The notes beneath the pieces are model-generated. The model was given only the letters and a program-made list of their open reading frames with translations. It searched no databases and had not been told where the DNA came from. From the NCBI GenBank assembly GCA_029881255.1, contig JAOUMY010000001.1, positions 186,001 through 250,000 of the forward strand: DNA of 64,000 bases, given 5' to 3'. Of the stretch, positions 1-64,000 are shown piece after piece. Each line of letters begins with the position of its first letter. The stretch's first letter is position 1. This stretch comes from Gammaproteobacteria bacterium (lineage in GTDB: Bacteria; Pseudomonadota; Gammaproteobacteria; S012-40). The translations under genes and the position numbers were made by a program.

Positions 1-2
1 CG

Positions 3-2378
3 CAAGAGGTCGCACGCCGGTTTGCGCCACGGGTCTTATTGGCTGACGAAGTAGGACTAGGAAAAACTATTGAAGCGGGCATGATACTCCATCAACAGTT
101 ATTAACTGGCCTTTGCAAGAGAGTATTAATCGTCGTACCTGATCCCCTGGTAAATCAGTGGTTGGTGGAATTGATCAGGCGTTTTAACCTTCGCTTTAGC
201 ATCTTTGACGAAGAACGATGCATTGCGCTGGAAGAGAGTAGTGAAATTGCCAACCCGTTTCAAAACGAACAACTCGTTATCTGCAGCATAGATTTTCTGA
301 CTGATTCCACTCACCGTCACGAGCAGTTACTGGATGGCCAATGGGATATGATGGTAGTAGATGAAGCACACCACCTGGAATGGACACCTGAAAAATCGAG
401 CCCTAAATACCAAATCGTTGAAGCGTTAAGTCGTGTGTCCAAAGGCGTGTTATTACTTACAGCAACTCCAGAGCAGCTGGGCAAGAATGCGCATTTTGCC
501 CGTCTACGCTTGTTAGACCCGGCACGTTTTCACAGCATAGAAGCTTTCGAAGAAGAACAGCGACACTATGCACCCGTCGCCAGTCTGATTGAAAAACTCA
601 TCGATGGTGAGAAGATAGAAAATAGCGCACTCGATGCCTTGCGAAAAATATTCAATGACGAAAACATTTTGCCAGCAGAGTTAAACTCGGCGACCGACGA
701 ACAACGACTGGCAATATTAAATAAACTATTAGACACTCATGGAACGGGGCGGATTCTCTTTCGCAACACACGCCATGCCATAAAAGGATTTCCTGAACGA
801 AAACTGCACGCCTATCCTTTGGAGCTTCCGGCGGAGTACCGTGAACCATTGGCGGAAATCGTAAACTCGGGTATTACAAACCCGCAATTATTTCTCAGCC
901 CGGAGCGCTTATTCCAACAAGTACGGCAACATCCACATTGGACTGACTTCGATCCACGCATAGACTGGCTTTGCACACGCTTGCGCACAATCAGGCCTGA
1001 AAAATGTTTATTGATTACGGCGAACAAGCAAACCGCACTAGAACTAGCGCAGGCCTTGCGCGAACGCGAAGGAATAATCGCCGGCGTTTTTCATGAGGAT
1101 CTTAGCATCATCGAGCGTGATCGGGCCGCCACGTTTTTCGCCGATACAGAAGGGTCACAGCTATTGATTTGTTCCGAAATTGGCAGCGAAGGTCGCAATT
1201 TTCAATTCGCACATCATCTGGTGTTATTCGATTTGCCTTTCGTTCCCGATTTACTCGAGCAACGCATTGGTCGCCTTGATCGTATCGGACAGCGTCATAC
1301 GATAAATATTCATGTTCCCTATCTCAACGATACTGCGCAAGCCTATATGTATCGCTGGTATCACGAAGGATTGAATGCCTTTGAACAAATCTGTCATGTC
1401 GGCCAAACCATATTTGATGAGTTAGGCGATACTTTGCTGCAGGGTTTACATCAAATCGATACTAATCAGGATTTCGACCTGCTTATCCAAACCTCACGCG
1501 ACATGTATCAGAAATACACGCATGAACTCCATGCGGGCAGAGACAAACTGCTTGAATTCAATTCATGCCGCAGCGATGTGGCCGAAAATCTGATATCGAC
1601 AATTAAGAAGCTGGAAGCTCCCGAACGTATACAAGACTTTATGGAGCTCATATTCGATTGCTTTGGCGTAGAAATAGAGGACCATATCGAGAATTGCTTT
1701 ATTCTTCGCCCTAACCCGCATATGCCGGTTGTTGCCTTTCCAGAGCTTCCCGAAGATGGTGTAACCATCAGCTATGACCGAAATACCGCACTGCATCACG
1801 AAAACGTGCAGTTTATTAGCTGGGAACACCCGATGGTATTGGGCGCAATGGATATGATACTGACCCAAGAACTGGGCAATACCTGCGTTGCTGCACTAGA
1901 AACGAAAGTGGTACCTCGCGGTACCTTGCTAACCGAGTGTTTTTTCCGCGTAGAAAGCGAGAGAGAAGAGATTCAGGCGACCATGCCTCCTCAATTGTTC
2001 CGAGTTCTGATAGATCATCGCGGTAAGCAACACGATGAAAAGCTCGGCTTTCGTGAAATCTCAGAAAACCTGCAAAGTGTCGATGCCAACACCGCAAAGA
2101 AAATCATTGAGTCTCAGAGGGAAAAACTACGGGACATGATAGACCGCAGCAGTAACATCGCAAATAATGCACTGCCAGACCTACTCGCCCGAAGTATGAA
2201 GCGCCTACGTAATATATATAGCGACGAGGCAAACCGCCTACGCGATCTGGGAAAACACAATCCCAGTGTGCGAGAGGAAGAAATTCGCTATTACGAAGAA
2301 CGGTTAGCCATAGCCGAATCCGTTATCGATAATGCGATGTTACAACTTGATGCGGTTCGCGTCTTAGTTACGACGTAA
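3..2378 (+). CDS. rapA: RNA polymerase-associated protein RapA (5' truncated by window edge)
   Basis: This is a Swi2/Snf2-family ATPase that binds RNA polymerase and helps it recycle from post-termination complexes. The frame is open to the left edge, and residues before the first in-window TTG (position 39) still match the family (ARRFAPRVLLADE), so about 180 N-terminal residues lie outside the window. Visible motifs are Walker A (DEVGLGKT), the DEAHH box, the LLTATPEQLG motif III region, and the helicase C-terminal motifs GSEGRNFQ and QRIGRLDRIGQ, followed by the RapA-specific C-terminal region. About 791 residues are present, against roughly 970 in E. coli. The gene converges on the cold-shock gene with an 11-base gap. 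Identity is secure because similarity continues to the C-terminus. Confidence 0.96.
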   Translation, partial: QEVARRFAPRVLLADEVGLGKTIEAGMILHQQLLTGLCKRVLIVVPDPLVNQWLVELIRRFNLRFSIFDEERCIALEESSEIANPFQNEQLVICSIDFLTDSTHRHEQLLDGQWDMMVVDEAHHLEWTPEKSSPKYQIVEALSRVSKGVLLLTATPEQLGKNAHFARLRLLDPARFHSIEAFEEEQRHYAPVASLIEKLIDGEKIENSALDALRKIFNDENILPAELNSATDEQRLAILNKLLDTHGTGRILFRNTRHAIKGFPERKLHAYPLELPAEYREPLAEIVNSGITNPQLFLSPERLFQQVRQHPHWTDFDPRIDWLCTRLRTIRPEKCLLITANKQTALELAQALREREGIIAGVFHEDLSIIERDRAATFFADTEGSQLLICSEIGSEGRNFQFAHHLVLFDLPFVPDLLEQRIGRLDRIGQRHTINIHVPYLNDTAQAYMYRWYHEGLNAFEQICHVGQTIFDELGDTLLQGLHQIDTNQDFDLLIQTSRDMYQKYTHELHAGRDKLLEFNSCRSDVAENLISTIKKLEAPERIQDFMELIFDCFGVEIEDHIENCFILRPNPHMPVVAFPELPEDGVTISYDRNTALHHENVQFISWEHPMVLGAMDMILTQELGNTCVAALETKVVPRGTLLTECFFRVESEREEIQATMPPQLFRVLIDHRGKQHDEKLGFREISENLQSVDANTAKKIIESQREKLRDMIDRSSNIANNALPDLLARSMKRLRNIYSDEANRLRDLGKHNPSVREEEIRYYEERLAIAESVIDNAMLQLDAVRVLVTT

Positions 2379-2389
2379 GCGCCTTAGCC

Positions 2390-2605
2390 CTAAGCTTCGG
2401 CCGTCGTCACAGATACAGACGTTGCAGCCAGACCCTTGGGGCCTTTTTCCGCTTCAAACGCAACAGGTTGTCCTTCGTTCAGTGTTTTAAAACCTTCGGA
2501 CTGAATCACTGAGAAGTGTACAAACACATCTTCACTGCCATCATCCGGAGCAATAAAACCAAAACCCTTGGTATTGTTAAACCATTTAACGGTACCAGTA
2601 GCCAT
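2390..2605 (-). CDS. Cold-shock domain protein (CspA family)
   Basis: This is a 71-residue single cold-shock domain, an OB-fold that binds single-stranded RNA or DNA and acts as an RNA chaperone in the cytoplasm. RNP1 (KGFGFI, about residues 13-18) and RNP2 (VFVHF, about 28-32) are intact, and the N-terminus GTVKWFN is typical. The length matches the family. The gene is transcribed toward rapA. It is preceded by a 462-base intergenic region that is AT-rich and carries a DnaA-box cluster. The paralogue type (CspA, CspD, CspE and so on) cannot be decided from sequence alone, so no symbol is given. Confidence 0.93.
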
Positions 2606-3067
2606 GCCTTACTCCACAAAATTCCCTTGAATACCTTCGGCACTCAAGCACCAGAGAAAACACGGCTCGTCCCGACACATGGTGCAACAACCGAAGCCGA
2701 CTGAGTATAGCAGCGTTTGTTTCGTAAAGACTACCGGCAATTAGCATAGGCAACTCTGAAATGCTGCTAACTTTGACGCGAGGCTGTCAATCAACCGACA
2801 TCTATCAATCAAGCTATTCACAGTTTCAAAAGGCCGTCAACACCAGAAAATTTCTTTTTTGCATCTTTCTGTCGTGCAACGATAACAAAATAAATTTCAA
2901 TGAAAACAATATGTTAGACCATGATCAAGAAACGAGCAATTTAACAGCAAGATAGATGTAATAAGGCTTCCCGTGGGTTCTCCGCAACTAATCCACATAG
3001 TTATCCACAGGCTCTGTGGATAAAGAAATTTAATGTGTCAGAATATTGTATTCTCTTGATAGCGTCG
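2606..3067. other. AT-rich intergenic region upstream of the cold-shock gene
   Basis: This is a 462-base non-coding stretch between the cold-shock gene and the TerB-like gene, both on the minus strand. It should contain the cold-shock promoter and a long leader, as is usual for csp mRNAs. The part from about 2780 to 2960 is strongly AT-rich, and the right end holds a cluster of DnaA-box-like 9-mers (listed separately). The short open frames inside it have no recognisable product or convincing ribosome-binding site. Confidence 0.6.
2989..3023. promoter_or_regulatory. DnaA-box triplet (site 1)
   Basis: Three boxes are visible. TAATCCACA at 2989-2997 has one mismatch to TTATCCACA. A perfect TTATCCACA lies at 3001-3009, and a perfect inverted TGTGGATAA lies at 3015-3023. 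The spacings are 3 and 5 bases. The two perfect boxes form a 10-bp inverted repeat around a 3-base centre. The element sits in the csp upstream region, 45 bases from the end of the TerB-like gene. An array with the same spacing lies upstream of priA. DnaA binding is inferred from the E. coli consensus. Confidence 0.65.
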
Positions 3068-3520
3068 TTAGTGTTGGCTCACTCGCAATTTTGTCGCAAC
3101 AAAATCCGAGTGGCGTACATACAATAATTCAGCAATTTTACGAATGGTGTGGTCTTCATACGCATCGAGTGTGTTATCAGCGTAGGCAACTTTCCATAGC
3201 AGTTCGATGATTTGTACTTTTTGCTCGTATGAATAATGATCATTAATCAGTCTTGTAAACTGATGATAATCGATAGCGTCAGTGGCTTCTTCTGCGGCAA
3301 GTGCCAAAAGCGTATTTGCTTCTGTCTCACTGAGTAAAAAAAGCTCGGACAATGCTCGGTGCATAGTCTGTTGTTCAATCGGGTGTTCCTCATCATCACT
3401 ATTCATGACTTCGACGAGCAATGCCGCCGTAGCGAGCTGAATCCGATGAGCCGGGTCGGAACCACTCCCGCCCTCGAAGGAAATATTGTCTTCGAAAAAT
3501 CGTTTCAGCTTGCTCAGCAT
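3068..3520 (-). CDS. TerB-like protein (tellurite-resistance TerB / COG4103 type)
   Basis: I start this at the ATG at 3520 (MLSKLKRFFED...), giving 150 residues. The longer open frame would overlap the upstream RRM gene, and this ATG lies 22 bases after that gene's stop. The protein is acidic and helical throughout. It has the typical TerB layout: an N-terminal block (HRIQLATAALLVEVMNSD) and a C-terminal block (KVQIIELLWKVAYADNTLDAYED) with conserved acidic residues that may bind metal. The biochemical role of stand-alone TerB-like proteins is not known. Short spacing to the RRM gene suggests a two-gene operon. Confidence 0.75.
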   Translation of the reverse strand: MLSKLKRFFEDNISFEGGSGSDPAHRIQLATAALLVEVMNSDDEEHPIEQQTMHRALSELFLLSETEANTLLALAAEEATDAIDYHQFTRLINDHYSYEQKVQIIELLWKVAYADNTLDAYEDHTIRKIAELLYVRHSDFVATKLRVSQH

Positions 3521-3542
3521 TCCGGCTTTCCCGTCGGATCGA

Positions 3543-4013
3543 CTATTCCTTTGCCTCGGCAACTTTAATAGTGCGACCAAAAAACTCCTTGCCATCTAAA
3601 GCACTCGCCGCCTTATCCGCGTCCTGCCCAGACATTTCGACAAAACCATAGCCTTTTGGCTTGCGGGTATTTCGATCCGTGGCAATTCGAACATTGACAA
3701 CATTGCCATACTCGGAAAATAACTTGGTCAACGCCCCGCGATTGGCTTTAAATGCCAGATTTCCCACATATAAGGTTTTAGTATCGCCACTCGTTTGTTT
3801 CGCAGCAACAGTACTGCTACGACGAATCGGTCCAGGCTTCGCGGTCTTTCCAGCACTTGCCGAAGGCAATGCTACCGACAATATGGCGGCGACGAGCACG
3901 GCTGCAAACGCCCCTGACACAAAACTACTACTATCCAGTGACAGCGTTGGGGCCAAGAAAAAGCCGGCAACAGCCACAACCACAAAAGAAACTATCAAGC
4001 TGATCATATTCAT
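3543..4013 (-). CDS. Membrane-anchored RRM RNA-binding protein
   Basis: This is a 156-residue protein with two predicted membrane helices (about residues 4-22 and 33-50), a basic linker, and one RNA-recognition motif at about 78-154. RNP2 (LYVGNL, 81-86) and RNP1 (KGYGFVEM, 120-127) are intact, including the aromatic residues that stack on RNA. The sequence therefore indicates a single-RRM protein tethered to the inner membrane with the RNA-binding domain probably in the cytoplasm. Most bacterial single-RRM proteins are soluble. The target RNA is unknown. It probably forms an operon with the downstream TerB-like gene. Confidence 0.85.
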   Translation of the reverse strand: MNMISLIVSFVVVAVAGFFLAPTLSLDSSSFVSGAFAAVLVAAILSVALPSASAGKTAKPGPIRRSSTVAAKQTSGDTKTLYVGNLAFKANRGALTKLFSEYGNVVNVRIATDRNTRKPKGYGFVEMSGQDADKAASALDGKEFFGRTIKVAEAKE

Positions 4014-4237
4014 GTTTTACATGCCATAGTTAAGAATGGCCGCGTATACACCTTGTTAAACACTTGAGGAAACCGGGATTTACCTGAGCAGATATGAAAC
4101 TGGCACGGCTACGCGACAAATTGAAAAAACAGCCATATTGGCTCGACTGAGTGCCGAAGTGTAACTGAAAGCCGTCACCAATACCACGCACAATCCCTTT
4201 TTCTAACGAGAACCAGACGTTGCCGGCTTTTGCCCGT

Positions 4238-4243
4238 TATAAT
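4238..4243 (+). promoter_or_regulatory. Candidate -10 element for the acyl-CoA ligase gene
   Basis: A perfect TATAAT lies 38 bases before the ligase ATG in the region between the divergent RRM gene and the ligase gene. No good -35 hexamer is seen at 16-18 bases upstream, so only the -10 is proposed. Confidence 0.4.
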
Positions 4244-4280
4244 GCGCAACATGACTATGCTATGACCTGGTGACGCTCAC

Positions 4281-5864
4281 ATGGATCACACAAAATTCGA
4301 TATTCAGCAAGCCATAACCGCACTGTTACGCCAAACAACAGATCGTTATGGAGAACAGACTGCCATTTTTGATGCGGAAACGAAAATCTCTTTCCGGGAA
4401 TTTGACGATCTCAGCACGCAAGTAGCTTATTCCCTGACCTATATTGGCATAAAACCGGGAGACCGGGTGGCGCTATATTTCGTAAATAGCGCGGAATTCG
4501 CCATCAACTATATTGGTATCGTGAAAGCAGGCGCCGTTGTCGTTCCTATCAATTTACTGTTAACCCCAGTAGAGATTGCCTTCATATTAAATGACTGTAG
4601 CGCCAGTGCGTTGATATATCACGAAAGCCTGCGTGAGCGGGTTCGAGATACCCAATCCTTAGTCACAGACAAGTTGCACTTTGTTTCGTCTTCCAGTCAA
4701 TTGGCCGAAAACACAGATATTGCGCAGCATGTATTCGCTGCGCACCAGAAAAAACCTGGCGAATTTCAAGTTGATCCCCACCGGGATCTGGTGTGCATAC
4801 TTTACACGTCAGGCACCACAGGAAAGCCCAAAGGGGCCATGTTGACTCATCGTAATCTGTCGAGTAACACCACTGCAGCTTTTACCGCTTTGGGACTCGA
4901 ATCAGGTAAAGACAGACTGTTGGTGGTCCTGCCTATGTTTCACGCCTTCGCTGCAACCGTCGGCATGTTAATGCCGCTATTACACGGGTGCGCATTCATA
5001 CCATTGCCACGCTTTGAGCCAAAACTTCTCGCCGATACGATCAAGATTCATCAGGCCACTATTTTTCTTGGCGTACCAAGTATGTATAACGTTTTACTTC
5101 AGCATGCTGATACAGTCGCCGATGGTTTTTCATCAATATGCCGATGCGTTTCTGGCGGGGCGGCAATGCCAAAGCAATTAATGCGCGATTTTGAAAAACA
5201 ATTCAACGTTCCTGTATACGAAGGCGACGGACCTACTGAATGCTCACCGGTCACCTGCATCAACCCGATCCAGGGCCAACGCAAGATTGCCTCTGTTGGT
5301 CTGCCCATACCCGGCGTGGAAATGTCTATCATGGACGGTAACGGACAGTTTCTTCCCACCAATACAACAGGAGAAATTTGCGTACGTGCACCGAGTGTCA
5401 TGGCTGGATACTGGAAACGCCCGGAAGCAACTGCGGAATCTTTTTTTGGCGATTGGTTTCGAACCGGCGACCTTGGCAACATGGATGAAGACGGCTATTT
5501 CTACATCGTAGACCGCATCAAGGACATGATTATCGTCAACGGCATGAATGTCTACCCACGCGTAGTCGAAGAGGTTCTCTACCAGCACCCTGATATCCGT
5601 GAAGCCGCCGTGATTGGGGAGCCTGACGAGTTGCATGGAGAAAACGTCGTTGCACACATCGTCCCCAAGGAAGGCAAGACCTTAACAGCAAGCGATGTTC
5701 GATCGTTTTGTCGAGACAAACTTGGGCGCTACCAAATTCCTCGAAAATATTGTTTTCAACCTGAGTTACCCAAAAATGCGGCGGGTAAAATCCTTAAACG
5801 CGAATTGCGCAAACACGGTGAAATCGAACGTGGTATAGACAACCGCGATACCAGCGAAGCCTGA
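4281..5864 (+). CDS. Long-chain fatty-acid--CoA ligase (AMP-forming)
   Basis: This is a 527-residue member of the acyl/aryl-CoA synthetase (ANL) superfamily, which activates a carboxylic acid through an acyl-adenylate and transfers it to CoA. The P-loop-like motif YTSGTTGKPKGAM is near residue 176. The YEGDGPTECSP motif (A5), the GDWFRTGDLG motif containing the ribose-binding Asp, the hinge DRIKDMIIVNGMNVYP and the C-terminal catalytic Lys in KNAAGKILKRELR are all present, so an active enzyme is expected. Medium- or long-chain fatty acid is the likeliest substrate, but specificity cannot be read from sequence. It stands alone, divergent from the RRM gene. Confidence 0.88.
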   Translation: MDHTKFDIQQAITALLRQTTDRYGEQTAIFDAETKISFREFDDLSTQVAYSLTYIGIKPGDRVALYFVNSAEFAINYIGIVKAGAVVVPINLLLTPVEIAFILNDCSASALIYHESLRERVRDTQSLVTDKLHFVSSSSQLAENTDIAQHVFAAHQKKPGEFQVDPHRDLVCILYTSGTTGKPKGAMLTHRNLSSNTTAAFTALGLESGKDRLLVVLPMFHAFAATVGMLMPLLHGCAFIPLPRFEPKLLADTIKIHQATIFLGVPSMYNVLLQHADTVADGFSSICRCVSGGAAMPKQLMRDFEKQFNVPVYEGDGPTECSPVTCINPIQGQRKIASVGLPIPGVEMSIMDGNGQFLPTNTTGEICVRAPSVMAGYWKRPEATAESFFGDWFRTGDLGNMDEDGYFYIVDRIKDMIIVNGMNVYPRVVEEVLYQHPDIREAAVIGEPDELHGENVVAHIVPKEGKTLTASDVRSFCRDKLGRYQIPRKYCFQPELPKNAAGKILKRELRKHGEIERGIDNRDTSEA

Positions 5865-5971
5865 ACAATCGACATACGCTAAAGCTTAAGCCTTGAATTA
5901 GACTGGCATGATGCTCTTTGCTCTGTTATTTTCTTGCGGGAAAAGAAAATGCCAGGCATGGGGTTCAAACA

Positions 5972-7507
5972 ATGATGTCACGAAAGTCTCAAGTACTCGC
6001 CTTTACTCTAATGGCAGTTGTCACTGCTTGTTCCGAAAGCGTTCAGCAGGGTGCACTGTCCTGGAAATTGGTATCTCCGTCACAAGGTGGCACAACTGTA
6101 TCGTCCCCCACCACTAGCGTCGACACTGACGGGAATATACTTCTGACCTGGCTGGAAACAGAAACGCGCGAGGCTGACGGAAATGCCGACATCTTATGTA
6201 CGCGTGCCAATTTGCTAACGCGTCACTACAATAATGGCTCAGGAACCTGGGGAAACACAGCGAATTTGCAAAGCGGTGTATGGCGCCGCACATCTACCAA
6301 AGACACTAATGACGGCACATGGCGTACCCTGTCCAATGTTCTTGCCAGCCAGTTACAGCTTGGAGCCGATGGAAATGGAAATCACATCGCCGTTTGGTTA
6401 CAGGACACGGTTTCTGACTGTGATGCTGCTGCGACTAAAATTGTGAGTATTTATCAAAGTATTTATTCCGCTGAAAACAATACCTGGTCAACACCTGCGC
6501 TACTCGTCGATACGCCTACCCAAAACGCCAGCAACCCAAGTCTTGCGGTGTCTGCACTTGGAACCGCGCTTGCCACCTGGCAGGAAAATGATAGTAGTGG
6601 TCTGGTCACCCTTTCATATGCCAGTCACTTTGACAGCGTCGACACTTGGGGAGCACCTATAATTGTCAGTGGTGACGATGGCGGCACACCCTTAGGCTAT
6701 TATTCCAGTCATGCGCCCAAAGCAGCCTTAGACAGTTCAGACAATGGCGCGGTGATTTGGAGACAGAATGGCAACGGAATTTTTGAGATTTTTGGACGCA
6801 ACTACTCAGCCGCCGATGGCTGGAGCGCTACGCCGGTCAAGCTCAGCAATTCATCAGTAGACGCTACCGATCTGAATATTGCTTCCAATAGCACCAGCAT
6901 TTGGGCTGCGTGGGTAGAACTTGACGCCAATGGTGCGGGACAGATCATCGTGAACAACTTAAATACTGACAGCACCAGCGGCACGTCAACTGCCGTTAAA
7001 GGTGATCTCGCCGCAACAGAAGCGGACGAACGTGAACAACATGCCACTTCTCCAAAACTCGTTGTGGACGGAAGCGGCAACGTAACCATCGCCTGGTTAC
7101 AGCGACAAAACTATGATCCCCTGAGCAATCGATGGAATAATAACAGCGCGGTCGCGATATGGAGCAATCGCTACAGCGGGGGCAGTTGGTCAGGCGGTTC
7201 ACCAGTCTTGTTCCAACAAAGACTATCCGCGGAAAGCGTATCAGTCTCACTAAAGGGGTCTGATCCTGTCATCAGCTGGATACAGAACAACGATGCGCTC
7301 GAAAGCCATCCGCAAGCCATTGTTTCCAGCAGATATACAGGCGGAAAATGGAGTGATTTCATAGAAGTTGCAGAGATAAACGAGGCTTCCACTCAGCTTC
7401 ATAGCAAGCACTCAGGTGACCATGTCGTGGATAGCTGGATTCGACTAGACACCGAATCCGCCACTGGCCAACAGAAAGCCAGGATTGAAGTCGCACATAC
7501 ATATTAA
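5972..7507 (+). CDS. Beta-propeller-like lipoprotein of unknown function
   Basis: I place the start at one of the paired ATGs at 5972/5975, because this puts a lipoprotein signal at the N-terminus: a basic MSRKSQ, a hydrophobic stretch, then the lipobox VTAC with Cys near residue 20. The mature part of about 490 residues has six or more imperfect repeats of roughly 50-60 residues. Each contains a segment ending in a small residue followed by W (for example ALATWQE, GAVIWRQ, WAAWVE, ITIAWLQ-like) and a WS/WG turn. This pattern is typical of beta-propeller blades. No catalytic motif is visible. It is probably anchored to the outer membrane. The convergent NERD gene begins 5 bases after its stop. 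Confidence 0.72.
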   Translation: MMSRKSQVLAFTLMAVVTACSESVQQGALSWKLVSPSQGGTTVSSPTTSVDTDGNILLTWLETETREADGNADILCTRANLLTRHYNNGSGTWGNTANLQSGVWRRTSTKDTNDGTWRTLSNVLASQLQLGADGNGNHIAVWLQDTVSDCDAAATKIVSIYQSIYSAENNTWSTPALLVDTPTQNASNPSLAVSALGTALATWQENDSSGLVTLSYASHFDSVDTWGAPIIVSGDDGGTPLGYYSSHAPKAALDSSDNGAVIWRQNGNGIFEIFGRNYSAADGWSATPVKLSNSSVDATDLNIASNSTSIWAAWVELDANGAGQIIVNNLNTDSTSGTSTAVKGDLAATEADEREQHATSPKLVVDGSGNVTIAWLQRQNYDPLSNRWNNNSAVAIWSNRYSGGSWSGGSPVLFQQRLSAESVSVSLKGSDPVISWIQNNDALESHPQAIVSSRYTGGKWSDFIEVAEINEASTQLHSKHSGDHVVDSWIRLDTESATGQQKARIEVAHTY

Positions 7508-7512
7508 AGATA

Positions 7513-8130
7513 TTATGCGGACTGCATTTTATAAACGATGGTTTGACTACTCGACCCCAGACTGCCGACGAAATCTTGCCATACATCTAGTGACGCATCC
7601 TTGTCCACAGGTGCTCGTGCAAAAACACGGGCATCATCGAGCAAACAATCAAGCATAGACACACCTTCCGGTATGCCTTTTGGAAACTCGCCATTATTAG
7701 TGAAAACTACCCGACCAAATACCTTGGCTCCGGGTAATTGGTCTCGCACAGCCTGTACACAAACGCGGTTATAGTACAAAGGATTGGTAAATTTATAGCT
7801 CTTTCCCTCGAAAACCTGCGTCCATTGCTCGATTTTTTCACCGCCAAACAATATTCCCGGGTAGTCTTGTATTTTTAACACCAACACGCGACCCCGAGTA
7901 TAGATACAGAAGTCTATTTGCACGTTACCTTCGACGCCATCAGAAAGCGTAATGTTTTCGACCACTTGTCCGCCAAATGATTTAAGTGCACGCTTAATCC
8001 GACGACGCGTCGCACTTTTACGCATACGGCGCAGCATGAACAGAATCGATAATAGCCCCAATACCGACGCCAGCGCGTAATAAGCACTTTCTTCAGGGGC
8101 CTGTTGAAGGAATTGTATAATTTCTGACAT
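7513..8130 (-). CDS. Membrane-anchored NERD-like protein with altered active-site motif
   Basis: This is a 205-residue protein with one N-terminal membrane helix (about residues 18-34), a basic segment, and a domain resembling NERD (nuclease-related domain) from about 50 to 165. The fold landmarks are visible: an IDFCIYTRG strand and VLVLKIQDYPG. Active NERD and restriction-like nucleases usually carry E-x-K in the second strand. Here the aligned residues read K-x-Q, so nuclease activity is doubtful. The assignment rests on pattern recognition alone. Confidence 0.6.
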   Translation of the reverse strand: MSEIIQFLQQAPEESAYYALASVLGLLSILFMLRRMRKSATRRRIKRALKSFGGQVVENITLSDGVEGNVQIDFCIYTRGRVLVLKIQDYPGILFGGEKIEQWTQVFEGKSYKFTNPLYYNRVCVQAVRDQLPGAKVFGRVVFTNNGEFPKGIPEGVSMLDCLLDDARVFARAPVDKDASLDVWQDFVGSLGSSSQTIVYKMQSA

Positions 8131-8223
8131 TTTTATAAAGGTAGTACATAAATCTGCCTACTACCATGTCGGAATGGCGTCAGAAAAATTAAGTTTTAAA
8201 CGAATAGAAATGAAAACTACGTT

Positions 8224-8433
8224 TTAAGCGATAGCGGTGACAGGGTATAGGACACTCTCGGCTTCTTCGAGAAATTGCGCAAGCTTGCTCAGGCCTTCTC
8301 CTCTAGCGTAAGCGGCAATTTCACCCCAGGCATCTTCGCGAATAATGGATTGCAGAGTAAGACTTCCGGAAGGCAGACGGCTCGCATATGTATCAAGCGC
8401 AATTTCTATAAATTCAAGCGCAGTACCGCTCAT
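8224..8433 (-). CDS. Small conserved-looking hypothetical protein
   Basis: This 69-residue acidic protein is not one I recognise. It is kept as real because a strong ribosome-binding site (GAGGAG) lies about 6 bases before the ATG and the frame fills the gap between neighbours in a gene-dense region. Predicted structure is mostly helical with no membrane segment or signal peptide. It lies 93 bases upstream of the NERD-like gene on the same strand, so the two may share a transcript. Confidence 0.55.
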   Translation of the reverse strand: MSGTALEFIEIALDTYASRLPSGSLTLQSIIREDAWGEIAAYARGEGLSKLAQFLEEAESVLYPVTAIA

Positions 8434-8699
8434 AGGAAGCTCCTCAGTAAAAAAACCACAAGATCAGGCATCACACACAAAATCCATGTGTACGAACCGC
8501 TCTAATTCCACCTTATACAGGTGCAGTTTTCCCACTGATGAGCCGCGCATACAGGCGACTCTGAATTCAAACTGATAATTGTTATTGTTTTGACCGCAAG
8601 CATCATACCCTGCATTTGGTAGGAAATACAACACCGGCATTCAAATAAAAAACCGAGTAGAATCTGTCCCGAAAATTTTTTTCAACCTGTTAGGAAGTC

Positions 8700-9305
8700 A
8701 TGAAACACAAACACGCTAGGACCAGCGTCCCTGTTCACCCATTGATAGCTCGACGCTGGAGCAGCCGGGCTTTTGATCCATCCCGCCCGGTCTCAAGGCC
8801 ACAACTAATGGCATTGTTTGAAGCAGCACGCTGGGCGCCGTCCTGTTTTGGCGATCAACCCTGGCAAATGTTGGCGACTGACTGCTTTGAAACACCCGAT
8901 GCCTGGAAAAAAGCGGTTGAATGCACAGATGAATGGAATCGTTACTGGGTAACACAAGCGCCTTTGATACTCATAGTGACCGCCAACACACTCTTCACTC
9001 TAGAAGATGAAGGCGAAAACCGCTGGGCAGAATACGATACCGGCGCCGCCGTCGAGAATCTGGTATTACAGGCGACAGATATGGGACTAATGTCTAGGCA
9101 GATCGGCGGATTTGATCCCCATAAGACACGCACTTCGTTTAAGATACCGCCCCAATACAATATTTTAAGTTTCATTGCTTTAGGTTATCCCGGCAGTGCC
9201 GATCACCTGACAGACAAACACGAAGCCGATGAAAAGGCGTCGCGGGAGCGCAACGATCTAGAGCAGCACTTCTTTTTAGGTCAATGGGACCAAGGAATCA
9301 AGTAG
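8700..9305 (+). CDS. Nitroreductase family protein
   Basis: This is a 201-residue member of the FMN-dependent nitroreductase superfamily, which are NAD(P)H oxidoreductases acting on nitro compounds, quinones or flavins. The N-terminal basic motif RRWSSRAFDPSRPV, the EAARWAPSCFGDQPW segment that contacts FMN, and the late GAAVENLVLQA helix are all typical. An AGGA ribosome-binding site precedes the ATG. The physiological substrate is unknown. The SulP gene follows after 10 bases, so they probably form an operon. Confidence 0.86.
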   Translation: MKHKHARTSVPVHPLIARRWSSRAFDPSRPVSRPQLMALFEAARWAPSCFGDQPWQMLATDCFETPDAWKKAVECTDEWNRYWVTQAPLILIVTANTLFTLEDEGENRWAEYDTGAAVENLVLQATDMGLMSRQIGGFDPHKTRTSFKIPPQYNILSFIALGYPGSADHLTDKHEADEKASRERNDLEQHFFLGQWDQGIK

Positions 9306-9315
9306 ACAAATCACT

Positions 9316-11097
9316 ATGAACAACAAAGCAAATATATGCCCATTGTGGCTGGTTCGCGTATTTCCATTTATTCGCTGGTGGCAGGACGTCAACGGAAAAA
9401 CATTTCGCGCAGACCTTATCGCTGGGCTCACTGGCGCAATCGTTGTTCTTCCTCAGGGGGTTGCATTTGCCACAATCGCCGGCATGCCACCCGAATACGG
9501 TTTGTACGCGGGCATGGTGCCAGCCATTATTGCGGCGTTATGGGGTTCATCAAGACACCTGGTCTCTGGTCCAACCACGGCAGCATCAATCGTTTTGTTC
9601 TCAGCCATTAGCGCTCATGCCGAACCCGGCAGTATCGACTACGTGCGACTGGTGTTAACACTCACATTCATGGTGGGTGTAATACAACTCACCATGGGCA
9701 TCGCCAGACTTGGAACTTTAGTCAACTTTATTTCTCATTCCGTTGTCGTAGGATTTACCGCTGGCGCAGCCATACTTATCGCATCCAACCAAATTAAGAA
9801 TTTCTTCGGTATCAGCATAGAGAGAGGGCTACATTTTTACGAAGTCATCCTGCAACTCGTCCAGCATATCTCAGAGACCAATCTCTATATCTTCGGCATT
9901 GCCACTCTGACCCTGATATCGGGTATTGTGGCTAAGCGCCTGATACCCAAAATCCCTTATATGTTGATTGCGATGATAATCGGCAGTATCGCTTCGATTG
10001 TACTCAATTCCATACTGGGCCAGGAATTTACACACATCGTCACCGTTGGAGCGTTACCGGCATCTTTGCCACCGCTCTCGTCTCCCGATCTGACCTTGAG
10101 TACCATCAAGGAACTGGCACCTGCGGCACTAGCTGCAACACTGTTTGCCTTGGTCGAAGCGGTGTCAATCGCACGCTCTATAGGCATCAAATCTGGGCAA
10201 CACATCGACGGCAACCAGGAATTTATTGGCCAGGGCCTTTCCAATATTGCAGGGAGTTTTTTCTCCGGATATGTCGCCACTGGCTCTTTCAATCGCAGCG
10301 GCCTCAACTACGAGGCGGGCGCAAAAACTCCGCTCGCGGCCGTAATGGCCGGCCTTATGCTAGTAGGCATCGTGCTTCTTGTCGCACCCTATGCATCCTA
10401 TCTTCCGAATGCCGCGATGGCCGCCATTCTGTTTTTAGTTGCCTGGGGATTGGTAGATATACACCACATCAAGCGCATCATAAAAACCAGCCGATCAGAA
10501 ACAACCGTACTGCTGACAACATTTCTCTCTACGCTTTTTCTGGAACTCGAGTTCGCCATATTCCTGGGGGTATTACTTTCACTGGTTCTGTATTTAAACC
10601 GGACATCAAGACCGAAGGTACTTTCCCGCATTCCTGATCCATCGCTACCGAAACGCAAATTCATCACCTCAACTGTGCAGGAAAAAGAGTGCCCACAACT
10701 CAAACTCGCCAGGATTGATGGTTCCTTGTTTTTTGGCGCCGTTCCACACGTACGCGAATCAATCGCTAACTTCTATCAACGCAACCCCGAGCAAAAACAT
10801 CTTCTCATCGTTGCGATAGGGATTAATTTCGTCGACCTTGCGGGTGCGGAATATCTGGAAGAGGAGGCTATTAAGCGCCGGAAGATTGGCGGCACAATGT
10901 CCATGTATCTTGTAAAAGAGGATGTCGTGGATCGTCTGCAACGTGGCGGCTACCTGGAACATATTGGACGAGACAATATTTACGGCTCTAAAACCGAGGC
11001 CGTAAAGTCTATCTTCGATAAACACTTAGACAAGAGCATTTGCGCAAAATGTAGTAAACGCGTATTCCTTGAGTGCGATAGCGTGCCGCGAAACTAA
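9316..11097 (+). CDS. SulP-family anion transporter with STAS domain
   Basis: This 593-residue inner-membrane transporter is of the SulP/SLC26 family (sulfate, bicarbonate or other anions). The signature near the first membrane segment (AGLTGAIVVLPQGVAFATIAGMPPEYGLYAG, residues about 35-65) is strong. About 12-14 hydrophobic segments follow to about residue 425, then a STAS domain (about 450-560). A C-terminal tail carries three cysteines (CAKCSKRVFLEC), which could bind metal. Which anion is moved cannot be decided from sequence. It lies directly after the nitroreductase gene. Confidence 0.9.
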   Translation: MNNKANICPLWLVRVFPFIRWWQDVNGKTFRADLIAGLTGAIVVLPQGVAFATIAGMPPEYGLYAGMVPAIIAALWGSSRHLVSGPTTAASIVLFSAISAHAEPGSIDYVRLVLTLTFMVGVIQLTMGIARLGTLVNFISHSVVVGFTAGAAILIASNQIKNFFGISIERGLHFYEVILQLVQHISETNLYIFGIATLTLISGIVAKRLIPKIPYMLIAMIIGSIASIVLNSILGQEFTHIVTVGALPASLPPLSSPDLTLSTIKELAPAALAATLFALVEAVSIARSIGIKSGQHIDGNQEFIGQGLSNIAGSFFSGYVATGSFNRSGLNYEAGAKTPLAAVMAGLMLVGIVLLVAPYASYLPNAAMAAILFLVAWGLVDIHHIKRIIKTSRSETTVLLTTFLSTLFLELEFAIFLGVLLSLVLYLNRTSRPKVLSRIPDPSLPKRKFITSTVQEKECPQLKLARIDGSLFFGAVPHVRESIANFYQRNPEQKHLLIVAIGINFVDLAGAEYLEEEAIKRRKIGGTMSMYLVKEDVVDRLQRGGYLEHIGRDNIYGSKTEAVKSIFDKHLDKSICAKCSKRVFLECDSVPRN

Positions 11098-11110
11098 TAC
11101 TTAATAAATC

Positions 11111-11452
11111 TTAGCCGGGCGGCCAGGCCAACTGACGCCCGGCCAGTAAATGCATATGCAAGTGAAACACGGTTTGGCCGCCGTCGCCATTGCAATTGAC
11201 CACCAACCTGTAACCTGATTCATCGACTCCAAGCCGTTTCGCCACCGTTTTCGCAACCAACCCCATCCTCCCAAAGATCACACCATCTTCCTCAGAAAAA
11301 TCATTGACTGTAGGTATATGTTTTCGTGGTATAATCAGCGTGTGCTGAGGGGCCTGAGGGTTAACATCCCGAAAGGCGATAATTTCGTTATCTTGATACA
11401 CTATTTCGCTTGGAATAGTGCCGTTTGCTATTTTGCAAAAAAGGCAGTCCAT
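11111..11452 (-). CDS. hinT: HIT-family nucleotide hydrolase (HinT-like)
   Basis: This is a 113-residue histidine-triad protein, typically a purine nucleoside phosphoramidase. I start it at the ATG at 11452 (MDCLFCKIANG), because GGAGG sits 7 bases upstream and this matches the family N-terminus; the longer open frame is not needed. The triad HLHMHLL is near residue 100. The preceding GGQTVFHLH context and the IPRKHI motif are conserved. It is convergent with the SulP gene. Confidence 0.93.
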   Translation of the reverse strand: MDCLFCKIANGTIPSEIVYQDNEIIAFRDVNPQAPQHTLIIPRKHIPTVNDFSEEDGVIFGRMGLVAKTVAKRLGVDESGYRLVVNCNGDGGQTVFHLHMHLLAGRQLAWPPG

Positions 11453-11656
11453 ATCAATCCTCCGCACCTGGGTTTTTTGGAGACAACAGCGTTGACTCCG
11501 GTAGCTTTCGCTCAGGCTGACGATCATATCAGTGGCTACTCAGGGATAGAAGCAGCAAATGTTTACACTTTGTTGCGAGCACGCTGGCTATAATTGAGTC
11601 ATACTGTCGACTTTGATCCGGACTCACCGCAACAACTTTTATAATGTAGCGAAAAC

Positions 11657-12100
11657 ATGGGCCTATATCGTAGAAGACGAAATACTGGAAAAATTGTCAA
11701 ACAGCGTTTTAACGGTAGAACGTTAATCGTGCATTCCGGTTTTCCGGAAAGCTGGTTGAAAGAACTCTTGAGACAACCTGGTGGTGGCGGTTATTTTCGC
11801 ATTGATATACGCGTACAAAGCGATGATCGTCCTTCTCCCGTGGAAAAATTTGTCCATGACCAGCTATTACCCTTAGAACTGCCTCTTCCATTCATGGCAA
11901 AAATTGACTATGACAATGTCTATCTACGTCATCTGACTCGCAATGACGAGTTGGTCGATCCCTCTGAAGTGGGGATGATATACACCGAAATTGAAACTCG
12001 TTATCACATACGTCTTTCGATTGAGAAGGCAAAAACAGAGGCCTTCCCAGGCATGGCGCTGGACAATAACGATATTGCTATCGAGACTGTGCTCGCCTGA
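11657..12100 (+). CDS. Hypothetical protein
   Basis: This 147-residue protein is not one I recognise. It begins with a very basic stretch (LYRRRRNTGKIVKQRF), has a Gly run (PGGGGYFRIDIRV) and an otherwise soluble, mixed composition with no signal peptide or membrane helix. Codon usage resembles its neighbours and the frame fills the space between hinT and the mgtC-like gene, so it is probably a real gene. A 7-bp hairpin at 12106-12126 follows the stop but lacks a good U-tract. I assign no function. Confidence 0.6.
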   Translation: MGLYRRRRNTGKIVKQRFNGRTLIVHSGFPESWLKELLRQPGGGGYFRIDIRVQSDDRPSPVEKFVHDQLLPLELPLPFMAKIDYDNVYLRHLTRNDELVDPSEVGMIYTEIETRYHIRLSIEKAKTEAFPGMALDNNDIAIETVLA

Positions 12101-12216
12101 TACCCGGCTTTACTTTTGTTAAAGCCCTGTACCTCTGCACTAATACGGAACTCTTTCTCGAATAAGAAGGCTAGCGCCTTGTTAAAACGGCACTTTTCTT
12201 GCCGTAGTTAATTCTA

Positions 12217-12912
12217 ATGATAGATCACGATCTCACCGTTACTTTTGTTCGCCTGGTCGCCGCCATATTTATTGGCGGTATCATTGGGCTTGAGCGCAGC
12301 ATCAATGGACGACCCGCAGGGTTTCGCACCCATGCTCTAGTCTGTCTTTCCTCATCCGTACTCATGTTATTAACTGTCTATCAGTGGAAACTACTCGCGG
12401 ATGCGCCTATCGATACGATACGAGTAGACCCGACTCGCATGGCTCAAGGCATTATGACTGGCATTGGCTTTCTAGGAGCCGGTGTAATTATGAAGGAGCG
12501 CTTCACCATCCGCGGGCTGACAACTGCGGCTTCGATCTGGGTTACCGCATCTATCGGAATACTCGTCGGAATGGGTTTCTTTTCAGCCGCAGGCATAGCG
12601 ACCGTGCTCGCCCTGGGAACGCTGTCACTGTTTAGAATTTTCGAACAATATCTGCCCACCGTACAATTCGGCAGACTGAGTATCCGCACATTGCGCAAAT
12701 CCAGCTTGAGTGAAGACGACTTATTGGAAATTGTTTCCACTTATAAATTCACGGCGGGAAGCATTAGCTACAACCTGGAAAGTGAAGGCAAATACAGCAA
12801 AATGGAAATGATTGTGCGCACGCGTCACCCGGAAAACTTTCGCAAGCTGAGTGAAACTCTCAACCAGATGGAAGAAATACAGGAGTTCAGTTTGACGCCA
12901 CGCTCAAGCTGA
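12217..12912 (+). CDS. MgtC/SapB family membrane protein
   Basis: This 231-residue protein has about five membrane helices in the first 145 residues, with the family motifs IGGIIGLERSINGRPAGFRTHALV and MTGIGFLGAGVIMK. A cytoplasmic ACT-like C-terminal domain follows (about 155-229). MgtC proteins are linked to growth at low magnesium and, in some pathogens, to regulation of the F-type ATP synthase. Nothing in the context shows which role applies here. It lies upstream of the priA regulatory region on the same strand. Confidence 0.88.
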   Translation: MIDHDLTVTFVRLVAAIFIGGIIGLERSINGRPAGFRTHALVCLSSSVLMLLTVYQWKLLADAPIDTIRVDPTRMAQGIMTGIGFLGAGVIMKERFTIRGLTTAASIWVTASIGILVGMGFFSAAGIATVLALGTLSLFRIFEQYLPTVQFGRLSIRTLRKSSLSEDDLLEIVSTYKFTAGSISYNLESEGKYSKMEMIVRTRHPENFRKLSETLNQMEEIQEFSLTPRSS

Positions 12913-12923
12913 CGAGGACTGGT

Positions 12924-13134
12924 TTACCCACAACTGAAAACCCTTGTCAACCGCCTAATCGTAAGATTTTTATCTTTAATACACCACACAGGCAAAATCT
13001 TTAATATCTGTAATAACAATAAGTTACAAAAACGATGCTTTTTTAAACAATCTAAACGCAAGTGTGGAACGACGTGCATTGGTGTGACTTCCCCCCAATT
13101 CTTCCACAAAGTTATCCACAGCTTGTGTGCATAA
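12924..13134. promoter_or_regulatory. DnaA-box cluster with AT-rich tract upstream of priA (site 2)
   Basis: A perfect TTATCCACA at 13112-13120 is flanked by TCTTCCACA (13100-13108, two mismatches, 3-base gap) and an inverted TGTGCATAA (13126-13134, one mismatch, 5-base gap). A further near match, TTACCCACA, is at 12924-12932. Between them lies an AT-rich tract with the 10-bp direct repeat ATCTTTAATA at 12972-12981 and 12997-13006. The cluster ends 64 bases before the priA ATG, so DnaA control of priA is plausible. The triplet geometry is identical to the site at 2989-3023. Confidence 0.6.
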
Positions 13135-13198
13135 CTATATAGCGCCAAACAACGGCAACTCGCCGCTAAGTTCTGTAATTCCGTGATACATTCTGCGC

Positions 13199-15394
13199 AT
13201 GCAGAAAATTTCCATTTTACGCCTGGCCTTACCCACGCCGTTGCGCAAAACATTTGACTATCTTGCGCCTAATTCAGAAAGCGACATTTCGCTTGAGCCA
13301 GGTATGCGAGTCCTCGTTCCCTTTGGCAAGCGACAACTTGTCGGGATTCTGTTGGAAGTGAGCGATAACAGCGATTTCGATCTAAATAAACTGAAATCGG
13401 CGATACAAATTCTCGACCACACACCGCTGTTTACCGCCTCAATGCTCACTTGGTTACGCTGGATGGCAGATTATTATCATCATCCTATTGGTGAGGTGTT
13501 TTCCAGCGCCCTGCCCGCGCTCTTGCGCCAGGGAAAAGACACACGCAGCCAGGAGACACCGATTTTCATAGCTGAACCGAATCTTGATCAACACGAACTT
13601 CGTTCTCTGATGCGTGCACCAAAACAAAAAGCACTACTGGAGTACATCCAGTCTCAGCCCACGGGTGTGACAATAGATTTGATCCGCTTTCGATTTGAAC
13701 ACTGGCAAACCCCGGTGAACCAATTACTGGAAAAGGGTTTTATTCGTCGTACGTCGATCATACGAGAACCTAAAACACCGTCCTACAATTCCGGACCGAC
13801 GCTAAATGCTGAACAACAAAACTGCGTAAATGAGATCAACAGCACTCGAAGCAAGTACCGTTCTTTTGTTTTACAAGGCATCACTGGCAGCGGAAAAACC
13901 GAGGTCTACCTCAACGCAATACAATCGCTCGTAGAAAGTGGCCTGCAAGCCATGGTTCTCGTTCCAGAAATTGGACTGACACCACAATTTCTTGCACGCT
14001 TCGAACAACGTTTTGGTGGAGAGATTGCCATACTGCATTCGGGCATGAGCGACGGTGAACGCCTCCACCATTGGACGCTAGCGCAACAAGGGCGAGCAAA
14101 TATCCTCATTGGCACTCGCTCTGCCGTATTCACACCGCTACCGCGACTAGGGATCATTATCGTCGATGAGGAGCACGACAATTCGTATAAACAACAGGAC
14201 AGTTTTCGATACTCCGCACGCGACATGGCCGTTGTACGTGCAAGACGCGAAGGCATTCCGGTTGTATTAGGTAGCGCCACTCCTTCATTTGAGAGCATGC
14301 GCAATGTGGAGGAACAACGCTATCAAGTGTTGCACCTGACCAAACGTGCCGGCGATGCCCGCCCACCTGCGTTTCATCTGCTTGATCTTAAGGGCCAGCC
14401 ACTACAGGAAAATTTTTCGCACGCACTCGTCAACACCATGCGCAAACACCTCGACCAGGGAAATCAGGTATTACTTTTTCTCAATCGCCGCGGGTTTGCA
14501 CCCTCTCTTATCTGTCACGAATGTAGCTGGGTGGCGATGTGCAAGCGCTGCGAATTACCGCTAACATTTCATCAACAGTCACGTCGCCTGCGTTGTCACC
14601 ATTGTGGAAGCGAGCGACAGATACCGCAGCAATGCCCTGACTGTAGCAACCTCAATCTTTTCCCTCGCGGATATGGAACAGAAAGAGTTGAGCAGTTTTT
14701 AAACGCGCAGTTCCCTGATGTCGAAACCTTGCGCATCGATCGCGACACCACACGTGGAAAAAACAAATTGCACTCGCTGCTCGAACGCATCCATCTGGGC
14801 GAAAAACAAATACTTCTCGGCACGCAAATGCTCGCCAAGGGACATGATTTTCCCAATGTCACTTTGGTTGGAATACTCGACGCCGATCAAGGCCTGTATG
14901 GCACAGACTTTCGCGCGACAGAAAAGCTCGCGCAACTAATTACCCAGGTTGCCGGTCGCGCAGGGCGAGGCAGCAAACGAGGACAAGTGCTTATTCAGAC
15001 ACACTACCCTGATCACCCACTACTTCAAACCTTGGTACATGATGGCTACGAAGCCTTTGTGCACGCCGCCCTCATGGAGAGACGGGACGCTTTGCTACCT
15101 CCTTATACGCACGCAGTGTTGTTTCGAGCGGAGAGCAATACACCAGGTCGGGAACTGACTTTCTTACAGGAGATAACAAGTGAACTATATGGAGGGATAG
15201 ACAAAGAAACAATGGTACTCGGGCCTACGCCATCACCCATCGAAAAACGTGCCGGTCGATTTCGCAGTCAATTACTTTTGTTGTCGAAAAACCGCGCGCC
15301 TTTACACCAACTCGTACAGCGAACCCTCCCTTTGCTGGAAAAAGAGCGTCGCGTTCGTTGGTCTATAGATATTGATCCGCTGGATTTAAGCTAG
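13199..15394 (+). CDS. priA: Primosomal protein N' / replication restart helicase PriA
   Basis: This 731-residue superfamily 2 helicase reloads the replisome at stalled forks. In order it shows an N-terminal DNA-binding domain, Walker A (GITGSGKTEVY, near residue 230), a DEEH box, two zinc-binding cysteine clusters (CHEC, CKRC, CHHC, CPDC between about residues 440 and 485) and helicase motifs GTQMLAKGHDFPNV and QVAGRAGRG. All key residues are present and the length equals that of E. coli PriA (about 730). It converges on yacG with a 6-base gap. A DnaA-box cluster lies in its upstream region. Confidence 0.97.
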   Translation: MQKISILRLALPTPLRKTFDYLAPNSESDISLEPGMRVLVPFGKRQLVGILLEVSDNSDFDLNKLKSAIQILDHTPLFTASMLTWLRWMADYYHHPIGEVFSSALPALLRQGKDTRSQETPIFIAEPNLDQHELRSLMRAPKQKALLEYIQSQPTGVTIDLIRFRFEHWQTPVNQLLEKGFIRRTSIIREPKTPSYNSGPTLNAEQQNCVNEINSTRSKYRSFVLQGITGSGKTEVYLNAIQSLVESGLQAMVLVPEIGLTPQFLARFEQRFGGEIAILHSGMSDGERLHHWTLAQQGRANILIGTRSAVFTPLPRLGIIIVDEEHDNSYKQQDSFRYSARDMAVVRARREGIPVVLGSATPSFESMRNVEEQRYQVLHLTKRAGDARPPAFHLLDLKGQPLQENFSHALVNTMRKHLDQGNQVLLFLNRRGFAPSLICHECSWVAMCKRCELPLTFHQQSRRLRCHHCGSERQIPQQCPDCSNLNLFPRGYGTERVEQFLNAQFPDVETLRIDRDTTRGKNKLHSLLERIHLGEKQILLGTQMLAKGHDFPNVTLVGILDADQGLYGTDFRATEKLAQLITQVAGRAGRGSKRGQVLIQTHYPDHPLLQTLVHDGYEAFVHAALMERRDALLPPYTHAVLFRAESNTPGRELTFLQEITSELYGGIDKETMVLGPTPSPIEKRAGRFRSQLLLLSKNRAPLHQLVQRTLPLLEKERRVRWSIDIDPLDLS

Positions 15395-15400
15395 AAAGGC

Positions 15401-15577
15401 TTATTCGCCAGAAGACAGTTCAGATTCTGATGGATGATCTTGTGTCGGGATCGCGTATTGCTCATCGGCCCATGCGCCGAGATCAATCAAACGACAGCGC
15501 TCCGAACAAAACGGCCTGAACGTGGCCTTTTCAGACCATTTGACCAGCGCGCCACAGGTAGGACAATCAACATTCAT
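15401..15577 (-). CDS. yacG: DNA gyrase inhibitor YacG
   Basis: This 58-residue zinc-finger protein binds GyrB and inhibits gyrase. The Zn ligands are C-P-T-C near residues 5-8 and CSERC near 28-32, followed by the typical RLIDLGAWADEQYAIP. The ATG overlaps the TGA of the upstream coaE-zapD gene (ATGA), so translation is coupled. The cluster order coaE, zapD, yacG is the standard gammaproteobacterial one. Confidence 0.92.
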   Translation of the reverse strand: MNVDCPTCGALVKWSEKATFRPFCSERCRLIDLGAWADEQYAIPTQDHPSESELSSGE

Positions 15578-17043
15578 ATGGCGCTACGCACAAGCAAAAA
15601 AGAAACATTGGTATCGGCCTGCACCGGTCGCTCACTCCCCATAGGTTTGAGAAAACGTACCGTAAAACGGTGCTTGCCACCACTGATTTCGGGATAATAA
15701 GGACTATCGACCGGCACTTTTACCTGGATCATTTGAAATGGTGCGCTGCTGTCCAGCGAGCTTTGAAAAAAACCATTACTCGCAATCTCCTCAACCGGTT
15801 CAGCGCTCTCTCTCACCAAATCAAGAATGATTTTCACGACAGATTTAACCAGTGAGAACTCACTCAGCCAGGTTTCAAGATCTTTCTTACGCACCTCAAT
15901 AGGCTGACCTAACCACCAACCATAAGCTGGCGTGTCAAATCCCATTGCCCCGCCTGGCATACTGTCTTTTTGTCGTAAACCATTCAAAAATTCGTTCAGC
16001 TTGAGAGACAGAGCTATCTGCCCTTCAACGGCACGCAAATCTCTGACATAGGTTTTTAGCTGATTAAGCACTGTTTCGAGACGTTCCTTATCAATGCCGT
16101 CGATCTGTGCATAACGCACCAGTCCGGCATTAATACGTTCCAGCTCTTTCATGAACTCCGTTTTTAACTCAGGACGGCAAAAGATTGTCATGATGTCGAT
16201 CAATCCCTGCATGGCTGCACGAGAGTCGAAAATATCGTCACCGCGCAGGTGATATTCCGTTTCCATAAAAAGGTTTTCAAGGCGCATCAATGTGCGAATG
16301 CGCTCATTCAGTGGCAGTGTGTAGGTTATATAATCAGATTCCACTACGGCAACAGACGCTTTTTCCGCGCTTTTCGTCGAGGATAGTTCGTCCGTATGTG
16401 CAGAAGAAGGCATTTCCTGCTCATCGGGTAGGGTAATCTGTTTTAATTGAGTTTGTGCCATATCACTGTATCGTCGATGTATGTCATCAACTTGACTATA
16501 TAGGGAGTCCAAATCGCCGGTGTTTTCGATCACTTCGTCCGCCTCCTCAAGACGTTGTTTACGATCGATCTGGGCATCCATAATGGCCTGGACATCTTGC
16601 TCGCTGACCTTATCGCGCAACACGGTACGACGAATCTGTTCTTCTGGCGTGGAGTCCACCACCAGAATACGGTCTACCATGTCCCGCTGCCCTGTTTCGA
16701 ACAGCAAAGGTATCACAACTATGCAATACGGGGTACGAATCTCTTCAATACGTTGGCGCATAGTGCGCCTAATTAGCGGATGTAACAAAGATTCCAGCCA
16801 TTTTCTATCGCGATTACTTTGAAAAATGCGCTTACGTAATAGTGGGCGATTCAATCCACCCTCATCTGTGAGTATCTCTTCGCCAAAATAAGACGCAATT
16901 TCTTCCAGTGCGGGAGAGCCTGGCTCGACGACTTCTCTGGCGATAATGTCGGTATCGACTACTGGTACGCCAAGGATTTCAAAGCGACGCGTCACGGCAG
17001 ACTTACCGCTCCCAATGCCGCCTGTCAGCCCGACTATCAGCAT
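15574..17043 (-). CDS. coaE-zapD: CoaE-ZapD fusion: dephospho-CoA kinase joined to FtsZ-bundling protein ZapD
   Basis: One uninterrupted 489-codon frame encodes two proteins that are separate neighbours in E. coli. Residues 1 to about 198 are dephospho-CoA kinase, the last step of CoA synthesis: P-loop GGIGSGKS (8-15), DTD (30-32), LFETG and the VLRDK lid are present. Residues 199-236 are a low-complexity Ser/Glu/Ala linker. From about 237 to 485 the sequence follows ZapD (DUF1342), a cytosolic protein that cross-links FtsZ filaments: PLNERIRTLMRLE, LKTYVRDLR, SMPGGAMGFDTPAYG, SPYYPEISGGKHRFTVRF. Both halves look intact. The pilD gene precedes it by 9 bases, and yacG overlaps its end. Confidence 0.93.
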   Translation of the reverse strand: MLIVGLTGGIGSGKSAVTRRFEILGVPVVDTDIIAREVVEPGSPALEEIASYFGEEILTDEGGLNRPLLRKRIFQSNRDRKWLESLLHPLIRRTMRQRIEEIRTPYCIVVIPLLFETGQRDMVDRILVVDSTPEEQIRRTVLRDKVSEQDVQAIMDAQIDRKQRLEEADEVIENTGDLDSLYSQVDDIHRRYSDMAQTQLKQITLPDEQEMPSSAHTDELSSTKSAEKASVAVVESDYITYTLPLNERIRTLMRLENLFMETEYHLRGDDIFDSRAAMQGLIDIMTIFCRPELKTEFMKELERINAGLVRYAQIDGIDKERLETVLNQLKTYVRDLRAVEGQIALSLKLNEFLNGLRQKDSMPGGAMGFDTPAYGWWLGQPIEVRKKDLETWLSEFSLVKSVVKIILDLVRESAEPVEEIASNGFFQSSLDSSAPFQMIQVKVPVDSPYYPEISGGKHRFTVRFLKPMGSERPVQADTNVSFLLVRSAI

Positions 17044-17052
17044 TTGTCGTTC

Positions 17053-17952
17053 CTATAGCCCCGATATTTTCCAGTATTGATCCAAAATTTCCTGCCCCCA
17101 CAACATGGCGCACCAACCGGCAATCGCCAGATAGGGGCCAAACGGGATCGGTTTGTCGCGCTCATGTCGACGCAACACTATCAACAACACGCCCAGCACC
17201 GCACCCGCAAAAGAGGATAGCAGGATAATAACTGGAAGCAACTTCCAGCCTAGCCAGGCACCCAGGGCTGAGAGCAATTTGAAATCGCCAAACCCCATAC
17301 CTTCTTTGCCGGTTAGCAATCTGAATAGCTGATAGACAAACCACAAAGACATATAACCGGCGACGGCGCCAATAATCGCTTCTACCGGAGAAACAAACGC
17401 ACCGCCAAGGCTTAACAACAAACCGACCCAGATCAATGGCAAGGTAATCGTGTCGGGCAAGAGCTGAGTATCGTAATCAATAACACTGAGCGCGATTAGC
17501 ACCCAGGTGAACAGCAAACCCGCACATGCAGCCAAACCAAAACCAAAATGCGATGCAACAACGGCTGACAATACCGCGCTAAGCAATTCGATGAGCGGAT
17601 ACCGAACCGAAATAGCCGTACCACATCCGGCGCATTTGCCACGCAACATCACATAACTCAGCACCGGAATATTCTCCCACGCGCGCACGACCCGTTTGCA
17701 ATGCGGGCAATGCGATCGAGGTACTGCGAGATTGAATTTTTCATCTTTGATAGCTGACTTGCTATCATTTTTCTGTGCTGGTAGATCGTCAAACATTTCG
17801 GCGCAGTATTGTCGCCATTGCTTTTCCAGCATCACAGGCAGGCGATAGATCACGACGTTTAGAAAACTTCCGACGAGTAAACCAAAAAGGGCAGAAACGA
17901 TAACGAAACTTGCTGGATTATCCGTAAATACTGTGACAGCCGTGTCTAACAT
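17053..17952 (-). CDS. pilD: Prepilin peptidase / N-methyltransferase PilD
   Basis: This 299-residue inner-membrane bifunctional enzyme cleaves the type IV prepilin leader and methylates the new N-terminus. The N-terminal membrane helix is followed by a cytoplasmic zinc-binding loop with CPHC and CAGC pairs, then about seven hydrophobic segments. The two catalytic Asp motifs of the aspartyl protease are visible: VIDYDTQLLPD and GFGDFKLL. It lies downstream of pilC (11-base gap) and upstream of coaE-zapD. Confidence 0.95.
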   Translation of the reverse strand: MLDTAVTVFTDNPASFVIVSALFGLLVGSFLNVVIYRLPVMLEKQWRQYCAEMFDDLPAQKNDSKSAIKDEKFNLAVPRSHCPHCKRVVRAWENIPVLSYVMLRGKCAGCGTAISVRYPLIELLSAVLSAVVASHFGFGLAACAGLLFTWVLIALSVIDYDTQLLPDTITLPLIWVGLLLSLGGAFVSPVEAIIGAVAGYMSLWFVYQLFRLLTGKEGMGFGDFKLLSALGAWLGWKLLPVIILLSSFAGAVLGVLLIVLRRHERDKPIPFGPYLAIAGWCAMLWGQEILDQYWKISGL

Positions 17953-17963
17953 TATCTCCGTAC

Positions 17964-19184
17964 CTAAATAGTCTGACCCAATTGGAACACCGGCATATAC
18001 ATCGCCAGCACCAGACCACCTATGAGTACACCGATAATCACAATGATAATAGGCTCCATCAAGCTGCTCAGACCGTCGACCGCATCGTCCACTTCCTGCT
18101 CATAAAAATCGGCAACCTTCGCAAGCATGGAATCCAGAGAACCGGTCTCCTCGCCAATGTGCACCATTTGCACCGCCATATTAGGAAATATCTTTGTCTG
18201 TTGCATCGCCAGCTGTAATTGCTGCCCCGTTGCCACATCTTCTCGTATGTCAAGTATGGCTTTGGCATATAGCAAATTACCCGCTGCACCGGCAACAGAC
18301 TCCAGAGCATCTACCAAAGGCACACCGGCAGCAAACATTGTCGACAAGGTACGCGAGAATCTCGCAATAACAGATTTGCGCACTAAGTCACCAAGCACTG
18401 GCAAACGCAACATATTCGCATCCCAGCTGTAGCGAAAGGCTTCAGAGTTTTCCTTGGCTTTGATTATGCTGTATACAGAAATACCGATAGCCCCCAAGAT
18501 AAACATCCAGTATTGCTGAAAAATATCAGACATATTTACCACGATCTGAGTCGGTAACGGCAAGGCTGCGCCCATGCTGGCAAACATTTTCTGGAACTCC
18601 GGCACAACCTTGACGAGCATAACCATGAGTATCAACATTGCCACCGCCATAACGCCTACCGGATAATACATAGCCTTCTTGATTTTGCCTTTTATCGCCT
18701 CTGTTTTTTCTTTATACAAGGCGATTTTGTTGAGCAAGGTCTCGAGGATACCCGCCTGCTCACCTGCACGTATGAGATTGCAAAAGAGGTTGTCAAAATG
18801 CTTTGGATGCTTGCGCAATGACTGCGCCAGAGAACTACCACCTTCCAGATCCATCTTGACCGCCATCATCATCTCTTGCATCGAAGGGTTTTCACTTCCC
18901 TTGCCGATAATCTCGAACGCCTGCACAAGCGGAATACCTGATGACACCATAGTGGCCAACTGGCGACTAAACACGGTGATTTCTTTCGACCTAATCGACT
19001 TCTTGCCTTTACTAAATAAGGCAACTGGCTTCTTGCGAATCTTGTGTGCACTAACACCTTGGCGACGTAATTCGGCTTTGAGCACAGGGATACTTACCGA
19101 GCGGAGCTCGCCTTTTACGCGCTTACCTGCGCGGTCAGTGCCTTCCCATAGATATAATATTGTCCGGTTTTGATGTTGTGCCAT
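17964..19184 (-). CDS. pilC: Type IV pilus inner-membrane platform protein PilC
   Basis: This 406-residue GspF/PilC-family protein connects the assembly ATPase to the growing pilus. It has two homologous T2SSF domains (about residues 70-195 and 275-400), each with FSRQLATMVSSGIPLVQAFE-like or FSRTLSTMFAAGVPLVDALE-like openings, and membrane helices near 170-190, 220-240 and 375-398. The length matches PilC of Pseudomonas. The start lies 2 bases after the pilB stop. Confidence 0.96.
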   Translation of the reverse strand: MAQHQNRTILYLWEGTDRAGKRVKGELRSVSIPVLKAELRRQGVSAHKIRKKPVALFSKGKKSIRSKEITVFSRQLATMVSSGIPLVQAFEIIGKGSENPSMQEMMMAVKMDLEGGSSLAQSLRKHPKHFDNLFCNLIRAGEQAGILETLLNKIALYKEKTEAIKGKIKKAMYYPVGVMAVAMLILMVMLVKVVPEFQKMFASMGAALPLPTQIVVNMSDIFQQYWMFILGAIGISVYSIIKAKENSEAFRYSWDANMLRLPVLGDLVRKSVIARFSRTLSTMFAAGVPLVDALESVAGAAGNLLYAKAILDIREDVATGQQLQLAMQQTKIFPNMAVQMVHIGEETGSLDSMLAKVADFYEQEVDDAVDGLSSLMEPIIIVIIGVLIGGLVLAMYMPVFQLGQTI

Positions 19185-19186
19185 AT

Positions 19187-20887
19187 CTACTCCATCGTCA
19201 CCCGATGTATTTCTTCAAGACTTGTCAAACCCTGCATGACTTTTTCCAGACCCGCCTGACGCAGGTCCACTATCCCTTCTTCACGCGCCTGATCTGCCAG
19301 TTGTAAATGATTACCACCGTTCAAGATCAAACGTCCCATGGCTTCCGACATTGGCATCACTTGAAATATGCCGAGCCGCCCCCGGTAGCCGTTATTACAA
19401 CGCTCACAACCCGCCGGAGCGTATAAAGTGAATCGTCCTAATTGTTCCGGCTTGAAGCCCTGCGCCATCAAAATCTCTTCAGGCAGCTCAATAATTTGTT
19501 TACAGTGAGCACACAGGCGTCGAGCCAGGCGTTGCGCGACGATTAGCGATACCGAAGACACAATGTTATAGGGCTCCACACCCATATTCATAAGGCGCGT
19601 CAATGTCTGTGGCGCATCGTTGGTGTGCAGCGTCGACAACACCAGGTGCCCTGTCTGCGCTGCCTTCAACGCAATCTCTGCGGTTTCCGTATCGCGAATC
19701 TCACCCACCATGATGATATCCGGATCCTGACGCAAAAACGCGCGTAGCGTCGACGCAAAGGTCAATCCGACTTTTGGATTGATATTGACCTGATTGATGC
19801 CAGGCATATAAATTTCTGCCGGATCTTCCACCGATGAAATATTGCGATCACCGGTATTGAGTATGTTCATTGCGGTATACAGTGTCACCGTCTTACCCGA
19901 GCCCGTTGGCCCGGTCACCAGCACCATGCCGTGTGGTTTTTTTATGTGCTCGACAAACACCTGCTTCTGCCGTTCATCAAATCCGAGCACATCTATGCCG
20001 TACTTGAAACTGCCGGAATCCAGAATACGCAATACGACTTTTTCGCCGAACAAAGTCGGGCAGGAACTGACGCGAAAATCGATCGAGCGATTCTTGCTCA
20101 GATTCATCTTGATACGTCCGTCCTGGGGCAGGCGTTTCTCGGAGATATCCAGTCGCGCCATAACCTTGATTCTTGCCACTATACGCGGTGCCAAGCTGAC
20201 GGGCGGCGTAGCTGCTTCCTGTAAAATTCCATCGAGCCGATAACGCACACGAGTGCGATTTTCGTAAGGCTCGAAGTGAATATCCGATGCCCCCCGCTGG
20301 ATTGCGTCCAGCAATATCTTGTTAACAAAACGTACTAAAGGCGCATCTTCTACATCCGCGTCGCCTTGTGGTGTCTCGTCGTTAATGCCTTCGAATTGTA
20401 AGGCATCAAGATCCGTATCACTCAGCCCCATCATGCTGGTGCCGCGTTGTTCCAGCGATTCCTCCAGACGCTTGAGCAGCGCATGGGTTTCCACCAGCAC
20501 CGGTTCGGTATTCAAACCACTCTGGAATTTAAATTGATCCAGGGCATGGAGGTTTCCAGGATCGGTTATTGCCACAAACAGACGATTGCCACGGCGCCAA
20601 AGAGGCAAGGCATTAAACTCCTGAATCAGGCGTTCGTCGATTAACTCCTGAACATCGGGGTCGAGATCCAAGGCATCAATATCGAACAGCGGCAGCCCAA
20701 ATTCTTCTGCCGCCGCCTGGCTGGCCTTGAGCGCATCCACGATGTGGTGTTGCGACAGATAATTCACCAAAGGCACATTGTCCTGCCGCGCCTGCATTTG
20801 CGCATGCATGGCCTGTCGTTCTTTTAACAGCCCTTTGTCGACCAAACGTCGAGACAATCCTGTCAATGCCGATGATGTTTTCGTCAA
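19187..20887 (-). CDS. pilB: Type IV pilus assembly ATPase PilB
   Basis: This is the hexameric ATPase that powers pilus extension. I choose the TTG at 20887, which gives 566 residues, the length of P. aeruginosa PilB as I recall it. The protein then begins LTKTSSALTGLSRRLV, matching the family, and AGGA lies a few bases upstream. A candidate promoter lies between this start and the longer frame's first Met. Visible motifs are the N-terminal MshE-like domain, Walker A GPTGSGKT, the Asp box, Walker B (IIMVGEIRD), the His box (GHLVLSTLHTN) and a tetracysteine zinc site (CAHC, CERC). Confidence 0.92.
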   Translation of the reverse strand: MTKTSSALTGLSRRLVDKGLLKERQAMHAQMQARQDNVPLVNYLSQHHIVDALKASQAAAEEFGLPLFDIDALDLDPDVQELIDERLIQEFNALPLWRRGNRLFVAITDPGNLHALDQFKFQSGLNTEPVLVETHALLKRLEESLEQRGTSMMGLSDTDLDALQFEGINDETPQGDADVEDAPLVRFVNKILLDAIQRGASDIHFEPYENRTRVRYRLDGILQEAATPPVSLAPRIVARIKVMARLDISEKRLPQDGRIKMNLSKNRSIDFRVSSCPTLFGEKVVLRILDSGSFKYGIDVLGFDERQKQVFVEHIKKPHGMVLVTGPTGSGKTVTLYTAMNILNTGDRNISSVEDPAEIYMPGINQVNINPKVGLTFASTLRAFLRQDPDIIMVGEIRDTETAEIALKAAQTGHLVLSTLHTNDAPQTLTRLMNMGVEPYNIVSSVSLIVAQRLARRLCAHCKQIIELPEEILMAQGFKPEQLGRFTLYAPAGCERCNNGYRGRLGIFQVMPMSEAMGRLILNGGNHLQLADQAREEGIVDLRQAGLEKVMQGLTSLEEIHRVTME

Positions 20888-20964
20888 ACTCGGAGTCCTA
20901 TATTCGCTGCAATATTCATTGGTAAAAGGGATCATTAATATAGCGGCTAAGGTATAGTCCCTTT

Positions 20965-20992
20965 TTAATATAAAAATGAATAAATTGGTCAA
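20965..20992 (-). promoter_or_regulatory. Candidate sigma-70 promoter of pilB
   Basis: On the minus strand, TTGACC (20987-20992) and TATTAA (20965-20970) are separated by 16 bases, placing transcription start near 20958, about 70 bases before the TTG start of pilB. This makes the upstream in-frame Met at 21013 untranslatable from this promoter. Confidence 0.45.
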
Positions 20993-21106
20993 AACACCAA
21001 AGAAAATCGGCATTAAAAAATAAAGAAGGAAAATTCGAGAATCAGGTCACGGCTTGTGCAAATTCCGTTAGGCGTCTGCGAATCCGGAAAACTTTTTGCA
21101 AGCCAT

Positions 21107-21134
21107 AAAAATAGCCCCCCTAAAGAGGGGGGCT
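21107..21134 (-). terminator. Rho-independent terminator between pilA and pilB
   Basis: A 9-bp GC-rich stem (21113-21121 with 21126-21134) with a 4-base loop is followed on the minus strand by TATTTTTAT. It is the second terminator after pilA and isolates pilB from pilA transcription. Confidence 0.8.
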
Positions 21135-21297
21135 GAGTAAATGTGGGGAGGGAAGGACGGGGTGATCGGTAACGAAACGGAAAACTTGTTGCACTCCTTC
21201 CAAATCTACAACAACCGCTTATTAAACTTTGCAATTGCTTACAAAGTGTTACCAACAATCACAGTAAAGCGAAAGCTGTGCCACATTTGCTTTTAGC
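21135..21297. other. Non-coding stretch between two minus-strand terminators
   Basis: About 160 bases lie between the pilA terminator and a second strong terminator in the same direction. No convincing gene is present: short frames overlap the terminator hairpin and match nothing. A transcript starting here on the minus strand would end at the second terminator and could be a small RNA, but I see no strong promoter. Confidence 0.35.
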
Positions 21298-21330
21298 GAA
21301 AAAAAACCGCTCCCGTGGGGGGAGCGGTTC
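21298..21330 (-). terminator. Rho-independent terminator of pilA
   Basis: A 10-bp stem (21305-21314 with 21320-21329) with a 5-base loop is followed on the minus strand by a run of Ts, about 30 bases after the pilA stop codon. Confidence 0.88.
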
Positions 21331-21358
21331 TTTTTCTTGTTGTTAGCTCAAGCTATCA

Positions 21359-21805
21359 TCACAAAAAGTTACAACCCTGTGGTGCATATTTCTTCAGAAT
21401 GGCAGCACTGGCACAAGTCCAAGTAATAACCCCTGCCGTGCCAACTCCTGGCGTTAACGTTATGGTATTACCCGCCAAGTCGTCAGGCACACCAGGAGAA
21501 CCCTGGGGTTGGAACAGAATAGTAATCGCACCGCCAGCTACGGCAACACTTTGAACATAGCTATTTGAAATGTTTGCCGCTGGAGCAATATTGATTGCTG
21601 CATTGTCAGCAGGCGGGGTCCCGTTGGAATTGATATACTCAGACACCCCAGTCTTGGCGGAAGCTGCCAAGGCTATCGCACTCGATACCTTCGACTTGGT
21701 TGTATAAGTGGTATAGGCTGGCACCGCTACCGCTGCCAAGATACCGATGATCGCAACCACGATCATCAATTCAACAAGAGAGAAACCAGTTTGTCGCATT
21801 TTCAT
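21359..21805 (-). CDS. pilA: Type IV major pilin PilA
   Basis: This 148-residue type IVa prepilin starts at the ATG at 21805, where GGAG precedes it by 7 bases. The short leader MKMRQTG ends in the Gly cleaved by PilD. The mature protein begins F-S-L-V-E, with the conserved Glu at position 5, and continues with the hydrophobic helix MIVVAIIGILAAVAVPAY. Two cysteines near the C-terminus (WTCAS and QGCNF) can form the D-region disulfide. It has its own sigma-54 promoter and a strong terminator, consistent with high, separate expression. PilS/PilR genes lie upstream. Confidence 0.95.
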   Translation of the reverse strand: MKMRQTGFSLVELMIVVAIIGILAAVAVPAYTTYTTKSKVSSAIALAASAKTGVSEYINSNGTPPADNAAINIAPAANISNSYVQSVAVAGGAITILFQPQGSPGVPDDLAGNTITLTPGVGTAGVITWTCASAAILKKYAPQGCNFL

Positions 21806-21857
21806 AAACATCTCCATACAGTTAAAATAAATTTCTAATGTAAATTATTATGTCGTG

Positions 21858-21874
21858 TTGCACCCTGTGTGCCA
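21858..21874 (-). promoter_or_regulatory. Sigma-54 promoter of pilA
   Basis: On the minus strand TGGCACACAGGGTGCAA contains the invariant GG and GC separated by exactly 10 bases, matching TGGCAC-N5-TTGCA closely. Transcription would start near 21847, about 42 bases before the pilA ATG. PilR encoded next door is a sigma-54 activator. Confidence 0.82.
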
Positions 21875-22024
21875 TTAATCGGTCCGTGAATGTAAAAAAT
21901 GAGCGTCAAGAGGTGTGAGAAAAAAATTTTGTGGCGGACTTCGCGAAATTCCCCACGACTTGTTAGCTTTCTTAAGGCGTTTAGACCGTGTGCAGAACAT
22001 TTTTACGCCCGCAATGGTCACAAT

Positions 22025-22052
22025 GTGACAATATTTGTCACTCCTATTGTCA
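22025..22052. promoter_or_regulatory. Candidate PilR-binding repeats
   Basis: Three copies of TGTCA or its complement TGACA lie at 22026-22030, 22036-22040 and 22048-22052, about 150-190 bases upstream of the sigma-54 promoter. This is the range of enhancer sites, and the repeats resemble the TGTC-type repeats described for P. aeruginosa PilR. The assignment is by similarity and position only. Confidence 0.45.
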
Positions 22053-22164
22053 GAGTTGTTTCGAGGTTCGAAGCGGAATGTTGCAGATAGGCGCTGAATT
22101 AATTCTGATTCGAATTAATCGGCTGGTTTGAAGTGTATTTTCGCCACCGAAAATGAAAAAAATT

Positions 22165-23502
22165 TCAATCTATCCCTAATTTCTTCAGGCGATAACGCAG
22201 CTGTCTAAAGCTTATGCCCAGCAATTTGGCGGCGGCAGTCTTATTATATTGGGTCTTCTCCAGGGCCTGGCGGATCGCATCTTTTTCCATTTCATCGAGA
22301 AAGGGGTCGAGACCGGTCTCATCGCCTTCCAGATCACTGTTCATAGCGGTGGCATTTAGTTTGAGATCCTGGGGTTTAATCGTGTCGCCCTCGCATAGCG
22401 TCATGGCACGTTCGAGAATATTTTCCAGCTCACGCACATTCCCAGGAAATGAGTATTGTTTTAATACCTGCAAAGCCTCTGGTCCGAGATAGGCAGGTGG
22501 CATCCCAGAATCGTTAGCCAGTTTGTCGAGGATAAAATCGGCCAGCATTGGAATGTCATCCGGGTGTTCACGTAGAGACGGTACGTGGAGCTCGATGACA
22601 TTGACGCGATAATACAAATCCTGTCGGAAATCGCCACGGTTAACCAGACTGGCCAGATCCTTGTGGGTGGCACTTAGTATTCTTACATCGATGCTTTCTT
22701 CCTTGGTTGAGCCTACCGGTCGCACCGATTTTTCCTGGATGACGCGCAACAGCTTTACTTGCATATGCATAGGCAGGTCGGCGACCTCATCGAGAAACAA
22801 GGTGCCACCGGTCGCCGCTTTGAATAAACCATCCTTATCCGCGCTGGCACCGGTAAAGCTGCCTTTCTTATAGCCGAAAAATTCGCTTTCCATGAGCTGT
22901 TCCGGAATAGCGCCACAGTTGACCGCGATAAACGGCCCATCACCGCGCGGACCTTGCTCATGTATCATACGCGCGACCAGCTCTTTACCGCTGCCAGATT
23001 CGCCGGAGATATATACTGGTGCCTGACTGCGTGCGAGTTTGCCAATCGTAGCGCGGGTACGCTTCATGACCGAGGAATCACCAAGCAAGTCATGACGCTT
23101 ATTCCCTTCGTCCGCTGAAGATTCTGCGCTTGCAGGTTTAACCTTGATCGCGGTAGACACCAGATCGCGCAGCATTTTTAGATCAACCGGCTTGGAAACA
23201 AAATCGAAGGCACCGGCCTTCAGGGCTTTAATGGCAAGCTCCATATTGCCGTGCGCAGTAATTACCGCCACCGGAATATCCAGACCTTCCTGTTGAATAT
23301 ATTCGACGAGCTCGATGCCATCGCCGTCAGGCAAACGCATATCGGTGAGACACAAATCATAGGGATGTCGTGATAGCAGCGTTTTACCCTGACGCACATT
23401 GGATGCAATATGTGACTTTATCTGCATGCGCGCCAGAGTGATCTCCAGCAATTCGCAGATATCCGGCTCGTCATCAATAATCAGGGCCAGCGTCTGTGCC
23501 AT
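22165..23502 (-). CDS. pilR: Sigma-54-dependent response regulator PilR
   Basis: This 445-residue NtrC-family activator has a receiver domain (about 1-120, phosphoacceptor Asp in CLTDMRLPDGDG), a AAA+ domain (about 140-375) with Walker A GESGSGKE and the sigma-54 contact loop GSFTGA (consensus GAFTGA, a common variant), and a Fis-type helix-turn-helix at the C-terminus (NKTAAAKLLGISFRQLRYRLKKLG). It lies 5 bases after pilS. Its target is almost certainly the adjacent pilA sigma-54 promoter. Confidence 0.95.
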   Translation of the reverse strand: MAQTLALIIDDEPDICELLEITLARMQIKSHIASNVRQGKTLLSRHPYDLCLTDMRLPDGDGIELVEYIQQEGLDIPVAVITAHGNMELAIKALKAGAFDFVSKPVDLKMLRDLVSTAIKVKPASAESSADEGNKRHDLLGDSSVMKRTRATIGKLARSQAPVYISGESGSGKELVARMIHEQGPRGDGPFIAVNCGAIPEQLMESEFFGYKKGSFTGASADKDGLFKAATGGTLFLDEVADLPMHMQVKLLRVIQEKSVRPVGSTKEESIDVRILSATHKDLASLVNRGDFRQDLYYRVNVIELHVPSLREHPDDIPMLADFILDKLANDSGMPPAYLGPEALQVLKQYSFPGNVRELENILERAMTLCEGDTIKPQDLKLNATAMNSDLEGDETGLDPFLDEMEKDAIRQALEKTQYNKTAAAKLLGISFRQLRYRLKKLGID

Positions 23503-23507
23503 ATCGT

Positions 23508-25136
23508 TTACTGTTCGCCTTTATGGGTAATACGAAAACAACTGCCGCCCGAAGGAACGGGAACATAGTCCAGCTTGGCCTGATTGGCCGCGGTTAATTC
23601 CTTGGCGATAAACAGGCCCAGTCCGGTGCCTCGACTGGCAGTCGTAAAAAACGGTTCGAAAATCTTGTGCGCAGTTTCCGGGTCGATACCCGGACCAAAG
23701 TCGATAATATCCAGCACAACCCCACCACCGGGAAATTTCCCCGCTTTAATTTGTATTATCTTGCGCTGTGCATGTGCCACGCCGTGCGCCATAGCATTTT
23801 GACATAGATTGGCGAGAATTTGGTGCAAATGGCCTGCATCAAAGGCTAATACCAAATCGTCTGGTGATACGTCTATCTGTAACTGTCCGTTTTCGAGTTG
23901 TTGAGCCCTGGCAAATTCCGCGACAAAATCGTGTAACCACGTTTTCAAGGGAATGCGTTCCGGATGCGCTTTTTCTTTACGCGTGAGCTGCATGACATTC
24001 TCGATGACATTATTGGTGCGACCGGCATTTTGGTGGATGATCTCCGCCAGACGCCGATCGGCTGTGTCCAGGGCGCTTGACTCTACCAGCAATTGCGCCG
24101 CGTGACTGATTGCCCCGAGTGGATTGCGAATCTCGTGGGCAATACTGGCGGTAAGCCTGCCGAGGGCACTGTGCTTTAGCTGTTGCGCCTGCTGATTCAA
24201 CAACGAGGCGTCTTCGAGCAGGATTAACACTCCCTCTCGGCGTGTCTGACCCAAGGGAATAAATCGCGGCATAACATCTGACGCACCGGTAATACTTACA
24301 GAACGCTCATCCGTCGTCGATGTAGCCCGCCACTCCTGCAAGCGGTGGTGCAAAGGCGCAGACATATTGTCCAAACTCACAATGGCGGAGCGAGATTGCA
24401 TACCGAGCAAATACCAGGCAGCATCATTGGTCAGCTGAATATTGTTTTTGCCATCGATGACGATCACCCCAGAATCCATGCGCTGAATGATATAGCCATT
24501 GAGCTCAGCCATATTTCTGAGATCGATACCCAGCTTCTCGGCTAACTGGCGGTTTTCCTGGGCCTGGCGCGCCAGATGACTGAAGATGGTTGCAGCAATG
24601 AAGTAGACCAGCCCCAGCCCACCGGGCACTAGAAAGCCGTAAACTGTCGCATGACCGGATATAAACTCATTGGCCTGCACCCCGAGTATCATCAAACTCG
24701 CTGCCGCAGCCATAGCAATCGCGTTTTTCGGTCCAGCTAAAGCGGCATAGGCTAGTACAAAAACGGTGAGCAAAACCGACAATGCATTACGCTCAGCGAT
24801 CAGCAGCAGCATCATGGCCAATATAAAAACTAAATCGAAGAGAAAATAACGGGAGACCGAACCAGTGCTGATACGCTTGTGCAGTAACAGAAAAGTACAG
24901 GCATAAATTACGTAGGCAATTGCTGTGATCTGAATATTTGTCTGTTCGAGAAACTCATCAAACAGCCACACACTGCCGGACATCAAGGCCAGAGACACAA
25001 TCAAGCGATAAACCGACAACAGAATCAGAACGCGCTGCCTGAATGCACTTGAATCTGGCTGGTTTAGTTTAATTTCCGCTCTCCTCAGTCCTTCAACTAC
25101 CTCTACGTTGGCATTCCGTGCAGACATCCTGTCCAT
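23508..25136 (-). CDS. pilS: Sensor histidine kinase PilS
   Basis: This 542-residue membrane sensor kinase has six hydrophobic segments in the first ~190 residues, a PAS region, HisKA with the phospho-acceptor in SIAHEIRNPLG (about residue 325), and an ATPase domain with N, G1 and G2 boxes (NLCQNAMAHG, DFGPGID, GTGLGLFIAKEL). In Pseudomonas PilS senses PilA in the membrane and controls PilR. The start overlaps the end of the upstream PP0621-like gene by about 44 bases; a Met three codons later (25127) is an alternative. It is co-transcribed with pilR. Confidence 0.94.
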   Translation of the reverse strand: MDRMSARNANVEVVEGLRRAEIKLNQPDSSAFRQRVLILLSVYRLIVSLALMSGSVWLFDEFLEQTNIQITAIAYVIYACTFLLLHKRISTGSVSRYFLFDLVFILAMMLLLIAERNALSVLLTVFVLAYAALAGPKNAIAMAAAASLMILGVQANEFISGHATVYGFLVPGGLGLVYFIAATIFSHLARQAQENRQLAEKLGIDLRNMAELNGYIIQRMDSGVIVIDGKNNIQLTNDAAWYLLGMQSRSAIVSLDNMSAPLHHRLQEWRATSTTDERSVSITGASDVMPRFIPLGQTRREGVLILLEDASLLNQQAQQLKHSALGRLTASIAHEIRNPLGAISHAAQLLVESSALDTADRRLAEIIHQNAGRTNNVIENVMQLTRKEKAHPERIPLKTWLHDFVAEFARAQQLENGQLQIDVSPDDLVLAFDAGHLHQILANLCQNAMAHGVAHAQRKIIQIKAGKFPGGGVVLDIIDFGPGIDPETAHKIFEPFFTTASRGTGLGLFIAKELTAANQAKLDYVPVPSGGSCFRITHKGEQ

Positions 25137-25323
25137 GAACTTTTGTCATATCTTTTTCGAGAACATGCACGCCACACCGGGAACAGGCCAACATTCTATC
25201 GCCCTGTTGAACGGAATTTGAGGACTGTTTTTTGATTTGCGCCCGCCCCGACCGTAGTTGCCGAACCAACATCACTAGCACTGCGATGACCGCAATAATG
25301 ATCAGAACTCGTAAACCTGGCAA
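25093..25323 (-). CDS. PP0621-like small membrane zinc-ribbon protein
   Basis: This 76-residue protein has one N-terminal membrane helix (about residues 5-20), a basic and Gln-rich linker, and two cysteine pairs (CSRC and CTEC, spaced about 19 residues apart) that should bind zinc. Small proteins of this design are often found immediately upstream of pilS in gammaproteobacteria and are annotated as the PP0621 family. Function is unknown. Overlap with pilS points to translational coupling. Confidence 0.78.
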   Translation of the reverse strand: MPGLRVLIIIAVIAVLVMLVRQLRSGRAQIKKQSSNSVQQGDRMLACSRCGVHVLEKDMTKVHGQDVCTECQRRGS

Positions 25324-25384
25324 TGAAGTACTCCGCCCACAAGGAAAGCCAGGAAGAATTATAAAGGGTATATGAAAGGAATTG

Positions 25385-26536
25385 CTACGCGGAGCGCTTT
25401 AATCTGAACAATTCGGGAGTTACCTGGATAAGCGTCAAATCATCTGACTGCTCCCGATCTCCACGATACTGGGCTAAAAGCCTGCTTAGATAGTTAAAAG
25501 GCTCTGTTTTTTGATGTGATTTAATCAGGCAACGCTCCAACCCATCCATGCCTAGCATATCGCCGTTTTCGTCTTCCGCCTCGGTAATGCCATCAGAAAA
25601 GACATAGATGGAGTCACCCTCTTTTAGATGGTAAGTCGTGAAAGAGGTATCCAGGCTAGCATTACCCATAATGCCAAGAGGTAAACGATTCGATGCCACA
25701 CGTTCACGAATATCTCCACTGCGTGCGTTATATATCAGACCATCGGGCAACCCACCATTCCAGATTTTCGCTACACTCATGTCGAGACTAAATTCCATCA
25801 GACACGCGCATAAAAATAACTCTGTCGGCAGGAAGGTTTTCAGTTTTTGGTTAATCGCAAGAACGATATCCGCAGACTTGCGTCCATGTTCTGTCATATC
25901 GTAAAAAATATCCGAAACAGGCAGCACGCCGATGGCGGCAGGCAGACCATGCCCTGTGGCATCACCAACAAAGACATTCAGACCGCCATCCTGACGCTTT
26001 GCAGCCAGCAACATATCCCCATTAAACATCGACTGAGGTGTGCTGATGTGATTAAAGGGAAGATCCTTCAGCACACCACGCGTATTCAAACGCGCAAAGA
26101 TCTTTTCTGCATAAAGATATTCTTGCATCATCATCTGGTTATGTTGCTGGATTTGTTGATAGAGGACGCGGGTACGCAAGAATGCCGTTATCTTGGCCTC
26201 AAGTATAGTTTTGCTGAATGGCTTGGTAAGAAAGTCATCCCCACCGACTGAAACACATTCGGCAAGTTCATCCTCATCCGTCAGAGAAGTCAGAAAGATC
26301 ACTGGCACAAACTCATCACCAGCTAATTCTTTGATTTTGGTGGCAGCAACACGGCCATCCATGACCGGCATAAGGACATCCATCAGAACTATGTCTGGCC
26401 GTTCCTTTTCAAAGACTTCAACGCCTTCCGCACCGTTTTCGGCAAAGAACACGTCGTAACGACCTCCGTCGAGGATGCCATTTAAAACCATACGATTGAT
26501 TTCGTCATCATCAACCACTAGCACCTTGATATTCAT
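25385..26536 (-). CDS. Response regulator with PP2C-type (SpoIIE/RsbU) phosphatase domain
   Basis: This is a 383-residue protein. The receiver domain (about 1-122) has the acidic pair VVDDDE, phosphoacceptor Asp in IVLMDVLMP and the KPF Lys. A short coiled-coil region follows, then a PPM/SpoIIE Ser/Thr phosphatase domain (about 165-375) with metal-binding motifs (FNGDMLL, VGDATGHGLPAA, FSDGITEAED and SDDLTLI). Such proteins usually dephosphorylate anti-sigma-factor antagonists (STAS proteins) in partner-switching systems. No partner is adjacent. It is divergent from the PhnD-like gene, so a link with that signalling pair is possible. Confidence 0.9.
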   Translation of the reverse strand: MNIKVLVVDDDEINRMVLNGILDGGRYDVFFAENGAEGVEVFEKERPDIVLMDVLMPVMDGRVAATKIKELAGDEFVPVIFLTSLTDEDELAECVSVGGDDFLTKPFSKTILEAKITAFLRTRVLYQQIQQHNQMMMQEYLYAEKIFARLNTRGVLKDLPFNHISTPQSMFNGDMLLAAKRQDGGLNVFVGDATGHGLPAAIGVLPVSDIFYDMTEHGRKSADIVLAINQKLKTFLPTELFLCACLMEFSLDMSVAKIWNGGLPDGLIYNARSGDIRERVASNRLPLGIMGNASLDTSFTTYHLKEGDSIYVFSDGITEAEDENGDMLGMDGLERCLIKSHQKTEPFNYLSRLLAQYRGDREQSDDLTLIQVTPELFRLKRSA

Positions 26537-26706
26537 AGTCCCCTTTCAAACCACCAGAGTGAATCGGACTCAATTGTTAACGACTGCCCACATACATCTC
26601 TTGAAACAGGGATTGAAAACAAATGTTTCCTCGAATTCCGGACGAATCAAGGTAACTACCAGAGCGTCGATACATAACAAAGCACTATCAGAATGGATAT
26701 GGAATT

Positions 26707-27513
26707 TTGAACAAAGTACTGATTTCTCTGTTGCTCATGTCCGCTGTCAGCATGCCAGTCCATGCACAGAACACCAGATACACGTTCGGCATCGTTCCCC
26801 AGCAAACAGCAAGCAAACTACTCCAAAGCTGGACGCCTCTTCTGAGAAAAATGGAGGAAATTACAGGACTGGAATTCGAATTTCGGACCGAGTCCAGCAT
26901 CCCAGAGTTTGAGGAACAATTGCGCAATGGCGCCTATGATTTTGCCTATATGAATCCATATCACTATACGGTTTTTGCTAAACATCCGGGCTATAGCGCT
27001 TTTGCCAAAGCTAGTGACAAAAAAATTACCGGCCTCATCGTTGTACACAAAGACAGCAGCATAAAGACCGTACATGATCTCGAAGGAAAGACTATCGCCT
27101 TTCCTTCTCCTGCAGCGTTTGCAGCAACCATACTGAATCGCAGCAACCTGAAAAATAGCGGCATAAAATTTGATACGGCCTATGTCAACTCTCATGATTC
27201 AGTCTATGCCAGTGTTGCTCGAGGAATATATCCAGCCGGTGGAGCCGTACTGCGCACGTTAAACAACACCGCATCGTCCTACCGCGATCAACTAAGAGTC
27301 TTGTGGACAAGTAAGGGCTACACGCCGCACGCATTTGCAAGTCACCCGAGAATTTCCGCCAACGTCAGGAAATCAGTCATCACCGCGCTGTTGCAAATTA
27401 ACAAAAAACCGGACGAGCCCGTCTATAAAATCCTCGGCATCAAAAGCATCGAACAGGCCAGAGACAGTGACTGGAACGATGTACGAAAACTAAACATCAA
27501 CATTCTTGAGTAG
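26707..27513 (+). CDS. PhnD-like periplasmic substrate-binding protein
   Basis: This 268-residue protein starts at a TTG (26707), because the nearby ATG frames stop at once. The N-terminus is a signal peptide ending in VHA-Q (about residue 20). The body resembles phosphate/phosphonate-binding PhnD proteins (GIVPQQTA, GAYDFAYMNPYHYT, SDKKITGLIVVHKDS, LEGKTIAFPSPAAFAAT, VNSHDSVYASVARG). No ABC permease or ATPase gene is near. The next gene is a hybrid sensor kinase with which it almost overlaps, so it more likely acts as the ligand-sensing partner of the kinase than as a transporter component. Confidence 0.85.
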   Translation: MNKVLISLLLMSAVSMPVHAQNTRYTFGIVPQQTASKLLQSWTPLLRKMEEITGLEFEFRTESSIPEFEEQLRNGAYDFAYMNPYHYTVFAKHPGYSAFAKASDKKITGLIVVHKDSSIKTVHDLEGKTIAFPSPAAFAATILNRSNLKNSGIKFDTAYVNSHDSVYASVARGIYPAGGAVLRTLNNTASSYRDQLRVLWTSKGYTPHAFASHPRISANVRKSVITALLQINKKPDEPVYKILGIKSIEQARDSDWNDVRKLNINILE

Positions 27514-27520
27514 TCGGTAC

Positions 27521-30500
27521 ATGAATTTTCGCAGTAAAAACATATTGGGGATAGCGATCATACAGATAATTCTGCTGTTATTCATCGTTCCTTCACAAAT
27601 AAAAATTATAGAAAATTCTCATATCGAAGAACTGCTGGAAAACGCTGAGACTACAACACGGCTGTTCGCCACACTAGCGATTACACCCGCTATTTCAAAC
27701 GACATCGCAACGCTAGAACAGATCTCTCATCAACTAACCACTGAATCAGATGTCCGCAAGGTCAAAATCGTTAACGGAAACAATCAAGTACTCGCGAGCT
27801 CAGGCGACATCGAAAACATGCTACATCTTGAGAGCGAATTTGACTACTTGATCAAAGTTCCCATTGGAGATAAAAATCTAAACATTGGCCACATTGAAGC
27901 CTATTTTTCATCGGAACACTTACGTGCTATTGTAAGCGAATCACTTCAAAGAACATTAATCATAGGCATCACCTCGTTGTGCATAGCCATTCTTTTTGCA
28001 TACACGTTAGGTTCATATCTTTCCAAACGACTGAAACATCTCGAAGCGGGCGCAAAACTCATAGGTGAAGGACAACTAGGCTATCAAATAGATTCTACGG
28101 GACAGGATGAGATTGCGCGCACGATCGGCTCATTCAATCAAATGTCTCGCCGAATCAATGAACTTTATCGAGAACAAAAACGCATAAACAAAATATTTCT
28201 GGCACTCAATAACGCACAGAATCGTTATATAGCCGCCACTAGCAGCCGAGATGAAATTTTCAGCGAATTACTCAGCAGCATACTTGAGCTGACATCCAGC
28301 CAGTATGGATTTATTGGCGAAGTCCTCACAAAAAATGAAGCCCCCTATCTTCACACCTACTCGATAACCAATATCGCATGGGATGATGACAGCATTAAAT
28401 TTTATAACGAGCACAAAAGTGCTGGCTTTGAGTTCTTCAATCTAAATACACTTTTTGGAGCCACACTACACACCGGATTACCTGTTATTTCCAACAATCC
28501 CAAATCGGATAACCGGGCTGGCGGATTACCCAAAGGACACCCTCCTCTAGACAATTTTTTAGGTATGCCGCTCTATAGCAACAACAAGCTAATTGGCATG
28601 ATTGGTCTCGCTAATCGCGATCAAGGTTTTTCTCACGAGCTCATAGATGAGTTTCAGGCGCTATGGAATGTTTCCTCGTCGATGATTTTGGCTACGCAAA
28701 ATGAAGCTCAACGCGCGCGAATGGAAGAGGAATTGCGCGAAAGTGAAGAGCGTTTCGCACTAGTGGCCAAGGGCACTAACGACGGCATGTGGGATTGGGA
28801 TCTCAATACGGGGCATATATATTTCTCCAGTCGATGGAAAGAAATGCTCGGCTATACTGACGAAGAGCTCGCGAACCGCTTTGATGTTTGGCAGGAACAC
28901 ATCCACCCGGAGGACCTATCCGACACACTACAAACATGGACAGAGGCGATGGAAGGAAGGCGCGACGCCTTTAATTTTGAATATCGTGTTCAGTCCAAAC
29001 AAGGACAATACCTCTGGATACGATGTCGTGGAACAGTTTTTAAGAATACATTGGGCCGCGCGATTCGCATGGCCGGTTCACATACCGATGTTACTAAAGA
29101 AAAAGAGAACGAACTCGCACTTAAACAAAATGCAGATCGCACCAGGGCTATACTGGATAATGTAATGGACGTCATCATGATGCTGAATGAGGCAGGCGAC
29201 ATTGAGGAAAGCAATCCCGCAATAACAGGCACCTTCTTTTATGAACCCAATGAAGTGCTAGGAAGAAACATAAGCGAATTAGTGCTTCAGGATTCTAAAG
29301 ATGGCGATCTCAACATATCCCGTCTGCGAGAGATGAATACGGAATTGGTCGGAAGGAGAAGAGACGGACTCACCTTTCCGGTAGAGTTTCAACTTAATCA
29401 GATAAGTAATGACCATCAACAGATCAAATACATTTGCGTCATAAGAGACATCACAGAACGTAAAAAGACTGAACAGGCAATAAAGGACGCTCACGAGACC
29501 GCCTTGGACGCCGCAAAAACAAAATCTGAGTTCCTAGCCAATATGAGCCATGAAATCAGAACCCCTCTGCACGGCATACTGGGCATGATCCAGATGACAG
29601 AACACACGCCGCTTAATGCCAAACAACAGGGTTATCTGTCAACCGCACACCGATCCGCAACACATTTGCTAGGCATCATCAACGACATTCTTGATTTCTC
29701 GAAGATTGAAGCAGGAAAACTTGAACTCGAATTTATTCCGTTTAATTTGCGTGAACTACTTGAGGATATCACCAATCTTTACGCACGCCAGGCGCACGAA
29801 AAAGGCATTCTACTGGAACAGGTAATGCCCGCAGACTTACCCGATTTCTATAATGGAGATCCCGCGCGACTCAAACAGATTTTCACCAACCTGGTTAGCA
29901 ATGCAATCAAGTTTACAGACAAGGGGTCAGTTATTATAAAAGTCACTGCATTGTCCGAATCAGCTGAGGAGATGCATTTACGTATCGAGGTCATTGACAC
30001 AGGGATAGGCATATCAAAAGACGCTCAGGCGAAGATATTTGAGTCCTTCCAGCAAGCAGATAGCACTATGGCTCGGCAATATGGCGGAACCGGTCTCGGT
30101 CTGGCCATATGTAAACAACTGGCAAATCTTATGAATGGAGAGATCAGCATCCATAGTGAACCAGGCAAGGGATCACGATTTATTTTTAGTAATATTTTTC
30201 ATCTTGCGCAGAATACTCAACTCTATACCGTAAAGCCTTTAAGGGGAAAGCGTGCGACCCTGCTCGATATCGAGGACAGTTTAACCAGCTCAATTATTGT
30301 AGATTATCTGAGGCATTGGAACCTGGAAGTTGACGTCCAAAAAAATGTCAATCTTAGTGAACATCTCGGTAAACAAGATTTCATGTTTGTCTATTGGGAC
30401 CAAAAACAGCATTTTGGCCGCTCTGAAAATGAACTTCTAAGCAACAATAGTGACACCCAAGTCATCATCATCGTTGACAGCCTGAATGCTAACGACATTC

Positions 30501-31429
30501 CAAACAACACCAACAAATTCCAAGTTATCAACAAACCCATACGCCAGTCCGATGTATACAACGCACTCATTTCCAACATCAGCCAGGAGCTGATGATATA
30601 CGGAAAGAACCGTCGCCAGGACGGTGTAACTAAATTTTCAGGGCATGTACTACTTGTAGAAGACAATCCTGTTAACCAGGAAGTCAGTAGCGAGTTGATA
30701 CGTCAATTAGGGATGACTGTTGATATTGCGGCGAATGGTATTGAGGCGGTAGAGGCTGTAAAGAGAAGTCCATACGATTTGGTTTTGATGGATTGTCAGA
30801 TGCCAGAGATGGATGGTTACGAGGCCACCAACTATATTCGAATATTTGAGAATAGCCAGTCACGCACCAAGGTCAACATCATAGCACTAACGGCAAATGC
30901 CATGAAAGGTGACCGCGAAAAATGCATTGCCGTTGGAATGAATGATTATCTTTCCAAACCCTTCACTCTGGAACAACTGATCAGCACCTTACGCCGTTGG
31001 TTACCTGAACATCAAGAAAACCAACCAATTCCACAGACCAAAACATCTGAATCCGACACCGCCACAACTGAACGGGATGAAAAACCTATGAGCGAAATAA
31101 TCGACTACAACATAGTCAATGGACTTCGATCGATTTTAAAAGATCGCTTTGCTGAGATGTTGGAAAAATTCGAAACCAATGCCTTAAAACTGGTTGAGGA
31201 TATGAAAAATACATTGAGCAGTGGTGACAATGAGAGCCTACGGCGGGCAGCTCACACGTTGAAAGGCAGTAGCGGAACAGTTGGAGCACAAAAAGTCGCT
31301 GAAACTAGTCTGGTTCTGGAAAAAGCCGCAAAAGAAGGGCAACTAGATTCGGCAACGGAAATGATTGCTGAAATCGAAACTGCACTGGAACAATTTCGAG
31401 AACAGATCCCCGCACTAAAAGCGGCATAA
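27521..31429 (+). CDS. Hybrid sensor histidine kinase (HAMP-GAF-PAS-PAS-HK-REC-REC-HPt)
   Basis: This protein has 1302 residues counted from the ATG at 27521; an in-frame TTG at 27506 would overlap the upstream gene. In order it has a membrane helix (about 8-26), a periplasmic domain to about 142, a second helix (145-165), HAMP (to 220), GAF-like (240-390), two PAS domains (410-530, 540-650), HisKA with His 677 in MSHEIRTPLHG, ATPase (785-890), a degenerate receiver (905-1025) lacking the acidic pocket and phospho-Asp, an intact receiver with Asp 1091 in LMDCQMPEMDG, and an HPt domain with His 1245 in AAHTLKGSSG. It can therefore run a full internal phosphorelay. The PhnD-like protein encoded just before is the probable periplasmic input. 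Confidence 0.92.
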   Translation: MNFRSKNILGIAIIQIILLLFIVPSQIKIIENSHIEELLENAETTTRLFATLAITPAISNDIATLEQISHQLTTESDVRKVKIVNGNNQVLASSGDIENMLHLESEFDYLIKVPIGDKNLNIGHIEAYFSSEHLRAIVSESLQRTLIIGITSLCIAILFAYTLGSYLSKRLKHLEAGAKLIGEGQLGYQIDSTGQDEIARTIGSFNQMSRRINELYREQKRINKIFLALNNAQNRYIAATSSRDEIFSELLSSILELTSSQYGFIGEVLTKNEAPYLHTYSITNIAWDDDSIKFYNEHKSAGFEFFNLNTLFGATLHTGLPVISNNPKSDNRAGGLPKGHPPLDNFLGMPLYSNNKLIGMIGLANRDQGFSHELIDEFQALWNVSSSMILATQNEAQRARMEEELRESEERFALVAKGTNDGMWDWDLNTGHIYFSSRWKEMLGYTDEELANRFDVWQEHIHPEDLSDTLQTWTEAMEGRRDAFNFEYRVQSKQGQYLWIRCRGTVFKNTLGRAIRMAGSHTDVTKEKENELALKQNADRTRAILDNVMDVIMMLNEAGDIEESNPAITGTFFYEPNEVLGRNISELVLQDSKDGDLNISRLREMNTELVGRRRDGLTFPVEFQLNQISNDHQQIKYICVIRDITERKKTEQAIKDAHETALDAAKTKSEFLANMSHEIRTPLHGILGMIQMTEHTPLNAKQQGYLSTAHRSATHLLGIINDILDFSKIEAGKLELEFIPFNLRELLEDITNLYARQAHEKGILLEQVMPADLPDFYNGDPARLKQIFTNLVSNAIKFTDKGSVIIKVTALSESAEEMHLRIEVIDTGIGISKDAQAKIFESFQQADSTMARQYGGTGLGLAICKQLANLMNGEISIHSEPGKGSRFIFSNIFHLAQNTQLYTVKPLRGKRATLLDIEDSLTSSIIVDYLRHWNLEVDVQKNVNLSEHLGKQDFMFVYWDQKQHFGRSENELLSNNSDTQVIIIVDSLNANDIPNNTNKFQVINKPIRQSDVYNALISNISQELMIYGKNRRQDGVTKFSGHVLLVEDNPVNQEVSSELIRQLGMTVDIAANGIEAVEAVKRSPYDLVLMDCQMPEMDGYEATNYIRIFENSQSRTKVNIIALTANAMKGDREKCIAVGMNDYLSKPFTLEQLISTLRRWLPEHQENQPIPQTKTSESDTATTERDEKPMSEIIDYNIVNGLRSILKDRFAEMLEKFETNALKLVEDMKNTLSSGDNESLRRAAHTLKGSSGTVGAQKVAETSLVLEKAAKEGQLDSATEMIAEIETALEQFREQIPALKAA

Positions 31430-31450
31430 ATAGATGGGCAAGCTGCTGAG

Positions 31451-32497
31451 CTAGTAGGTGCGTGAAACCGAAAACTCTGCCAAAGCTACCAAGGCGTCTT
31501 TGAACTCGCCTTCTGGCAACACGTCCAGATAACCTATCGCCATACGCGCTTCTTTGCGAGCAACGTCTAAAGTATACTCCGTTGCCCCAGTAGACTGTAC
31601 CGCTGCAATAACTTCATTTATGCGCTCACGCCCACCATTTTCTATAGCTTCCCGTACGATATCTATTTGTGCAGGTGAACCATTACGCATGACGTGAATG
31701 AGTGGCAAGGTGGGCTTACCTTCGGCGAGATCATCGCCAATATTCTTGCCGATCTCTTCACTTGATGTACTGTAATCGAGCACATCATCGACAAGCTGAA
31801 ACGCCGTTCCCAAGTGCATGCCGTAACGCGCCATAGCACTGCAATCGACATCCGGACGCCCGCTGAGTACAGCACCAAGCTCTGCTGCAGCTTCAAATAA
31901 TTTGGCGGTCTTGTAGCGAATGACTTCCAGGTAACGTTCTTCAGTGGTATCCGGCTCGTGGCAGTTCATTAACTGCATCACTTCGCCTTCGGCAATCACG
32001 TTGGTCGCGTTTGACAGAATTTCCATCACCCGCATGCTGCCAACTTCTACCATCATCTGAAACGCACGAGAATAAAGAAAATCCCCCACCAGCACACTGG
32101 CTTCGTTACCCCAGATCGCATTGGCAGTGTCTTTACCGCGACGCATCTCAGAAGCATCGACTACATCGTCGTGTAGTAGCGTTGCGGTATGGATGAATTC
32201 CACCACTGCCGCTAGCGGGACGTGGTGATAACCCTTGTAGCCAAATGCCCTGGCGACCAGGAGCAATAACACCGGGCGAAGACGCTTACCCCCACTATTA
32301 ACAATGTAATGACCCAGCTGATTGACCAATACCACATCGGACTGTAGCCGTTGTCGGATCACACCATCTACCGCGTCCCTATCATCCGCAATCAGGGCAT
32401 ACACTTCCTCTATAGTCTTGGAGCGCCTCGCCACATCTGGCGTGAAGTCTTCCTCATATATAGAATGGTTGTCGAAATTTACGGGATCAAGATGCAT
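31451..32497 (-). CDS. ispB: Octaprenyl diphosphate synthase (trans-polyprenyl synthase)
   Basis: This enzyme makes the long isoprenoid side chain of ubiquinone and menaquinone. Both aspartate-rich motifs are present (LLHDDVVD, about residue 105, and LVDDVLDY, about 235), as are GGKRLRPV and GEVMQLMN. I start at the ATG at 32497 (348 residues). The upstream Met at 32527 sits on top of a likely -10 element and neither start has a strong ribosome-binding site, so the start is uncertain. Even so, the N-terminus is about 20 residues longer than E. coli IspB. The gene is divergent from rplU-rpmA, the usual arrangement. Confidence 0.93.
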   Translation of the reverse strand: MHLDPVNFDNHSIYEEDFTPDVARRSKTIEEVYALIADDRDAVDGVIRQRLQSDVVLVNQLGHYIVNSGGKRLRPVLLLLVARAFGYKGYHHVPLAAVVEFIHTATLLHDDVVDASEMRRGKDTANAIWGNEASVLVGDFLYSRAFQMMVEVGSMRVMEILSNATNVIAEGEVMQLMNCHEPDTTEERYLEVIRYKTAKLFEAAAELGAVLSGRPDVDCSAMARYGMHLGTAFQLVDDVLDYSTSSEEIGKNIGDDLAEGKPTLPLIHVMRNGSPAQIDIVREAIENGGRERINEVIAAVQSTGATEYTLDVARKEARMAIGYLDVLPEGEFKDALVALAEFSVSRTY

Positions 32498-32582
32498 ATC
32501 CGCGGGCTCATAGAGATAAACGCCCATGAGTATATAAAATAAGCAGCGCCCAAACAAAGCGTTATTTTATCCCGCCGCGGAT

Positions 32583-32612
32583 TTGACAGCCCCCCCTTGT
32601 GGGAGTTAGAAT
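32583..32612 (+). promoter_or_regulatory. Sigma-70 promoter of rplU-rpmA
   Basis: TTGACA (32583-32588) and TAGAAT (32607-32612) are separated by 18 bases, placing transcription start about 40 bases before the rplU ATG. The hexamers are near consensus, as expected for a ribosomal protein operon. Confidence 0.7.
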
Positions 32613-32657
32613 TCGGCCCCTTTCCATGACCAGATACTGAATTTGGAGAACGAATCA

Positions 32658-32969
32658 ATGTATGCGGTAATTCAGACCGGCGGCAAACAGTACCGCGTAA
32701 CAGAAGGCCAGACCCTGAAGGTCGAAAAACTCGACGTAGAGCAGGGCGCCAGCATCGAGCTGGACAAGGTCTTGATGGTAGCCAACGGTGACGACATAAA
32801 GATTGGTGCCCCCTTTGTAAGCGGTGGCAAGGTCACAGCGACAATCGAAGCTCACGGACGCGGCGACAAGATAAAAATTGTCAAATTCCGTCGTCGTAAG
32901 CATCATCGCAAGCAAATGGGACATCGCCAGCACTATACGGCGATCAAGATCACAGGCATTAGCGCCTAA
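32658..32969 (+). CDS. rplU: 50S ribosomal protein L21
   Basis: This is a 103-residue ribosomal protein, the same length as E. coli L21. The start is the ATG at 32658 ([14 protein letters not shown]), with GGAG about 9 bases upstream; a slightly longer frame beginning MENES is not the real start. The C-terminal [19 protein letters not shown] motif is diagnostic. It is followed by rpmA after 17 bases. Confidence 0.98.
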
Positions 32970-32986
32970 ATAAAGGGAGCAGATTC

Positions 32987-33244
32987 ATGGCTCATAAAAA
33001 AGCAGGCGGTAGTACCCGCAACGGTCGCGACTCAGAATCGAAACGCCTTGGCGTCAAGCGTTTTGGTGGCCAGGAAGTCCTGGCAGGTAATATCCTGGTT
33101 CGTCAGCGCGGCACATCATTTCACCCCGGCACCAACGTAGGTCGTGGCAAAGATGACACCTTGTTCGCCAAAGCCGACGGCACTGTGCTTTTCGAGATCA
33201 AAGGTCCGAAAAAGCGTCGTTACGTCAGCATAGTAGCGGCCTGA
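32987..33244 (+). CDS. rpmA: 50S ribosomal protein L27
   Basis: This is an 85-residue ribosomal protein whose N-terminal tail reaches the peptidyl-transferase centre. The sequence [21 protein letters not shown] is typical. There is no N-terminal extension of the kind cleaved in Firmicutes. It is in an operon with rplU and is followed by a strong terminator. Confidence 0.98.
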
Positions 33245-33268
33245 AGTACAAACGATCAGATGTAAATG

Positions 33269-33295
33269 AAAAGGCCCCGTTTTGGGGCCTTTTTT
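33269..33295 (+). terminator. Rho-independent terminator after rpmA
   Basis: A stem of up to 10 bp (33269-33278 with 33284-33293) is followed by a T-run, between the rpmA stop and the obgE start. Confidence 0.88.
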
Positions 33296-33307
33296 GATTA
33301 TGGGTAA

Positions 33308-34345
<1,038 letters not shown>

Positions 34346-34347
34346 TA

Positions 34348-35460
34348 ATGGCGGACAAGCAGCGTTGGGTTATCAAGGCAGGAAGCTCGCTTTTAACCGA
34401 TCACGGTCGCTGCCTGGACCAACAATATATTGGCAAACTGGTTGACCAAGTTGCCCAACTACGTAGTCGCGGTATCGAATGCGTAATTGTCTCATCCGGT
34501 GCAGTCGCAGCCGGGCTTTCCCGCCTGGGTCGCACCGAACGTCCCGACACACTACACGAGTTACAGGCAGCGGCTGCGATCGGGCAAATGGGTCTGATAC
34601 AGACCTATGAGTCTAAATTCCAGGTGCACAATATCCATACCGCACAAATCCTGTTAACCCACGATGATTTATCTAATCGCCGTCGATACCTAAATGCACG
34701 TAGCACACTGGTTACGTTGTTATCACTAGGCGTAGTCCCGATCATCAATGAAAACGACACGGTTGTGACCGATGAAATCAAGTTCGGTGACAATGACACG
34801 CTCGCTGCACTCGTAGCAAATCTGGTGGAGGCGCAAACCCTGGTCTTACTCACCGATCAAGACTCCATGTATGAGGCCGATCCCAATCAAAATCCACACG
34901 CCAAGCGCATAGTACGCGCCCAGGCCAGTGACGTACGCTTGTTGGAAATGGCCAGCGGTGGCGGTATTGGAAAATTAGGTAGAGGCGGTATGCGCACCAA
35001 GGTGCTGGCGGCTACACGCGCGGCGCGTTCGGGTACAAATACGGTAATAGTCGGCGGTAAACTGGACAATATTTTGTGCCGCCTGGCAGATGGGGACGAC
35101 AGTGTTGGCACCTGGATCGAACCCGACCAGGAACCGGTCGCGGCGCGCAAACAGTGGTTGGCCGGACATCTTCAGGTCAAAGGCAAACTCGTTCTCGATG
35201 ATGGGGCCGTAAAGGTATTACGCAACGGCGGCAGTAGCTTGCTGCCCGTTGGCGTCAAACAATCCTCGGGCAGTTTTCAGCGAGGCGAGGTAGTCGAATG
35301 CACGGATTTAAACGGAAGCCGCATCGCCTGTGGACTGATTAATTACAGTAGCGACGAAACCGGCAAAATCATTGGGCATGCCAGTAAAGAGATCGAAGGC
35401 TTGTTAGGGTATGTAGATGAGCCGGAGTTGATACATCGAGACAATTTGGTGCTGCTGTAA
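34348..35460 (+). CDS. proB: Glutamate 5-kinase
   Basis: This enzyme catalyses the first step of proline synthesis, phosphorylating glutamate. I start at the ATG at 34348, preceded by GGAAGGAG, giving 370 residues. The longer frame overlaps obgE. The amino-acid-kinase domain shows [24 protein letters not shown] and [15 protein letters not shown]-terminal PUA domain (about 275-365) is present, as in E. coli ProB. No proA is adjacent. Confidence 0.97.
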
Positions 35461-35465
35461 ACGAC

Positions 35466-35487
35466 AAAGCCGGTAACAACCGGCTTT
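35466..35487 (+). terminator. Hairpin after proB
   Basis: An 8-bp stem (35466-35473 with 35480-35487) with a 6-base loop lies just after the proB stop. The following sequence is only weakly T-rich, so it is a probable but not ideal terminator. Confidence 0.5.
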
Positions 35488-35513
35488 GAAGTCTGATTTT
35501 CTATGCGTCACGG

Positions 35514-35975
35514 CTAAAAACGATAGTGAACACCGCCATTAATCCTCACAAGCGAAGGTGTGTAGAAGTCAGCCGTAGCAAATCCTGCTCCCACCTCGAA
35601 ACTCCACCATAGTGGAAATATATCATCAATCCAGTTTTCCCAGTTTGTCTCTATGCCTACCGAGCCATTGAAATCAATACCGGTTCCAGTGCCAAATCGC
35701 CACATTTGGACACCTACTCCAGCAGCGCCATATAGATTGTATTTTTTTTCTTCCTTAAACTTGAATAACCCGCGAACAGCGATATCGGTAGACCACCAAC
35801 CACTGCCGAGAACCGCTTGCAGACTGGTTTTGTCATTCAGGAAAAGCTTTCCACTAATACCATTGGAAATATACATAGACTGCAAACCAAGTGCATATTT
35901 ATCTTCTGCTTGCGCCGCTCCTGCGCTCACAAACAAAGAAATTATCATTAGCAAAGACGCTTTTATCGTTTTCAT
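35514..35975 (-). CDS. Small outer-membrane beta-barrel-like protein
   Basis: This 153-residue protein has a signal peptide (cleavage near AQA-ED, residue 23). The mature part has alternating hydrophobic segments, several Gly and aromatic residues (YNLYGAAGVGVQMWRFG, WWSFEVGAGFA) and a C-terminal Phe (HYRF), the signature of an outer-membrane barrel of about eight strands. No catalytic residues are recognisable. It sits alone between proB and rpsT. I do not recognise the family. Confidence 0.7.
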   Translation of the reverse strand: MKTIKASLLMIISLFVSAGAAQAEDKYALGLQSMYISNGISGKLFLNDKTSLQAVLGSGWWSTDIAVRGLFKFKEEKKYNLYGAAGVGVQMWRFGTGTGIDFNGSVGIETNWENWIDDIFPLWWSFEVGAGFATADFYTPSLVRINGGVHYRF

Positions 35976-36105
35976 TTCTCTCCTACTCCCTCCATTCCTG
36001 ATTATTAAAACCTCAATACCGTTTTGAGCCTACAACATTATGACCGATTTGATACATGTGAAGAAAACAAAATTTCACATGCTCAGCTCAGTACAGAAGG
36101 CAAAA

Positions 36106-36130
36106 AAAAACCGTCTGAAAGACGGTTTTT
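36106..36130 (-). terminator. Bidirectional terminator after rpsT
   Basis: A 10-bp stem including A and T runs on both sides (36106-36115 with 36121-36130, 5-base loop) lies 28 bases after the rpsT stop. It would work in both directions. Confidence 0.85.
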
Positions 36131-36157
36131 TCTGATCTAATGTCCAGACCTGACGGT

Positions 36158-36418
36158 TTACAGGGCCTTGATGGCTGAGTTCAGGCGAGACTTGTACCGC
36201 GCAACTGCATTCTTGTGCGCAATACCTTTGTTGACCATGCTATCCATTACTGGAGTTGCTGTCTTGAATTCTTCCTGAGCCTTGGCCTTGTCACCGGTTG
36301 CGATAGCAGCGCGGACACGCTTTACGTAGGTACGCATTTTTGAACGCAGGGTTGCGTTATGCGCGCGACGCTTGTCATTCTGCTTTGCGCGTTTTCTGGC
36401 TTGTGCTGTATTTGCCAA
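36158..36418 (-). CDS. rpsT: 30S ribosomal protein S20 (TTG start)
   Basis: This is an 86-residue ribosomal protein. The family N-terminus ANTAQARKRAKQ follows a TTG at 36418, with GAGGAG about 7 bases upstream. The in-frame ATG farther upstream at 36433 overlaps that ribosome-binding site and is not the start. E. coli rpsT also begins with UUG, which contributes to autoregulation of S20 synthesis, so the weak start is probably conserved for the same reason. Confidence 0.95.
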   Translation of the reverse strand: MANTAQARKRAKQNDKRRAHNATLRSKMRTYVKRVRAAIATGDKAKAQEEFKTATPVMDSMVNKGIAHKNAVARYKSRLNSAIKAL

Positions 36419-36670
36419 AATTGAGCTCCTCAATAAGACGATCGGTGAAAGAACGCGCGATTATGAGGATTTCGCCCCCAACTGTCAAGCGGCCCTGCCC
36501 GGGTCTTGCATTGTCCTCGGCGGTGTTCTGGTTTGGTGTTAATATTCAGCGGCTTGGAATTCTGCTGATAACTCGTGGGGTCTGTGCGCCTATATATGGC
36601 ATGTGCTTAATCCGATATCTGGGTCTTTGTTGTTTTTTCCGGCGCTGTTGATGTCCTGATTATTGTGCTG
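36419..36670. other. Intergenic region upstream of rpsT
   Basis: This stretch of about 250 bases holds the rpsT promoter and leader and otherwise no gene I can support. An overlapping open frame on the plus strand has no ribosome-binding site or known product. It is followed by the hairpin repeat element. Confidence 0.4.
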
Positions 36671-36780
36671 GGAGCGTCAGGGGGATGGGGTGACAAAACT
36701 CGCTGTGAATACGTCCCTGTACGCTCGACGGCGCCGTCCATGGCGCCGACGGTTTTGTCACCCCATCCCCCTGACACTCC
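36671..36780. repeat. 110-bp hairpin element with 29-bp terminal inverted repeats
   Basis: Positions 36671-36699 are the inverse complement of 36752-36780 with one mismatch. The 52-base centre contains a second palindrome around GGCGCC-GTCCAT-GGCGCC (about 36730-36747). The element is GC-rich compared with its AT-rich surroundings. It has no coding capacity. The architecture fits a MITE, REP/BIME-like or other palindromic intergenic repeat. Only one copy is present in the window. Confidence 0.8.
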
Positions 36781-36842
36781 TCGATACCCGGGCAGTGTAA
36801 TTACTCTTTAAATCAAATGGTTAGATAAAAAAGGAACGCATT

Positions 36843-38405
36843 CTGAGCCGAAAACTCCTTAAATCCACAGCGATAGTCAGCGCCATGACTATGATTTCCC
36901 GCGTACTCGGATTCGCACGGGACATGGTCGTTGCCCGTATATTCGGTGCCGATGCGGCTACTGATGCCTTTTTCGTCGCCTTCAAGATTCCGAATTTCCT
37001 GCGCCGATTATTCGCCGAGGGGGCGTTTTCCCAGGCCTTTGTTCCTATTCTGACGGAGTATAAGGAACAGCGTAGCGAGGCTGAACTTAAGGATCTCATC
37101 GACCGGGTGGCCGGTACGTTTGCGGTGATTTTGTTCGGTATCACCCTGATTGGGGTGATCGGCTCGCCAATTCTGATCATGATCTTCGGTCCTGGCTTTA
37201 TCGACGAGCCGCAGAAGTATGATCTTGCGGTGGAGATGCTCAAGCTGACCTTCCCCTATTTATTCTTTATCTCTCTGGTCGCCCTATCTGGAAGCATACT
37301 CAATACGTTTGGTCGTTTTGCCTCGCCAGCATTTACACCGGTTCTGCTCAATGTTTGTTTAATTGCGGCGGCGTTGTGGATATCACCTCAAATGGAAAGA
37401 CCGATTGTCGGTCTGGCCTGGGGTGTGTTTCTAGCGGGGGCGACGCAGTTATTATTTCAGGTTCCGTTTTTGATCAAGCTGGGTTTGATGCCGGTTCCCA
37501 AGTGGGGTTGGAAGCATGAAGGTGTGCAGCGGATTGCAAAACTTATGGTGCCGGCAATATTTGGCTCGTCGATAGTCCAGATCAATCTGTTACTCGATAC
37601 TTTGATTGCCTCGTTTCTCATCACCGGAAGTATCAGTTGGCTTTATTACTCAGACCGACTCATGGAGTTTCCTCTTGGTGTTTTCGGTATTGCCCTTGCG
37701 ACAGTGATACTACCGAAGCTATCTCGCGATCATGCACGTTCGGATAAAAGTACATTTTCAAATACCATCGACTGGGCTTTGCGCCTGGTGTGGTTGGTTG
37801 GCGCGCCGGCCGCTGTGGGCCTGGCCACACTGGCGGGGCCGTTGCTGGCAACACTGTTTTATGGTGGCGCCTTTACCGCAGAAGATGTCGACATGGCCAC
37901 CCTCAGCCTGATGGCCTATTCCCTGGTTTTACTCAGCGCCATTTTTGTGAAGGTACTCGCACCCGGTTTCTATGCCCGCCAGGATACCAGGACTCCGGTA
38001 AAGATAGGCATTATCGCCATGGCCGTGGGCATGTTGCTCAATATTGCCATTGTCGTACCTTTATATATGAGCGATTTTAAAGGTGCGCATATGGGACTAG
38101 CACTTGCCTCTGCCGGGACTGCGTTGATCAACGCCTCGCTGTTATTCAGACGACTTCGCGCTGACGGTGTCTACACACGGCATTCGGGCTGGATGTTGTT
38201 TCTTTTCCGTATCGTACTAGCAAGTTCAGTAATGGGTATCATCATTTCTGTTTACTCGCCCAACATTGAAATCTGGCTAGCATGGAACACGCTGGAACGC
38301 GGGCTAAATCTATTGATGTGGGTAGGTATCGGCATGCTGAGTTATTTCGGAACTTTGATTTTGAGCGGACTAAACATCAAGGCGCTGTTAAAGTCTACCC
38401 ATTAG
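36843..38405 (+). CDS. murJ: Lipid II flippase MurJ (non-ATG start)
   Basis: This is an about 520-residue inner-membrane protein of the MOP superfamily that moves lipid II to the periplasm for peptidoglycan synthesis. The first in-frame ATG (36885) would cut off conserved residues: upstream, SRKLLKSTAIVSA is in frame and matches the MurJ N-terminus. The only codons available between the in-frame stop (36822) and that segment are ATA, ATT (36840) and CTG (36843), with AAGGA at 36831-36835. CTG at 36843 has 7-base spacing and is my choice; ATT is the alternative. About 14 membrane helices, RVLGFARDMVVARIFG and GAFSQAFVPI are visible. Confidence 0.92.
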   Translation: MSRKLLKSTAIVSAMTMISRVLGFARDMVVARIFGADAATDAFFVAFKIPNFLRRLFAEGAFSQAFVPILTEYKEQRSEAELKDLIDRVAGTFAVILFGITLIGVIGSPILIMIFGPGFIDEPQKYDLAVEMLKLTFPYLFFISLVALSGSILNTFGRFASPAFTPVLLNVCLIAAALWISPQMERPIVGLAWGVFLAGATQLLFQVPFLIKLGLMPVPKWGWKHEGVQRIAKLMVPAIFGSSIVQINLLLDTLIASFLITGSISWLYYSDRLMEFPLGVFGIALATVILPKLSRDHARSDKSTFSNTIDWALRLVWLVGAPAAVGLATLAGPLLATLFYGGAFTAEDVDMATLSLMAYSLVLLSAIFVKVLAPGFYARQDTRTPVKIGIIAMAVGMLLNIAIVVPLYMSDFKGAHMGLALASAGTALINASLLFRRLRADGVYTRHSGWMLFLFRIVLASSVMGIIISVYSPNIEIWLAWNTLERGLNLLMWVGIGMLSYFGTLILSGLNIKALLKSTH

Positions 38406-38577
38406 ATGAACGAAACAGAAGCAAAGAAACTTTGGTCTATAGGCTTACGACTTTTCAAAATACGTAATTCGCGCAGCCAATACTGGCGACTATGTAGAAA
38501 TGGAAAACATAGGTAGATCATCAAATAAAACGAACCGTCAACCAAGTCATACACTATACCGACGACAATGGCTCAGA

Positions 38578-40980
38578 CTATATTGCCGGACTCAAGCTTT
38601 CATTTATGTAGTCGGTAATAACTGCAGCAGGCTGAGGCTCTCTCAAATGAAACCCTTGGACGACGTCGCAATTATTCTCTAACAGGAAATCCAGTTGTTC
38701 CTGTGTTTCCACCCCTTCCGCGACGCAGCTTACGTTTAACATTTCACTCATCGCAATAATCGCCCTGGTAATTTGCGCATCGTTCGAGTCTTTACAAACG
38801 TCATGTATAAAAGAGCGATCTATCTTTATTTTCTTTATTGGAAAACGCTTCAAATAACTGAGCGACGAATAGCCTGTCCCAAAATCATCTAAAGCCAGAC
38901 GCACGCCGTAACGACATAGTGAGTTGAGCGAGTCGGCTATATTTTTTACATTATTGATCAACAAACTTTCCGTAATCTCAATCTCGAAGAGATTCGGTTC
39001 GAGATTGTGACGTTCTAGCGCCGATTCTATCGTATCCACCAGGTTGTGATCTGAAAACTGCCGACTAGAAAAATTAACGCACATGACCAAGTCCGAAAAC
39101 CCAAGCCTATGCCACGACTTGGCTTGTGCGCAGGCCTGGTCCAAAACCCACTTTCCGACGTCTACTATCATTGAGGTTTCTTCCAGCAAATGCAGAAACG
39201 TGTTCGGCAGAATAACGCCCAGTGCTGGGTGATTCCAACGCAGCAAGGCCTCCATGGCGACAATCTTATTTAAACGAAAGTTATATTGAGGCTGATAATA
39301 TACCTCGAGTTGATTTTCCTGAATGGCGATATGTAAGCTGTTCTCAAGATTTAACCTCTCGAACGCTCGAGCACTCATGTCTTTTGAATAATATTGATAA
39401 TTATTTTTGCCCAGATGCTTGGCACGATACATGGCCATATCCGCATTTTTTAGCAACACATCTGCTCTATCACTATCATTGGGATATAGACTCACCCCAA
39501 CACTGGCCGTTATGTGCAAGCTTTGAGTATCGACAACAAACTTGGGACGCATGCTATCAATGATCTTTTGTGCCAATTTAGAAATATCTTCTTCAGATGC
39601 GATGTCATCAAGCAATATTGCAAATTCATCACCGCCAAGCCTAGCAACCGTATCACCACTACGCACAACCTTTTGCATGCGGCTGGAAATCTTTATCAGG
39701 AGTTGATCACCTGTATCATGTCCAAGTGTATCATTCACAAATTTAAACCCATCGATATCCACGAACAAAACGGCGATGAAACGATTATGCCAATGCGCAC
39801 GACTCAAAGCCTGTTCGAGTCGGTCGTAAAACAGGGAACGATTCGGCAACTGCGTCAATGCATCATGGGTAGCCATGTGCTGTAGTTTTTCCTGGTTGAG
39901 CATGTGCTCAGTAATATCTTTACCGATCGCGACGTAGTGGGTGGGTTCTGCATCTCGATTTCTAATGGTGGTTACAGTTTTTTGTACGTGCAGAGCATTA
40001 CTATTACCACTTTTTTCCTGACTAATGTCATTGTATTGATCTGTATCGGCCATATTGCTCAGAAACCTGGCGTAAAAATCATTTTCATCACAGGACAAGC
40101 TCGTTATTGACTGACCTATAAGATCTCCGCTTTTATACCCCGTCATATGTTCAAAACTTCTATTTACGTATTCAATATCTCCTTTCAAATCTGTGATCAA
40201 TACGGTGTCCGCGGTGTTCTCTAGCGCACGGGAAAGCTTTTCCATTTGAATTTCCGCTTTGCGTCGCTTGGTAACATCTCGCACGACTACGATAGCCGAT
40301 TTACCCTGTTCCGAATCTTTGAACGCAGACACATGCGCCTCAAAATGTCGTATATTTTCTTCCGGATCAGGAAAATCGACATTAAACATATCTTTCTCCC
40401 CGGTCTGTTTGACATAGTTCAAACATCGTTCTATATCGTATTGCTGCTCACGCGGAAGGAAGTCATACATACTCATATTGATCACACCGTCCTTGGTATG
40501 TTCCGGAAGGGGGTAGTTGATAAACAGTATTCTTCCGTCGTAATCAACGTGCATTATGATATCGGCAGTATTCTGAGTTAAGGTATCCCATATACTCTCA
40601 GAGTGAATTAAACGTTCTTGATGGTGCTTGAATTGAGATACATCTTGTATGTAACCAGCATGGCGTGTTGACTTGCTTGTGAGTTTTGGCTGCTCAAAAC
40701 TAATTAACAGCGTACCTTCGCCACCATGACTCCTCTTAAAACGGGCTTCTAAATCAGATCTCTGTCCTTGCCGCACTCTTGAAATAAAGTAGTCACCAAA
40801 TGATAGTCCGTCCTCTGGAGCTTGAATCGTTTGATTAAGTACATCAAGCAAGTTTGGCGCGTCGTTTTTCGACAGACCAATTATCTTAAATGCATTTTCC
40901 GTCAGGTGAAGCGTATTGTTTTCAGTATTAAATACCCATCGGCCGACTGGGATGGAATCTTGCGATCGAGATTTTGGCAT
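38578..40980 (-). CDS. PAS-GGDEF-EAL cyclic-di-GMP signalling protein
   Basis: This protein has 800 residues from the ATG at 40980, which has GGAAGG upstream. The N-terminal ~370 residues hold three PAS-like segments. They are followed by a diguanylate cyclase domain (motif GGDEF in ARLGGDEFAIL, with the ATHDALTQLPNR opening) and an EAL phosphodiesterase domain (EALLRW, NFSSRQF, EITES, DDFGTGYSS, KIDRSFI, AEGVET). Catalytic residues of both enzyme domains are present, so it could make or degrade cyclic di-GMP. It has no membrane helix, so it is cytoplasmic. The signal is unknown. Type IV pili genes elsewhere in the window are a possible output. Confidence 0.92.
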   Translation of the reverse strand: MPKSRSQDSIPVGRWVFNTENNTLHLTENAFKIIGLSKNDAPNLLDVLNQTIQAPEDGLSFGDYFISRVRQGQRSDLEARFKRSHGGEGTLLISFEQPKLTSKSTRHAGYIQDVSQFKHHQERLIHSESIWDTLTQNTADIIMHVDYDGRILFINYPLPEHTKDGVINMSMYDFLPREQQYDIERCLNYVKQTGEKDMFNVDFPDPEENIRHFEAHVSAFKDSEQGKSAIVVVRDVTKRRKAEIQMEKLSRALENTADTVLITDLKGDIEYVNRSFEHMTGYKSGDLIGQSITSLSCDENDFYARFLSNMADTDQYNDISQEKSGNSNALHVQKTVTTIRNRDAEPTHYVAIGKDITEHMLNQEKLQHMATHDALTQLPNRSLFYDRLEQALSRAHWHNRFIAVLFVDIDGFKFVNDTLGHDTGDQLLIKISSRMQKVVRSGDTVARLGGDEFAILLDDIASEEDISKLAQKIIDSMRPKFVVDTQSLHITASVGVSLYPNDSDRADVLLKNADMAMYRAKHLGKNNYQYYSKDMSARAFERLNLENSLHIAIQENQLEVYYQPQYNFRLNKIVAMEALLRWNHPALGVILPNTFLHLLEETSMIVDVGKWVLDQACAQAKSWHRLGFSDLVMCVNFSSRQFSDHNLVDTIESALERHNLEPNLFEIEITESLLINNVKNIADSLNSLCRYGVRLALDDFGTGYSSLSYLKRFPIKKIKIDRSFIHDVCKDSNDAQITRAIIAMSEMLNVSCVAEGVETQEQLDFLLENNCDVVQGFHLREPQPAAVITDYINESLSPAI

Positions 40981-41156
40981 CGTTTTACACCTTCCACGAG
41001 AAAATGGCAATAAGACAACAATTCACAATAATAGCCAATTTGGCAAATAAAGTTATATAAAAATAATATTATTAAAATTTTCGAGGGATTTTTGACTAAA
41101 GACACACAACTAAAGCGCGATATACATCTAAATCTCATCGCCAAAAGGAGTAGTGT

Positions 41157-42275
41157 GTGTCTCAAACATGGTCCAATGATTTTCTCAATCGAATGAAAAA
41201 CACTGGTGACGATTTAGCAGAGAGTGTTATTGAGTCTCTGAATAGGAATAAACAACTCGAATTAGCGAACAAATATTTCGCACAACCGGAAACAAACACT
41301 CACGTCCTAAACGATTTACCCGCCGAACTACAACGCTATATTGGCAAAACATCACACCTACCGGAATGGGCGGACAGGCAAAAAATTCTTTTGGCACAAC
41401 ACTTTTTTTCTACCAGAGGCCCTGTCTTTGGCGCTGTTCTATTGTGTGGTTCTCTACCGGTCCTCTACGCCGGCGGCCTAGGTGGTGCGCAAGTGTTGGC
41501 CGCAACCGGGCAAATGAGCAAGCACTACGAACGCCGCGCAGGTGAAACCTTACGATTTATTTTAAGTGCTATGGAACCAGGCGGCCTTGATCCGCAAGCC
41601 CAAGGTATCCGAACCATTCAACGCGTGCGATTGATGCACGCAGCAATACGCCACTACGCTAAACATAGTCCAGACAAGTGGCCGGCCAAACCAGATTGGG
41701 GAGTGCCGATAAACCAAGAGGAATTGGTTGGTACTCTACTGGCATTTTCCAGCCAGGCATTAATCGGATTGAACAAAATGGGCGTAGTACCAACCGAGGA
41801 GGAAAAGCAAGCCTACTTCCATACATGGAAAGTGATCGGGCACTTGTTAGGCATCAGTCCAGAAATTATTCCAGAGACTCTCGAGAGCGCCGCAGAACTA
41901 TGGGCGGCAATTTCTAGACGTAACTTTATGCCTAGTGCGGCAGGTCGAGAGTTAGCGAAGGCGCACCTTCACTTTCTCGAAGGCCTGGTGCCAGGCCATA
42001 TATTCGATGGTGTTGTTGTCGCATTGATGCGCTATCTCATGGGAAGAAAAATTACCGAACATGATCTTGGGTTTCCCAAGCCGGGCTTCTTCAGTTGGTT
42101 GATTTGTGTTTTACGTGGTGTCTTCGGCTTTAAAGAGTCATTGATAGATTGCTCAAGGACGATCAAACAAATTGCGGAGCACGATAGCATACTTTTCATG
42201 GAAGGCCTGGCAAACCATTGGATGAGAAACGACAGCAAACCGTTTCAAATTCCTGCTTCATTGACGCAACGTTAA
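41157..42275 (+). CDS. DUF2236 / MpaB-rubber oxygenase-like protein
   Basis: This 372-residue protein starts at GTG (41157), with AAAAGGAG ending 6 bases upstream. It resembles the DUF2236 family, which includes latex-clearing protein (a b-type haem dioxygenase that cleaves polyisoprene) and fungal MpaB (oxygenase that cleaves a farnesyl side chain). The core motif QRVRLMHAAIRHY (155-167) contains the His (161) that ligates haem in characterised members, and a second block WKVIGHLLGI (224-233) follows. No signal peptide is seen. The next gene starts 9 bases later and encodes a terpene-cyclase-like membrane protein, so a role in isoprenoid or quinone side-chain chemistry is inferred. Confidence 0.78.
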   Translation: MSQTWSNDFLNRMKNTGDDLAESVIESLNRNKQLELANKYFAQPETNTHVLNDLPAELQRYIGKTSHLPEWADRQKILLAQHFFSTRGPVFGAVLLCGSLPVLYAGGLGGAQVLAATGQMSKHYERRAGETLRFILSAMEPGGLDPQAQGIRTIQRVRLMHAAIRHYAKHSPDKWPAKPDWGVPINQEELVGTLLAFSSQALIGLNKMGVVPTEEEKQAYFHTWKVIGHLLGISPEIIPETLESAAELWAAISRRNFMPSAAGRELAKAHLHFLEGLVPGHIFDGVVVALMRYLMGRKITEHDLGFPKPGFFSWLICVLRGVFGFKESLIDCSRTIKQIAEHDSILFMEGLANHWMRNDSKPFQIPASLTQR

Positions 42276-42284
42276 GGACTGACC

Positions 42285-43019
42285 ATGAACAAAGTAATAT
42301 GTGACAACGGACTGATCAACAACCCCGACAATCTCTTTAATTGGGTCGACATCAACTGCGTTCCTTATACAAAACTACAAATGGTCTTGTTTGCCGGTGG
42401 ATGCCTGATGTGGGTGGTTGCTTATGTCATCATGATTAAGAACGCGCGCAAGTTTCGCTTTATCGAAATGGCGGCGTTTGCTGGTGTTAGTAATTTCGCC
42501 TGGGAGGCATTGTGGTCATGGTGGTACACACCTGATACTGGACAGTTTATGGTCTGGACCTATCGTGCGTGGTTTTTCCTGGACGTATACATCGTCTATT
42601 TGCTGTTTAAGTATGGGCATAAGCAAATTCAAAATGAATATCTACGAAAATACTATTCGCTATGGTGCCCCGCTGCCCTGGTTGCCTGTATGGTGGTGTA
42701 TTACTATTTCATCAAACAAGGATATGACATGCCGATTGGTGCGAACACTGCCTATATCTGCCAGATTATTTTGTCTGTTCTCTGCCCGTTGGTGCTATTA
42801 AATGCAAAGACGCTAGATGGGATATCATTCCATTTCGCCTGGCTGAGAACCTTTGGCACAGCCGCCAATACTGTTTTTATGTTTCTACACTACCCAGACA
42901 ATCACTTCGTTCATACCCTGGGCGTTATCTCATTTGTTTTGGACATGGGGTATCTGTACCTGTACAAGAAGAAAGAACTAAACTTGAAGCAGGGTTACAC
43001 CGCTGCCGTTGCGGCTTAA
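42285..43019 (+). CDS. Pyr4/PaxB-like integral membrane terpene cyclase homologue
   Basis: This 244-residue protein has about seven membrane helices. The length, topology and motifs resemble the fungal PaxB/Pyr4 family of membrane terpene cyclases. NFAWEALW (W73-E74) corresponds to the N-x-AWE motif that holds the catalytic Glu. FAWLRTFGT near 184-192 matches the WLxRFxG block. VLDMGYLYLYKKKE (D220) matches the C-terminal Asp motif; Pyr4 uses Glu63 and Asp218 as proton donors. It is coupled to the DUF2236 gene. The family call comes from remembered motif similarity, not a search, and the substrate is unknown. Confidence 0.6.
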   Translation: MNKVICDNGLINNPDNLFNWVDINCVPYTKLQMVLFAGGCLMWVVAYVIMIKNARKFRFIEMAAFAGVSNFAWEALWSWWYTPDTGQFMVWTYRAWFFLDVYIVYLLFKYGHKQIQNEYLRKYYSLWCPAALVACMVVYYYFIKQGYDMPIGANTAYICQIILSVLCPLVLLNAKTLDGISFHFAWLRTFGTAANTVFMFLHYPDNHFVHTLGVISFVLDMGYLYLYKKKELNLKQGYTAAVAA

Positions 43020-43056
43020 AACTTACCTCATCTTGTCAAAGGCGATATTGAAAATA

Positions 43057-43086
43057 AAAAGGGTTGGAGAAATCTCCAACCCTTTT
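43057..43086. terminator. Bidirectional terminator between convergent genes
   Basis: A 14-bp stem (43057-43070 with 43073-43086) has A-rich and T-rich flanks on the two sides. It lies between the terpene-cyclase-like gene (plus) and the PKD gene (minus) and can serve both. Confidence 0.88.
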
Positions 43087-43106
43087 CTACTTCTAAGACA
43101 ATACAA

Positions 43107-45221
43107 CTACCGGCAAGACACGCTAGTCGAACCAGTCAGTGTGTCGTTTGCAGTATCGCTGTCTTCTGCGGCACTAATTGTCGCCGTCCAGTCGATATTT
43201 CCTGTTCCTGAACCTGTACAGGAAACTTCAACACCGAAGCGGAAACGTGTGCTACTACCAGGAGTTACCACATCGGTTACAGTATTTTGCGCGATTGTAA
43301 CAACTACCGGACCAGTGACATCAGCGCTTAGGGAAACATCTGCGTCCTGCGCCATTGTTGTACCACCAGCGATCGTAACAACGCTTCGACTTGCTGTGCG
43401 AGTAGTACTGGTCTTTATCGTTTTCGGCGCTTGAAGCTTACTCAAGAACACATCAGCAAGCGGCGTAACGATTGCGGTAGTACCTGCGGAATCTGCAGCA
43501 CCTTCATTGTCGGTCACAGTCAACACAACATTGTAGGTTCCTGCATCGGCATAGGTATGCATAGGCATCGCATCAGCAGAGCTGTTGCCATCACCAAATT
43601 CCCACATGTAGGAAACAATAGAGCCGTCATTATCGACCGAAGCACTAGAATCAAATGCAATCGCTTCACCGAGTTTCACCATGTATGGGCCACCCGCATT
43701 GGCAACCGGTGGTAGATTACCTGCACTTATGTTTGCAGTAGTGCTTGCCGACATGCTAGCACCGGCGTCGTCGGTTACCGTCAAGCTGACTGTATAAACG
43801 CCATCGCTAGCATAGGTATGCATAGGCATAGCACCGGTTCCGGTATTGCCGTCACCAAAATCCCAGGCATAGTCAGTAATGGTGCCATCGGAATCGCTGG
43901 AAGCACTTCCATCCAACATCAACGCAACACCCGCAGTTCCGTAATAAGGACCACCGGCATTAGCAGTTGGCGGTACGTTAGCGACACCGATTGAAACAGT
44001 CGTTGTTGCACTACCTGTATCGCCTGCATCATCAGTAACCGTCAAAACAACATTGTAGACACCTTCACCGCCGTAGATGTGCCCGGTGTTCATACCACTT
44101 CCCGTGCTACCATCTCCAAAATCCCAATGGTAGTCAATGATAGTTCCGTCGGTATCAGTTGAACCACTTCCGTCGAAATTAATCATGTCGCCAGCAAAAC
44201 CTTCATACGGACCGCCAGCATTTGCAACAGGTGCCTGGTTTACTGGCATCTCCGCGATAGTCGCTGACGTTGCCGCAGAATCCATCGCACCTGCATCATC
44301 CATAACAGTTAACACTACGTTATAAACGCCCGCCATTATGTAAGTATGCGAAGGGTTTGGGCCTGTACCACTGCTGCCGTCACCAAAATCCCAATCATAA
44401 GAAACTATGCTTCCATCGGGATCGTTTGAACCACTACTATTGAAAGCGATTGCATCACCCACCATGCCGCTATATGGACCATTCACATTAGCAACAGGCG
44501 CCTGATTGCCCAAGCCTATTGTTGCTGTTGTCGATGCCGTTGCTGAATCACCTGCATCGTCGGTTACCGTCAAGGTCACGTTAAACACGCCATCAGAAAT
44601 ATACGTATGTGTTGGCGTAACACCACTTCCCGTACTGCCATCGCCAAAATCCCAACTGTATATTACGATGATTCCATCAGGGTCTTGTGAACCACTGCCG
44701 TTAAACGTAAGCGGAATGTTGACGGTGCCTGGGTATGGACCGCCGGCATTTGCAACAGGCATTTGATTGCCCGCCGCCGGATCAAGATCACCCATAATGT
44801 AGGACGGTGCAGTTTCCACCAATCCCGTTGCAATACAGGTATCTCGATCATAAGTCGGGTTTGCACTACCGCTAGTCCAACCCGGTTGCGTGCTAGCCAT
44901 AATCTCAGCGAGATTATTTGAACCGGTCGCATCACCATCTGAATCCAATGTCTCAACATCACGAATACGCGCATCAATAGCGCCCGCCGTTGATAGGCAA
45001 AGCGCCTCACCATAGGGATTAAGATTCTGAGTACTGTCTGCATGACAGAGCTGACAATCGCCATTTAAATAGGAACTCGATCCAGGATAGACCTGACTCC
45101 ATGCTGTTCCGTAAGCACCTCGCGCATGCGCTTCTGGCACTGTGATTGCGGTTGTCAGTGTGGTGACAACAAAAAATGCCCCTAAAGGAATAAAAGGGCG
45201 TACCGACAATTTCATTTTCAT
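43107..45221 (-). CDS. Secreted PKD-repeat protein with a CxxCH motif
   Basis: This 704-residue protein begins with a signal peptide cleaved near AHA-RG (residue 33). A short N-terminal module has C56-x-x-C59-H60, followed by LNPYGEAL, a pattern seen in single-haem cytochrome-like domains. Five PKD domains of about 85-90 residues follow (roughly residues 153-590), each with PVANAGGPY, DPDG, WDFGDG, HTY and LTVTDDAG motifs. A C-terminal domain of about 110 residues contains two cysteines. PKD repeats form rigid extracellular rods that bind proteins or polysaccharides. The gene stands alone, has a terminator, a GGAG ribosome-binding site, and a candidate sigma-54 promoter. Confidence 0.88.
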   Translation of the reverse strand: MKMKLSVRPFIPLGAFFVVTTLTTAITVPEAHARGAYGTAWSQVYPGSSSYLNGDCQLCHADSTQNLNPYGEALCLSTAGAIDARIRDVETLDSDGDATGSNNLAEIMASTQPGWTSGSANPTYDRDTCIATGLVETAPSYIMGDLDPAAGNQMPVANAGGPYPGTVNIPLTFNGSGSQDPDGIIVIYSWDFGDGSTGSGVTPTHTYISDGVFNVTLTVTDDAGDSATASTTATIGLGNQAPVANVNGPYSGMVGDAIAFNSSGSNDPDGSIVSYDWDFGDGSSGTGPNPSHTYIMAGVYNVVLTVMDDAGAMDSAATSATIAEMPVNQAPVANAGGPYEGFAGDMINFDGSGSTDTDGTIIDYHWDFGDGSTGSGMNTGHIYGGEGVYNVVLTVTDDAGDTGSATTTVSIGVANVPPTANAGGPYYGTAGVALMLDGSASSDSDGTITDYAWDFGDGNTGTGAMPMHTYASDGVYTVSLTVTDDAGASMSASTTANISAGNLPPVANAGGPYMVKLGEAIAFDSSASVDNDGSIVSYMWEFGDGNSSADAMPMHTYADAGTYNVVLTVTDNEGAADSAGTTAIVTPLADVFLSKLQAPKTIKTSTTRTASRSVVTIAGGTTMAQDADVSLSADVTGPVVVTIAQNTVTDVVTPGSSTRFRFGVEVSCTGSGTGNIDWTATISAAEDSDTANDTLTGSTSVSCR

Positions 45222-45659
45222 TTATCTCTCCTTGAGTAGGAACTTAATAGATGAAGTTTTTGCGAACTTCACGGCGCGCATAACAAACGACACAAAAAAA
45301 TTCATGGGCGCCTACAACGATTGGCGGTGCTTATTGACTGTGCTGTATGTTGCAAAGAACATCCGTGCCCTCTGCAACAAACAGCGTTTAACAAACTTAA
45401 CAACAAGACACGACATACTAATTCCGGAACCAGTATGCTGCCGATCGCGAGGATTGCACGCCATGTGCCATGAGAATTTTTTCTCATAAACACATGAGCA
45501 TAAGAGAAGATTGGAAAGCAGTTCACAGAATTGTGATTTTGTTTAACTGCTATTGTGTTGGTTTTCGGTGACTTGCCACAGAAGTTAAAACAGTCATGCC
45601 TTTGCTAAATTAATCCCGTCGCTTAAACACAACGTTTCAACAGATAACAAACGCGACAT
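45222..45659. other. Intergenic region upstream of the PKD gene
   Basis: This is a 438-base region. It contains the candidate sigma-54 promoter (separate entry), a small hairpin formed by 45470-45476 and 45481-45487, and the end of the gene at 45660. Short frames in it have no ribosome-binding site and no recognisable product. The 5' untranslated leader of the PKD mRNA would be about 220 bases. Confidence 0.5.
45454..45470 (-). promoter_or_regulatory. Candidate sigma-54 promoter of the PKD gene
   Basis: On the minus strand TGGCACATGGCGTGCAA has the GG-N10-GC spacing of sigma-54 promoters and shares 14 of 17 positions with the pilA promoter. It would start transcription near 45443, about 220 bases before the ATG at 45221. 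Confidence 0.62.
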
Positions 45660-46037
45660 TCAATTTTTCTTCTCTGCGGAACAAACCCAAATCATTGCCG
45701 CATCAAAATCTCTAAACACCATAAACTCTTGTCCCTCAGCTTCGCTTAATGTCTGATAGCTTCGGGCCAAACCGTATTGCAAATCAGTTTTCGCCACAAA
45801 GGCTCGGCGTGTTTTTTTCTTGATCACACTTTTGCCGGCAATCTGAGACATTTCCTGGAAGTCTAACTTAACATCAACTACCTCGGTTACGTCTTCGATA
45901 ACATTGAACTCGGGATTAAAATCTGCATCCTGCATCACGACAGAACGTATTCCCTGCACTAAATCAACGCTTAGCTCTTTGCCGTAGTGCAACACCACTA
46001 ACCGTTTTTCCGGATAGATATCGTATCGAAAATTCAA
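45660..46037 (-). CDS. Hypothetical protein (SpoIIAA/STAS-like fold suspected)
   Basis: This 125-residue soluble protein starts at TTG (46037), with AAGGTG about 9 bases upstream. The alternating pattern (FRYDIYPEKRLVVLHYG, a helix, DFNPEFNVIEDVTEV, ending in FRDFDAAMIWV) resembles small SpoIIAA- or STAS-like proteins common in marine proteobacteria, but I do not recognise a characterised member. No catalytic motif is seen. It stands between the PKD gene and the divergent ribF. Confidence 0.6.
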   Translation of the reverse strand: MNFRYDIYPEKRLVVLHYGKELSVDLVQGIRSVVMQDADFNPEFNVIEDVTEVVDVKLDFQEMSQIAGKSVIKKKTRRAFVAKTDLQYGLARSYQTLSEAEGQEFMVFRDFDAAMIWVCSAEKKN

Positions 46038-46312
46038 GTGACTACACCTTCTAAACCAAGCTCGAGACTTCCCTGAAGTTTACGCCTTTGACATCCTGTC
46101 AACACCATTCATTCTGCAGTTACGACGCCGACAAAATGCTGCGCCACTTGCCCCACTATGTTCGATCCAACACTCCAGATATCAACTATTATTCTCAAAA
46201 CCTGGCGGTGATTGTATCTACCTGCTCGCCCAATCTGACAAATATACCAGCGCAGTGCGCAAGCTCAAATTCGGTTATAATCCAGCGACTAGCTCAAACC
46301 CCGGAACGAACA

Positions 46313-47263
46313 GTGAAAATTATTCGCGGCCTACATAATATTCGGGCCGAACACCAGCAGTGTGTAGCGACCATCGGCAATTTTGATGGCCTACACCTTG
46401 GGCACCAGGACATCATTGTGCGCCTCAAGCAGGTGGCCGCCGAGCGTGGTGTGCCTGCGACGCTCATCACCTTTGAGCCCTATCCCCAGGAGTTTCTGCG
46501 GCCCGATCCGGCGATTTCACGTTTGACGCGTTTTCGCGAGAAAATGACCCTATTGAAAGAATGGGGCGTAGACCAGGTTTTGTGCCTGCGTTTCAACCAG
46601 TGGCTGGCCTCATTAGAACCCGAGCAATTTATACAACTGGTATTGGCGGAAAAACTGGCCATTCGCCACCTTATCGTCGGTGATGACTTCCGTTTTGGGC
46701 GACAGCGGCGCGGTGATTTTGATATGCTTACCCGTTCGAGTGAGGAATATGGCTATAGCATCGAAAACACCGAAACTGTAGCGATAGACGATGAACGCGT
46801 CAGTAGTACCCGGGTGCGCAAAACCCTGGCAGATGGCGACATGCAGACGGTCAAACGACTATTGGGTCGCGACTATGCCATGCTTGGCCGTGTCGCGCAT
46901 GGTGATAAACGTGGGCGCACTATCGGCTTCCCGACGGCCAACATCCATTTGCACCGTAAATCAGTCCCAGTTAGCGGGGTTTATGCGGTAAATATGGAAG
47001 GGCTCGGGAATACCCCTGTAACAGGTGTCGCCAACGTCGGTAATCGCCCGACAGTCGATGGAACGCGTAGCCTGCTAGAGGTTCATTTGTTTGATTTCGA
47101 CCATGACATCTATGGTCGACACGTAAAAGTAAACTTCATCGACTTCATTCGACCAGAAATGCGCTTCGATGGGCTGGACGCCCTCAAGCAACAAATTGCC
47201 AGGGATAGTGAACAAGCTAGAAAAATACACCTAGACCGGTCGACCAATACGCCCACCCAGTAA
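46313..47263 (+). CDS. ribF: Bifunctional riboflavin kinase / FAD synthetase
   Basis: This is a 316-residue enzyme that makes FMN and then FAD. I start at the GTG at 46313 (KIIRGLHNIR), matching the E. coli RibF N-terminus and length (313). The longer frame upstream has no support. The FAD synthetase domain shows TIGNFDGLHLGHQ and GDDFRFGRQRRGDF. The flavokinase domain shows GRTIGFPTANI, KSVPVSGVYAV and GVANVGNRPTV. In many relatives murJ, ribF and ileS are adjacent; here both junctions are interrupted. Its 3' end overlaps the convergent regulator gene by 33 bases. I saw no FMN-riboswitch-like leader. Confidence 0.96.
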   Translation: MKIIRGLHNIRAEHQQCVATIGNFDGLHLGHQDIIVRLKQVAAERGVPATLITFEPYPQEFLRPDPAISRLTRFREKMTLLKEWGVDQVLCLRFNQWLASLEPEQFIQLVLAEKLAIRHLIVGDDFRFGRQRRGDFDMLTRSSEEYGYSIENTETVAIDDERVSSTRVRKTLADGDMQTVKRLLGRDYAMLGRVAHGDKRGRTIGFPTANIHLHRKSVPVSGVYAVNMEGLGNTPVTGVANVGNRPTVDGTRSLLEVHLFDFDHDIYGRHVKVNFIDFIRPEMRFDGLDALKQQIARDSEQARKIHLDRSTNTPTQ

Positions 47264-48145
47264 AGACTGAATGGCGATTGACGCAGCGGAGGTGCGATTA
47301 TCCGCACCGATTTTCGGATACATTTGCTCAAGATGTTTATTTACCGTTCTCGGGCTCATATCGAGGATTTCGGCTATTTCGCGGTTCGTTTTGCCGTGTG
47401 CCACCCACAACAACACTTCCGCTTCACGGTGGGTAATCCGCAACGCACTTTCCAAGACAGCAGGCTTGACCTCGGCGGTTGGTAATTGGACCTTTAGTAA
47501 AAACTCATCCTCACGCCCTTGTTTAAAGTATCGCACTGTCAGCAATTCCTGCTTATAGGGTAACGCAAGGTCGTGTCCACTCATTCCATTGGGCAGCCAG
47601 GAACGAAATTTTGTCGAAAGTGTATCGCCATTCTGCTCGGTACAAAACTCATCTAGCAGTTGCTGCGCCTCTGGCGTTGCCCACAAAACATGACCGCTAC
47701 CATCAATGCAGAACACATGTTGACTCGCTGTATCCAGGGCTTGTCGTGCTTCGATCAACATTTTTGCGGCATTACTATGCTGCCGAATACGCGCCAATAA
47801 TTCTTGAGGTTTAATAGGCTTCACAATATAGTCCGAACCGCCGCTTTCAAATGCCTTAACGATATCCTCTTCTTCGCTCAAACCTGTCATAAAAATTACC
47901 GGCACCAAAGGCAGGATCCGACGAATATTTCTCGCGGTTTCATACCCATCCATGACCGGCATCAAGGCATCCAGCAAAATTACGTCCGGGGTCACCTGGT
48001 CCAACACATTCAGAGCCTGTTGACCATTTAGCGCGACGAGCACGGCTATGCCGACATCGTCTAACGCCATATTAATCATGCTCAGCGAACCCGGGTCGTC
48101 ATCGACGACCAGAACGACGAATTTTCCTTTAAATTGTTGTATCAC
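47231..48145 (-). CDS. REC-LuxR response regulator next to urea genes
   Basis: This is an about 304-residue protein. The receiver domain (about 10-125) has VVDDD, phosphoacceptor Asp in LLDALMPVMDG and the Lys in VKPIKP. A PAS-like middle region (about 140-225) follows, then a LuxR/FixJ-type helix-turn-helix (ITHREAEVLLWVAHGKTNREIAEIL, MSPRTVNKHLEQMY). I prefer the GTG at 48145, which has GGGGGAG upstream; ATG at 48163 is possible. Either overlaps the 3' end of the permease-kinase gene, so the two are translationally coupled and probably a cognate pair. The likely targets are the divergent porin/urt/ure genes. Confidence 0.88.
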   Translation of the reverse strand: MIQQFKGKFVVLVVDDDPGSLSMINMALDDVGIAVLVALNGQQALNVLDQVTPDVILLDALMPVMDGYETARNIRRILPLVPVIFMTGLSEEEDIVKAFESGGSDYIVKPIKPQELLARIRQHSNAAKMLIEARQALDTASQHVFCIDGSGHVLWATPEAQQLLDEFCTEQNGDTLSTKFRSWLPNGMSGHDLALPYKQELLTVRYFKQGREDEFLLKVQLPTAEVKPAVLESALRITHREAEVLLWVAHGKTNREIAEILDMSPRTVNKHLEQMYPKIGADNRTSAASIAIQSLLGGRIGRPV

Positions 48146-51100
48146 CAAACTCCCCCAGCTCACTCACCGCTTGAACAATACCATCTAGGTCACACACCTC
48201 GACAAGCAACTTCAAGTGGGAAAACCAATTTGCATAATAATATCTTTCTTCCAACTGAGCGATACAGTCATTCAGTCCTTTGAGATAACCGATTCGCGCG
48301 TACTCGATCATTGCACCAAGATCGCGCATATCCTCAGTTCTGATCTCGATATCATGCGCATCGACTGACTCATCGTCGGAAAGCAGACTGATTTTTAGCG
48401 CCTTTTCCAACTGCTCTATCAATTTTTCAAACACCACGGGTTTATTGATATAGGCGTCAAATTTATCTCGCATTTGATTCACTGCGTCCGCTTCATAGGG
48501 ATCGGCTGACAACATGATTACTGGCTGCGTCACATGTTTATTGCGCAAACTTTGCAGTAGCGTCCAACCGCTCGCGTCGGGCAGATTAATATCGAGAAGA
48601 TACAGGTCTATGTGTTCTTGTTCTGCCTTTTTTAGCGCAGCTTCTGTGCAATCAGCTTCGACGATACGAAAACGCGCCGGCGCCAGCAGATCCTTGATCA
48701 CATTGCGATGAGCTTCTTCATCATCCACCAGCAACAGCGTTCGTTCCACATCCAGTTTTCGAATCTTGGTCACCTGGTTGTGCTTTCGATAAACCCCTGT
48801 CACACCGGGCAACATCAGCTGAATACTAAATTCACTACCCTTACCCTCCTCACTGCTAACAAGGATCTGACCGCCCATCAGTTCTGCCAATAGACGACTA
48901 ATCGTCAAGCCCAATCCTGTGCCGCTAACTTTACTGGTAGTTTTCGATTTGACCCGCTCAAATGGTTCAAAAATTCGCGTAAGATCCTCCCTGGGTATTC
49001 CCACGCCTGTATCCCTGACAAGGAATGTTGCGACCTGATTGCGATAACTCACAATCAGATCGACACTGCCATGCTCGGTATACTTCAATGCATTGGAAAG
49101 TAGATTTAACAAGATCTGACGCAGACGTTTCTCGTCTGCATTAACATAACTTGGTAGACATTCAATGTTATGTACTTTAAACGTTATTCCTTTTGCACGG
49201 GCCTGTTGCGAAAACATTTCATCGAGTTGTGAAATCAGCTTGGTTATCGCAACGCGCTCCCGGTGTATTTCTAAACGTCTCGCCTCTATCTTCGAAAAAT
49301 CGAGCAGGCTTTCGACGACGTCCGACAGGTGTTGTCCGCTGCGTCTAATTATCGTTGCCACGTTACGGGTTTTCGCGTCCAGGTCTTCATTGGTTTCCAT
49401 GAGTTGCGCATAGCCAAAGATGGTATTCAATGGCGTTCTTAACTCATGACTTACTCCGGAGAGGTAGCGACTTTTTGCCTGATTGGCAGTATCTGCGGCA
49501 TTCTTGGCATCAAGTAATTTGCGATTGGTTTCTTCATGCGCGTCTACCTCATCTTCGAGCAACTGCGCCTGCGATTCCAGTTCGGTTAGCGCCAGTCGTG
49601 CACTGCGTTGCGCAAGCACATACAGCCACACCAACACGCCAGCAACGACCAACAAGAGAAAAAATACACGCCACAGCGTTGACTCGATGAGCAAGAGATC
49701 ACGCAGGGACGCATCGGCCTGCGCATAATAAACCAGACTCAACAAGGCGGCGATCACCACACCCGTAACACTGAAAATCACAAAGAACTGACTCGTAGTC
49801 GAATGCAGTTTCTGATTCAGATGCGGTGGTAGAATTCGCCCGAGAAAACTTGATGTCTGTGCTGCAAAATGTGCCTGCGGACGACAACGATCACCGCAGC
49901 GCGCGTCCAGTGAACAGCACAAGGAACAGATCGCGCCGTTATAACTGGGACAGGCGCTCATATCTTCCACATCAAAGGCGTTTTCACACACAACACAGGA
50001 CACCAGGTTTTCCGCACTACATTCGAGATCAGATACGTTGTTCAGATAAAATCGACTTTGCGTCAACCAGGCAATTAGAGGCACGGTGATAAACGGCAAG
50101 CCCAACGCGATGAACGGTGCCATCACCTTAAACGTATCTCCAAGTAGACCAAGACTCGCGCCAAAGCCCGTGGCCGACGCGATGATCATGGAGCCAACGC
50201 CGACGGGATTAATGTCATACAGATGACTACGCCTGAACTCAATATGGCGAGGGCTCAATCCCAGCGGTTTGTTAACCACGAGATCCGCCACCACACAGCC
50301 TATCCAGGCGACCACTAATATCGAATACGTCACCAGGATTTCTTCAAAGGCCTGATATAAACCCAGCTCCATCAGCAGCAAGGCAATCGCGACATTGAAA
50401 AACAGCCACACGACCCGGCCTGGATGATGATGAGTCAATCGGGAAAAAAAATTACCCCAGGCAATCGAACCGGCATAGGCATTAGTCACATTGATCTTTA
50501 ATTGCGAGATGACCACAAACACCGCCGCTACGTATATCGCTGTTTGCGGATTTTGCGTCAGATACTCAAACACCACCGCATACATATGCGCGGGGTCAGC
50601 AGCTTCAGAAAGACTCAGGCCATAGTTCAAGGCAAGTACAGCGAGGAAGGAACCGAGTAGTAATTTTGCAACGCCGACGATCACCCAACCTGGCCCTGCA
50701 CTAATGACCGCCATCCACCAGCTTAAACGCCTTTCTTTGTTTACCGGCAGAAAACGCAGAAAATCCGCCTGTTCGCCATTTTGCGCAATCAGCGGAAAAA
50801 TAACTGCGGCACATGCACCAAACAAATACAAACTGAGACCCTCGTTCGCCGCCTGTTTAACCCCTTCAAAATTCATCCATTGCTGAAAAACACCTGATTG
50901 ATTACTCGCAACGTAAAACAAGGGTAATAATTGCAGCAGTATCCACAACGGTTGCGTCCATGCCTGAAAGGTACTGATACGACTAATGCCGTGTGTCACC
51001 AGTGGAATCACAACCAAGGCGCTGATCACATAGGCAATCGACAGCGGAATATCTGTCGCCATGTGTATCGCCATCGACATAATCGCCGCTTCGATGGCAA

Positions 51101-51488
51101 AGAAGATAAACGTGAATGATGCATAGATCAGTGACGAAATTGTCGAGCCGATGTAGCCGAAGCCGGTGCCACGTGTGAGCAGGTCAATGTCCACGCCATA
51201 TTTGGCGGCATAATACGAAATCGGTAGTCCGCACAAGAAGATAATCAGCCCGACCACCATGATTGCCCAGAACGCGTTGATAAAGCCATAGTTCAAGGTG
51301 ATGGTACCGCCGATCGCCTCCAAAGCCAGAAATGACACGATTCCCAGGGCTGTATTCGCTACACGGGCGTTACTCCAGCGGCGAGCTCGCTTGGCGGTAT
51401 AGCGTAGCGAATAGTCCTCCAGTGTTTGATTAGCAATCCACTGGCTGTATTCTCGCCGGAAATTGGGAGTACGAGGTTTTGGAGACAT
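48129..51488 (-). CDS. NCS1-type permease fused to hybrid histidine kinase
   Basis: This is a 1119-residue fusion. Residues 1 to about 480 form a 12-helix nucleobase/cation symporter-like permease (YGVDIDLLTRGTGFGYIGS, NVTNAYAGSIAWGN). Residues 490-535 hold a cluster of about nine cysteines (CVVC, CSLCC, CGDRC) likely to bind zinc. Two more helices (565-590, 603-625) and a coiled coil lead to HisKA (His 681 in GVSHELRTPLN), an ATPase domain (NLLSNALKY, DTGVG, GTGLGLTIS) and a receiver (Asp 966 in LLDINLPD), then a helical tail. It probably senses a purine, pyrimidine or urea-related solute. It lies upstream of, and divergent from, the urea genes. Confidence 0.9.
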   Translation of the reverse strand: MSPKPRTPNFRREYSQWIANQTLEDYSLRYTAKRARRWSNARVANTALGIVSFLALEAIGGTITLNYGFINAFWAIMVVGLIIFLCGLPISYYAAKYGVDIDLLTRGTGFGYIGSTISSLIYASFTFIFFAIEAAIMSMAIHMATDIPLSIAYVISALVVIPLVTHGISRISTFQAWTQPLWILLQLLPLFYVASNQSGVFQQWMNFEGVKQAANEGLSLYLFGACAAVIFPLIAQNGEQADFLRFLPVNKERRLSWWMAVISAGPGWVIVGVAKLLLGSFLAVLALNYGLSLSEAADPAHMYAVVFEYLTQNPQTAIYVAAVFVVISQLKINVTNAYAGSIAWGNFFSRLTHHHPGRVVWLFFNVAIALLLMELGLYQAFEEILVTYSILVVAWIGCVVADLVVNKPLGLSPRHIEFRRSHLYDINPVGVGSMIIASATGFGASLGLLGDTFKVMAPFIALGLPFITVPLIAWLTQSRFYLNNVSDLECSAENLVSCVVCENAFDVEDMSACPSYNGAICSLCCSLDARCGDRCRPQAHFAAQTSSFLGRILPPHLNQKLHSTTSQFFVIFSVTGVVIAALLSLVYYAQADASLRDLLLIESTLWRVFFLLLVVAGVLVWLYVLAQRSARLALTELESQAQLLEDEVDAHEETNRKLLDAKNAADTANQAKSRYLSGVSHELRTPLNTIFGYAQLMETNEDLDAKTRNVATIIRRSGQHLSDVVESLLDFSKIEARRLEIHRERVAITKLISQLDEMFSQQARAKGITFKVHNIECLPSYVNADEKRLRQILLNLLSNALKYTEHGSVDLIVSYRNQVATFLVRDTGVGIPREDLTRIFEPFERVKSKTTSKVSGTGLGLTISRLLAELMGGQILVSSEEGKGSEFSIQLMLPGVTGVYRKHNQVTKIRKLDVERTLLLVDDEEAHRNVIKDLLAPARFRIVEADCTEAALKKAEQEHIDLYLLDINLPDASGWTLLQSLRNKHVTQPVIMLSADPYEADAVNQMRDKFDAYINKPVVFEKLIEQLEKALKISLLSDDESVDAHDIEIRTEDMRDLGAMIEYARIGYLKGLNDCIAQLEERYYYANWFSHLKLLVEVCDLDGIVQAVSELGEFGDTTI

Positions 51489-51684
51489 AACTTCAGAAAC
51501 TGGTTTAACTACGGCACCACCAGCTATACCGCAGATTGTTCAATAAGGATATGCGTAATTTGACGTATGCCTACTGGGTATTGTTCGCATTCTCCACGAT
51601 TTCCCTTCATCGGATACTGAGTACCAACAGAAACATGTCGCTTCTGCTGAGTCCTCTCAATGTTTGACAGAAAAGGAAGATCGA

Positions 51685-52827
51685 ATGATAGCAAGCAAAA
51701 AAACCATCACCAAAAAGCTTCTGCTGGCTAGTGCGCTCGCGTCGCTAAGCGGTACGACACTGGCTGGCGCCAAGATTAGCGTCGATGAAGACACCTGGAT
51801 CTCGCTGGGCGCAGGGTTGCGTTTTGGCGTGTCCAGTACGCTGGACGGTTCACCGAATGGCAACAGCCCCAGTACTGGAATCGATATGCAAAGCACGCGT
51901 TTGTATATTTCCGGTCAGGCCAACAAGTCGCTGAAATTCTCCTTCGGCACAGAAAAGATGTGGGGCGAATACGGCGTTCTGGACGCGGTTATCCAATATG
52001 AACCAAGCAAGGCATTCAATGTCTGGGCGGGACGCATGCTGACGCCAGCCGACCGTATCGAAATGAACGGCCCGTTTTACGCCTTGAGTTGGAACCAATA
52101 TACCGTCCCCTTGTTTCCTTCAGACAATGACATCGCCAACGGCAGCAATGGTGTCGCCGGCACCTATGGCCGCGATGATGGGGTCACCGTGTGGGGAACA
52201 CTGGCGAAATTTCAATACGCCATCGGCGTCTTCGATGGTCTGAGTGGCCCGACCAATGGTAAAGACATGCCGCTGATCGCAACACGTCTTGCTTACAACT
52301 TCCTCGATATGGAGGGCAATCCTGCCTATTACACCAGCAGCACCTATTTCGGTAAGGGCAGCGACATTCTCACACTGGGGTTTTCTGCGCAATACCAGGC
52401 TGATGGCTATGGCGACGCTACCAACGACGGCTCATTTACGGGGGTCGCCGTAGATGCTTTGCTCGAAAAAACACTGTCTGGTGGTTCGGCGCTAACGTTT
52501 GAAGGTGAATACAAGAAATTCATGGTTGATACCACCGCAGCCACACCAACGTTTGGCATGTTTGACGGTGATTCCTATTTTGCAACTGTCGGGTTTCTAC
52601 TCGGTGGAAAAATGGGTCCGGGTCAGATCCAACCCTATCTGCGCTACACAGGCAACTCACCCAGTACTGGAGCCGCCAGCTCTCTGGCTGAGCTCGGTAT
52701 GAACTATGTGATTTCCGGGCAGAACATGAAACTCAACCTCAATTTCACTAGTGGCGACGCGAACGCGAGCGGTGCTGCTGGAACCGACAGCAAGACCATG
52801 TCATTCGGCATGCAAATGCAACTCTAA
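51685..52827 (+). CDS. Outer-membrane porin
   Basis: This 380-residue protein starts at the ATG at 51685, with AAGGAAG upstream; the longer TTG frame lacks support. A signal peptide (cleavage near LAG-AK, about residue 28) precedes a sequence rich in alternating hydrophobic strands, Gly and aromatic residues, typical of a 16-strand trimeric porin. The gene sits 25 bases before urtA, so it may admit urea or related solutes across the outer membrane. The exact porin subfamily is not recognised. Confidence 0.82.
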   Translation: MIASKKTITKKLLLASALASLSGTTLAGAKISVDEDTWISLGAGLRFGVSSTLDGSPNGNSPSTGIDMQSTRLYISGQANKSLKFSFGTEKMWGEYGVLDAVIQYEPSKAFNVWAGRMLTPADRIEMNGPFYALSWNQYTVPLFPSDNDIANGSNGVAGTYGRDDGVTVWGTLAKFQYAIGVFDGLSGPTNGKDMPLIATRLAYNFLDMEGNPAYYTSSTYFGKGSDILTLGFSAQYQADGYGDATNDGSFTGVAVDALLEKTLSGGSALTFEGEYKKFMVDTTAATPTFGMFDGDSYFATVGFLLGGKMGPGQIQPYLRYTGNSPSTGAASSLAELGMNYVISGQNMKLNLNFTSGDANASGAAGTDSKTMSFGMQMQL

Positions 52828-52852
52828 GCGTTCACATTCCTTCAGGAGAAAG

Positions 52853-54148
52853 ATGATGAAAAAATTTAGCTACAAGAAACTCATGCTCACCGCAGCTGTC
52901 GCCGCAACTATTGCCAGCAACAGCGTCGCCTGGGCAAAAGACACTATCAAGGTTGGTGTACTGCATTCCTTGTCAGGCACCATGGCTATTTCCGAAACCA
53001 CATTGAAAGACACCATGTTAATGCTCATCGATGAGCAGAACAAAAAAGGTGGTCTACTCGGCAAGAAACTCGAGGCCGTAGTCGTCGACCCCGCATCGAA
53101 CTGGCCACTATTTGCGGAAAAGGCTCGCGAACTGATCAGCAAGAAAAAAACCGATGTTGTATTTGGTTGCTGGACTTCCGTATCTCGCAAGTCGGTTTTA
53201 CCGGTATTCGAAGAGTTGAATAGTTTGCTGTTCTATCCGGTTCAATATGAGGGCGAAGAGTCTTCAGAAAATATTTTCTATACCGGCGCATCACCTAACC
53301 AACAGGCAATTCCTGCAGTTGATTATTTAATGAATGATTTGAAAGTCAAACGCTGGGTACTGGCGGGTACTGACTATGTCTATCCGCGCACTACCAACAA
53401 AATTTTAGAGGCCTACTTGATTTCTAAAGGCGTGGACAAAAAAGACATCATGATCAACTATACGCCGTTCGGTCATTCTGACTGGCAGTCTATCGTTTCC
53501 GATATCAAGAAGTTTGGTAGCGCGGGCAAAAAAACAGCGGTGGTTTCAACTATCAACGGTGATGCCAACGTACCTTTCTACAAAGAGTTAGGCAATCAGG
53601 GTGTATCTGCCGAAGACATTCCAGTCGTCGCCTTCTCTGTCGGTGAAGAGGAACTCTCCGGCCTCGACACCAAGCCACTGGTGGGTCACCTGGCTGCATG
53701 GAATTACTTCATGAGTGTCGAATCTGACGTCAACGAAGAGTTTATTGGCAGCTGGCACAAATACATCAAGAACAAGAAGCGCGTTACCAACGATCCCATG
53801 GAAGCGCACTATATCGGCTTCAATATGTGGGTAAAGGCAGTCGAAAAGGCGGGCACAACCGATCCAAAAGCCGTTAAGGATGCGATCATCGGTATTACCG
53901 TTCCCAATCTGACTGGTGGTTACTCAGCTATGATGCCGAATCATCACATCACCAAGCCAGTACTCATCGGTGAAATTCAAAAGAATGGTCAGTTCGAAAC
54001 GGTCTGGAAAACTTCAGGTTTAGTAGCCGGAGACGCCTGGTCAGATTTTCTTCCTGGCTCTAAAGACATCATCGCTGATTGGCGTGCACCTCTGTCCTGC
54101 GGAAACTACAACGTAAAAACCAATAAGTGTAGTGGTCAAAATTTCTAA
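52853..54148 (+). CDS. urtA: Urea ABC transporter substrate-binding protein UrtA
   Basis: This 431-residue periplasmic binding protein starts at the ATG at 52853 (or 52856), with AGGAG upstream. The signal peptide ends near AWA-KD. The mature N-terminus (IKVGVLHSLSGTMAISE) and motifs GCWTSVSRKSVLPVFEE, LLFYPVQYEG and TNDPMEAHYIGF are characteristic of UrtA among the amide-urea binding proteins. It is followed by a hairpin and then urtB. Confidence 0.96.
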   Translation: MMKKFSYKKLMLTAAVAATIASNSVAWAKDTIKVGVLHSLSGTMAISETTLKDTMLMLIDEQNKKGGLLGKKLEAVVVDPASNWPLFAEKARELISKKKTDVVFGCWTSVSRKSVLPVFEELNSLLFYPVQYEGEESSENIFYTGASPNQQAIPAVDYLMNDLKVKRWVLAGTDYVYPRTTNKILEAYLISKGVDKKDIMINYTPFGHSDWQSIVSDIKKFGSAGKKTAVVSTINGDANVPFYKELGNQGVSAEDIPVVAFSVGEEELSGLDTKPLVGHLAAWNYFMSVESDVNEEFIGSWHKYIKNKKRVTNDPMEAHYIGFNMWVKAVEKAGTTDPKAVKDAIIGITVPNLTGGYSAMMPNHHITKPVLIGEIQKNGQFETVWKTSGLVAGDAWSDFLPGSKDIIADWRAPLSCGNYNVKTNKCSGQNF

Positions 54149-54203
54149 TTTGGTAATCACGGTGCAAGGTAAAACAAACTCCTCTTTCACTCACCGCGCA
54201 CCT

Positions 54204-54231
54204 GGGAAGTATCACGATAGTGATACTTCCC
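54204..54231 (+). terminator. Attenuating hairpin between urtA and urtB
   Basis: A perfect 12-bp stem (54204-54215 with 54220-54231) closes a 4-base GATA loop 55 bases after the urtA stop. A moderately T-rich stretch follows. It probably ends part of the transcripts or protects the urtA 3' end, giving more binding protein than permease. Confidence 0.65.
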
Positions 54232-54259
54232 TCTTTAACTTCTAACAAAATGGAATGAC

Positions 54260-55891
54260 ATGGTAATGCTTCGGATACTCCGTCAACGAATACCAGGAAT
54301 ACTCAATGCGAGTTCATTGTTTGCCATTCTGCTCAGCTGCTTTCTCGTTAACGCACATGCGCAAGAATTGACGCTGCAGCAAGCCTGGGAAATGCTTACC
54401 GAAGACAGTTATTCGGATAAGGCCGATGCAATAGATGCGATTGTCACGCACAATCCACCCCAGGCCGCTATGGTTATGCGAACAATGCTGCAAGGCGAAC
54501 TGTATTTCTCAAAGGAAACCCTGAAGCTCTATCGCATCAAGGAACTAGAAGACGGATATCAGTTTTCCGCATTGCTCGACGAAGAAGTCATCACTCAGGA
54601 ACGCAAACGCGGATTTAAAAAAGCGAAAATCAACAACACCCTTCGAGGCATTTTAAAACAGGCTTTAGCTGGACTGGAGCTCAACCACGCTGATGCTGGC
54701 GTAAGACTCAACGCCGTAACTGAATTATTGAAAGAGCCCGAGACAGAGAGCGCGGACATCTTGCGCCCCCGTGTCGACAAAGAGCAGAACGAAGAGATAC
54801 GCACCGCAATGCAAACCTTGATTGCCATTGTTGACTTGCAAAACGAGGATTCAACACAACACCTAAACGCGATCGAGACCTTGGGCGAAAGTCTCAATCC
54901 TGCCGCACTAAACGCATTAAAAATCTATACCTCGCCAGACAAACAACTGCAAAATGCAGCAAAGCGCGCCGCGCAATCTATTCGGGATCGCAAGGAAATC
55001 TATGGCATTTTTGAAACCATATTCTTCGGCCTCAGTTTAGGCTCGGTGTTGGCGCTCGCCGCGATCGGACTGGCTATTACCTTTGGTGTCATGGGCGTTA
55101 TCAATATGGCCCACGGCGAATTAATTATGATCGGTGCCTATACCACTTTTGTGGTGCAACAACTCATGCCGAATAATATTGGGCTATCAATCGTTGTGGC
55201 TATCCCTGCGGCGTTTATTGTATCCGGCCTGGTTGGCATTGCCATTGAGCGTGGCATCATACGCCATCTATATGGACGACCGTTGGAAACGTTATTAGCA
55301 ACGTTCGGGATAAGTCTTGTTCTGCAACAAGCGGTGCGCAGTATTTTTTCACCACTAAATCGCACCGTAGAAACACCGCAGTGGATGTCCGGTGCGTGGC
55401 AGATTAACGAAGTGCTCGCACTCACCTGGAATCGCTTTTACATCATCTTGTTCTGCCTCGCCGTCTTTATGGCCTTGATCGCCATCATGAAGAAAACGCC
55501 ATTGGGACTACAGGTCAGAGCAGTTTCACAAAATCGTACCATGGCGCGCGCGATGGGTGTTCGTTCAGACTGGGTCGATGCGCTCACCTTTGGTTTAGGT
55601 GCAGGCATAGCAGGCATTGCTGGCGTTGGCCTAAGTCTGCTAACCAATGTCGGACCAAATCTTGGGCAGGCATACATCATCGACTCGTTTATGGTCGTGG
55701 TATTTGGCGGCGTCGGCAATCTCTGGGGAACACTGGTAGCAGGTCTGAGTCTCGGCGTTGCCAACAAGATTATGGAACCCTGGGCCGGCGCCGTGTTGGC
55801 CAAAATCCTTGTTCTGGTCTTCATCATTCTATTCATTCAGAAGCGTCCCAAAGGACTGTTTCCCCAACGTGGTCGTGCGGCGGAGGATTGA
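54260..55891 (+). CDS. urtB: Urea ABC transporter permease UrtB
   Basis: This 543-residue protein is longer than plain LivH permeases because it has an N-terminal signal (cleavage near AHA-QE, about residue 35) and an about 200-residue helical periplasmic region with HEAT-like repeats. The permease domain (about 245-540) shows LSLGSVLALAAIGLAITFGVMGVINMAHGE and GVGNLWGTLVAG motifs and about eight membrane helices. The extension is typical of UrtB. urtC follows after 3 bases. Confidence 0.95.
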   Translation: MVMLRILRQRIPGILNASSLFAILLSCFLVNAHAQELTLQQAWEMLTEDSYSDKADAIDAIVTHNPPQAAMVMRTMLQGELYFSKETLKLYRIKELEDGYQFSALLDEEVITQERKRGFKKAKINNTLRGILKQALAGLELNHADAGVRLNAVTELLKEPETESADILRPRVDKEQNEEIRTAMQTLIAIVDLQNEDSTQHLNAIETLGESLNPAALNALKIYTSPDKQLQNAAKRAAQSIRDRKEIYGIFETIFFGLSLGSVLALAAIGLAITFGVMGVINMAHGELIMIGAYTTFVVQQLMPNNIGLSIVVAIPAAFIVSGLVGIAIERGIIRHLYGRPLETLLATFGISLVLQQAVRSIFSPLNRTVETPQWMSGAWQINEVLALTWNRFYIILFCLAVFMALIAIMKKTPLGLQVRAVSQNRTMARAMGVRSDWVDALTFGLGAGIAGIAGVGLSLLTNVGPNLGQAYIIDSFMVVVFGGVGNLWGTLVAGLSLGVANKIMEPWAGAVLAKILVLVFIILFIQKRPKGLFPQRGRAAED

Positions 55892-55894
55892 TCC

Positions 55895-56983
55895 ATGTTT
55901 ACAGCACGCTTTATTCAAGACGACAAAGCTGGTCAATGGTTTCTCGGACTGTTGTTGCTGGTGTGTGTTCTGGTACCGATATTCAATTTATTGGTACCAC
56001 AAGACAGTATTTTTCATTTTTCGACCTATAGTGTGACGCTATTAGGCAAGTATTTAACTTACGCCTTGCTCGCTGTCGCTGCCGACCTGGTGTGGGGATA
56101 TCTTGGCATACTCAGTCTTGGCCATGCAGCCTTCTTCGCACTCGGTGGCTATGTCATGGGCATGTATTTGATGCGCCAGATCGGTGATCGCGGCGTCTAC
56201 GGCAATCCGGTATTACCCGACTTTATGGTGTTTCTGAACTGGCAAGAGCTACCCTGGTTCTGGCATGGCTTCGATATGTTCTGGTTTGCTGCATTGATGA
56301 TTATCGTCGTACCCGGTGTGTTGGCCTTTGTATTCGGTTACCTCGCTTTTCGATCACGCGTTTCCGGTGTGTATCTATCGATCATTACCCAGGCACTGAC
56401 TTACGCACTCATGCTCGCCTTTTTCCGCAATGAGATGGGTTTTGGCGGCAATAACGGACTTACCGATTTTAAAGACATACTCGGTTTTGATTTACGCTCA
56501 GATGGCACACGCGTCTTTCTGTTTATTGCTTCGGCATTCGCACTGGCTGGCGGTTATGTCGCCTCGCGCTATATCGTCAATTCGCGACTCGGACTTGCCT
56601 GTGTCGCAATCAGAGACGCTGAGAGCCGTACGCGATTCATCGGTTATCGGGTCGAAAACATCAAGCTTTGGATTTTCACTTTTTCTGCTGTACTCGCAGG
56701 CATCGCCGGCGCACTTTATGTTCCACAGGTGGGCATTATTAACCCAAGCGAATTCTCTCCGCTCAATTCCATTGAGCTTATTATTTGGGTCGCAATCGGT
56801 GGTCGGGCAACACTGTTTGGCGCGGTCATAGGGGCATTGTTGGTCAATTACTCCAAAACCTATTTCACCGCCGCATTACCCGAAGTCTGGCTATTTGCAC
56901 TCGGCGCCTTATTCGTACTTGTCACTATGTATCTGCCTAAGGGCATGGCGGGATTGCGATGGAATCGGAGGGTTGGCGCATGA
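55895..56983 (+). CDS. urtC: Urea ABC transporter permease UrtC
   Basis: This 362-residue LivM-type permease pairs with UrtB. About nine to ten membrane helices are visible, with DLVWGYLGILSLGHAAFFALGGYVMGMYL near the N-terminus and NELGFGGNNGLTDFKDILGF-like and GRATLFGAVIGALLV motifs. The stop overlaps the urtD ATG, so translation is coupled. Confidence 0.95.
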   Translation: MFTARFIQDDKAGQWFLGLLLLVCVLVPIFNLLVPQDSIFHFSTYSVTLLGKYLTYALLAVAADLVWGYLGILSLGHAAFFALGGYVMGMYLMRQIGDRGVYGNPVLPDFMVFLNWQELPWFWHGFDMFWFAALMIIVVPGVLAFVFGYLAFRSRVSGVYLSIITQALTYALMLAFFRNEMGFGGNNGLTDFKDILGFDLRSDGTRVFLFIASAFALAGGYVASRYIVNSRLGLACVAIRDAESRTRFIGYRVENIKLWIFTFSAVLAGIAGALYVPQVGIINPSEFSPLNSIELIIWVAIGGRATLFGAVIGALLVNYSKTYFTAALPEVWLFALGALFVLVTMYLPKGMAGLRWNRRVGA

Positions 56984-57813
56984 GTTTCACTGACACCATC
57001 AAGGAAGTTCGAAATCGCGACAAGGTCTTTAGTTTTCTGGTCCCACCAGAGCCACCGAAGCTAGATCTTTCACATAACATCGCACTATATATCGAAGGCG
57101 TGAACAAGAGCTTCGATGGATTCAAAGCGATCAATGATTTGAATCTTTACATCGACGCAGGCGAATTGCGCTGTATTATCGGTCCGAATGGCGCCGGCAA
57201 ATCGACAATGATGGATATTATTACGGGGCGTACCAAACCAGACAGCGGACAAGTATGGTTTGGCCAACGCCTCAATCTACTCGAACTGGATGAACCGCGT
57301 ATCGCCGAAGCCGGTATCGGTAGAAAATTTCAGAAACCAACTGTGTTCGAGTCACTAACGGTGTGTCAGAATCTGGAACTCGCGATGGCGCAGAACAAAC
57401 GTGTCATCCCTTTGCTGTTCGCCAGACTAAGTGGCGAACAACGGGATCACATCGACGAAGTGTTACACACGATTAATCTCGTCGACATGCAAAAAGAACT
57501 GGCGGCGAAACTATCACACGGACAGAAGCAGTGGTTGGAGATCGGCATGCTACTCATGCAGAGACCCGCTTTGTTGCTGGTTGATGAACCTGTTGCCGGT
57601 ATGACCCATCAGGAAATGGAACGTACGGCAGCACTGCTAACCTCGCTCGCCGGTGAGCGCTCCGTGATAGTGGTTGAACACGACATGGAATTTGTACGCT
57701 CGATCGCACGCAAGGTAACGGTTCTGCATCAGGGAAGCGTTTTATCCGAGGGCACCATGGATCAGGTGCAAAACGATCCACGCGTGAAAGAAGTTTATCT
57801 GGGGGAAGACTGA
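56980..57813 (+). CDS. urtD: Urea ABC transporter ATP-binding protein UrtD
   Basis: This 277-residue LivG-type ATPase starts at the ATG at 56980, which overlaps the urtC stop (ATGA) and has GGAGG upstream. Walker A GPNGAGKST, the signature LSHGQKQWLEIG and Walker B LLLVDEPVAGM are present. The insertion GIGRKFQKPTVFESLTV is typical of UrtD. The stop overlaps the urtE ATG by one base. Confidence 0.95.
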   Translation: MSFTDTIKEVRNRDKVFSFLVPPEPPKLDLSHNIALYIEGVNKSFDGFKAINDLNLYIDAGELRCIIGPNGAGKSTMMDIITGRTKPDSGQVWFGQRLNLLELDEPRIAEAGIGRKFQKPTVFESLTVCQNLELAMAQNKRVIPLLFARLSGEQRDHIDEVLHTINLVDMQKELAAKLSHGQKQWLEIGMLLMQRPALLLVDEPVAGMTHQEMERTAALLTSLAGERSVIVVEHDMEFVRSIARKVTVLHQGSVLSEGTMDQVQNDPRVKEVYLGED

Positions 57814-58508
57814 TGCTGACACTTTCTGGGGTGAACCAGTTCTACGGCCAGAGCCATACACTCTGGGATATCGAAATGGAAATAACACCGGGACAATGCA
57901 CCTGTCTGATGGGACGCAATGGCGTTGGTAAAACCACGCTGCTGAATTGCATTATGGGGGCATTGTCACTGGAAAGCGGTGAAATCGTCTACCAGGATAA
58001 GCCGCTACACAGCATGAGCATGGAGCAACGCGCACGCAATGGCATTGGCTACGTTCCGCAGGGTCGTCAGATTTTTCCGTTACTCACGGTCGAAGAAAAT
58101 CTCAGAATTGGTCTGTCATCGCGTCGCGACAATATCCGAAAAATCCCTGAATTCATTTTCGACCTGTTTCCAGTTTTAAAGGAAATGCTGCAACGCCGTG
58201 GCGGTGACCTCTCCGGCGGCCAACAACAGCAATTAGCGATAGGTCGTGCGCTGGTACTCGATCCAAAACTACTGATACTGGATGAGCCAACTGAAGGAAT
58301 ACAACCGAATGTAGTAGCAGAAATTGGCGACGTTATTCGCAAACTCAACAAAGAGATCGGGCTTACGGTTTTACTTGTTGAACAGAAGCTACCTTTTGTG
58401 CGCAAGGTAGCGGACCGATATTACATTCTTGATCGTGGCAGACGTGTCGCCAATGGCAATATCGACGAATTGAGCGAGTCTCTGGTAAAGGAATATCTCA
58501 CAGTATGA
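57813..58508 (+). CDS. urtE: Urea ABC transporter ATP-binding protein UrtE
   Basis: This 231-residue LivF-type ATPase is the second nucleotide-binding subunit. Walker A GRNGVGKTT, signature LSGGQQQQLAIGRAL and Walker B LLILDEPTEGIQPNVV are present. It overlaps urtD by one base and ureD by four (ATGA), so transporter and urease genes are translationally linked. Confidence 0.95.
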   Translation: MLTLSGVNQFYGQSHTLWDIEMEITPGQCTCLMGRNGVGKTTLLNCIMGALSLESGEIVYQDKPLHSMSMEQRARNGIGYVPQGRQIFPLLTVEENLRIGLSSRRDNIRKIPEFIFDLFPVLKEMLQRRGGDLSGGQQQQLAIGRALVLDPKLLILDEPTEGIQPNVVAEIGDVIRKLNKEIGLTVLLVEQKLPFVRKVADRYYILDRGRRVANGNIDELSESLVKEYLTV

Positions 58509-59347
58509 GTGTGGCGGTATTAGACAAAACTGCGACAGGCTGGAAGGCGGAACTGGAACTCACTCTGTCGCTTCGGCGGGGGACCACCGTCATGAGGCGC
58601 AATCGCAGCCTCGGTCCCTTGCGCGTGCAACGCCCGTTTTATCCCGAAGCGAATCTACCGCACATTTATTTATTACACCCGCCTGGAGGCGTCGTCGCCA
58701 GCGATCAACTGAACATCGACGTTGTACTCGAAGCAGGCGCCCAAACATTGATCACAACTCCCGGCTCGACGAAGTTCTATCGCAGTGCTGGTCACACCGC
58801 AAAAGTCAGACAGCATTTTTTTGTCGACAAAGACGCGTGCCTGGAGTGGTTTCCCCAGGAAAATATTTTTTTCCCCGGCGCTTGTGCGGATTGCCGCACT
58901 CGTGTCGACCTCGAACACGGCGCGAAATTTGTCGGTTGGGAAATCAATTGCCTTGGGCGACCAAGCAACCGTGAACTATTCGATACCGGCGTACTTTCCG
59001 CTCGATTCGAAATTTTCCGCCAACAGCGTCCATTGTTGCGTGACAACTTACGCGTGGTGAACGCGTTTGACTTGAACTCACCCACTGGTTTACGCGGCTT
59101 CCCGATGATGGGAAGTTTTTTCGCCAGTGGCTGCAATCAACAACTAAAAGAATCCGTACAACAACAATTGCATCAACAGTTCGACGAATTGTGTTGTGGC
59201 GTCACACTACTCGATGACTTACTCATCGTTCGCATACTTGGACATCAGACCGAGAAGATCCAGCAAATAATGATACCCATCTGGCAAATGCTCAGACCCG
59301 AATTACTACAACGTCCAGCAGTACTTCCACGTATCTGGGCGACATGA
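58505..59347 (+). CDS. ureD: Urease accessory protein UreD
   Basis: This 280-residue protein helps UreF and UreG deliver nickel to apo-urease. The family blocks LRVQRPFYPE, TTPGSTKFYRSAG and WFPQENIFFPGA are present. It overlaps urtE by four bases and precedes ureA by 14 bases. Confidence 0.95.
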   Translation: MSVAVLDKTATGWKAELELTLSLRRGTTVMRRNRSLGPLRVQRPFYPEANLPHIYLLHPPGGVVASDQLNIDVVLEAGAQTLITTPGSTKFYRSAGHTAKVRQHFFVDKDACLEWFPQENIFFPGACADCRTRVDLEHGAKFVGWEINCLGRPSNRELFDTGVLSARFEIFRQQRPLLRDNLRVVNAFDLNSPTGLRGFPMMGSFFASGCNQQLKESVQQQLHQQFDELCCGVTLLDDLLIVRILGHQTEKIQQIMIPIWQMLRPELLQRPAVLPRIWAT

Positions 59348-59361
59348 GATGAGGAAAACCT

Positions 59362-59664
59362 ATGGAATTGACTCCACGCGAAAAAGATAAATTGCTGATC
59401 TTCACCGCTGCGCTACTCGCAGAAAGAAGACTGGCGCGCGGACTTAAACTCAACTATCCCGAAGCCGTCGCGATGATTACCGCGGCAATCATGGAAGGCG
59501 CTCGCGACGGAAAGACCGTTGCTGACTTGATGAACGAAGGTCGTGAAGTATTAAACGCCGATCAGGTGATGGTTGGGGTGGCTGATATGGTACACGAGGT
59601 TCAAGTGGAAGCTACTTTTCCCGACGGCACCAAACTGGTCACGGTTCACAATCCCATCGTCTAG
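59362..59664 (+). CDS. ureA: Urease gamma subunit
   Basis: This is the 100-residue small structural subunit of urease, which hydrolyses urea to ammonia and carbamate. The N-terminus [23 protein letters not shown] is typical and the length matches. GAGGAAAA lies before the ATG. Confidence 0.97.
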
Positions 59665-59684
59665 GAAAGAGGCAGGAGAATTTT

Positions 59685-59996
59685 ATGAAACCCGGAGAAA
59701 TCATTACTGCCGATGGCGATATCGACATCAATGTCGGCCTGACAACGGTGCAGATCGATGTCGCCAATACCGGCGACCGTCCCGTACAGGTCGGTTCGCA
59801 TTACCACTTTTACGAAACCAATCCAGCACTGCAGTTCGATCGTGAGGCCACCCGCGGATGTCGTCTGAATATCGCCGCCGGTACGGCGGTGCGTTTCGAA
59901 CCCGGCCAGCGTCGACGCGTGGAACTGGTGAGTTATAGCGGCAGGCGACAGGTCTACGGTTTTCGTGGCGACATCATGGGACAACTGGAGGATTAA
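59685..59996 (+). CDS. ureB: Urease beta subunit
   Basis: This 103-residue structural subunit begins [16 protein letters not shown]. It contains [22 protein letters not shown] and [12 protein letters not shown]. It is separate from UreA, as in most bacteria. ureC follows after 2 bases. Confidence 0.97.
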
Positions 59997-59998
59997 TC

Positions 59999-61702
59999 AT
60001 GGCGAAAATGTCCAGACGCGCCTATGCGGAAATGTTTGGCCCGACCACCGGCGACAAGATGCGTCTCGCCGATACTGAACTGTGGATTGAAGTTGAAAAA
60101 GATTTCACGACCTATGGCGACGAAGTCAAATTTGGCGGTGGCAAAGTCATCCGCGATGGCATGGGACAGTCGCAGGCCTGCGCCAGTGAAGTCGTTGATC
60201 TGGTCATCACCAACGCGCTGATCATCGATCACTGGGGCATCATCAAGGCCGATGTCGGCATCAAGAACGGGCGCATCGCGGCGATAGGCAAGGCGGGCAA
60301 CCCGGACATACAGAACAATGTCGACATCGTCATCGGTCCGGGCACCGATGTGGTCGCCGGTGAGGGCAAGATACTCACCGCCGGTGGCATCGATTCGCAC
60401 ATCCATTTTATCTGTCCGCAGCAAATCGAAGAGGCACTCGCGTCCGGCGTGACCACCATGCTCGGTGGCGGCACCGGTCCGTCGACAGGAACCAATGCCA
60501 CCACCTGCACGCCGGGTCCGTGGAATATTCACCGCATGCTGCAAGCAGCCGATGCCTTCCCCATGAATCTGGGTTTTCTTGGCAAGGGTAACGCCAGCGT
60601 CGCCGCACCACTGGAAGAACAAATCGAGGCCGGTGCAATGGGACTCAAACTGCACGAAGACTGGGGCACCACACCGGCCGCGATTGATACCTGTTTAAGC
60701 GTTGCCGATCGCTTCGATGTGCAAGTCGCGATACATACCGACACACTCAACGAATCGGGATTTGTGCAGGACACGATTGCCGCGTTCAAGGATCGCACCA
60801 TACATACTTATCACACCGAGGGAGCCGGTGGCGGACATGCGCCGGACATCATTACCGTGTGTGGCCTGCCCAACGTCCTGCCCTCGTCGACCAATCCGAC
60901 GCGTCCTTACACGATTAACACCGTCGACGAACACCTCGACATGTTGATGGTGTGTCACCATCTCGATCCGTCGATTGCCGAAGACGTCGCCTTTGCCGAA
61001 TCGCGCATTCGTCGTGAGACGATTGCCGCCGAAGATATCTTTCACGACCTCGGCGCCTTCTCCATGATCTCTTCCGATTCACAGGCCATGGGTCGTGTTG
61101 GCGAAGTCATCATGCGTACCTGGCAGACCGCGCACAAGATGAAAATACAGCGTGGCGCGCTCAGCGGCGACACAGCATTCAATGACAATCATCGCGTCAA
61201 ACGCTATGTCGCCAAGTACACCATCAACCCGGCAATCGCCCACGGCATTGCACACGAAGTCGGTTCGGTGGAGAAGGGCAAGCTGGCCGATCTGGTGTTG
61301 TGGAATCCCGCGTTTTTCGGCGTAAAGCCATCACTCATCATCAAGGGCGGCATGATTGCCTATGCCGCAATGGGTGATCCCAATGCCTCGATACCCACAC
61401 CGCAACCGGTGCACTATCGCTCCATGTTCGGCAGTTATGGCAAGGCGCGCAACGCCACCAGCATGACGTTTATTTCCGAGGCTGCAAGCAAGGCTGGCAT
61501 TGCGCAACAACTGGGTTTACAGAATCTGATCGGCGTTACTCGCGGCAATCGCAAGGTGAAAAAGGCCGACATGATACACAACGACTACCAACCCCATGTG
61601 GAAGTCGATTCGCAAACCTATGAGGTGCGCGCCGACGGCCAGCTGCTGAGCTGCGATCCGGTCGACGAGTTGCCCATGGCCCAACGTTACTTTTTATTCT
61701 GA
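59999..61702 (+). CDS. ureC: Urease alpha subunit (catalytic)
   Basis: This 567-residue catalytic subunit carries the dinuclear nickel centre. Ligands are visible in HIHF, the carbamylated Lys in GLKLHEDWG, His in AIHTDTLNE, and [15 protein letters not shown]. The mobile flap MVCHHLD with its Cys and catalytic His, and the Asp in the C-terminal barrel region, are all present, so the enzyme should be active. It lies in the high-GC part of the window. Confidence 0.98.
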
Positions 61703-61704
61703 CA

Positions 61705-62175
61705 ATGATAGAACTGACACAAATACTCACCGACAAAGACAGTGACTACGAAACTACGCTGAGTCTGCCCATCGACCAACGGGGCAAGAGTCGGCTCAAG
61801 GTAAAACTGGACGACGGACGTGACGCAGGACTATTTCTCGAGCGCGGCAATTTACTGCGCGACGGTGATCGCCTGAGCAATGAACAGGGTGTGGTAGTAA
61901 AAGTTGTCGCCGCCGCAGAATGTGTGTCCACCGTGCACAGCGATGATTTAACGCTGCTCGCGCGTGCCACCTATCATCTAGGTAATCGCCACGTTCCGGT
62001 ACAGATTGAAAGCGGCTGGATACGCTATCTGCACGATCATGTTCTCGATGCCATGCTCGAGCAAATGGGATTGTGTGTAGAAGTCTCGCATGCCGCCTTT
62101 GAGCCAGAGGCCGGTGCCTATCAGCAAATGACGGGCGGCGCACATCATCACGGACATGGTCATGCGCAACACTAG
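61705..62175 (+). CDS. ureE: Urease accessory nickel chaperone UreE
   Basis: This 156-residue nickel metallochaperone has a peptide-binding N-terminal domain (about 1-75), a metal-binding domain with the conserved GNRHVPVQIE, and a histidine-rich C-terminus ([10 protein letters not shown]) for nickel storage. ureF starts inside its 3' end. Confidence 0.95.
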   Translation: MIELTQILTDKDSDYETTLSLPIDQRGKSRLKVKLDDGRDAGLFLERGNLLRDGDRLSNEQGVVVKVVAAAECVSTVHSDDLTLLARATYHLGNRHVPVQIESGWIRYLHDHVLDAMLEQMGLCVEVSHAAFEPEAGAYQQMTGGAHHHGHGHAQH

Positions 62176-62857
62176 TCCCCAACTGTCGCAGCTGCGCCTG
62201 TTTCAGATGATCAGCCCGTCGCTGCCGATTGGCGCTTTCACCTACTCGCAAGGGCTGGAGTGGGCAGTCGAAAACGGCTGGGTGCGCAATGAAAAGGATA
62301 CGCAGGCATGGTTACTATCGACGCTGGACAACAGTCTGGCGCGACTCGAATTGCCAGTGATGCAACGAATGCATCAGGCGCTGCAAGAAAATTCGACACA
62401 GGACTTCTTCTACTGGAGCGAGTTCGTGTGGAGTTATCGGGAAACCAGTGAACTGCGGGCCGAGGAAACCCAGCGCGCCTTAGCCTTTTTCGAAATACTG
62501 AGAAAACTACCGCGCTGGACCGGTGAGCAGGCGTTGCAAACACATCGCGACGCATTACTGCTGACGCAAATCGCCGACTATACTCTCGCCGGATATCACT
62601 GGCAGATCGATGTAAAAGAACTGATGGCGGGATTGGCGTGGAGCTGGCTGGAAAACGCGGTCAATAGTGCAATCAAACTGGTGCCACTGGGACAAAGCGC
62701 CGGACAGTCCTTGCTGTTTGAACTGTCGGAACAGATTCCGGCATTGATCGATTCTGCTTGTGCATTAAATAACGAACAACTAGGCCCTAGTACGCCGGCG
62801 CTGGCGATCGCCAGCAGCCGACATGAAACGCAATATTGCCGACTATTTAGATCCTGA
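62162..62857 (+). CDS. ureF: Urease accessory protein UreF
   Basis: This about 231-residue protein acts with UreD and UreG in nickel insertion. The motifs [20 protein letters not shown] and [20 protein letters not shown] are typical. I prefer the ATG at 62162; one at 62156 is possible. Both overlap the ureE end. Confidence 0.94.
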
Positions 62858-62867
62858 TGGAGTGAAC

Positions 62868-63485
62868 ATGAATAATAAATCCCCTTTACGTGTTGGTGTG
62901 GGTGGACCGGTAGGTTCGGGTAAAACAGCCTTGCTAGAGCAACTGTGCAAGACCATGCGCGATGACTACAACATCGCTGTTGTAACCAACGATATCTATA
63001 CCCGTGAAGACCAGCGTATTTTAACCGAGGCCCAGGCCTTAGCCCCGGAACGCATTGTCGGCGTGGAAACAGGTGGCTGTCCACACACGGCCATCCGCGA
63101 AGATGCCTCGATGAATCTTGCGGCGGTCGCCGAATTGTCAGCGCGTTTCGAAGACCTGGACGTCATTTTTATCGAAAGCGGCGGTGACAACCTCAGCGCC
63201 ACCTTCAGTCCGGAACTGGCAGATCTGACGATATATGTCATCGATGTGGCGTCCGGTGAAAAGATCCCGCGCAAAGGCGGCCCCGGCATCACCCGCTCTG
63301 ATTTACTCGTCATCAATAAGATCGACCTGGCTGAACTCGTGGGTGCATCACTTACCGTGATGAATAGTGACACCCAACGGATGCGCGGCGAAAAACCCTA
63401 TGTCTTTACCAATCTCAAGACCCGTGAAGGTCTCACTGACATCATCGGTTTTCTGAAAGACAAGGGGATGTTGGCCAGGGCATAG
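62868..63485 (+). CDS. ureG: Urease accessory GTPase UreG
   Basis: This 205-residue SIMIBI-class GTPase powers nickel delivery. I start at the ATG at 62868 with GGAG 6 bases upstream; the longer frame overlaps ureF. P-loop GGPVGSGKT, the CPH nickel-binding motif in [24 protein letters not shown] and the NKID specificity motif are present. It ends the urea operon. Confidence 0.97.
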
Positions 63486-63679
63486 ATATCTATTGCGGCA
63501 CAGGGTTTGTGCCAACACTATTCTTTGCGCGCCGAAAGTCTTTCCCCTAGGTAATTGCGTCGTTTTGGGCGACATCCCGCCCGTGATTTTGCTATGCTTC
63601 CCTGTTCCGAAGAATTGCCGGGGAAGAAGCCGTTTCAACCGCCGGATACACCAGCTAAATCACAGACGACCAGGAAACC

Positions 63680-64000
63680 ATGTCCGAAAAGAGTTATAAA
63701 GACACCCTCAACCTTCCCCAGACCAAATTCCCGATGAAGGGCAATCTTGCGCAGAAGGAACCCGAGATTCTCAAGCGCTGGGGCGCCATGAATCTCTATC
63801 AGAAACTGCGTGAAACCGGCGCCGGCCGCGATAAATTCATCTTGCACGACGGCCCGCCCTACGCCAATGGCGATATCCACCTCGGACACGCGGTCAACAA
63901 GATACTCAAGGACATTATCGTCAAATCCAAAACCTTGAGCGGTTTTGACGCCCCATACGTACCCGGCTGGGACTGCCACGGGCTGCCGATCGAACTTCAA
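63680..64000 (+). CDS. ileS: Isoleucyl-tRNA synthetase (3' truncated by window edge)
   Basis: Only the first 107 residues lie in the window. The ATG at 63680 has AGGAAAC upstream. The N-terminus [25 protein letters not shown] and the class I HIGH motif ([16 protein letters not shown]) identify IleRS, and [12 protein letters not shown] follows. ribF, normally its neighbour, is 16 kb away, separated by the urea module. Confidence 0.97.

Follow-up and report, generated by a model that had tools for sequence, protein, structure and literature searches.

A conserved pair of DUF2236 oxygenase and Pyr4-type terpene cyclase homologues beside signalling genes suggests a terpene-based bacterial signal

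In the window (the whole stretch of DNA that was analysed, 64,000 nucleotides of a gammaproteobacterial genome), a homologue of the DUF2236/MPAB_Lcp haem oxygenases (41157..42275, + strand; 372 aa; GTG start at 41157, with AAAAGGAG upstream) is followed after 9 bases by a homologue of the Pyr4-type transmembrane terpene cyclases (42285..43019, + strand; 244 aa; seven helices), a layout of two open reading frames that an earlier note on this DNA had described correctly. The pair is conserved and is no local accident. Its two families, their active-site residues, its conservation across phyla, the co-divergence of its members and its linkage to signalling genes are direct observations. The proteins are probably an isoprenoid cyclase and a C=C-cleaving oxygenase of one pathway, and the recurrence of their genes beside those of signalling enzymes suggests an undescribed terpene-based bacterial signal.

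Both family assignments of the earlier note hold, with Pfam matches far above cut-off: PF25129 (Pyr4-TMTC; E 1e-19, 71.6 bits, cut-off 27) for the open reading frame at 42285-43019 and PF09995 (MPAB_Lcp_cat; E 1.1e-24, 88.2 bits, cut-off 23) for that at 41157-42275; NCBIfam holds no model for either protein. The Glu and Asp motifs quoted for the cyclase homologue are present: the Glu of NFAWE (E74) is invariant in 38 of 38 homologues, as are N70, W73, D100 and Y223, and the second acid (D220) is Asp in the window protein and in 30 of the 38 homologues, with Asn in the other 8. We take E74 and D220 to be equivalent to the catalytic acids of Pyr4. The known Pyr4-like cyclases, both fungal (Pyr4, PaxB) and bacterial (XiaH, TylF, GroF, ZigF), likewise match PF25129 and possess seven transmembrane helices, the Glu and mostly the Asp; unlike them, the protein described here is found without a prenyltransferase, epoxidase or meroterpenoid cluster and is tied to DUF2236 and signalling genes. 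A survey of 2026 lists 1,107 bacterial Pyr4-like proteins, of which only the 264 near terpenoid genes were kept (PMC13307353); a DUF2236-linked subfamily would probably fail such a filter, and the accessible portion of the paper mentions neither DUF2236 nor signalling.

The AF2 model of the Pyr4-type protein (pLDDT 95.9) consists of seven long helices, and its nearest solved folds are those of the KDEL receptor and SWEET transporters (Z up to 13.7; Foldseek E 8e-3), a likeness at the level of the model that shows a common arrangement rather than a function. Together with cystinosin, these proteins superpose on the model at Z 8-13.7, a hint that terpene cyclases and PQ-loop-type proteins may have a seven-transmembrane architecture in common. 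Sequence searches of the PDB returned no relative of the protein among solved structures, and neither GTDB genomes, scanned with this protein as a single-sequence pattern, nor viral contigs, scanned with the Pyr4 alignment, yielded any match.

The motif QRVRLMHAAIRHY of the DUF2236 protein includes H161, which is invariant, together with R127 and T131, in 38 DUF2236 homologues. Alignment to LcpK30 (5o1l; phmmer/hmmsearch) equates H161 with His198, R127 with Arg164 and T131 with Thr168. In LcpK30, His198 is the proximal haem ligand, and Arg164, Thr168 and His198 are reported as crucial active-site residues that bind haem or are needed for activity (PMC5522427); the placement of a haem site at H161, first made from the sequence alone, is borne out by this alignment. 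The AF2 model of the DUF2236 protein (pLDDT 90) matches LcpK30 (TM 0.78, E 2e-11) more strongly than the crystal structure of t-anethole oxygenase. The distal Lys167 of LcpK30, conserved in only 59% of Lcps (PMC5522427), aligns with Glu130, and Glu148 of LcpK30 falls in an insertion and has no clear counterpart; the protein is therefore no typical Lcp. With LcpK30 and fungal MpaB (PF09995) it has in common the fold, the haem His, the distal Arg and Thr, and membership of an alkene-cleaving family, from which cleavage of a C=C bond with O2 is predicted; it differs from the extracellular Lcp in that no signal peptide is apparent on inspection, and in having a terpene cyclase as its partner. A role in rubber degradation was considered and rejected, given an oxygenase without a signal peptide and no rubber-degradation genes nearby.

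In an alignment-based DUF2236 scan of GTDB genomes, 36 of the 80 closest loci, the window not counted, have a Pyr4 homologue beside DUF2236. Gene order within the pair is the same throughout, with gaps mostly of -4 to +40 bp, and the carriers, from at least seven phyla, belong to Chromobacteriales, Fibrobacterota, Bacteroidota, Acidobacteriota, Chloroflexota, Myxococcota and Spirochaetota and include a Kapaibacterium; cultivated ones are found in Silvimonas, Iodobacter and Andreprevotia, for example. Independent samples contributed 16 more pairs. Pairwise divergences of the DUF2236 and Pyr4 proteins are correlated (r = 0.79; best of 2,000 permutations 0.21). In the tree, the window pair groups with pairs from Fibrobacterota and Chromobacteriales (support 1.0), a cross-phylum grouping that indicates horizontal transfer. 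Searches with the Pyr4 profile, in samples that included the centre genomes, matched 24 of 395 Bacteroidota genomes at E 1e-6 and, at E 1e-25, 5 of 217 Acidobacteriota, 4 of 221 Chloroflexota and 10 of 195 Myxococcota genomes and 2 of 200 genomes of the order of Silvimonas.

Members of both families also occur in other arrangements. The genomic context of a distinct Pyr4-like subfamily in the Bacteroidota-centred sample (L135-L137, L140, L142-L147, L149) is conserved and commonly includes a ClpS-like gene, and DUF2236 is absent from it. On a Nostoc plasmid (L014:7980-9800) a Pyr4-like gene adjoins that of an isopentenyl phosphate kinase, and on a Streptomyces plasmid (L012:4612-7155) a DUF2236 gene adjoins polyprenyl synthetase genes. 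In Mycobacterium and Mycolicibacterium, a related DUF2236 gene adjoins DUF5995 and class III cyclase-AAA genes, with no Pyr4 (L045:8001-13244, L049, L060, L069, L035, L046). A DUF6989 membrane protein with conserved Glu and Asp is encoded beside DUF2236 and signalling genes (L072:9274-9954, L083, L087, L082, L078, L172), with Pyr4 present in L087 and near in L172; for the notion that the DUF6989 proteins of Bacteroidota (L072, L083, L087), encoded next to DUF2236, are unrecognised relatives of Pyr4, no support was found (hhalign probability 1.7%).

In the window, the pair lies within a block of approximately 7.9 kb (38406..46312) between murJ (36885-38405) and ribF (46313-47263). The block is an insertion, as the earlier note had held, because murJ directly adjoins ribF in six family relatives. 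Neither the DUF2236 nor the Pyr4 gene was found in 12 other family members, and among 398 sampled genomes of the phylum the Pyr4 family is above cut-off in one, that of the window. Besides the pair, the block contains a divergent PAS-PAS-GGDEF-EAL gene (38578..41010, - strand; Pfam EAL 1.2e-70, GGDEF 8e-51, PAS), the start of which is uncertain (TTG at 41010 or ATG ten codons later), a gene with five PKD repeats and a 125-aa open reading frame. The PKD-repeat protein (43107-45221, - strand; five PKD domains) has a CQLCH motif (CxxCH, haem c type) in its N-terminal part. The divergent intergenic region (41011..41156), delimited by inspection of the sequence, likely holds the promoters of both divergent transcripts; promoter-like matches in 40900-43200 are at chance level, not above shuffles. 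A bidirectional terminator-like hairpin (43056..43087; arms AAAAGGGTTGGAGA/TCTCCAACCCTTTT) separates the pair from the convergent PKD gene; it has a 14-bp stem and T-runs flanking it on both strands, and the transcript of the pair is predicted to end there, in agreement with the terminator previously ascribed to the pair.

A signalling enzyme is encoded within 300 bp of 22 of the 37 pairs in the first set and 12 of the 16 in the independent set, versus 2 of 60 random sites in carrier genomes (Fisher P 5e-10 and 5e-9, respectively, values that overstate the case because the loci are not phylogenetically independent); these counts are of six-frame HMM hits, not gene calls, and the signalling domain models were seeded partly from neighbours of pairs. 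The corresponding counts are 5 of 44 for DUF2236 without Pyr4 and 5 of 28 for Pyr4 without DUF2236, and four of the 16 in the independent set lack a signalling gene within 1 kb. Pfam distinguishes at least six receptor/output architectures among the neighbours of pairs, some of them giant proteins with a Ser/Thr kinase (STK) domain: 7TMR-DISM-HisKA-HATPase-REC (L017), 7TMR-DISM-SpoIIE (L071), 7TMR-DISM-HK (L089), STK-AAA-GAF-SpoIIE (L032; 1,731 aa), STK-AAA-GAF-HK (L178; 1,784 aa), STK-AAA (L038), class III cyclase-AAA (L183, L176) and SpoIIE (L042). The operon of the pair often takes in the signalling gene in Bacteroidota, Acidobacteriota and Myxococcota, and the genes at times overlap. In the window, the neighbour is the divergent PAS-GGDEF-EAL gene, which the earlier note had overlooked; it is a candidate signalling partner that constitutes weak evidence alone because Gammaproteobacteria commonly possess GGDEF-EAL genes. 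That the pair moves from phylum to phylum is clear from the tree, and myxobacteria or Bacteroidota with extensive sets of signalling genes account for many of its carriers, such that the adjacency might be a by-product of signal-rich genomes and shared horizontal transfer with no functional link; this explanation is very improbable in view of the low count at random sites in the same carrier genomes and of the co-directional, often overlapping junctions with different types of signalling gene (L089, L127, L128, L130, L178, L183), which are unexpected by chance.

In two Acidobacteriota a DUF6272 gene (L032:7434-7979, L051:7453-8004) immediately precedes the pair, and an STK-AAA-GAF-SpoIIE gene lies downstream; we take DUF6272 to include the SiaB kinase of SiaABCD. 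Identity with a known anti-phage defence system found no support: PADLOC has no match to either protein of the pair and the giant neighbours match through generic kinase or cyclase domains only.

The other annotated flanks (RlmM, PNPase, cytochrome bd, FadL, phospholipase C-like) are unrelated genes with housekeeping or envelope roles and reveal no recurring metabolic partner; epoxidase and core-forming genes do not recur among the annotated neighbours of pairs any more than prenyltransferase or transporter genes do, and no meroterpenoid cluster genes (prenyltransferase/epoxidase/core-forming) are present in the neighbourhood within the window. These surroundings bear on the explanation that the terpenoid made by the pair serves a different purpose (as an antibiotic, a pigment, a membrane lipid or a quinone modification) and that the signalling neighbours merely time its production. 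Biosynthetic genes often adjoin regulators, and the characterised bacterial Pyr4-like cyclases make meroterpenoids and triterpenoids, some of them antibacterial (PMC13307353); against this, most neighbours are kinases/phosphatases or second-messenger enzymes, with at least six types represented, a dedicated DNA-binding regulator was not recognised among those annotated, and no recurring prenyltransferase, P450 or transporter was seen beside the pair, and we consider a terpenoid with another job rather unlikely. Because the association with signalling genes is strong, the likely purpose of the pair moves from the unnamed terpenoid of the earlier note to a signal.

DUF2236 is also found with a cyclase of a second kind. 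In seven myxobacterial loci (L085:6102-9113; also L068, L070, L076, L081, L086, L091) it is the C-terminal part of a protein of ~1,000 aa, the N-terminal part of which is a squalene-hopene-type cyclase (SHC; PF13249 and PF13243 by Pfam in the one protein scanned) with DXDD intact in all seven; DUF2236 is thus joined to terpene cyclases of two unrelated kinds, both proton-initiated. Six of the seven fusions are preceded by a small gene from a single family, identified as DUF2378 in the locus that was scanned. The proposal that the pair would cyclise and oxidatively cleave an isoprenoid is strengthened by the fusions and is the best chemistry on offer; what it missed is the association with signalling.

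The myxobacterial fusions bear in addition on a reading of the pair as itself a sensor, in which a globin-fold haem protein (for O2, redox or lipid) and a seven-transmembrane receptor feed the adjacent kinase or cyclase. The globin fold of LcpK30 is similar to globin-coupled sensors (PMC5522427), the KDEL receptor and SWEET transporters can be superposed on the seven-transmembrane model, signalling genes are adjacent, and the second catalytic Asp is replaced by Asn in some homologues, all of which would suit a sensor. Invariance of the residues for Lcp catalysis and of the Pyr4 acid, together with a myxobacterial cyclase partner that is SHC-type with DXDD, points to chemistry, and a Z near 13 between helical bundles can reflect a common arrangement; we regard a sensor formed by the pair itself as improbable.

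For a cyclase and an oxygenase acting in one pathway, squalene or a quinone/polyprenyl chain could be the substrate. In fungi, SHC-like and Pyr4-type cyclases belong to one squalene (triterpenoid) pathway (PMC11109268). In this onoceroid pathway both cyclase types (HomoS, SHC-like; HomoB, Pyr4-type) act on squalene, and the cyclase partners of DUF2236 may do likewise; unlike the pair, the fungal pathway uses an FAD epoxidase, and in the accessible part of the source no DUF2236 protein is reported and there is no signalling link (PMC11109268). Squalene/phytoene synthase is encoded in 21 of 24 pair-bearing genomes versus 7 of 14 controls, and the genome of the window has two copies; the three carriers in which it was not detected may include incomplete assemblies. 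Since 21 of the 24 carriers encode the synthase, squalene is as credible a substrate as a quinone chain; a quinone or polyprenyl chain is possible.

From these observations we infer a reaction order, a substrate, a product and a signalling role, as follows. The Pyr4-type membrane protein would protonate a polyprenyl chain (squalene or a quinone/polyprenyl side chain) and close one or more rings, and the soluble haem protein DUF2236 would cut a C=C bond of that molecule oxidatively, as Lcp does and MpaB probably does too. The product, a small oxidised terpenoid that might be named an 'apo-isoprenoid' after the apocarotenoids, would act as a signal to be sensed by the adjacent receptor or second-messenger protein: the PAS-GGDEF-EAL protein in the window, and elsewhere a 7TMR-DISM kinase, SpoIIE phosphatase, STK-AAA protein or class III cyclase. 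That the neighbour reads the product of the pair as a signal has, in our estimate, slightly less than an even chance of being correct. More tentatively, the pair may represent a new class of bacterial terpenoid ('apo-isoprenoid') hormone, made by a portable cassette that is plugged into the receptor of each lineage in at least seven phyla. LuxI/LuxR and CqsA/CqsS are quorum-sensing synthase-receptor gene pairs in which, as proposed here, the gene of a small-molecule enzyme directly adjoins that of a sensor, in some cases a membrane hybrid kinase; unlike these, the cassette has other enzymes and receptor types that differ between lineages, and its ligand is only proposed.

The literature on DUF2236/MpaB concerns rubber degradation and fungal mycophenolic acid, and among open-access journal papers none was found that reports the pair or connects it with signalling. 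What is known of bacterial Pyr4-type cyclases and of DUF2236 oxygenases comes largely from work on secondary metabolism or on rubber degradation; a conserved module uniting the two beside genes for kinases, phosphatases and nucleotide cyclases would provide these orphan groups with one shared function, and orphan receptors, for example those with 7TMR-DISM or PAS-GGDEF-EAL domains, with candidate ligands. The use of cleaved isoprenoids as signals by bacteria, comparable to that of retinoids in animals and strigolactones in plants, thereby becomes testable.

Follow-up and report, generated by a model that had tools for sequence, protein, structure and literature searches.

A single gene in the 64,000-nucleotide stretch of DNA analysed here (the window) probably encodes a nitrogen-source transceptor, in which an NCS1-superfamily permease for urea or short-chain amides is followed by a Cys domain and a hybrid histidine kinase that would control the divergent operon. 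With somewhat less confidence, we also favour the broader reading that the permease represents an undescribed NCS1-fold urea/short-chain-amide family with a zinc-finger-like tail, and that kinase capture gave rise to widespread transceptors whose targets, reached via one shared palindrome, are ABC importers, urease, amidases or a paralog of the permease itself. If true, this would supply a regulator for the operons with which many proteobacteria take up and hydrolyse urea, formamide and acetamide, and it would predict a new urea/amide permease family.

Gene and domain architecture

The features of the locus are collected in Table 1. In the C-terminal half of the sensor, HisKA, HATPase and REC are all clear Pfam matches, the hybrid histidine kinase features are all present (HisKA His, N/G boxes and REC Asp), and the phospho-acceptor is kept in nearly all relatives. 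The preliminary description had read one gene with a 12-helix NCS1-like permease, HisKA, ATPase and receiver, which is borne out by Pfam, AlphaFold2 and profile alignment, and the two further helices that it placed after the Cys cluster are predicted by AlphaFold2 at residues 564-589 and 595-625. It had also named a reading frame joined by error as grounds for refutation; such a frame-shift or sequencing join is excluded by the presence of the same join in more than 100 relatives, and the permease-kinase fusion recurs across Pseudomonadota. The coupled REC-LuxR regulator and the porin-urt-ure genes opposite the sensor were likewise described correctly, and the porin is probably an outer-membrane urea/amide channel of the FmdC-like type (PMC5877670).

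Table 1. Positions of the sensor gene, its domains and the neighbouring features in the window.
Feature	Position	Strand	Basis or remark
NCS1-permease / Cys-domain / hybrid histidine kinase (HK) gene	48129..51488	-	single open frame, 1,119 aa
NCS1-fold permease domain, aa 26-480, 12 TM helices	50049..51413	-	AlphaFold2 and fold search; CodB/Mhp1 profile alignment
8-Cys domain, aa 498-535	49884..49997	-	conservation (at least 46/47); model and weak, non-significant Foldseek matches
Two extra transmembrane helices, aa 564-625, running into the kinase linker	49614..49799	-	AlphaFold2 prediction
HisKA, aa 671-736, phospho-acceptor His681	49281..49478	-	Pfam match; conservation
HATPase_c, aa 785-893	48810..49136	-	Pfam match
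Receiver domain (REC), aa 919-1027, conserved Asp966	48408..48734	-	Pfam match
REC-LuxR response regulator, overlaps HK stop codon	47231..48163	-	start GTG 48163, or GTG 48145 with better ribosome site
Operator-like palindrome TACGTCAAATTACGCA (minus-strand reading)	51552..51567	.	between HK and porin
Porin, weak ExtI-type match	51685..52827	+	
urtA	52853..54148	+	TIGR03407
urtB	54260..55891	+	TIGR03409
urtC	55895..56983	+	TIGR03408
urtD	56959..57813	+	position and sequence; counterparts at same place in relatives
urtE	57813..58508	+	position and sequence; counterparts at same place in relatives
ureD, ureA, ureB, ureC	58505..61702	+	sequence; counterpart gene blocks in relatives
ureE, ureF, ureG	61705..63482	+	read from sequence; ureG also matches relative named UreG

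Kinship of the permease domain with NCS1 transporters

The N-terminal 642 residues of the sensor gave no Pfam match even at an E value of 10 and no PDB match by sequence search, and the permease family was therefore approached by structure and profile. The window protein does not reach the curated cut-off of PF02133, while a kinase-free relative (L109) passes it (E 1.1e-7, 31.5 bits vs a cut-off of 23.5). In a fold search with the AlphaFold2 model (pLDDT 83.7), CodB matched at Z 34.1 over 397 aligned residues at 3.4 Å and Mhp1 at Z 26-29, the next non-NCS1 family reached 24.9, and SLC5 proteins stayed at 22-24, well under NCS1 (34); no SSF Pfam match was found in the sensor. Profile-profile alignment with hhalign against CodB/Mhp1/NCS1 gave 99.9%. 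By the Z scores, the 12-TM LeuT-type fold of CodB and Mhp1 and their overall topology are present in the permease domain. Identity to the two proteins is 14-18%, however, and in the sensor the sandwich aromatics and Na2 threonines are replaced and a Cys domain and kinase appended.

Profile alignment locates these replacements. Of the aromatic sandwich pair, CodB Trp108 corresponds to Phe129 (46/49) and Phe204 to an aliphatic residue; Mhp1 Gln121 corresponds to a Glu133 that is invariant in the sensor family; and the Na2-site Thr/Ser on TM8 is absent, CodB Thr278/Thr279 aligning with invariant Lys331/Ile332. Characterised NCS1 proteins have mostly nucleobases, hydantoins or allantoin as substrates.

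The Cys domain and kinase-free relatives

The cysteines of the sensor follow the pattern C-x2-C-x11-C-x7-C-x2-CC-x5-C-x3-C (residues 498, 501, 513, 521, 524, 525, 531 and 535), and each of these eight is conserved in 46 or more of 47 relatives. The nine-cysteine cluster of the preliminary description is real, but its ninth member (Cys490) is not conserved. Foldseek matches to the domain are mostly RING/PHD/FYVE zinc folds, all at E > 0.3 and none significant; as modelled, it is probably a zinc treble-clef.

Relatives of the sensor's permease and Cys module are also found as kinase-free proteins, and two settings recur. The first is ureDABC…ureG-permease-NicT, seen in five genomes and in one more that lacks a NicT match; the second, also in five genomes, is a regulator-sensor pair with permease-fmdA-amiE, headed by the permease, on the opposite side of the sensor, and here the permease takes the place of the urt ABC transporter. 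The location of these relatives in urease and fmdA-amiE operons indicates that the input of the sensor is closely related to an apparent urea/amide permease rather than to a purine permease. Since the kinase-free permeases carry the same Cys cluster, it belongs to the permease module, which rules out a kinase-specific linker and overturns the earlier view that it was inserted where permease and kinase meet.

The near invariance of the eight cysteines might instead mean that the cluster is the main sensor, of redox state or of nickel for urease, with the permease as a membrane anchor. Urease requires nickel, and NicT follows the kinase-free permeases in urease operons. We nevertheless consider this highly improbable, since the cluster is equally kept in kinase-free permeases and beside formamidase/amidase targets, which show no evident requirement for nickel, permease positions match the cysteines in conservation, and the pattern resembles structural zinc folds in the non-significant Foldseek matches.

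Genomic context of the fusion

The sensor kinase is present in many proteobacteria, and urt, urease, formamidase or amidase genes are at most 10 kb away in 87 of 99 fusion loci. A LuxR response regulator adjoins the sensor in 90 of the 99. These counts do not represent a random sample, 80 loci being the closest relatives. The target operons of most relatives carry formamidase/amidase genes, the class-2 operons at fusion loci having a formamidase, an FmdB-type protein and an aliphatic amidase identified by NCBIfam. Several genomes have the sensor transcribed divergently from ureABC, and some family members (G148 and G044) stand without urea/amide genes nearby.

The preliminary description had proposed control of the use of urea or purine-derived nitrogen. 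Its urea part is strongly supported by synteny, the kinase-free paralogs and the palindrome described below. That the sensor perceives a purine/nucleobase or allantoin and feeds into urea use would agree with the NCS1 fold and its known substrates, and is very unlikely given that the nucleobase-sandwich aromatics are lost, that the kinase-free kin sit in urease and amidase operons, and that the targets in most relatives are formamidase/amidase, enzymes not required for the breakdown of purines; at the loci examined, genes for purine or allantoin use were not found.

A shared palindrome

Between the sensor and the target operon lies a palindrome of consensus TACGTCAwwTGACGyA, which matches at 13 or more of 16 positions in 48 of 86 deduplicated upstream regions vs 0.35% of dinucleotide shuffles. 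Where the sensor is displaced (L025, L029, L030 and G503) the palindrome stays with the porin/urtA, and it also recurs at fmdA promoters. Exact matches occur in 8 of 398 phylum genomes, seven of which have the fusion; the remaining one (G447), with two exact palindromes and no urea/amide genes recognised there, was taken as chance. The window palindrome has one mismatch and shares the best score of its own genome with one equal site (C2:176011), for which reason a general genomic repeat was rejected. Sites with two mismatches number 27 in the same genome vs 15 for the reversed control, and at this ratio of about 1.8 a wider regulon is not claimed. Some sensors, certain of those facing ureABC among them, have no such palindrome upstream, and in Bradyrhizobium it has a different core, TACGCAAGATYGCGTA. 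A sigma-70 promoter scan of the sensor-porin intergenic region found none.

Proposed mechanism

We infer the ligand, the direction of signalling, the pairing of regulator with palindrome and the zinc. The ligand, urea in this protein and small amides such as formamide in most relatives, would bind the permease cavity, and its occupancy would cause a conformational change that reaches the kinase by way of the cytosolic Cys domain and the two extra helices and alters its activity. His681 would then pass phosphate on to the LuxR-type regulator, whose gene is translationally coupled to that of the sensor. This regulator may bind the palindrome and activate the divergent operon, here porin-urtABCDE-ureDABCEFG and in relatives a urt-like ABC transporter or stand-alone permease with formamidase/amidase. 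A permease fold as kinase input, already suggested in the preliminary description, is strongly supported by synteny, the kinase-free paralogs and the palindrome.

Synteny cannot distinguish an inducer from a signal that is co-regulated with it. Histidine is transported by the SLC5 domain of CbrA, yet the kinase activities are unresponsive to it, so kinship with a permease need not mean sensing by a permease (PMC7096432), and ammonia also represses fmd genes (PMC10781810). The permease domain could accordingly just modulate or sense import, and the kinase could respond to a nitrogen signal inside the cell, with the same operon control and urea/amide not the decisive ligand. We hold this to be unlikely, if less so than the other alternatives: the segment from the permease to HisKA yielded neither PAS nor any other cytosolic sensory domain, and the strongly conserved cavity (Glu133 and Asn336 invariant, Phe129 in 46/49, in fusions as in kinase-free relatives) argues for retained ligand binding. 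Some genomes place the sensor back-to-back with a kinase-free permease paralog, so that the question of how a transporter fold yields a signal (by occupancy or flux) becomes testable by matched domain swaps.

Comparison with known systems

The closest parallels are the SLC5/STAC kinases CrbS/R (acetate), RpuS/R (pyruvate) and CbrA/B (histidine), which likewise combine a LeuT-fold transporter with a (hybrid) kinase (PMC9100948, PMC5715377, PMC7096432, PMC13022988). As in the present sensor, a LuxR regulator is adjacent in CrbS/R and RpuS/R, and as proposed here, these systems control uptake and use genes of the sensed compound, although the substrate class differs. They require an imperfect palindrome (the ACTU motif) for activation, whereas the palindrome here is another one. 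The present input is NCS1-type, not SLC5, and the position of STAC, a domain not found among the Pfam matches of the sensor, is filled by the 8-Cys domain and the two extra helices. The ammonium sensor kinase Ks-Amt5 also uses a nitrogen-compound transporter as kinase input (PMC5764959), but it has the Amt fold instead of LeuT, is without REC and belongs to an anammox planctomycete.

The same type of target operon, with porin, formamidase and amide/urea ABC transporter, is found in Methylophilus (fmdCABDEF) and Bradyrhizobium (blr0968-0973), where the available portions of the sources mention no transceptor as regulator (PMC10781810, PMC3098086). In Ectopseudomonas guguanensis G3, a hybrid HK and LuxR RR lie alongside urtABCDE operon III with fmdA nearby; as far as the accessible text goes, this is a locus annotation in which permease domain, operator and function are not described (PMC13296017). 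A description of NCS1-kinase fusions was not found in the open-licence literature. If the present reading is true, the NCS1-type input would add a third, unrelated transporter family, next to SLC5 and Amt, to the transceptor kinases.

Architecture and Fold of the Sensor

The sensor is encoded by one uninterrupted frame (48129-51488, minus strand; 1,119 aa) whose kinase half is unambiguous, with Pfam-type domains (Table) and conserved catalytic residues. Sequence searches with residues 1-642 returned no Pfam match up to E 10 and no PDB match, and the NCS1 permease label of the preliminary description was therefore examined along three other lines. For an AlphaFold2 model covering residues 1-665 and based on 47 homologs (pLDDT 83.7, pTM 0.82), the top structural match is CodB (Foldseek E 5.9e-10; VIA Z 34.1, 397 residues), followed by Mhp1 (VIA Z 26-29), the highest-scoring non-NCS1 chain reaching Z 24.9. 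Profile-profile alignment of the family with a CodB/Mhp1/NCS1 profile gave 99.9% probability over 431 columns, and the Pfam NCS1 model is matched by a kinase-free relative, L109 (E 1.1e-7). Together these bear out the label, and the assignment to the NCS1 fold and superfamily stands; known NCS1 proteins share 13-20% identity with the sensor.

The cluster of nine cysteines described earlier is real, but eight are conserved: Cys 498, 501, 513, 521, 524, 525, 531 and 535 are each missing from at most one of 47 divergent relatives, among which Cys490 lacks conservation. Being located past TM12, the Cys domain is probably cytosolic, and two more helices follow it in the model (564-589 and 595 onwards). 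Modelled alone (pLDDT 72.5) it forms small strands and one helix, and most of the folds that Foldseek matched to it bind zinc (RING, PHD, FYVE, LIM), none significantly. Since it also occurs on kinase-free permeases, the Cys domain is part of the permease module.

Residue roles in the CodB/Mhp1 binding site (PMC9379551) were transferred by an alignment at 14% identity, which carries some risk at single positions. The base-stacking tryptophan is replaced by Phe129 (46/49), the second aromatic of the nucleobase site by an aliphatic residue, Mhp1 Gln121 by Glu133 and two Na2-site positions by Lys331 and Ile332, while Asn336 occupies the position of Mhp1 Asn318; Glu133, Lys331, Ile332 and Asn336 are invariant. 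As judged from this alignment, the cavity and Na2 replacements argue against nucleobases and against sodium coupling. Fungal UreA, of another LeuT-fold family, is reported to carry urea and to be inhibited by acetamide (PMC9783183).

Table. Domains of the sensor and members of the family
Feature	Locus	Position	Remark
HisKA	window	aa 671-736	kinase half
HATPase	window	aa 785-893	kinase half
REC	window	aa 919-1027	kinase half
Fusion beside true UrtABCDE and urease	L018, L023, L024, L027, L028, L031, L150		as in window
NtrB-like kinase with permease-Cys input	L180	8501-11182	
NtrB-like kinase with permease-Cys input	L181	8665-11361	
NtrB-like kinase with permease-Cys input	L012	1423-4443	genome G044
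Kinase-free NCS1-Cys permease	L147	11592-13442	
Kinase-free NCS1-Cys permease	L151	9091-10776	
Kinase-free NCS1-Cys permeases	L235-L244		

Distribution and Genomic Setting

The fusion is widespread: at least 557 stretches were confirmed in contigs of GTDB species. The N-terminal profile matched in 21 of 369 genomes sampled from the class and in 70 of 398 sampled from the phylum, most strong matches lying in open frames of more than 1,000 aa. The same permease-Cys module is joined to NtrB-like kinases without REC at three loci (Table), with formamidase near L180 and L181. Two divergent members in one genome, G148 (L152, L153), have no urea or amide genes nearby, and their input may differ from that of other sensors.

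Among 99 fusion loci, several exceptions being cut by contig ends, a LuxR response regulator adjoins the sensor in 90, and urt, ure, fmdA or amiE lie within 10 kb in 87. In the window's regulator (47231-48163), about 115 residues separating REC from LuxR-HTH look PAS-like to the eye (ALDTASQHVFCIDGSGHVLWATPEA); no Pfam model matched this interval. The loci fall into two classes, one with true UrtABCDE and urease (Table), the other with UrtABCDE-like ABC genes (35-45% identity) followed by formamidase FmdA (NF045496, 777 bits), an FmdB-type protein and aliphatic amidase. The amide class occurs in Marinobacter, Bradyrhizobium, Alcanivorax, Skermanella and others; an earlier paper had noted Bradyrhizobium blr0968-0973 as a likely amide, not urea, transporter cluster (PMC3098086). 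Loci L154, L182, L183 and L186 have sensor and ureABC in divergent orientation.

The sole match of the window's urea-linked porin (51685-52827) is the selenite/tellurite porin ExtI model, under its cut-off; this name may mislead, because the closest characterised porin to ExtI is FmdC, an amide/urea porin (PMC5877670). Elsewhere in the window, a 704-aa protein with several PKD domains (43107-45221, minus strand) is encoded close to an MpaB/Lcp-type oxygenase gene (41157-42275).

Operator-like Palindrome

The interval separating the sensor from its target operon contains the palindrome TACGTCAwwTGACGyA, present in Bradyrhizobium and some others as the variant TACGCAAGATYGCGTA. After deduplication, 48 of the 86 upstream regions hold a site scoring at least 13/16, compared with 0.35% of dinucleotide shuffles; a score of at least 14 is reached by 44 regions and by none of 3,440 shuffles. 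These counts are descriptive because the palindrome was first spotted by eye in the same sequences. Where genes intervene between sensor and operon (L025, L029, L030, G503) the palindrome stays with porin/urtA, and a second copy marks the promoter of fmdA where this gene lies apart, in Marinobacter, Pseudomonas and others; some sensors divergent from ureABC have no copy upstream. Of the 398 phylum genomes, about 52 have the fusion; an exact site occurs in 8, and 7 of these are fusion genomes (Fisher p ~4e-6). Two exact copies on one contig of the fusion-free genome G447 (L199, 5039 and 13454), near restriction-modification-like genes, were taken as chance. The window's copy (51552-51567) has one mismatch, and as only one further such site exists in its genome, the palindrome suggests control at this locus and not of a regulon.

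Kinase-free Paralogs and Origin of the Fusion

The most telling data of the analysis are the kinase-free paralogs, to which the sensor input domains are ~40-57% identical. One subtype, of 558-582 aa, follows ureG and precedes a NicT-type nickel transporter in ureDABC..FG operons (G289, G826, G830, G832, G834; in G833 seen as far as ureG-permease). The other is the first gene of a permease-fmdA-amiE operon (G273, G838, G833, G826, G836), back-to-back with a regulator-sensor pair, a place held by urt-like ABC genes in other genomes. By context these permeases import urea or small amides, and such kinase-free members of urease and formamidase/amidase operons (Table) probably constitute an undescribed urea/amide permease family. 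When the tree is rooted on other NCS1 proteins, both kinase-free rows included fall outside the fusions, on long branches and at modest support values (97/66 and 87/60); the likely order of events would be permease first and kinase capture later.

Proposed Mechanism and Known Systems

We infer that urea or an amide would bind the permease domain, the change would reach the kinase by way of the Cys domain and TM13-14, and phosphate would pass to the LuxR regulator, which would bind the palindrome and activate import and hydrolysis genes. The signal is likely urea for the window's sensor, and formamide, acetamide or urea for most relatives.

A search of open-licence papers turned up none that describes an NCS1-kinase fusion. 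The closest earlier mention comes from a genome paper of 2026 on Ectopseudomonas guguanensis, which in the part available records a hybrid kinase and a LuxR regulator next to urtABCDE, fmdA being close by, and does not describe the kinase architecture (PMC13296017). In its proposed mode of working the sensor resembles the SLC5/STAC kinases CrbS, RpuS and CbrA, and Ks-Amt5; for CrbR the likeness extends to a LuxR-type partner and to a palindrome used in activation (PMC5715377, PMC9100948). The sensor may transport, like CbrA (PMC7096432), or bind without transport, like Ks-Amt5 (PMC5764959). However, the input fold of the sensor is NCS1 and it therefore belongs to neither group, and the Cys domain takes the position that STAC holds in the SLC5/STAC kinases.
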